Shown here piece after piece: positions 1 through 21,424 of a stretch of DNA of 21,424 bases (position 1 is the first letter of the stretch; every line of letters starts with the position of its first letter). A program made the translations under genes and the position numbers. The stretch is from a virus. The stretch covers positions 1-21,424 of IMG/VR virus record IMGVR_UViG_3300027852_000188; one strand, written 5' to 3'. The notes beneath the pieces were generated by a model. The model made no database searches, was not told the DNA's origin, and saw nothing but the letters and a program-made list of their open reading frames with translations.

Positions 1-827
1 TTCAACATTGCGTTTTGCTGTGCCCACTGATTCATCTGATTTGTTTGCTGTTGCTGGCCCCATCCGCTCATAAATTGATTAGCGGCATTACTTATGACAT
101 TTCCCCAAATATCGGCCTGATTGGTTGCTCCTGTAGCTGCCACATTGCCTTGATTCATTGCTATATTTCCGGCATTCGTAGCAAATTGGTTACCTGCATT
201 TGTTGAGGCATTTACAGCATTCTGTCCCATACCTGCTATAGTCCCAAATTGGTTAAATTGCTGCTGGTTTTGTCCCATTCCCCGATTCCATGCTTGATTA
301 TACTGATCAGCATTAAAACCTTCTTGACCCATGTAATTATTCCACATCTGATTATATCTACCAAACTGATTGCCATATTCTTGTGAGGCTGCACCTTGCC
401 CATAATCCATAAGAGCTTTCCCTGTGTTGCCAGAAAAATATCCACCACGAGCAGCCGCGCTTGATTCAACACCAGCCAGCCCTTGGTTTAATCTCCATTG
501 ATAACTTGGGTCAGCCTGTGGCCCGGTTGTATTGAACTGAAATTCTCCAGGACTTTGTAATGAGGAAACGGGCTTATATCCTGCATCTGCTGTTGGGTCT
601 ATTGATCCAGCCTCACCAGCTATTCTGCTTATTTCAGGCAAAGCCTCAGCACCATACTGCCTATATGGAGCAAGTTGTGACTGTGATGTATCCCACTGAT
701 TTTGCTGAAAACCAAGCGCATCCCTTGCACTTTGTTGTTGTGCCTGTGTTGCTCTATCCTGAGCCTCTGATTGAATTATTCCAGATACTACACCTGCTCC
801 TGCTGAGACCGCTGCTAACCATGGCAT
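1..827 (-). CDS. DNA transfer (ejection) protein, N-terminal part, cut by window edge
   Basis: The reading frame is open for 275 codons from an ATG at 827 to the left edge, so the C-terminus is missing. SD GGAGG lies 8 bases upstream, and the start overlaps the GNAT stop as TAATG. The protein starts MPWLAAVSAG with a Gly/Ala-rich hydrophobic segment (about residues 3-18), then a Gln-rich helical stretch (about 20-55), then an Asn/Gln/Gly-rich region with repeated NQF, AGN and NAG elements to the edge. This layout (MPW start, small-residue membrane-like segment, QQQ-rich helix, an APYRQYG-type motif, Asn/Gly-rich tail) is typical of podovirus internal proteins annotated as DNA transfer proteins, which leave the capsid with the DNA and help it cross the envelope. 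The family call is from memory; position after the tail genes agrees with it. Confidence 0.65.
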   Translation of the reverse strand, partial: MPWLAAVSAGAGVVSGIIQSEAQDRATQAQQQSARDALGFQQNQWDTSQSQLAPYRQYGAEALPEISRIAGEAGSIDPTADAGYKPVSSLQSPGEFQFNTTGPQADPSYQWRLNQGLAGVESSAAARGGYFSGNTGKALMDYGQGAASQEYGNQFGRYNQMWNNYMGQEGFNADQYNQAWNRGMGQNQQQFNQFGTIAGMGQNAVNASTNAGNQFATNAGNIAMNQGNVAATGATNQADIWGNVISNAANQFMSGWGQQQQTNQMNQWAQQNAML

Positions 828-1258
828 TATAGTGTCCTCCTTATTCCTATACTCTGTTTCGTAAATCCGTGACGTTCCCAAAAATCCAAACGATCAGGAA
901 AACATATTGCTGAAAATTCAACTGCCTTGTTCCCTTTCGCGCTTTCAATTGCTTTTTCCCAAAGTTGACCACTAACATCTGTTCTTCTATAATCAGGGAC
1001 AACATAAAAATAATTTATTGTTGCCACCCAAATACCTTTTCCTGGCTCTGGCTGCATAGCATAGTCAACAAACCCAATAATAGTATCGTTTGCCTCAGCC
1101 ACAAACATAAAATATCCATCATACCGCATGAGGCTCACAGCATAATCACGCCACATTTCCAGGTCGGGATTCAATGTTGGCTCTGACTCTTTTACCATAC
1201 ACCTCCACAACCTACTAAGTTCAAACAGATCAGTCACCAACCCACGCCTAATAATCAT
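827..1258 (-). CDS. GNAT-family N-acetyltransferase
   Basis: A 143-aa protein with the GNAT fold signature: N-terminal MIIRRGLVTDLFEL (strand 1 and helix 1), FVAEANDTIIGFVDY (strands 2-4, about residues 52-66), the acetyl-CoA-binding motif A YVVPDYRRTDVSGQL (about 85-99), and a closing FWERHGFTKQSIGIRR segment. The length is normal for a single GNAT domain. Motif A here is degenerate, with RRTDVSGQL where the usual form is R-G-x-G-x-A/G. The start ATG overlaps the upstream stop (ATGA) and lacks its own SD, so translation is probably coupled; the stop overlaps the DNA-transfer gene by one base. The substrate is unknown. Placement in the tail block suggests acetylation of a virion protein or a host protein, which is inference. 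Confidence 0.75.
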   Translation of the reverse strand: MIIRRGLVTDLFELSRLWRCMVKESEPTLNPDLEMWRDYAVSLMRYDGYFMFVAEANDTIIGFVDYAMQPEPGKGIWVATINYFYVVPDYRRTDVSGQLWEKAIESAKGNKAVEFSAICFPDRLDFWERHGFTKQSIGIRRTL

Positions 1259-1434
1259 TCTGGTGCCGATGGGGGTGCTACTATGGGAGCAGGTGGAATC
1301 GGAGTCGTAAGCGCCTTGCTCAAGTCAACCAGTGCCTGAGAAAACATCAATGTGTTTTCGTCTGGTGCTTTGTTTACCCTTCCAAGCATCACCATTAAAT
1401 TTTTGTGCTGTTCCTCTGTCAATTCAATTAGCAT
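1255..1434 (-). CDS. 59-aa hypothetical protein with Pro-rich tail
   Basis: A short gene filling the gap between the GNAT gene and the 194-aa gene. The ATG at 1434 has a strong SD (AAAAGGAGG, about 5 bases spacing). The stop TGA overlaps the GNAT ATG as ATGA. The protein starts MLIELTEEQHKNLM, is probably helical over residues 1-42, and ends in a Pro/Ala-rich tail (PIPPAPIVAPP). It has no cysteines and no membrane segment. I do not recognise the family. The SD, the coupled overlap and the exact fit between neighbours support a real gene. Confidence 0.7.
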   Translation of the reverse strand: MLIELTEEQHKNLMVMLGRVNKAPDENTLMFSQALVDLSKALTTPIPPAPIVAPPSAPE

Positions 1435-1446
1435 AATGCCCTCCTT

Positions 1447-2031
1447 TTAATTTTTGTCAGTATGCTCGTACCATGATAATTTCACAGATACCACATTGTT
1501 GTCAGCATAAGACGTAACCCGCAACAAGTATTTTGTGTTTTGTTTTAAAACGTGTTCGTTGTCTCCTCTGGAGCCACCACCAGAAACAATACTATTAATA
1601 CCAGAACCGGTGCTGACTCCAAACATACTTTGCAATATAGCGTTTCCGTCTGCTGCATCATCGTTAGAAGCATTTAACAAGGTTGTGTTCGCTGTTGCAG
1701 AATTACGGTTATTATTATAGGCTGTTTTAGCTGCCCCGGCAGTATGTGTGCACGTCTCAAAAAGCTGGACAAGTGTCTGTAGTGCTCCGTCCACACTAAA
1801 AACCAAATGTGGCCACAACGTAGTGTTTGGAACGGTTATTAATATATCTATAGTATTTGTATCATCCAAATCAGCATCGTATTCTGTATATTCAAAATGA
1901 CTACCAGAATGTATTTCATGATGTTCATATTCTATCGTCTGTAATGAATTTGTAGAGGAATCTATACGCACCTCATCCGTTTCGCCTGCGCCACTGCCCC
2001 ATCTAGCTGTTAATAATTTCCATAAACTCAT
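1447..2031 (-). CDS. Conserved phage virion-type protein, 194 aa
   Basis: I place the start at ATG 2031 (MSLWKLLTARWGSGAG), 4 bases after the fibre gene stop, with a GGTGGTGA SD-like site overlapping that stop. The frame stays open upstream to 2085, but the extension lies inside the fibre gene and lacks an SD. The protein has a polar N-terminus (RIDSSTNSLQTIEYEHHEIHSG), a repeated-strand region and an Ala/Asn-rich central stretch (about residues 100-130). It ends in YLLRVTSYADNNVVSVKLSWYEHTD, which resembles a beta-sandwich edge. The TIEYEHHEIHSGSHF segment resembles a family of unknown function found beside tail genes in environmental phages; this recognition is from memory. The likely role is a minor virion or tail-tip component. 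Confidence 0.7.
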   Translation of the reverse strand: MSLWKLLTARWGSGAGETDEVRIDSSTNSLQTIEYEHHEIHSGSHFEYTEYDADLDDTNTIDILITVPNTTLWPHLVFSVDGALQTLVQLFETCTHTAGAAKTAYNNNRNSATANTTLLNASNDDAADGNAILQSMFGVSTGSGINSIVSGGGSRGDNEHVLKQNTKYLLRVTSYADNNVVSVKLSWYEHTDKN

Positions 2032-2035
2032 ATCG

Positions 2036-4054
2036 TCACCACCAATGTTCCGTCGTTTCAAAATGCAAGTCCAAAACTTCGCCATCAGACAATAGTTGTG
2101 TTGCTGATCCCATCACATTCTCAGCCCCGTTACCGTCTATAGTAACATCATTACCACTTGTTCCGCAATTCACTATTTTATAGTGCAGACCATTTATTCC
2201 AGCTGGCAGCGTTATTGTTATTGCTCCGCCGTCTGTGTCAATCATGGCTATTTCATCGGTTGCATCAAGCGTTGTGGCGACTGTTTCTCTAGTTGTTTTA
2301 CAAATCCTATTTGCGCTTGTTTTAACTGAGCCATCAAAATCACCAGCACCAGCACAATATAATTCGGCCACATTCAGTATTGGGGCATTGACTTCCACGC
2401 CAATATCAGCCACGAGATTTAGCCATCCATCAAGACTTGAATAGGCATAAATTGCCGTGTCTCTAAAAGCTATTCGTGAATCCGTATCCATCAACAGCAC
2501 ACCAGTACCGACCACTTTTGGATTTAAAACAAGATTGGTTCCGTTATACACCAAACTAGCATCCTGCCCCGCACCAAACAACAACACATCTGAATCACTC
2601 GGAAGCTGTACGTCTCCTACTAATTTTAGTGGTCCGCTATCAGGTGTTATTGTAAGCCCACCAGTGGATTCAGCTGATAATAAGTTTTCATAAACTCCTG
2701 CAATATTAACAACAATGTTGTCTATTATCCATCCAGCTTGGTATCCTGACATTGCGATTGATCCGGTCGCATATGTTGCATCTACTATGTCGTTGGTAGC
2801 AACAGGAGAATTATTGTAATATATTTTAATTGATGTCCCTAATGCCACTATTTTTACATGTGTTACAGGATTTGGTGATGTTTGAGCATCTAATAATGTA
2901 GCACCTCCCGGAAACGCGGGTGATCCTGCTTTATATATTTTAGCTTGTCCGGCAACTCCAGGCAAGCATTGCATCCAATAAGTAGTTGCTCCGTTATGTC
3001 TAAATCCAAAATTCAAGCGAGAACCAGTCACAGAAACATCAAAATCAACTGAGTAATTAGTCCAAGCTAATCCTGCGTCTAACACAAACGCACCTGCCCA
3101 ATTTGCTACAGTTGCCTTGCACTCGCCAGATGGTGCAGCTGTTGCTTTAAAAGTTCCAACCTCAGCCAAATATTGATACCATGTCCAACCAAATAAAGTC
3201 ATGTCGTCACCAGGAGAAAAACCAGAAAAATCTTCCGAATAAAGCACAGTAAGTGATCCATATCTAACTTTTAATGTTTCATTTACCCGTAATATTTTTC
3301 CTGCATCATCATAATAAAGACCATCGTTGTTTTCGGTTATGACTCCTAAGGCATCAGAAAACAATACAGATCCGTCAGTCATACCGATATCAGCATCTCC
3401 AGAAACCGTTAAATCAACACAAGTTATGGTGTTACCAGTAATATCACCCGTTGTGGTTAAATCTTCCGCGCCTATATCAATTGTGACATTCGCGTTTGAT
3501 CCATCAAGCTTAAGATACTGCGTGGCGTGGGTATGGCCATCATTTACAACATACAGATTGTTTCCAGTGATTGCAAGGGTTGCATCATGGTTGAATGTGA
3601 TGTCTTGCCCTGCAATGGTTAGCGGTGCACCTGCCACGGTCGTGGCTGTATGTGTTGGGAAATTAAGATTGAGCTTGCTTTCATCGATAGCAGCAGCCGG
3701 GTCCACATATGCATTGGTAAGCTGGCCAACAGCAAACGCATCCGCACCAGTACATAAAATCAACTGATTGGGCGAGGTAACCAAAGCAGCCAATGCTTGT
3801 AATGTTGCATCAAGAGTTGGTGACCCATGGGTGTGGTCACCACGGGAAAAGGTTGCTGCTGCGCCTGCATTTGGTACCAATGCAAAAGTTGTTTCAGCAA
3901 CAACAGAACCGGATGGTGTTATTGGTATACCAGTTCCACCACTCAGAGTCAAAAGTGTTCTGGTCACGTCTGAATACCAAGCACGCCAAGCAGGAGAGGC
4001 TATTATTCCATTCGCCTTATTAAATAAGCCATCATTGAATGGAGGAGCACCCAT
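2036..4054 (-). CDS. Tail fibre / receptor-binding-type protein with lectin-like domain
   Basis: A 672-aa protein from ATG 4054, overlapping the upstream stop as TGATG, with a run of seven G (4062-4068) as SD. A TTG one codon earlier is in frame but less likely. Order: a short N-terminal segment with FNDGLFNKANGIIASPAW, likely for virion attachment; a region with HTH motifs (GDHTHG, DGHTHA) typical of fibres; a strand-rich repeat region (DLTTTGDITGNTITCVDLTVSGD); a compact domain at about 271-451 starting YSEDFSGFSPG with FGFRHNG and IKIYYNNSPVA, resembling concanavalin-like sugar-binding or family 16/DUF1080-like folds; then fibre repeats and a C-terminal ATDEIAMIDTDGGAITITLPAG module. It lies directly after the gp10-like gene, where P22 has its needle gene. 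Host recognition is the likely role; receptor unknown. Confidence 0.75.
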   Translation of the reverse strand: MGAPPFNDGLFNKANGIIASPAWRAWYSDVTRTLLTLSGGTGIPITPSGSVVAETTFALVPNAGAAATFSRGDHTHGSPTLDATLQALAALVTSPNQLILCTGADAFAVGQLTNAYVDPAAAIDESKLNLNFPTHTATTVAGAPLTIAGQDITFNHDATLAITGNNLYVVNDGHTHATQYLKLDGSNANVTIDIGAEDLTTTGDITGNTITCVDLTVSGDADIGMTDGSVLFSDALGVITENNDGLYYDDAGKILRVNETLKVRYGSLTVLYSEDFSGFSPGDDMTLFGWTWYQYLAEVGTFKATAAPSGECKATVANWAGAFVLDAGLAWTNYSVDFDVSVTGSRLNFGFRHNGATTYWMQCLPGVAGQAKIYKAGSPAFPGGATLLDAQTSPNPVTHVKIVALGTSIKIYYNNSPVATNDIVDATYATGSIAMSGYQAGWIIDNIVVNIAGVYENLLSAESTGGLTITPDSGPLKLVGDVQLPSDSDVLLFGAGQDASLVYNGTNLVLNPKVVGTGVLLMDTDSRIAFRDTAIYAYSSLDGWLNLVADIGVEVNAPILNVAELYCAGAGDFDGSVKTSANRICKTTRETVATTLDATDEIAMIDTDGGAITITLPAGINGLHYKIVNCGTSGNDVTIDGNGAENVMGSATQLLSDGEVLDLHFETTEHWW

Positions 4055-6495
4055 CAAGAAGCCCCCCCTTTCAACTCCATATAAGCACCGATCAGCACTT
4101 TTTTAACTGCGGCTGTGATGGCTATCCGGAAACAACGATTTCTGACAGCACCCAGTCTGCGCCAAATCATCCTAGTCAGATATTGACCAAGCATTCCCAT
4201 GCTCGTTGGGTGATCATTTGACCAAGTATGGCCGCCATCTTTGGACCAAGAAAGCAAGGCGCGAGGGTCAATCTGCTGTGCAACCTGTATTTTGGTCACA
4301 TTATTAGAAGCATAACCTACAAACCAAACATAATAACCGCTAGCCATTCCATAATATATATCTGTTCCAACACCAACAGTTGCCGTCACAGCGTTGGTCG
4401 TGATATTAATTCTGTTGGCTATCGAAGGGAAAACATTAGTCCAAATATCCACACCATCAAAAACAATAGCCCTGTATACTACTCCAGCAAGTGTGGCCGT
4501 TACAGTGTCTGTAGCAACATCTATTTTGGATATAGAACCCACTACCTCATTAACAACCCATAACGACGAATTATCAAAAACACTCTGCAAGGGTTGTAGT
4601 CCAACAACAACAGTAGCATCAACAACATCTGTGGCAATATTGATTTTAGATACATTTGCTGATCCCCAATTCGAAATCCAAAGGTGAGTATTGGCTTTTG
4701 TGATATAATATGGTTGTGTTCCAACTGCAATGGTTGCACTGACTGTATCTGTGGATATGTCTATTTTAGACACATTATCTGAACCAAAATTACAAGTATA
4801 TACATATCCAGCATCATAAAATAGATACCTAGGACTAGTCCCCACTATAACATTTGTAACAACATCAGTAATTGGATTGATTTTTTTTACTGTTGTACCA
4901 CCAGCAGACTCATCATCAACCCACACAGAAATTCCATCACTTATAATCTCTATTGGAGTACCGCCAACGGGTATGTTTGATACGATTGTATTTGTAGTCA
5001 GGTCAATTTTAACAACAACCCCAAAACTCGTACTAGCAACAAATAAATAGTTTCCCTGAATAGCCATACCGCGCCCTTGATAAATGCCAAGGCTGATAGT
5101 TGTTTTTTTATCAGTAACTTTATTGATTATTGTTACATTATTGTTTGGCAAGCTAGTACTTGATACATATATAAAATTGTCTTTTTCAATAATATGTATC
5201 GGGCCACCTTCAACCGTTATTGGGGTTACTTTCGACACTATCCCTGTGAGGGGAGCCAGTGATCCCACCCCAGTCTCTGCATCTAACTGTAATTTGCTAA
5301 TAAACATATTAACATTGTTGTCATCAATTGGAGGGGCAACACGAACGCTGGCAATTGGTTCGCCATTGTCAGTATAGTAATCCTCAGACATTTCATATAT
5401 TTTACCACCCACATAAGAGCCTACAAAATGTTTCCCCCAAGCGTGTGCATAAGCATTCCCAATATGTCTATTAACTTGGTATGGATCTCCTGAATAGTAG
5501 GAGCGTTCATGGCATAACCCGGTTGTTGCATCATAGACCCAGGTAGCATTTGCAGAGGGAAAGGTCAAAACATAAAACTCATGCCCATTGTCAGTATAGC
5601 AATACCCCCACGCATCTGACACCTCAGTATATTTTGAAATATGGTAATTGATAGATTGTGGAGTGACTATTTCCATGCCATAACCATTGACCATACCAAC
5701 GCCAAATATTTCACCAGCATTACCATTGCGCTGAGAAACTAAGCAGAATATTGTGTTGTTACCCTTGGCAATTGAGTGCGGCGCGATTGTCCCGTAATCA
5801 ATAACAGCCATCCTTGAAAAAGGGAATGGGTTTGATGTTCCGTCTGGCACCCATATCTCTGCACTGTATTCACCAAACAACCATGCCTCATTATGATTAT
5901 TAACTACACAATTAAGGTTATCTGGATAAGAGTCTGCTGTAGAGAAAGCCAGTGCCGGCCACACAGTTCCATCATACAAATTTGAAATAGCAACCTCTGC
6001 ACCACCTTTGTCAATCATGAAATACCCACCAATAAAGGCAATCGTTTGGGCTGGAACTGCAAAGCTGTTAAAAGCAAACGTGCTAACATTAACAACATAA
6101 ACATTAACGCCATCAACAAAAGCCAGTTGGTGTGCTATCCCGCCACCAACCCCATAAAGCCCATTGTCAGCCATAGACACACGGCCATCAAGCGTGGCCA
6201 ATTCAACTTGGTTTCCTGAACCCGCATCAACAATAGGGAATATGTCCTTTGCAGCATTTACTGAATAAAGTTTGTTGCCAGATACAAAATAGATCAGATT
6301 ATTAAAAAAGTGTGCACATCGGATCGGACCCAAGGTGGTGTCTACATACAACAATAGCCCAGGAGTTCCCACCAGCGACCCAACAGATTTGCTGTCTCGA
6401 GGGTTTAATTCTGGGTACAGGTTTATGCACCTAGAGGCATTTATATTTGTGCTGCGTCCCTGATATCCTGGTCCTATGATTCCATACTTTGCCAC
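4054..6495 (-). CDS. P22 gp10-like packaged-DNA stabilisation / tail protein with inserted YVTN propeller
   Basis: An 813-aa protein starting at GTG 6495, two bases after the upstream stop, with SD GGGAGA inside that gene's end. The N-terminal part (about 1-408) reads as the gp10 family: GPGYQGRSTNINASRCINLYPE, LVGTPGL, DGTVWPALAFSTADSYPDN and EYSAEIW. The C-terminal part (about 741-813) has the usual ending: DPRALLSWSKDGGHTWSN, SMGMLGQYLTRMIWRRLG. Between DAETGVG and this ending sits an extra stretch of about 330 residues made of about eight YVTN-type blades (e.g. VSKIDISTDTVSATI, VGTQPYYITKANTHLWISN). Without the insert the protein is about 480 aa, close to the 472 aa of P22 gp10. gp10 plugs the portal-gp4 channel after packaging; the propeller probably projects from the tail tube and may bind a surface ligand (inference). 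Confidence 0.85.
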   Translation of the reverse strand: MAKYGIIGPGYQGRSTNINASRCINLYPELNPRDSKSVGSLVGTPGLLLYVDTTLGPIRCAHFFNNLIYFVSGNKLYSVNAAKDIFPIVDAGSGNQVELATLDGRVSMADNGLYGVGGGIAHQLAFVDGVNVYVVNVSTFAFNSFAVPAQTIAFIGGYFMIDKGGAEVAISNLYDGTVWPALAFSTADSYPDNLNCVVNNHNEAWLFGEYSAEIWVPDGTSNPFPFSRMAVIDYGTIAPHSIAKGNNTIFCLVSQRNGNAGEIFGVGMVNGYGMEIVTPQSINYHISKYTEVSDAWGYCYTDNGHEFYVLTFPSANATWVYDATTGLCHERSYYSGDPYQVNRHIGNAYAHAWGKHFVGSYVGGKIYEMSEDYYTDNGEPIASVRVAPPIDDNNVNMFISKLQLDAETGVGSLAPLTGIVSKVTPITVEGGPIHIIEKDNFIYVSSTSLPNNNVTIINKVTDKKTTISLGIYQGRGMAIQGNYLFVASTSFGVVVKIDLTTNTIVSNIPVGGTPIEIISDGISVWVDDESAGGTTVKKINPITDVVTNVIVGTSPRYLFYDAGYVYTCNFGSDNVSKIDISTDTVSATIAVGTQPYYITKANTHLWISNWGSANVSKINIATDVVDATVVVGLQPLQSVFDNSSLWVVNEVVGSISKIDVATDTVTATLAGVVYRAIVFDGVDIWTNVFPSIANRINITTNAVTATVGVGTDIYYGMASGYYVWFVGYASNNVTKIQVAQQIDPRALLSWSKDGGHTWSNDHPTSMGMLGQYLTRMIWRRLGAVRNRCFRIAITAAVKKVLIGAYMELKGGAS

Positions 6496-6497
6496 GA

Positions 6498-7229
6498 TTA
6501 TCTCCCTGTCATTATGTTTGATCTTTCAGGTACAGGCAACCAAAGGTCTGCTATTTCCTTTGTCTGTGATGCGTTGATTTTCTCGATTGCACTCATTGTC
6601 TGATCAGCAAAACGCAAAACCTCTCCTGGTGTTGAAAGTCCGTATTCAGTTGCTAACAAAGGTGACAGATTGAAAATGATTGCAGCCTTATACACGTCCT
6701 CCATTGTGATATTGGTATCCAAATCAGCAATTAAAGTCAGTGGCTTTTCAGAAAACATATAGATTGTATAAATGACATCCGGAACTGGATAAAAAATCAA
6801 GGTTGTTCTCTGGGCCGTCTGCTGTGTTTCACCAGGGTCTTGGTAAAGCCTATCCGGACGGCCTGGAGTTGTTTTTACTGTCAAATCATTATATTGACCC
6901 GTTGTGATTATTTGAACAGAATAGTCATTCCCGGTTGAATCCCTGACAAATGCTGAGTTGATTTTGTGTGGTTTTATGGTGTCAAAATCTGTTGGCAATG
7001 CTACAGACGATACACCCATGGTATACGATGCCTGAGCTGCAACAAGAGGGAAATTTTCTTGAATTTCGGCCAGAGTCATAAGATTCCGGGCACCCCACAA
7101 GGACAACATCAAGTTCAACGAATCAAGGCCATCGTTCATCATTTCAGCAGATGGCGTTTCGCCCTCAGCCCCCACACCGATTAATTTCAAACTCTTTTTT
7201 ACCATATCCCGCGCAGTACTAAGGGCCAT
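6498..7229 (-). CDS. P22 gp4-like head-to-tail adaptor
   Basis: A 243-aa protein resembling the P22 tail accessory factor gp4 family. Seen: STARDMVKKSLKLIGVGAEGETPSAEMMNDGLDSLN near the start (conserved family N-terminus, helical), then LMLSLWGARNLM, ASYTMG, a PGRPDRLYQDPG loop, an FYPVPDVIYTIYMFSEKPL strand region, and a C-terminal helical part with EYGLSTPGEVLRFADQTMSAIEKINA. The start is placed at ATG 7229 with AAAGGTGG upstream; a GTG four codons earlier (7241) lacks an SD. It is longer than P22 gp4 (166 aa), as many distant members are. It lies directly upstream of the gp10-like gene, as in P22. The role is to bind below the portal ring and form the channel on which gp10 sits. Whether it has cell-wall hydrolase activity cannot be judged here. 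Confidence 0.8.
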   Translation of the reverse strand: MALSTARDMVKKSLKLIGVGAEGETPSAEMMNDGLDSLNLMLSLWGARNLMTLAEIQENFPLVAAQASYTMGVSSVALPTDFDTIKPHKINSAFVRDSTGNDYSVQIITTGQYNDLTVKTTPGRPDRLYQDPGETQQTAQRTTLIFYPVPDVIYTIYMFSEKPLTLIADLDTNITMEDVYKAAIIFNLSPLLATEYGLSTPGEVLRFADQTMSAIEKINASQTKEIADLWLPVPERSNIMTGR

Positions 7230-7261
7230 TTCAATCGCCACCTTTCTGATTCACAAACCAA

Positions 7262-7519
7262 TTATTTCTTGGCGGCTTTTTTAACCGCCTTCTTTGCCAC
7301 CTTCTTTGGTTTTGGTGCTGTTCCTGGTGTGTCTGTTTCATAAACCTCAGCATCTTCTGCCACTGCCACCTCCACCAATTCATCAGGAGTCAATCGCCAA
7401 CCATCATCAAGCAACAAATTCAATTCCTCTTGGCTGTTGCATTGTTGGTAAGTATACCCACCTTGCTCAGACTTCTTTGTACCATCGGTCAAGTGATAAA
7501 TAATCCTTGGATATTGCAT
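7262..7519 (-). CDS. Small protein with Lys-rich C-terminal tail
   Basis: An 85-aa protein from ATG 7519 (MQYPRIIYHLTDGTKKSEQGGY), chosen because GGAGGAAGAC gives an ideal SD. The frame extends 15 codons upstream to an ATG at 7564 (TAATG overlap with the previous gene), but that start lacks an SD and the extension contains a hairpin. Residues 1-45 look folded, including a YTYQQCNSQEELNLLLDDGW segment common in small phage proteins. An acidic linker follows (ELVEVAVAEDAEVYETD), then a histone-H1-like basic tail (KPKKVAKKAVKKAAKK). The tail suggests DNA or RNA contact or packing against capsid or DNA. I do not recognise a named family. Confidence 0.7.
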   Translation of the reverse strand: MQYPRIIYHLTDGTKKSEQGGYTYQQCNSQEELNLLLDDGWRLTPDELVEVAVAEDAEVYETDTPGTAPKPKKVAKKAVKKAAKK

Positions 7520-7541
7520 GTCTTCCTCCCACGTGTTTTTT

Positions 7542-7559
7542 ATCGGGTTACTACCCGAT
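7542..7559 (-). other. Perfect 7-bp hairpin between two small genes
   Basis: ATCGGGT and ACCCGAT pair perfectly around a 4-base loop in the short gap between the 81-aa gene stop and the ATG at 7519. On the minus-strand transcript the stem is followed by AAAAAAC, not a U run, so it is not a standard terminator for these genes. Read on the plus strand it is followed by only three T, which is weak. It may be an mRNA stability or translation-tuning element. Confidence 0.35.
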
Positions 7560-7563
7560 TTCA

Positions 7564-7809
7564 TTACATTTTCAACAGACTTGCAGCCTTGGCTTGGGCT
7601 TCCTCAATTGTTTTGCAGACAATTTTCCGATCATACCCAGGCTTGTCGCATGTTCCAGAAATATACTGACTAACTATATATCCGTTTTCAGCCTTTGTGA
7701 TCTCCGCCGATTTTCTCTGACCCACAGGAACAGAAGTTACGCGTGTTGCTGATGTATCTTTATTCCGTTTTGATGCGTATGCCTTCATGCCATCTTTTCC
7801 CTTTGCCAT
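7564..7809 (-). CDS. Small basic protein, 81 aa
   Basis: The ATG at 7809 has an SD of GGAGGAAGACA. The N-terminus is short and basic, MAKGKDGMKAYASKRN, followed by a probable small beta-hairpin domain (KAENGYIVSQYISG) with two cysteines and a C-terminal helix (KTIEEAQAKAASLLKM). The N-terminal D-x-M-K-x-Y-A-x-x-R motif recurs near the C-terminus of the next upstream protein (7843-8118). The YIVSQYISG...EEAQAKAASLL layout resembles small phage proteins of unknown function. It lies between the endonuclease gene and the gp4-like gene. I cannot assign a function. Confidence 0.7.
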   Translation of the reverse strand: MAKGKDGMKAYASKRNKDTSATRVTSVPVGQRKSAEITKAENGYIVSQYISGTCDKPGYDRKIVCKTIEEAQAKAASLLKM

Positions 7810-7842
7810 TGTCTTCCTCCAAAATTTATTTGAACAGTAAAA

Positions 7843-8118
7843 TCAATATCTCCGTGTTGCCCCTTGGCTCCGACGATTAGCAGCATAGGTTTTCATGTTA
7901 TCACGTGCCCGAGGAACAGATTTTTTAGGGGCAACCTTCTGCACGCTTTTTTTCTTTGCTGGTGACCCCATCTCACTAGCACCACCTTTGTAGATTTCAT
8001 CAGTGCGCTTTGAGCTTTTAAAAATCCTTTCACTCATCCGGTTGATTCTAGCCTCATCAGCAGCTGTGGTCTTGGCTTTCAATTTTGGTTTCGCATTCGA
8101 CATCATTTTTTTCGGCAT
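7843..8118 (-). CDS. Small, very basic protein, 91 aa
   Basis: The ATG at 8118 is preceded by AAAGGA about 10 bases upstream. Lys, Arg, Ser and Ala dominate: MPKKMMSNAKPKLKAKTT, a possible helix ADEARINRMSERIFKSSKR, then AKKKSVQKVAPKKSVPRA and a C-terminal ARDNMKTYAANRRSQGATRRY. No hydrophobic segment or cysteine is present. The composition fits a nucleic-acid-binding or virion-internal protein; I do not recognise a family. Its C-terminal motif is shared with the N-terminus of the next gene product, suggesting a common partner or a past duplication or exchange. Confidence 0.65.
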   Translation of the reverse strand: MPKKMMSNAKPKLKAKTTAADEARINRMSERIFKSSKRTDEIYKGGASEMGSPAKKKSVQKVAPKKSVPRARDNMKTYAANRRSQGATRRY

Positions 8119-8137
8119 TGGGTTTGAGTCCTTTCTT

Positions 8138-8617
8138 TTATATTTGATTTAAAAAAGCAAAGTTCCCAAACACTTCTGTTGCTTTTTTGTTATACGCTAT
8201 AGCTGCTACTTTTGGATCATCAAACGATCCTAAATAGTGCGTTTTCCCATCACATTGAATTCTAGCCCTATATTTTTTTTCTGGCTTTCGATAGGATACA
8301 CCTTTGAAATTTGTTGTATTGTTGAAATATTTGCTTTTGTTCTTTAGATTTAGTGATCTGGTTACAGCCCTTAAATTGCATTTCTGATTATTAAGTCTGT
8401 TTCTATCAACATGATCTGCTTCTTTTTCTTTAAAATCCAGTCCATCAATACCAATAATAACACGGGACATATGTATACAGTGCCTTTTGCCATCAACAAA
8501 ATTCGACCATCTCCGAGCATATCCACAGTGATAAAACCATGAATGACAGTTTAATATTTCAAACCAATCATCATCAACTAAAGCAAGCTTGCCTTGCGTA
8601 AGTTTGATTTTTTTCAC
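8138..8617 (-). CDS. HNH endonuclease with AP2 DNA-binding domain
   Basis: A 159-aa protein starting at GTG 8617, overlapping the upstream stop as GTGA, with AAAGGTGG as SD. An N-terminal segment MKKIKLTQGKLALVDDDWFE leads into an HNH domain: SRVIIG (about 51-56) and DHVDRNRLNNQKCNLRAVT (about 68-86), where H69, an Asn near 76-77 and N81 fit the HNH core. An AP2-like DNA-binding domain follows at about 104-157 (FKGVSYRKPEKKYRARI, LGSFDDPKVAAIAYN). This is the usual layout of free-standing HNH/AP2 homing endonucleases in phages, which spread by cutting related genomes lacking them. Both domains appear intact. The tight 4-base overlap means it is well fitted into the operon; a role in packaging cannot be excluded. 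Confidence 0.9.
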   Translation of the reverse strand: MKKIKLTQGKLALVDDDWFEILNCHSWFYHCGYARRWSNFVDGKRHCIHMSRVIIGIDGLDFKEKEADHVDRNRLNNQKCNLRAVTRSLNLKNKSKYFNNTTNFKGVSYRKPEKKYRARIQCDGKTHYLGSFDDPKVAAIAYNKKATEVFGNFAFLNQI

Positions 8618-9300
8618 TTTAAACCACCTTTTCTAAAAACAGCAATTCCGTTCCAAAATGTAGGATGACCATTTCCAGAAGTTAATTGTTCAATTATTGT
8701 TTCCCATTCATTCTTGCTCTGATTGAAAAATTCTTTAGTCGCGTCTCTTGGTGCATCCCAATTCCAATCATCAACCATAACAATGGCATTATCAGCCAAG
8801 AATGGTTCAGCGATATTCAGCCCATCAAGCTGATTCTGATAGTCATGAGCACCATCATAGAAGTAAAAGCCTATTTTGTTTACAGGCTTATGCATTGCAT
8901 TGAAATACTGTTTGTAGTCCATCTCAAAGAAATGGTGGTTTTCACTACGTGCATCCAAGTATCTTTTTCTGAACTCCATACGTGGCCCACCAAACTCAGA
9001 GAAATTATCAATACCAATGCAGTACTTGTCTGGATTGCTAACCATGCCAGCCAACAATGAAAATCCGTGCCAAACACCTACATTCACGTAAAACTGATCA
9101 GATGGCATTTCACGCACAGCTTTATTGATCAATGACCCAATAGCAAAGGTAGACATACGAGGCATTATACAAAGATCAGATAATCCACCAACAACCATTT
9201 TTTCAGGAATATCAGTGTTTGATATTTCCAGATTTTGCTGAGGGTCCATTGGTGAAACTGTATTAAATCCTATTGAGCAGGCGTATTCGCGGAAGTCCAT
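8614..9300 (-). CDS. Class I SAM-dependent methyltransferase (Methyltransf_24-like)
   Basis: A 228-aa protein from ATG 9300 with an excellent SD (AAGGAGGTG); the gene overlaps the previous methyltransferase gene by 31 bases. Visible motifs: the SAM-binding loop VNVGVWHGFSLLAG (about 72-85), motif II YCIGIDNFSEFGG (about 93-105), FYFYDGAHDYQNQLDGL (about 145-161), and VMVDDWNWD (about 174-182). The DGAHxY and DDW pattern is typical of Methyltransf_24-type enzymes, often found in sugar and glycan biosynthesis clusters. The substrate is not visible. Together with the neighbouring glycosyltransferase and second methyltransferase it suggests O-methylation of a sugar or glycan, which is inference. 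Confidence 0.8.
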   Translation of the reverse strand: MDFREYACSIGFNTVSPMDPQQNLEISNTDIPEKMVVGGLSDLCIMPRMSTFAIGSLINKAVREMPSDQFYVNVGVWHGFSLLAGMVSNPDKYCIGIDNFSEFGGPRMEFRKRYLDARSENHHFFEMDYKQYFNAMHKPVNKIGFYFYDGAHDYQNQLDGLNIAEPFLADNAIVMVDDWNWDAPRDATKEFFNQSKNEWETIIEQLTSGNGHPTFWNGIAVFRKGGLK

Positions 9301-9857
9301 CCCGGCACCTCCTTAATTGGTAGAAGTACAAATTGCAGCAAAGATCCATCATCATTATTCCATCCAACAGTAAAATCACCTTTGTAAATATCACGAAAGT
9401 CAGTCATCATGGTCTGCCCACACTGCTTGTACGATTCCTGAGACAGAAATGCAAGAGTAATCAGGTTTATCACTCGACGGTGAGAAGGATCACCCCACTG
9501 TTGAGGGCTGAATGTAACAGTATCTGTTTTGGGATCGATTATGCCTTTTTCGCTAGGAACAAGTGCCAAAAAGAACCCGCCTGGTTTGATTATCCGGTGG
9601 AACTCCTGAAACTGAGCAAAGAACGACTTGTAATCGCCCTGATCGCTCAAGTGCTCCAGAACACCATAAGCATGAATTTCATCAAAAGTATTGTCCTCAA
9701 AAGGATATGGCAAAACTTCCAAATCATGAAGCACATCCGGCTTGCAATCTTCGTTCATGTCAAGTGTTACCACTTCGCCATCCCATGAGGTTTGATCACC
9801 CACCCATATCCTTTTGATTCTGCTGTGACCGCATCCGACAAGCAAGTTTTTTTTCAT
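9270..9857 (-). CDS. Class I SAM-dependent methyltransferase (Methyltransf_11-like)
   Basis: A 195-aa protein from ATG 9857, overlapping the glycosyltransferase stop as ATGA, with GGGGTGA as SD. Motif I is LLVGCGHSR at residues 5-13, which lies almost at the N-terminus. Motif II region VVTLDMNEDCKPDVLHDL follows (about 29-46), then FEDNTFDEIHAYGVLEHL (about 53-70) and IIKPGGFFLALVPS (about 89-102). These are standard for Methyltransf_11 enzymes acting on small molecules or sugars. The HAYGVLEHL segment corresponds to the usual post-motif-II catalytic region. The C-terminal third is unusual in sequence and may define substrate choice. It is coupled on both sides to cassette genes. Confidence 0.8.
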   Translation of the reverse strand: MKKNLLVGCGHSRIKRIWVGDQTSWDGEVVTLDMNEDCKPDVLHDLEVLPYPFEDNTFDEIHAYGVLEHLSDQGDYKSFFAQFQEFHRIIKPGGFFLALVPSEKGIIDPKTDTVTFSPQQWGDPSHRRVINLITLAFLSQESYKQCGQTMMTDFRDIYKGDFTVGWNNDDGSLLQFVLLPIKEVPGWTSANTPAQ

Positions 9858-10597
9858 GGCTTCACCCCGTCACGCTCTGGGTAAGCATGACTATATGGTG
9901 TTTCCAATCGGCTTCTCTGGTTTTTTCCACTTTTCAAATATTCATAAAAATTACCCTCAAAATTACGCTGTCCACAATGGATAAAAGTGATATTTGGCAT
10001 CGCGTAGCATTTACCACCAGCCTTTTCCCACAGCTTACAGAATCCATAATCATCTCCAAACCAACGCCCATCCTCCACATAGGTTCCAAAAAGATTATAG
10101 GTAACTTTTCCACTTAGAGCATCCGTATAGGCCAGATCTGGGTTTGCTGATGTTAACTTTTCTATTGCACTGCGTTTGATTTTCATAAACCCTGTAGGCA
10201 ATCCAGACGCAAGCAACACTCCGTTTTCGTTGATCACGTGACCTTGAACGTCGGTTTTGAGCATTACAGGAAACACATCTTCTGCTTGTTTTTTTGGATA
10301 GATACCGGCTATGACTTCCTCGTTTGCACCAATAAGCATCTTAAAATCATCCGGCTGGAATCCTATGTCAGCATCAATAAAGATAATTTCAGTTGCATCA
10401 GATTCCATGAATTTCCTGATCAGGTTGTTACGGGCCATAGTGACATAAGGTAGTCCAACCTCAAAGCAAACATCAGAAGATATATTGTTTTCAATCAATA
10501 CCTTCATCGCTTTCATAAGTCCTTGGACACAGGGCACAAACACCTTTTTGTCATAACACGGTATCGCAACGAAAATTTTGAACTTTTCTTTTTCCAT
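9854..10597 (-). CDS. GT-A-type glycosyltransferase (GT2-like)
   Basis: A 247-aa protein from ATG 10597 (MEKEKFKIFVAIPCYDKK), with SD AAAGGA about 8 bases upstream. A further 45 codons are open upstream to 10732 but run into the previous gene, so I reject that longer start. Seen: a nucleotide-binding-type first strand (IFVAIPCYD), VTMARNNLIRKFMESDATEIIFIDADIGF with the metal-binding DxD at about 75-77, SGLPTGFMKIKRSAIE, and EDGRWFGDDYGFCKLWEKAGG (about 175-195), which fits the acceptor/catalytic ED region of GT2-like enzymes. Such proteins are frequent in environmental phages. It opens a four-gene cassette with two methyltransferases and follows the probable decoration protein gene, so it may glycosylate a virion protein or alter a host glycan. 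Confidence 0.85.
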   Translation of the reverse strand: MEKEKFKIFVAIPCYDKKVFVPCVQGLMKAMKVLIENNISSDVCFEVGLPYVTMARNNLIRKFMESDATEIIFIDADIGFQPDDFKMLIGANEEVIAGIYPKKQAEDVFPVMLKTDVQGHVINENGVLLASGLPTGFMKIKRSAIEKLTSANPDLAYTDALSGKVTYNLFGTYVEDGRWFGDDYGFCKLWEKAGGKCYAMPNITFIHCGQRNFEGNFYEYLKSGKNQRSRLETPYSHAYPERDGVKP

Positions 10598-10611
10598 TAG
10601 GTATGTCCTTT

Positions 10612-10676
10612 CCCACGCGGTTAGATTGTGGGCATTATTTTCCGGGATACCCAGCCCGGGTTCCGCGTGGGCGGAA
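10612..10676 (-). promoter_or_regulatory. GC-rich structured leader with alternative stems before glycosyltransferase gene
   Basis: The 106-base gap between the repeat-protein stop (10704) and the ATG at 10597 is strikingly GC-rich compared with its surroundings. A perfect 9-bp inverted repeat (10612-10620 with 10663-10671) encloses a 5-bp stem (10642-10646 with 10655-10659). The outer arm overlaps a competing 6-bp hairpin with a 4-base loop (10661-10666 with 10671-10676), so both cannot form at once. The downstream arm ends only a few bases before the SD AAAGGA. No U run follows any stem. It may control translation of the cassette or protect the coat/decoration mRNA 3' end. Confidence 0.45.
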
Positions 10677-10703
10677 TCGTTCAGAGAGAACCTATTTCCT
10701 CCC

Positions 10704-12281
10704 TTATGCGCCTTCAGCCAATCCGGTTTCATTCATGACTGCTTGTTGCTCTTTGGTCTGTTCCAGAGTCCTCTGTGAAGACAAGGAGAACGGAACAGCA
10801 ACCCAACTACCAGGTATACCTGTACCAGCACCCGGTTCCATAAAGCAACCAACCGTATACTGCTCAAGTGCAGCCGGCGTGATAATCGCAGCAGTAACAT
10901 TCTCAAAGGTAATACCGAGAGTGTTTGCAGCAGTAACACGACAACCACCAATTGCCAGCCCTGGTTGATGGGATGGTTTGTTGATTTGTACAGTTGCACC
11001 AGCAGGCAATCCGGTCACAGTGAAAGTTTCCTCTGCACTGGTATTCGCAGCAACTGACACGGGGCTGAGAATAGGCCGGAATATTTTTAGTGGAGCCACA
11101 GGGACTTGTCTGACAACTGTCAGACCATAGACTTCCGCTGCTGTAGGTGTTAAATTACCACCCGTGAAATTCCCAAATCCAACACCGATAGTATTAGCGG
11201 CAGATACACGCGCACCGGACATTAAAATACCAGCTTGCAAGGTTGGTTTTTGACAACCAACAACAATATCAGTTGCTACAATTCCGTTAAGAGTAACAGA
11301 CTGTTCTGCTGTGGTATTTGCTGCAACTAGAGCCAAAGTTCCAGCTTGCATACCAAACGATACAGTATTGCTTATTGCAGGGACTTCATTCATGCAACAG
11401 ATGGTGTAGTTCTCTGCGGTCGGGGTAACATTTGCAGCTGTAGCATTGACAAAAGAAATGGCAAGCTGGTTGTTCTCAGCAACACGCACATTGCTGATTG
11501 CAATACCTGCTGTTGCTGTTGGTTTGGTAACCATAGCCACCATGCCTTTTTCAATGATATTTCCACCAATGGCCGTAACAGTTGGCGCAACATAACCCTG
11601 TCCAGCATCCTCAATCCATACTCGATCAATAACACCAAGAGCGGTAACATCACAACCCAACAGCGCACCAGCTCCACCTTTTGCATCAACCACAGCCAAC
11701 GTAGGCACTTGGAAAAAACCAGTACCACCAGTCACCAGTGTTGCGGTGATGACTTTACCATAACCATCAACAGTAAGCGTGATGGCTGGTTGAGTATTTG
11801 TGATATTGAACACCGTTTCAGATGAACTGTCCGCAGGTACCAATGCAGGAGTCAATGACTGAATGTGCGTTGGCGCACCACGTAATACAACCACATTATA
11901 ATCCTCACTTGCGGTTGGGGTAAGAAAACCAGCCACAGTATTGGAATAGGTCATAGATACAGTATTGGCTGCGCTGATGCGCCCTGTATGTATACCCATA
12001 CCAGCCTGAGCAGTTGGTTTATTGACCGCTGCCAAAAAGTCCGTTGTTGCTGGACCATTTCCGGCAGTAGTTCCAACCGTCAAAGCTTGCTCTGCGGTTG
12101 TGATCGTTGCCACTGATACAGCAGACAAGTCTTCTTGGTAGGTTACAACTTGACCCCCATCAGATGCAGGCACTGGTGCCTGTGCTGGGTTGGATCGTGG
12201 GTCCTTACTGAACTTCGTACCATCCGGATGAGTTCCATCCAGGTATTTGATGTTTTTCCACTTCATATTATTGGTGCTCAT
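10704..12281 (-). CDS. Repeat protein, probable capsid decoration protein, 525 aa
   Basis: A 525-aa protein with ATG 12281 and SD AAAGGAGAATAACAAC, 35 bases after the coat gene. After a polar N-terminus (1-50) come four related units of about 80 residues: about 52-134, 143-299, 316-391 and 405-481. Each has a KPTxQxG motif, then RVSAANT, a short alternating-strand segment, TPTAxExY and a final strand; this looks like a beta-sandwich (Ig-like). Unit 2 is interrupted at about 165-245 by a separate G-rich repeat module (GGTGFFQVPT; AGQGYVAPTVTAIGG). The C-terminus is helical and Gln/Glu-rich. It has very few charged residues. Ig-like repeats and its place next to the coat gene suggest a head decoration protein; a role as fibre or lectin is possible. 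No exact family known to me. Confidence 0.7.
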   Translation of the reverse strand: MSTNNMKWKNIKYLDGTHPDGTKFSKDPRSNPAQAPVPASDGGQVVTYQEDLSAVSVATITTAEQALTVGTTAGNGPATTDFLAAVNKPTAQAGMGIHTGRISAANTVSMTYSNTVAGFLTPTASEDYNVVVLRGAPTHIQSLTPALVPADSSSETVFNITNTQPAITLTVDGYGKVITATLVTGGTGFFQVPTLAVVDAKGGAGALLGCDVTALGVIDRVWIEDAGQGYVAPTVTAIGGNIIEKGMVAMVTKPTATAGIAISNVRVAENNQLAISFVNATAANVTPTAENYTICCMNEVPAISNTVSFGMQAGTLALVAANTTAEQSVTLNGIVATDIVVGCQKPTLQAGILMSGARVSAANTIGVGFGNFTGGNLTPTAAEVYGLTVVRQVPVAPLKIFRPILSPVSVAANTSAEETFTVTGLPAGATVQINKPSHQPGLAIGGCRVTAANTLGITFENVTAAIITPAALEQYTVGCFMEPGAGTGIPGSWVAVPFSLSSQRTLEQTKEQQAVMNETGLAEGA

Positions 12282-12316
12282 GTTGTTATTCTCCTTTACG
12301 TTTTTTCTTTTTTCTC

Positions 12317-13612
12317 TTACCCAAATACAATGGTTGACAAATCTGGCCGTACAAGCGTTGGCACCATGATTGCATCAATACGAGTGGCACAACGGTCATT
12401 GGTCCAATCCGAAGCCTGCCACAAGCGCAAGGTGATACCTTCATGCGTAACCATAACGCACTTTTTAGCATCATCATACAGTGGCAAATCCACGGTGGTC
12501 ATAACAATTGAATCCTTTTGATGTGCTAGATTCAACACAGTTGCAGTGCTTGCAGCACCGGAAAAGGTCACAACAGCACCAGCCAAAGGCAACGCTTCAA
12601 CTGTTCCATTGACATTGATTGGTAGCAATGGGTATCTTTTCACAAGAGTTGTACCACCAACCAGTTTTTCAGGATTTGACAAAATTATTTGTGGTGCAAT
12701 GCTTAGCGTAGCTTGACCAGCTGCGTTTGCAGTAGCTGCTGCTGTAACAACAAACATACGCAAGAAAAAACGCGGTTGCTGATTCATAGGATTAACCGCA
12801 TTCACACCAGCAACAGTGAAATGCTCACCAGCTGATACGGTTGCGTTTGCACCAAGGCCAGTAACTTGAATGGTGCTATCACCATCAACACTACCAACCA
12901 ACACAGTACCATTTGTGCGCGTTCCCGTAGTGATCGTGGGAATGTTCACATTTTCCACAAAATCCAAATTCATTGCGCGAGTGACCAAGCCATTACGATA
13001 TTGGCCACTAATATCACGAGCTGGATTCTGTAATGCAACGGTTGCGGATGCAGATAGAGTCATGGCTGCTGAATTCAACGCCATAGTCCGGTCAATGTTT
13101 TGTGCACCCATCTCTGTCAGCACAGCCCCAGCATTACCATAGATATTGGGAGAGGTTGTCATCAACAAACCAGCACCACCAGCAGTTCCGGGAGTTGTGC
13201 CCGGAGTCCCTACCATATTAGGGACCTGTAGCGCAAGTTTTAACACATCCTCTTCCATTTCATTGGCAATGGAAGCAGCAATTTGTGTGAGATTGGTTTT
13301 TTCGTTGAATTGCTCAACAGACATCTCAAGCTCACGGCTACCAAATTCAATAGCAGATTGATATTGATGATTGTCCGTCACTGTGATTGGCAGAGTTTTT
13401 TCCACGTAAGGCCGGACTTTTGCAACAGGTCCGCGAGTTACAGGAGTATTCTCTATCCATTTCACATTCAAAGTATCACCGACCTTTGCACCCTCTTTGG
13501 CGAACTGGTCAGAATACTGCCTTTTGATTCCTTTGATAACACTCAATTGATTTGTAAGCTGGTACAGCAATTCTTTTGCTACACCACCTATATTTTTAAC
13601 GGTATTAGCCAT
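12317..13612 (-). CDS. Major capsid protein (P22 gp5-like coat)
   Basis: A 431-aa protein, almost the length of P22 gp5 (430 aa). Seen: N-terminal MANTVKNIGGVAKELLYQL helix, VGDTLNVKWIENTPVTRGP, an E-rich long-helix region SAIEFGSRELEMSVEQFNEK, ASIANEMEEDVLKLALQVPN, a strand-rich insertion-domain region (about 190-290), and the FFLRMFVV and APQIIL segments. The C-terminal part has KRYPLLPINVNG, TTVDLPLYDDAKKCVMVTHEG, LRLWQASDWTNDRCATRIDA and the terminal VPTLVRPDLSTIVFG. The layout fits the P22 coat group of the HK97 fold. ATG 13612 has SD AAGGAG, 8 bases upstream. It follows the scaffold gene, as in P22. Confidence 0.9.
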   Translation of the reverse strand: MANTVKNIGGVAKELLYQLTNQLSVIKGIKRQYSDQFAKEGAKVGDTLNVKWIENTPVTRGPVAKVRPYVEKTLPITVTDNHQYQSAIEFGSRELEMSVEQFNEKTNLTQIAASIANEMEEDVLKLALQVPNMVGTPGTTPGTAGGAGLLMTTSPNIYGNAGAVLTEMGAQNIDRTMALNSAAMTLSASATVALQNPARDISGQYRNGLVTRAMNLDFVENVNIPTITTGTRTNGTVLVGSVDGDSTIQVTGLGANATVSAGEHFTVAGVNAVNPMNQQPRFFLRMFVVTAAATANAAGQATLSIAPQIILSNPEKLVGGTTLVKRYPLLPINVNGTVEALPLAGAVVTFSGAASTATVLNLAHQKDSIVMTTVDLPLYDDAKKCVMVTHEGITLRLWQASDWTNDRCATRIDAIMVPTLVRPDLSTIVFG

Positions 13613-13620
13613 CGTGGTAT

Positions 13621-13641
13621 CTCCTTTTTTCTCAAAGGAGG
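13621..13641 (-). promoter_or_regulatory. Anti-SD-like hairpin in coat gene leader
   Basis: In the 54-base gap before the coat gene, the transcript carries ACCUCCUUU followed by GAGAAA and AAAGGAG. The seven bases CTCCTTT (13634-13640 on the complement) pair perfectly with AAAGGAG (13621-13627), which is the SD of the coat gene. The first arm matches the 3' end of 16S rRNA (anti-SD). The hairpin would hide the SD when folded. Confidence 0.55.
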
Positions 13642-13666
13642 TCCAAGTTGTGTGCGCCTTACCAAT

Positions 13667-14560
13667 TTACCTTTTTCTTTGAGCATCTCTCGCAGCTGCA
13701 TAATCACCCATATTTTTATCTGCAAGATCAGTCACAACGGTTGTTCCTGATCCGTTACCCGGCACTATTGGCGAGGGCGCACTACTCAGAACCCTCTTTT
13801 TTTGTGGTTGCATCGTCGCCTTGACTTTTTCTCTAAGGCTACCAATTTCCATGATAGCCACATCCTGATCCATCTGAGCAAGCTTTGTTGCCTCTGCTGG
13901 ATTCTTGGCTAGAAAGTAAACAATCTGGGGACCCAAATCACTTTTTTTCACCGCATTAACAATAGAGTCCGCAAACCTAGGAAGCTGAGCAGTATCTATT
14001 GTTTCTTGCAGATCAGGTATCTGTTCACCAGCAGCAGTGCAGCGTTCAGAATATTTTTCATCCACTGCGCTTGATCTAGCCATTTTTTGTTTTTGATCAT
14101 TTTTCCATTCCAGGTCATGCGTGACTTTTTCAGCAACCCACTCCTCATAAGTTCCGTCGTATTCCTCAAGCGGTGTAAACGGAGGAGGACCCGCAGGCTT
14201 TTGTTGCTGCCCTGGTTGTGCTCCTTCGGCGCGTCCCTCTAAATATGCAGAGCGCTTTTCGGCTTCTTGTGCTCGTTTACGTAGCTTGATATGTTCCTCA
14301 AGTGGAACTGTCTGAGTGTCTACTGCGGGTTCCGCTCCCGGCTCATCGGTATTTGCAGGCTCAACATTTGGGTCAACAACATCACCAACTGGCTGAGGAT
14401 CGGGGGTTGGTGTTGCTTCGCCCAGGGTCTCATCAGTTGGATTTTCTGTCACTTGCATACCTTCATACTGTGCAGGATCTGACCCTGGCTCTACAGATTG
14501 TGTGGTTGCCGAGTCCACTACTTCGGCGTTCGCTGTTACCGGGACGGTCGGTTGTTCCAT
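13667..14560 (-). CDS. Scaffolding protein-like
   Basis: A 297-aa protein, close in length to P22 gp8 (303 aa), from ATG 14560 with SD CCAGGAGGAAATA. The first about 85 residues are acidic and rich in Pro, Thr, Val and Glu (EQPTVPVTANAEVV, QPVGDVVDPNVEP). A predicted helical region starts at about 88 (HIKLRKRAQEAEKRSAYLEGRAEG), with coiled-coil-like charge patterns, followed by a Gly/Pro/Gln-rich linker and a helical C-terminal domain (EWVAEKVTHDLEWKNDQKQKMAR, AEATKLAQMDQDVAIMEIGSLREKVKATM). It ends in a basic AARDAQRKR. An acidic disordered N-terminus, helical body and basic end are typical of scaffolds, whose basic tail binds coat. Position directly before the coat gene agrees. The assignment is by context and composition, not by clear homology. 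Confidence 0.75.
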   Translation of the reverse strand: MEQPTVPVTANAEVVDSATTQSVEPGSDPAQYEGMQVTENPTDETLGEATPTPDPQPVGDVVDPNVEPANTDEPGAEPAVDTQTVPLEEHIKLRKRAQEAEKRSAYLEGRAEGAQPGQQQKPAGPPPFTPLEEYDGTYEEWVAEKVTHDLEWKNDQKQKMARSSAVDEKYSERCTAAGEQIPDLQETIDTAQLPRFADSIVNAVKKSDLGPQIVYFLAKNPAEATKLAQMDQDVAIMEIGSLREKVKATMQPQKKRVLSSAPSPIVPGNGSGTTVVTDLADKNMGDYAAARDAQRKR

Positions 14561-14578
14561 TATTTCCTCCTGGGAAAT

Positions 14579-14770
14579 TTAATTATTGGCTTTTGCCAAT
14601 TCTTTCGCGTCTTCATATTCCTCTGGGCCAGTGTTAATTTCAATTTCAACAAAATTTTTACAGCGCCAGCACTTCAACTGCACAATAGCATTCCCAGAGG
14701 CCTTCAAAAGAAGTGCTCCCAGAGAAGTTGTGCATTTCGGACATCTATATTTTTTAAGCTTTGCATCCAT
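14579..14770 (-). CDS. Com-like zinc-finger protein, 63 aa
   Basis: A 63-aa protein from ATG 14770 (MDAKLKKYRCPKC), overlapping the previous gene by 17 bases. Two Cys pairs, C10-x2-C13 and C34-x2-C37, form a classic zinc ribbon, with short strands between them (TTSLGALLLKAS, AIVQLKCWRCKNFVEIEI). A longer TTG start at 14806 would add 12 residues but has no support. The size and layout resemble phage Mu Com, a zinc-binding translational regulator of mom; function of this one is unknown. It has no good SD of its own, so it may be made by translational coupling with the upstream gene. The position between portal and scaffold is unusual. Confidence 0.6.
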   Translation of the reverse strand: MDAKLKKYRCPKCTTSLGALLLKASGNAIVQLKCWRCKNFVEIEINTGPEEYEDAKELAKANN

Positions 14771-15014
14771 GTTTAAATTTAACAATTTTGTGTTTGCAAA
14801 AGTCAAGGTTTTTTTTCCAAAACCTGACTAACCAACTCTCAACTTTTATCTCTCGGACACATTTACAAAGCACAGGAGCAAAATTTGCATTCATGATGTT
14901 CCCCTTGATCGTTCTGAAAAAACCAACATATCCACGGCCATAACACTTACCACAATCCTCACGTGAATAGAAACGTCGGCCCCAACTCTTTTTTGCAATA
15001 CACCTATAACGCAT
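14754..15014 (-). CDS. Small Cys-rich zinc-ribbon protein, 86 aa
   Basis: An 86-aa protein from ATG 15014 with SD GGAGG. Two Cys pairs: C21-x2-C24 inside DCGKCYGRGYVGF, similar to a DnaJ-type CxxCxGxG zinc repeat, and C50-x-C52 (LCKC). More Cys and many Lys occur at the C-terminus (FCKHKIVKFKHGCKA). Such CxxCxGRGYxG ... CKC proteins are common, unnamed small proteins of phages. It follows the portal gene by 17 bases, and its end overlaps the next zinc protein gene. The role may be nucleic-acid or protein binding; I do not name one. Confidence 0.7.
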   Translation of the reverse strand: MRYRCIAKKSWGRRFYSREDCGKCYGRGYVGFFRTIKGNIMNANFAPVLCKCVREIKVESWLVRFWKKNLDFCKHKIVKFKHGCKA

Positions 15015-15031
15015 TATTGGCCTCCAGTTGG

Positions 15032-17209
15032 CTAAGACGCTCCAGGAACACCAACATCTGCTGGGTGATTAGGGGTAAACAATTCTTCAAGCTTGTTTAT
15101 GATCTCAGAATTTATACCCTCTTTGCTCTCTGCCAATTGATTCATTAATTTTACAGTTTCGTTTTTTAGCTTAACTTCCTCTGTCTTTGACTTCTGCATT
15201 TCAAGTTCCAGCTTGGCCATATCAATCTTGTCCTCGGTTGAGGGAGGCTGTGGTTGTGCTGGTTCAGCATCCTCCTGCTCTGGTAAAACACCAGGCGGCA
15301 CGCGCTTCCGGATACTATCAGCCCACTCTTTGGCTCCAGGGAAGTCCAACATATCAACCAAATGCCACAAATCACTTGGGTTGATTTTCCCAGCAACTTG
15401 AGCAATCTTCATGATGTTCTCTGCTGCCTCTTGGCGCTGGGTCTGGTATGCCGGCCCGGTTGTAACAACGATGCCATACTTTCCCTCAGTGATATTGTTA
15501 AAAGGAGTATTCATATTACCGTTACCCTTGCGCTGGGCTTTTCTCAACGCCTTCTTATTAACACCGGTATATTTATCTGGTTCCTGCTTCATTGTCTGCA
15601 TTACATTTCCGATGGTGGTATTGATTGGCACTGTAGAATCCTTGTCACTAAAACCACGCAGACGGACATCACGCGGAGTGTCATAAAAATGAGGTATAGC
15701 ATCATTCAGTATCTTTCCAAGCTGAGCCACAAACCCAGACCGATTGTCATGGTAAACATAGGTTGACGTATCACCAGGGGTTTGACGTGCAATAATTGCC
15801 TTACCTGACACAGCAGAGCTTTTGTCACCAACATCATCGTTGTACATACCAACTGAATCCTTGAGGTTTTGTTTGCATTCTCCAAGAATGGTGTACATAG
15901 CAACAGGCATCTGGCCCATCTGGTTTTGCTCTGGTGCTTTACCGGGGAATTTTGGATCATGGTTATATAGCAAAATAGGGAAATTCTCTGCATTAGCAGA
16001 TAAATAATCATTCTTGTATCCCTCGATCATCTTTGCACTTGCTTTCCATGGGGTCTTTGGCATGAGTGCAACAATCTCCCACAGAGAGGTGTATGCGTTG
16101 TTGATTAATTTTTGTGGATCTTGAGCATCCTTAAACAATCCATCATACCGACGCTCTCCGGCAATATTGGAATATTCGCCAGTCACAAAAGCTACTGGAA
16201 TAAGCTCACCAGGCCATTCATTTGATTCAAGTATTTTCTCAGCGGTTATTTTCAACCAAATAACATGCGGTTCTTTGATGTCACGTTTTTTTAATATCTC
16301 AGGAACTTCATCAAGTTCAATGGTAGACTCATCAAAGGCCACACCAGCAGCAAGAGCCTCAGCTCTCTGCGTATCCTGCTCAGCCTTGGCTTGAGTTATC
16401 GTTTGTGTCATTCCAGCAATGAACTTTTCAGCAGCACTGCTCTCCATGTTCTGACCATCAGACAGTTGCACCATGTGTTTGACTGTATACTTTTTATAAT
16501 AATATTCTCGTACAATAATAGCGTTTTGGCTATACCACCGCTCGCGCTCTGTGTTGGTAATTTCATTGCCTAGCGTAGCAGTAGGGATGTTTTCCTCCCC
16601 ATACTCTTCAATGAAATCCTCTTTAGTCATCGGGGTATCAACGAAAAAGAACTCTCCATCAGAGTAAAAACGACTATCAGAGGCCATTGGATCAGGATGA
16701 ACAGCAAAAGGATTGTCGAGTGCTTTGATGTAAAGCTCCTGCAAAAACGGATCATCCTCATCATCGGTGTATCTTGATAAAACACGCCCAGCACCAAAAC
16801 CACAGTCAACCAACATTTTACCGGCATGGTCATAGATGACCTCAGCATCAGAGATGTACTCAATATTTTTGATCATCCCGGCCTTGATTTCTGCGTTGTC
16901 TTTGCTGGCCTTACCATTCGCAGGAACAACCTTGATCTGCACCTTGTTACGGCGCATCTCACCACAGACCTGATTGGAGAACTTGGACATCTCATTGATG
17001 GTCAATGCTGGACGGCCAGCCGCTTCACGTTTATCTTTCTGTTTTTCGGTCCACTGTTCACCATACTTAAATTTCAATAGCTCAATGGCTTTTGTGAATG
17101 ATGCATTAAAAGCATCAACACTTCTGTCAAATTGCTTTTTGGCAAGTCTTAGCCGTTTTTCTTCCTCTTTCTCTGAAAAAATCACCTTTTGTTTGTCCGC
17201 GAGATCCAT
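15032..17209 (-). CDS. Portal protein (P22 gp1-like)
   Basis: A 725-aa protein, the same length as the P22 portal. Seen: N-terminal helical MDLADKQKVIFSEKEEEKRLRLAKKQ, LLKFKYGEQWTEKQKDKREAAGRPALTINEMSKFSNQVCGEMRRNK (about 44-89; conserved in the family), IKVVPANG, GFGAGRVLSRYTDDEDDPFLQELYI, PFAVHPDPMASDSRFYSDGEFFFVDTPM, WPGELIPVAFVTGEYSNIAG, YDGLFKDAQDPQKLINNAYTSLWEIVALMP, KAIIARQTPGDTSTYVYHDN, and a C-terminal helical Glu/Lys/Gln-rich region (about 660-725) corresponding to the barrel. SD AGGAGGG precedes ATG 17209. As a dodecameric ring it forms the DNA entry channel for the terminase motor and later the base for gp4. Confidence 0.9.
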   Translation of the reverse strand: MDLADKQKVIFSEKEEEKRLRLAKKQFDRSVDAFNASFTKAIELLKFKYGEQWTEKQKDKREAAGRPALTINEMSKFSNQVCGEMRRNKVQIKVVPANGKASKDNAEIKAGMIKNIEYISDAEVIYDHAGKMLVDCGFGAGRVLSRYTDDEDDPFLQELYIKALDNPFAVHPDPMASDSRFYSDGEFFFVDTPMTKEDFIEEYGEENIPTATLGNEITNTERERWYSQNAIIVREYYYKKYTVKHMVQLSDGQNMESSAAEKFIAGMTQTITQAKAEQDTQRAEALAAGVAFDESTIELDEVPEILKKRDIKEPHVIWLKITAEKILESNEWPGELIPVAFVTGEYSNIAGERRYDGLFKDAQDPQKLINNAYTSLWEIVALMPKTPWKASAKMIEGYKNDYLSANAENFPILLYNHDPKFPGKAPEQNQMGQMPVAMYTILGECKQNLKDSVGMYNDDVGDKSSAVSGKAIIARQTPGDTSTYVYHDNRSGFVAQLGKILNDAIPHFYDTPRDVRLRGFSDKDSTVPINTTIGNVMQTMKQEPDKYTGVNKKALRKAQRKGNGNMNTPFNNITEGKYGIVVTTGPAYQTQRQEAAENIMKIAQVAGKINPSDLWHLVDMLDFPGAKEWADSIRKRVPPGVLPEQEDAEPAQPQPPSTEDKIDMAKLELEMQKSKTEEVKLKNETVKLMNQLAESKEGINSEIINKLEELFTPNHPADVGVPGAS

Positions 17210-17224
17210 AGTATTACCCTCCTA

Positions 17225-18646
17225 CTAGTTGTGTATGCGTGGCATTGCTGCCATCATTTCAGTAACAGATTGATTCTTTGGTTTCTTCGGTTCAAACCCT
17301 ACAGCAAAGGTCCGGAATCCATCAGCCCCATGGCAGTTGTGATCATGGTCAGGCCTCTTTGTTAGCACCTTTTTTGTTTCATCGTATTTCGCGTGATAGT
17401 TTTCAAGCGCACTGATACCAGGCATACACTTTTCCTCATCGAAATAACATGATTGTAGTATTTCACGCACTGCTGGAATGTGTACATAAACAATAATATC
17501 CATGTTTCGTGCCCTTTCGACAACCTCAATAGGACTGATACCAAGGTTCTCCGCAGTTTCTTTACGACTGAGAGCAATATCGTTATTGGTCATTTCACGA
17601 ACCTCAGCATCATGAGGCATATAGTGGTTGCCATACTTATAACCAACTCTATGGCCTTCCTTCATTTCTTTGGCATACCAAGACAAACCCATGCCAGTAT
17701 TTTCAATATAATCAATTACATGGTGCACTAAACCAACATGCTGAATAAACCAGATGGTCATACTGTCGTCAAGCCCTAAATCCCAATAGGTGTTAACCTC
17801 GATGCTTGGTCTCCATGGCACCTTGCAAATCCTGCCCTGTGCTCTTGCTTCGCCCATCTGCTTACTGTAGTAACTACCAAGCACAGCACCCTCAAAACTA
17901 CATTCGTATTCCTGCAAGTAAAGAGCCTCTCCCATCTCTTTTTTAAACTGTCCAATATAACCAGCTTTTATTTCCTCACGCTGTTCTTTGGAGAACACAG
18001 ACGTTTCACTTGCCTTTTTCATATCCGCAAACCAACGTTTGTTCCCCCGTGCATAATCATAGATGTCTTTCAAATGATTCCGACCGCGAGAGGTAGACAC
18101 GAACGCAGCCCACCCCTTGTTTTTTTCAAGCATGGGACCTAGATATGCCCAAGCCATAGGATTGGCAAGAGCCCACTCACTGAACCATATGCCCACAGGC
18201 ATTGAACTGACCAGGTTATTGTAGTTATCACTACCCAACAGCTGATAGGATGAACCACTGTTGAATACTATTTTCATTTCGGTGTTGTTGGTTGATTTTC
18301 TTATTTCTGGCGGAAAGGCTTCATCAATGCGGAGTATCCCGGTATCAGGATTTATTGCTGTCCATATAGCAGTACGGCACTGCTCTCCCTTTGGAAGTAA
18401 GTGCCAATAATTTCCAACCCTCATGTGAGCTGCACAGGCAATAAAATGCATACCAACGGTGTCTTTGCCTATTTGCCTATGAGCAACCTCAACAGCACGC
18501 GCACCCAAAGTACGAATTTCTTTATACTTCGCAAACTCTGCCATCTGGGTCTTAAGCGTATCCATCATGTGATTCCACAGTGGCTCCTGGTCAGTCCTGG
18601 TTGACCAGTTATAAGGCAGATCTGTATCTAACTCTATGTTATTCAA
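17225..18646 (-). CDS. Terminase large subunit (ATPase and nuclease)
   Basis: A 473-aa protein. Motifs: LPYNWSTRTDQEPLW near residue 10; Walker A-type HRQIGKD at about 56-62 (the usual form in this group is HRRxGKD); GIWFSEW at about 152-158 as Walker B plus the catalytic Glu; coupling motif STSRGRN (about 184-190); nuclease Asp in YWDLG (about 287-291) and a C-terminal acidic cluster around DHDHNCHGADGFR (about 433-445). These fit the phage TerL family with HRR-type Walker A. The motor moves DNA into the prohead and cuts it by headful. Upstream in this frame is TGA directly before TTG 18646; no in-frame ATG comes before residue 27. The TTG start is thus the best choice, overlapping a small 7-codon ORF with ATG at 18662 that has a good SD. 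Confidence 0.9.
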   Translation of the reverse strand: MNNIELDTDLPYNWSTRTDQEPLWNHMMDTLKTQMAEFAKYKEIRTLGARAVEVAHRQIGKDTVGMHFIACAAHMRVGNYWHLLPKGEQCRTAIWTAINPDTGILRIDEAFPPEIRKSTNNTEMKIVFNSGSSYQLLGSDNYNNLVSSMPVGIWFSEWALANPMAWAYLGPMLEKNKGWAAFVSTSRGRNHLKDIYDYARGNKRWFADMKKASETSVFSKEQREEIKAGYIGQFKKEMGEALYLQEYECSFEGAVLGSYYSKQMGEARAQGRICKVPWRPSIEVNTYWDLGLDDSMTIWFIQHVGLVHHVIDYIENTGMGLSWYAKEMKEGHRVGYKYGNHYMPHDAEVREMTNNDIALSRKETAENLGISPIEVVERARNMDIIVYVHIPAVREILQSCYFDEEKCMPGISALENYHAKYDETKKVLTKRPDHDHNCHGADGFRTFAVGFEPKKPKNQSVTEMMAAMPRIHN

Positions 18647-18662
18647 TCATAGTGCTGCTCAT
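18639..18662 (-). CDS. Seven-codon leader ORF overlapping the terminase start
   Basis: ATG 18662 overlaps the stop of the 43-aa gene (ATGA) and has GGTGAGGAGG about 11-12 bases upstream. It reads MSSTMIE and stops at TAA 18639, just past the terminase TTG start at 18646, so the two frames overlap by 8 bases. It may be a translation-coupling leader, or the remnant of a terminase N-terminus shifted by an indel. Confidence 0.35.
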   Translation of the reverse strand: MSSTMIE

Positions 18663-18790
18663 TGGCTGTCTGCCTCCTCACCCAACTTTTGCAAAGCGTT
18701 CTCCATTGCTTCGTCTAACCATCGCTTAAACCAGTAGTTAGAAAAGTCAAGATCGATGACTACAGTCACCGTGTTTGTGCCCTGTTCCAT
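18659..18790 (-). CDS. 43-aa small protein upstream of terminase
   Basis: ATG 18790 with SD GTGGAGGTG; reads MEQGTNTVTVVIDLDFSNYW and continues as a short amphipathic helix (FKRWLDEAMENALQKLGEEADSQ). It has an acidic C-terminus and no cysteine. It starts 22 bases after the lipoprotein gene stop and ends in ATGA shared with the leader ORF of the terminase. I do not recognise it; a small terminase-associated protein is only a thought from position. Confidence 0.65.
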   Translation of the reverse strand: MEQGTNTVTVVIDLDFSNYWFKRWLDEAMENALQKLGEEADSQ

Positions 18791-18812
18791 CAGATACGCA
18801 CCTCCACTAACC

Positions 18813-19310
18813 TCATTGATTGCTCACCTCAGCGGTCACACAATAAAACGTGTTGAGGTCTGGATCCGGTTGGTCGAAATAGAACACCACCTGCTTATTC
18901 ACCACATCGAGAAGGCACAACACATCAATGTCATGACCACCAACGGTAACCGCGGCCGGTAGCTCAATATCATCTATCCAGGGATTGCCATGGTATGAAT
19001 ACCGCACGTACCCACGCACAACAGAAAACTCATCAAGTGCTGGGCATGACACCACCTTGGTAATATCTGGATGAAAGGCTGTACTGGAATAGGTTGATAT
19101 TGAAACCGTTGGGGTAACCGTTGGGGTAACGGTTTGCGTAACCGTTTGGGCTGGTGTTGCTGTTGGGATTGGCTTGACTTGCTCTGTAGGAACTGGGTTG
19201 CTCCCGGTGTCCTGGTTCAAACTGGATACCCATAGGCAACCAGCTGGATTATTACCACACCCAACCATTACAAAACTCATGAATACAATTACCACCCACG
19301 CTGCTTTCAT
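18813..19310 (-). CDS. Phage lipoprotein with Thr-Pro linker
   Basis: A 165-aa protein from ATG 19310. The ATG has AGGAG about 10 bases upstream; a GTG at 19319 is too close to the SD. The N-terminal segment (MKAAWVVIVFMSFVMVGC) is a signal peptide with a type II (lipoprotein) cleavage motif ending MVGC, C18 being the likely lipidated residue. A linker of Thr, Pro, Val and Gln (about 40-70, with TVTPTVTPTV) leads to a C-terminal domain with strands (VVRGYVRYSYHGNPWIDDIEL, VGGHDIDVLCLLDV, QVVFYFDQPDPDLNTFYCVTAEV). It would be anchored in the outer membrane of a Gram-negative host. Phage lipoproteins may block superinfection or form outer spanins; nothing here decides. It is unusual directly upstream of a terminase gene. 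Confidence 0.75.
   Translation of the reverse strand: MKAAWVVIVFMSFVMVGCGNNPAGCLWVSSLNQDTGSNPVPTEQVKPIPTATPAQTVTQTVTPTVTPTVSISTYSSTAFHPDITKVVSCPALDEFSVVRGYVRYSYHGNPWIDDIELPAAVTVGGHDIDVLCLLDVVNKQVVFYFDQPDPDLNTFYCVTAEVSNQ
19104..19151 (+). repeat. Four 12-bp tandem repeats encoding the TVTP linker
   Basis: Units of AACCGTTGGGGT at 19104-19115 and 19116-19127 are identical; those at 19128-19139 and 19140-19151 have diverged by a few bases. On the minus strand they encode four-residue Thr-Val-Thr-Pro/Gln repeats in the lipoprotein linker. Repeat number could vary between relatives. Confidence 0.7.
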
Positions 19311-19315
19311 AGTAA

Positions 19316-19507
19316 TCACTCTCCTTTTGGATCTTTATTATGGAACTGTTCAGGATCAATATCAGAATCAGCACACATAATACGTGGTACAGCTAGTTTT
19401 TCTAATAATGCCAAACAACGTTTGTTGACTTCCACAATATTTGCTAATTGCTCAACCAATTTCTCATCAGGTTTTATATATTCTGTCTTTTTAGTTGATT
19501 CCCACAT
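19316..19507 (-). CDS. 63-aa hypothetical protein
   Basis: ATG 19507 overlaps the preceding stop (TAATG), with GGGAAGGG as SD. The protein is mostly helical (MWESTKKTEYIKPDEKLVEQ, LANIVEVNKRCLALLEKLAV) and ends in a polar tail. The stop lies just upstream of the lipoprotein ATG, where AAAAGGAGAG doubles as the coding end and as the SD for the lipoprotein gene. I do not recognise the family. The helical region could be a coiled coil, for example a partner of the terminase or of the protein encoded just upstream. Confidence 0.65.
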   Translation of the reverse strand: MWESTKKTEYIKPDEKLVEQLANIVEVNKRCLALLEKLAVPRIMCADSDIDPEQFHNKDPKGE

Positions 19508-19827
19508 TATTTTTTACCCTTCCCACTCGTAATAACATTGACTGTCTGTGTGACTTCACCCTTAAGGTTAGCATCGATCGTCTGGGGTACCAGTTTTGCA
19601 GCTACCCGTGCAAATGTATTTTTATCAAGCTTCTTGAAAAAATCTTTGCCCCCACGCTCATTGAGCGCATCCAGCAGCATTTTTTTAACATCCGCTGAGT
19701 ATTTGTTCTTACTTCCCTTTTTACGTCCATTATGAACCAGGTTATCATATCCTTTCCCCTTAGATTTCCCACAATCTGGGGGAACTTTACTTTTTTTCAC
19801 TACTTTCTTTTTTGCTGTCTTTTTCAT
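19507..19827 (-). CDS. Lys-rich protein, candidate terminase small subunit
   Basis: A 106-aa protein from ATG 19827, starting MKKTAKKKVVKKSKVPPD. A central segment, HNGRKKGSKNKYSADVKKMLLDALNERGGKDFFKKL, followed by NTFARVAAKLVPQTI, resembles the GRPKGSxNK ... GG ... F ... L.P family seen before TerL genes in many phages, often annotated as DNA-binding or small terminase. The rest is very basic at both ends. The SD (CAGGA) lies very close to the ATG, and a promoter-like pair lies just upstream (-10 19834-19839, -35 19857-19862). Because no other TerS candidate is visible, this is the best one; confidence in the role is moderate. Confidence 0.6.
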   Translation of the reverse strand: MKKTAKKKVVKKSKVPPDCGKSKGKGYDNLVHNGRKKGSKNKYSADVKKMLLDALNERGGKDFFKKLDKNTFARVAAKLVPQTIDANLKGEVTQTVNVITSGKGKK

Positions 19828-19833
19828 ATCCTG

Positions 19834-19862
19834 ATTTTACCACTTTCTCAAGACTAATTCAA
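19834..19862 (-). promoter_or_regulatory. Possible sigma70-type promoter before the terminase block
   Basis: TTGAAT (-35; 19857-19862) and TAAAAT (-10; 19834-19839) are separated by exactly 17 bases. The -10 matches 5 of 6 and the -35 matches 4 of 6 consensus positions. The expected start of transcription falls near 19827, the ATG of the next gene, so the transcript would be nearly leaderless for that gene. It lies in one of the few gaps of the window. Confidence 0.3.
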
Positions 19863-20042
19863 CACTGCTCGGTCAGTTCCCGGTATAGCTTTAATCTGAA
19901 CAGCTCCACACCGGACACAATATCTTATCCTGTGCTTACGGTAAACTTGCTTTCCCCAATAGAACACAACTCTATCCATATTCTCGGTTACCCATGGCAA
20001 CCATACGTGCCTGTGAAACAGGTTTTTAAGCCACAAAACCAC
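19854..20042 (-). CDS. 62-aa protein with CxxC motif
   Basis: Starts at GTG 20042 with SD GAAGGAG, two bases after the upstream stop. It begins with a hydrophobic/aromatic segment (MVLWLKNLFHRHVWLPWV) and has one Cys pair, C42-x2-C45 (YCVRCGAVQIKAIPG), with H10 and H12 as possible further metal ligands. A Cys2His2-type mini zinc ribbon is possible. Not a family I can name; the CVRCGxxQ ending is common in small phage proteins. Confidence 0.6.
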   Translation of the reverse strand: MVLWLKNLFHRHVWLPWVTENMDRVVFYWGKQVYRKHRIRYCVRCGAVQIKAIPGTDRAVLN

Positions 20043-20044
20043 AA

Positions 20045-20263
20045 TCAGACTCCTTCTATGCCGGTCATTCTTATTCTTCTAACTATAGGCCCTCTGCGTG
20101 TGCGTGGTGTCCAACTCGCTATGCTCCGGGTAAAATATACCTTATTGCCCACACGAAAAGTGGCAGTTTTAGGGTCTTTAGTAATTGCTTTCTCAAAATC
20201 ATTCTGATCATAGGTTGATCTGACCACAACCTTTTCACCCCAGAGCGTCACGAATGTTATCAA
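20045..20263 (-). CDS. Small hypothetical protein (72 aa)
   Basis: I place the start at TTG 20263 because AGGAGG lies 7 bases upstream; an in-frame TTG at 20287 would add eight residues but lacks an SD. The protein reads LITFVTLWGEKVVVRSTYDQNDFEKAI (first residue translated as Met), followed by TATFRVGNKVYFTRSIASW and a basic end (TPRTRRGPIVRRIRM). It appears strand-rich and positively charged at the C-terminus. No cysteine. Function unknown. Confidence 0.55.
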   Translation of the reverse strand: MITFVTLWGEKVVVRSTYDQNDFEKAITKDPKTATFRVGNKVYFTRSIASWTPRTRRGPIVRRIRMTGIEGV

Positions 20264-20279
20264 TCGGTTGCCTCCTGTT

Positions 20280-20459
20280 TCAAACAATGTATTGCAGCAT
20301 TCTTTGCCACAATGTTACTTTGTGCCGTGGAATACAGTCTTTCCCACAAATTGGGCATTTGTCTGTTTTGGTGTATCTGTAACAATGAGGACAAAACGTC
20401 TTCCACATCGATTCAATACGCATGTGATCCGGAATTTTCTCCTCAGGTTTTTTTTTCAT
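20280..20459 (-). CDS. 59-aa zinc-ribbon protein
   Basis: A short gene between the 118-aa gene and the 72-aa gene. ATG 20459 overlaps the upstream stop (ATGA), with AAAGGA about 10 bases upstream. It reads MKKKPEEKIPDHMRIESMWK, then C23-x2-C26 (CPHC) and C35-x2-C38 (CPICGKDC), with R/K-rich linkers, and ends LWQRMLQYIV. The two Cys pairs are a clear zinc ribbon (rubredoxin-like knuckles). Probably nucleic-acid binding; no family assigned. Confidence 0.65.
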   Translation of the reverse strand: MKKKPEEKIPDHMRIESMWKTFCPHCYRYTKTDKCPICGKDCIPRHKVTLWQRMLQYIV

Positions 20460-20812
20460 ATCCGTGTTTCCTTTTCCCGCTTGAGTAACGCATCAGCATA
20501 CTCAACTGCCTGCACAGCAAGATGAAACGCACCACACCTATCACCAGATGAACTCAACATCCCCTGCATAACAGCAATACAAGTTTTTTGACGGATGGTC
20601 ATACCCGGTGCCTGCAAATCGCTTTCAGTTTCTCCTAAAGCAGTACTAAACTCCCTAACAATAGGATAAGCTGGCTCGCTCCCTGGATTTGGTTGGTATG
20701 GTATTGGTGATATCTTTTCGCATTCATCACAATACAAGCTTCTTTTGTTTCCTATAAACTCTTTATGACATAACGCACACTTACATGAATAATCTTTCTT
20801 TTCCTCACTCAT
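20456..20812 (-). CDS. 118-aa protein with N-terminal zinc finger
   Basis: ATG 20812 with SD AGAGGTGACC. N-terminal zinc finger: C12-x2-C15 and C28-x2-C31 (CALCHKEFIGNKRSLYCDEC), with an extra C10. A Pro-rich linker (ISPIPYQPNPGSEPAYP) follows, then a helical C-terminal part with GMTIRQKTCIAVMQGML ... AVQAVEYADALLKREKE, resembling small phage proteins of the GMTLRDYFAAxAM ... YxxADAML type. It would thus be a fusion of a finger and that small domain. Role unknown. Confidence 0.7.
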   Translation of the reverse strand: MSEEKKDYSCKCALCHKEFIGNKRSLYCDECEKISPIPYQPNPGSEPAYPIVREFSTALGETESDLQAPGMTIRQKTCIAVMQGMLSSSGDRCGAFHLAVQAVEYADALLKREKETRI

Positions 20813-20815
20813 CGG

Positions 20816-21019
20816 TCACCTCTTTTCATAATACACTTCTATAAACTCGCCGTGTTCTTTTATGACTTCGCCACGTATAAATTGCTTTTCGACCACGGTG
20901 CTTTCGTCAACTTTAGCAAATGTCCCTTTCCGCCTAGACATGTATTTAGGAATAATAGGGTTATCAGGAGGCGAGATAATTTCTGATTTTCTGTTCATAA
21001 ACATTAATTTAATTCTCAC
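20816..21019 (-). CDS. 67-aa hypothetical protein
   Basis: Starts at GTG 21019, overlapping the upstream stop (GTGA), with GAGG about 7 bases upstream. An ATG at 21004 is a possible alternative. The protein reads MRIKLMFMNRKSEIISPPDNP and then a likely small beta-barrel-like part (KGTFAKVDESTVVEKQFIRGEVIKEHGEFIEVYYEKR). It is basic with no cysteine. Not recognised. Confidence 0.5.
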   Translation of the reverse strand: MRIKLMFMNRKSEIISPPDNPIIPKYMSRRKGTFAKVDESTVVEKQFIRGEVIKEHGEFIEVYYEKR

Positions 21020-21195
21020 TCCCCCACCTCTGGACTCTTAACCTCAAACGTTTTCCGGTCCTCAAACTCCTGCTGCTTGCCCGGGTTCCAGAAGTTTATG
21101 GGTCTAAAATACCCCACAACCCTGCTATACACCTCACATGGATGGCCACACACTTTGGGTTTCATTTCCGGTTCATTTCCAGTTGGTTTGCTCAT
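21016..21195 (-). CDS. Stand-alone NrdD C-terminus-like protein, 59 aa
   Basis: I place the start at ATG 21195 (ATGA overlap with the upstream gene), with AAAGGG about 10 bases upstream; GTG 21204 is too close to that site. The core VCGHPCEVYSRVVGYFRP followed by WNPGKQQEFEDRKTF strongly resembles the C-terminus of class III (anaerobic) ribonucleotide reductase, where the glycine in the RxxGY motif (here G28) carries the glycyl radical and Cys pairs bind zinc. Only two Cys (C16, C20) are present and no catalytic barrel is encoded nearby. Small proteins of this type are known in phages and are usually annotated as anaerobic NTP reductase; whether they act with host NrdD or as a glycyl-radical spare part is unknown. 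Confidence 0.7.
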   Translation of the reverse strand: MSKPTGNEPEMKPKVCGHPCEVYSRVVGYFRPINFWNPGKQQEFEDRKTFEVKSPEVGE

Positions 21196-21424
21196 TTTGG
21201 CCACGCCCTTTGTTTTTCCCAGTGGTTATTTATTATTGTTCTGTGATTTATATTCGACATATCAAGCACTTTTCTAGTCGGGGTGAACACTGCGCCTGTC
21301 TGCTTAAAGAAAAAAGGAACTCCAACTGATTGGCATTGCTCGTACACAGATTGCACCCAATCTTCATCGCATACCCGCGCGCCTGGTCCGGTTTCCCCGC
21401 CTGCGATTACCCAGTCAATACCCT
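21192..21424 (-). CDS. DUF5131-family (phage Gp37/Gp68) protein, C-terminal part
   Basis: The frame is open from the right edge to TGA 21192, giving the last 76 residues. It reads GIDWVIAGGETGPGARV, DEDWVQSVYEQC, VGVPFFFKQTG, and ends with a polar tail (INHRTIINNHWEKQRAWPK). GGETGPGAR ... DW ... C ... VPFFFKQ is the conserved C-terminal signature of DUF5131, a radical-SAM-like family frequent in phages and plasmids with no settled function. The Cys cluster expected further upstream lies outside the window. The stop overlaps the ATG of the next gene. Confidence 0.85.
   Translation of the reverse strand, partial: GIDWVIAGGETGPGARVCDEDWVQSVYEQCQSVGVPFFFKQTGAVFTPTRKVLDMSNINHRTIINNHWEKQRAWPK

Follow-up and report, generated by a model that had tools for sequence, protein, structure and literature searches.

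A predicted eight-bladed YVTN-type propeller in the platform hairpin of a gp10-type phage tail hub, at a candidate slot for exchangeable binding modules

The usual view of gp10 is that of a conserved plug, with host specificity assigned to fibres and spikes. The hexamers of gp10 and of the nozzle proteins close the channel, and their opening needs large movements (PMC6702177). In the nozzle structures of T7 and SU10, the gp10 fold is a propeller accompanied by a platform that is split between both ends of the chain (PMC6702177, PMC9509320). T7 gp12, SU10 gp17 and crAss001 gp44 share this gp10-like core propeller and split platform and carry added domains: the nozzle, Ig and crass domains are insertions within blades 2-3 or beside them, and the fibre docks lie at blade 1 or between the propeller and the platform (PMC6702177, PMC9509320, PMC10172136). 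A second propeller in the platform hairpin is not among the features described for these proteins. In phage DEV, the adaptor gp83 bears an outward-facing insertion of 101 aa, named a lectin-binding domain by its authors (PMC10925440). YVTN-type propellers are found in the archaeal surface-layer protein of PDB 1l0q and in YncE, which are seven-bladed and either stand-alone or part of a surface layer. Taken singly, the gp10 family, YVTN propellers and nozzle proteins with inserted domains are all known. What appears to be new in the locus presented here is the second propeller, its site in the platform hairpin and the use of this site as an exchange slot for binding folds; no description of this insertion site was found in the open-access literature subset searched.

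The DNA analysed (hereafter the window) is a whole IMG/VR virus record of 21,424 bp. Its minus strand encodes a structural module of podovirus type, in the order portal, scaffold-like protein, major head protein, adaptor, gp10, fibre and ejection protein, which can be compared with that of Rhodoferax phage P26218 (Table 1). This gene order is also comparable to that around the P22 gp10 and Sf6 gp8 hubs. The probable fibre gene had no Pfam match; its N-terminal anchor motif is common to the genes that follow gp10 in two related loci, L001 and L002.

Table 1. Features of the window, listed in the direction of reading
Feature	Position	Strand	Evidence or remark
P22-type portal	15032-17209	(-)	P22_portal E 3e-132
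Major head protein	12317-13612	(-)	phrog_283
Head-tail adaptor, gene preceding gp10	6498..7241	(-)	SU10_adaptor PF24175 E 2.1e-6; phrog_637 Ad3
gp10-type tail hub / DNA plug gene with inserted propeller	4054..6495	(-)	813 aa, GTG start
gp10 N part, residues 1-411	5263..6495	(-)	N-terminal platform strands and the family's own core propeller
Inserted predicted eight-bladed YVTN-type propeller and linkers, residues 412-741	4273..5262	(-)	TIGR02276; PDB 1l0q; model
Repeat unit 1, residues 423-470	5086..5229	(-)	
Repeat unit 2, residues 471-511	4963..5085	(-)	
Repeat unit 3, residues 512-552	4840..4962	(-)	
Repeat unit 4, residues 553-592	4720..4839	(-)	
Repeat unit 5, residues 593-632	4600..4719	(-)	
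Repeat unit 6, residues 633-671	4483..4599	(-)	
Repeat unit 7, residues 672-710	4366..4482	(-)	
Repeat unit 8, residues 711-742	4270..4365	(-)	three strands in sequence
gp10 C part, residues 742-813	4057..4272	(-)	closes the platform domain; WSKDGGHTW motif at its start
Probable tail fibre, gene after gp10	2036..4057	(-)	673 aa; N-terminal anchor motif PPFNDGLFNK..GIIASPAWRAWYS
Ejection protein	3-881	(-)	phrog_598

The hub gene is a single unbroken open reading frame, whose GTG start aligns with the ATG of the homologue L001. A preliminary description of this DNA had proposed that both the N-terminal part and the C-terminal ending of a gp10 are present on either side of an insert, and that the protein without this insert has the size of P22 gp10. 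Both proposals held: residues 8-412 match phrog_578, annotated 'head closure Hc3' (E 6.7e-90), residues 741-809 match phrog_19101 (E 1.4e-11), with which the family alignments agree, and about 483 aa are left without the insert, against 471-472 in the P22 chains. The AlphaFold model, computed from a 34-sequence alignment (pLDDT 85.1, pTM 0.67), was compared with known structures. Its gp10 part aligned with P22 gp10 (8eap_D) over 439 of 471 residues, skipping the insert (Z 38.2, rmsd 2.4), and the fold is alike in all counterparts from P22, Sf6, Pam1 and Pan3 (PDB 8eap, 8u10, 7sg7, 7eeq, 9vyg; Z 32.9-38.2). The model of the homologue L002 also has the matching core fold (Z 38.7). By sequence, predicted fold and gene order, the window protein can therefore be assigned to the P22 gp10 / Hc3 family of packaged-DNA stabilisation proteins. 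However, where the window protein has a 330-aa propeller, the P22-type hubs have only a short loop (near residue 410 of 472 in P22). Given the pTM value and a flexible linker (residues 414-419, weakly predicted), the placement of the propeller relative to the gp10 part is not established by the model.

The bounds of the insert were set by comparison with insert-free relatives in which the junction is uninterrupted. In the gp10 of P26218 (475 aa), ...LQVDMQTGVG is directly joined to DPQAMLQWSDDGG, whereas in the window about 330 aa stand after ...LQLDAETGVG and before DPRALLSWSKDGG, which places the insert at about residues 412-741 (window 4273-5262). An intein-like element was considered and rejected, since on inspection of the sequence the junctions GVG/SLAP and AQQI/DPRA lack an HN-C/S/T end. 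The claim that some 330 residues of YVTN-type repeats, arranged in about eight blades, are inserted was borne out, as was the expectation that a structure prediction would show a closed propeller as a separate domain in a loop of the gp10 fold. The insert alone scored 71.4 bits with TIGR02276 (cut-off 27.85) in four stretches and matched PDB 1l0q (E 3.8e-19), and eight repeat units could be delimited at residues 423-742. The fourth strand of unit 8 is probably strand 423-427. In the model, residues 415-738 superimposed on the designed eight-bladed protein Tako8 over 308 residues (rmsd 2.2, Z 35.5), and the further matches Rsa4, Fbw7 and BamB are eight-bladed propellers as well. The reading of the insert as a closed eight-bladed YVTN-type propeller forming a separate domain is thus well supported by the model. 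With eight repeat units and eight-bladed proteins as its best structural matches, the insert is not seven-bladed, and it missed the gathering score of PF21783, the YncE-like seven-bladed family (23.4 bits versus 27.1). It therefore shares its repeat type and fold with 1l0q and YncE but differs from them in having eight modelled blades and in lying inside a virion protein. By contrast, the insert of L002 has seven repeat units and its model matches the seven-bladed YncE, virginiamycin lyase and 1l0q, so blade number varies among relatives. Since gp10 already contains a propeller of its own, joined to a split platform as in the T7 and SU10 structures, the inserted propeller would be the second one of the chain; from the strand order I infer that it follows the core blades and sits in a hairpin of the C-terminal half of the platform.

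The same architecture, with the propeller at the same insertion point, was found in independent contigs: in L001 (788 aa) and in L002/L003 (771 aa, a single lineage). Only three distinct lineages among about 170 gp10s carry it, among the matches listed, and the repeat region is absent from most members of the family, in line with the earlier view of it as an insertion; this is not an estimate of prevalence, the gp10s having been taken from the best 80 loci of profile scans. The loop itself, on the other hand, is often long. Across at least 173 distinct gp10 frames, the linker at the site is shorter than 20 aa in 67, 20-60 aa in 69, 60-130 aa in 31 and longer in 6, and the loop spans 3-491 residues among the gp10s sampled. 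In a multiple alignment of the matches listed, 44 of 88 dereplicated gp10s have at least 20 extra residues at the loop (46 if the adjacent column is included), and the next commonest insertion site, at blade 2/3, is used by 5 of these 88. Among the sampled sequences, and as judged from their alignment, the platform hairpin loop is the main insertion site of the gp10 family. A motif, LLTESGDFLV / LVQEDG, recurs in many of the mid-size inserts of this loop, those of 70-85 aa (for example in L120, L164, L172 and L189).

The three propeller bearers group as a single clade (SH-aLRT 99) in a tree built from 83 gp10 cores; this clade nests in an eight-row clade together with one lectin bearer and insert-free members, and the distribution of insert classes over this tree requires at least 23 changes. 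A tblastn search of 50,697 phage records with the insert alone, with the low-complexity filter on, gave no match at 1e-5. A scan of genome contigs yielded one relative, a gp10 from a Methylotenera MAG, which is insert-free.

Other folds were found in the slot. That of L188 holds a SPRY domain (E 4.7e-14 in Pfam), that of L116, a member of the sister group of the propeller phages, a lectin-like Laminin_G_3 domain (E 7.8e-17), and that of L229 Big_2 Ig-like repeats (E 5.1e-18), with an in-frame stop at the site in the gp10 frame. In this last locus (G400:C1:3400-7700, 376-3858 (-)), a TAA codon lies exactly at the insertion site (ETGV*KMSW) and is followed, in frame, by the Big_2 segment and then by the gp10 C end, which could mean a split gene, readthrough or a sequencing error; its gp10 also has a large insert at blade 2/3, with a weak DUF642-like match. 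By eye, L159 looks like a second SPRY case, without a Pfam match. The inserts of about 100 aa in L027, L034 and L038 have a GDVDNTG-type motif resembling dockerin repeats, a reading that was dropped for want of Pfam support; L034 and L038 are 94% identical in the core and 25% in the insert.

The inserts change much faster than the protein that carries them. In 101 of 108 pairs with a core identity of 80-99% (pairs that are not independent of each other), the insert was less conserved than the core, the median identities over the 108 pairs being 57% for the insert, 88% for the N core and 94% for the C core. The propeller inserts are 27-31% identical, as against 59-72% for their cores. Fast divergence alone could also be caused by weak constraint. 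Exchange is seen most clearly in the pair L207 and L213. Outside the insert, their gp10 genes are 96-98% identical at the nucleotide level, with nearly all changes synonymous; over residues ~441-639, identity drops with sharp edges to 40-77% and then returns to 96%. Likewise, about 380 bp showed no similarity in BLASTN, with flanking matches of 92.7 and 99.7%. A further difference concerns the first 30 codons of the open frame, some of which lie upstream of the start. The core of the lectin-type insert has thus undergone cassette replacement inside a conserved hub protein. Such a swap was seen for the lectin module of L207/L213 only and not for the propeller. Neither L207 nor L213 has an obvious tail-fibre gene directly downstream of gp10.

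The history first suggested for the propeller did not stand up. Blades 4-6 had been described as very similar to each other, also at the DNA level, and this had been taken as a sign of recent expansion. Units 4-5, 4-6 and 5-6 are in fact 47, 38 and 41% identical in protein and 56, 50 and 53% in DNA, and the same codon is used at identical residues in 10, 6 and 6 cases, where 7.7, 6.2 and 6.1 are expected, that is, near chance. Tandem Repeats Finder reported no tandem array in the blade region, whose sole DNA repeat pair is 33 nt long with 76% identity (at 4351 and 4705). The comparison of the blade DNA therefore refutes a recent expansion and indicates old repeats.

Neither was a domain exchange with a cell-surface YVTN protein upheld. 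In an eight-row tree, the three phage inserts group together (99/98) against five sequences from bacterial genomes, a small tree with long branches and repeats, and this clustering speaks against a recent swap. When 399 genomes of one bacterial order were scanned, the insert had its strongest match in contig L205 (38.5%, 107 bits), in a prophage-like tail operon and not in a surface-protein gene. Its score exceeds those to the other phage inserts (76 and 54 bits), although the near-consensus blades of L205 raise such scores. The L205 gene (G058:C102:1886-3826) has a baseplate-wedge gene (phrog_6, E 2e-26) before it and a tail-fibre-like gene after it; its neighbourhood indicates that YVTN propellers occur in phage tail-type operons. 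Like the insert, the L205 protein is thus a YVTN propeller among tail genes, directly after baseplate J-like and tail genes, but it is not within a gp10. Its roughly seven near-identical blades resemble a real recent blade amplification, in a phage tail-type gene. Between the window and L001 or L002, path lengths are about 4 to 9 times longer for the inserts than for the cores. The simplest reading of these sequences, on weak evidence, would be one acquisition followed by fast change, including that between eight and seven blades.

I consider it rather probable that the loop serves as a slot for binding modules that can be exchanged, of which the propeller would be one, and that a ring of six propellers would bind a cell-surface ligand. 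Unrelated intact folds in a length-tolerant loop, which diverge or are swapped while their carrier stays constant, make up the pattern of a recognition module, and a surface-binding role is the best supported one because the slot is also used by other binding folds, one of which was swapped in place. That 3-491 residues are tolerated suggests that the loop is exposed in the hexamer. For the propeller I infer surface exposure in the assembled tail, ligand binding and host recognition, and likewise any effect that it might have on gate opening. DEV gp83 offers a parallel in that a binding-type domain is inserted into a structural tail protein (PMC10925440), but it is an adaptor of another fold, and exchange of its domain is not described.

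Other roles have to be weighed against recognition of the host surface. The insert might serve as a dock that anchors the product of the neighbouring fibre gene (2036-4057), like the dock on the T7 nozzle, and itself makes no host contact; judged from the published description of T7, the T7-type dock may lie at a position similar to that of the insert (PMC6702177). In all three propeller lineages, the gene directly downstream does encode a fibre whose N-terminal anchor matches. However, many gp10s with a loop of 3-7 aa also have an anchor-type gene downstream, so that the insert is not needed, the SPRY, lectin and Ig folds of the slot have no common docking surface, and dock surfaces are expected to be conserved whereas the inserts diverge fastest, all of which makes this role unlikely. 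An apparent correlation between insert and type of fibre anchor, seen with a two-sequence profile, was discarded, as a variant of the anchor motif is present downstream of other gp10s. Lectin-like and Big_2 Ig-like folds, both of which occupy the slot, are typical of environmental adhesion, and the module might bind biofilm matrix, mucus or another polymer, keeping the phage near its hosts. Nothing specific separates this role from host binding, but a site beside the tail gate favours cell contact, and I regard adhesion to the environment as quite unlikely.

The tolerance of any loop length from 3 to 491 residues would suit a domain that stabilises the tail or is merely tolerated as the product of neutral loop growth. 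This is very unlikely given that four unrelated folds recur as intact domains and that a cassette was replaced in a gp10 whose core underwent almost exclusively synonymous changes; a neutral insert of 330 aa would moreover be expected to decay. That the propeller is a lyase, a lactonase or a similar enzyme acting on surface polymers is hinted at by a weak match of the L001 insert to Vgb_lyase (E 6e-4, 19 bits versus a cut-off of 50) and by the presence of virginiamycin lyase among the structural matches of the L002 insert. Yet the three inserts have no invariant His or Glu in common, what is conserved being the structural YVTN positions, and the catalytic families all score below cut-off, which leaves an enzymatic role highly improbable. 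As for an assembly artefact joining a gp10 gene to a bacterial YVTN gene, no evidence in its support was found, and it was rejected as next to impossible: identical junctions and architecture recur in independent contigs at 63-72% core identity, and the frame is intact.

In sum, the window protein is a tail hub of the gp10 type, a protein that is hexameric in P22 and would plug the DNA channel, and one hairpin loop of its C-terminal platform has accepted a self-contained YVTN propeller, predicted to have eight blades. If the loop is indeed a slot for binding modules, it would constitute a cassette site, short in many phages and filled in others by unrelated, fast-diverging and exchangeable binding folds. 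Most likely, six propellers would then surround the tail close to where the fibres attach and bind a host-surface protein or glycan, acting together with the fibre that the downstream gene encodes and adding avidity or specificity. As a fibre gene adjoins gp10 in all three propeller phages, the propeller probably supplements the fibre, and it need not be the main receptor-binding part since the neighbouring fibre is encoded. Perhaps the propeller also pulls on the platform when the gate must open, which is speculation. I would put forward only tentatively, as a possible but doubtful extension, that cassettes for host recognition, whether propeller, SPRY, lectin or Ig-like, are generally recombined at this loop in P22 gp10-type hubs, that the modules form a second, fibre-independent recognition ring on the DNA gate and that ligand binding is directly coupled to gate opening. 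If gp10 bears binding domains that can be exchanged in its loop, a host range predicted from the fibres alone would leave out part of the recognition machinery. A binding module that hangs on the gate protein would, moreover, be a testable candidate for signalling from binding to the DNA gate, a long-open question.

Several further features of the window were noted, mostly by eye. Between the adaptor-side genes and a methyltransferase-like gene, a small protein with HNH-like and AP2-like sequence (8138-8617 (-)) is a possible homing endonuclease. Two methyltransferase-like genes and a glycosyltransferase-like gene lie within the structural module (8614-10732 (-)); L001 has similar genes, and the set might modify the virion or the host surface. 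A protein of 525 aa with repeated segments AEQ..ARVSAANT..TPTA.E.Y (10704-12281 (-)), also present in L001, adjoins the major head protein and could be a head decoration or a fibre. A GNAT-type acetyltransferase-like gene (827-1258 (-)) stands between the tail and ejection genes, and GNAT-like genes are found at the equivalent place in L001, L091 and L116. Finally, a 12-bp tandem repeat of 3.9 copies (19104-19150) encodes a Thr/Pro/Val-rich stretch in a small lipoprotein-like open reading frame.
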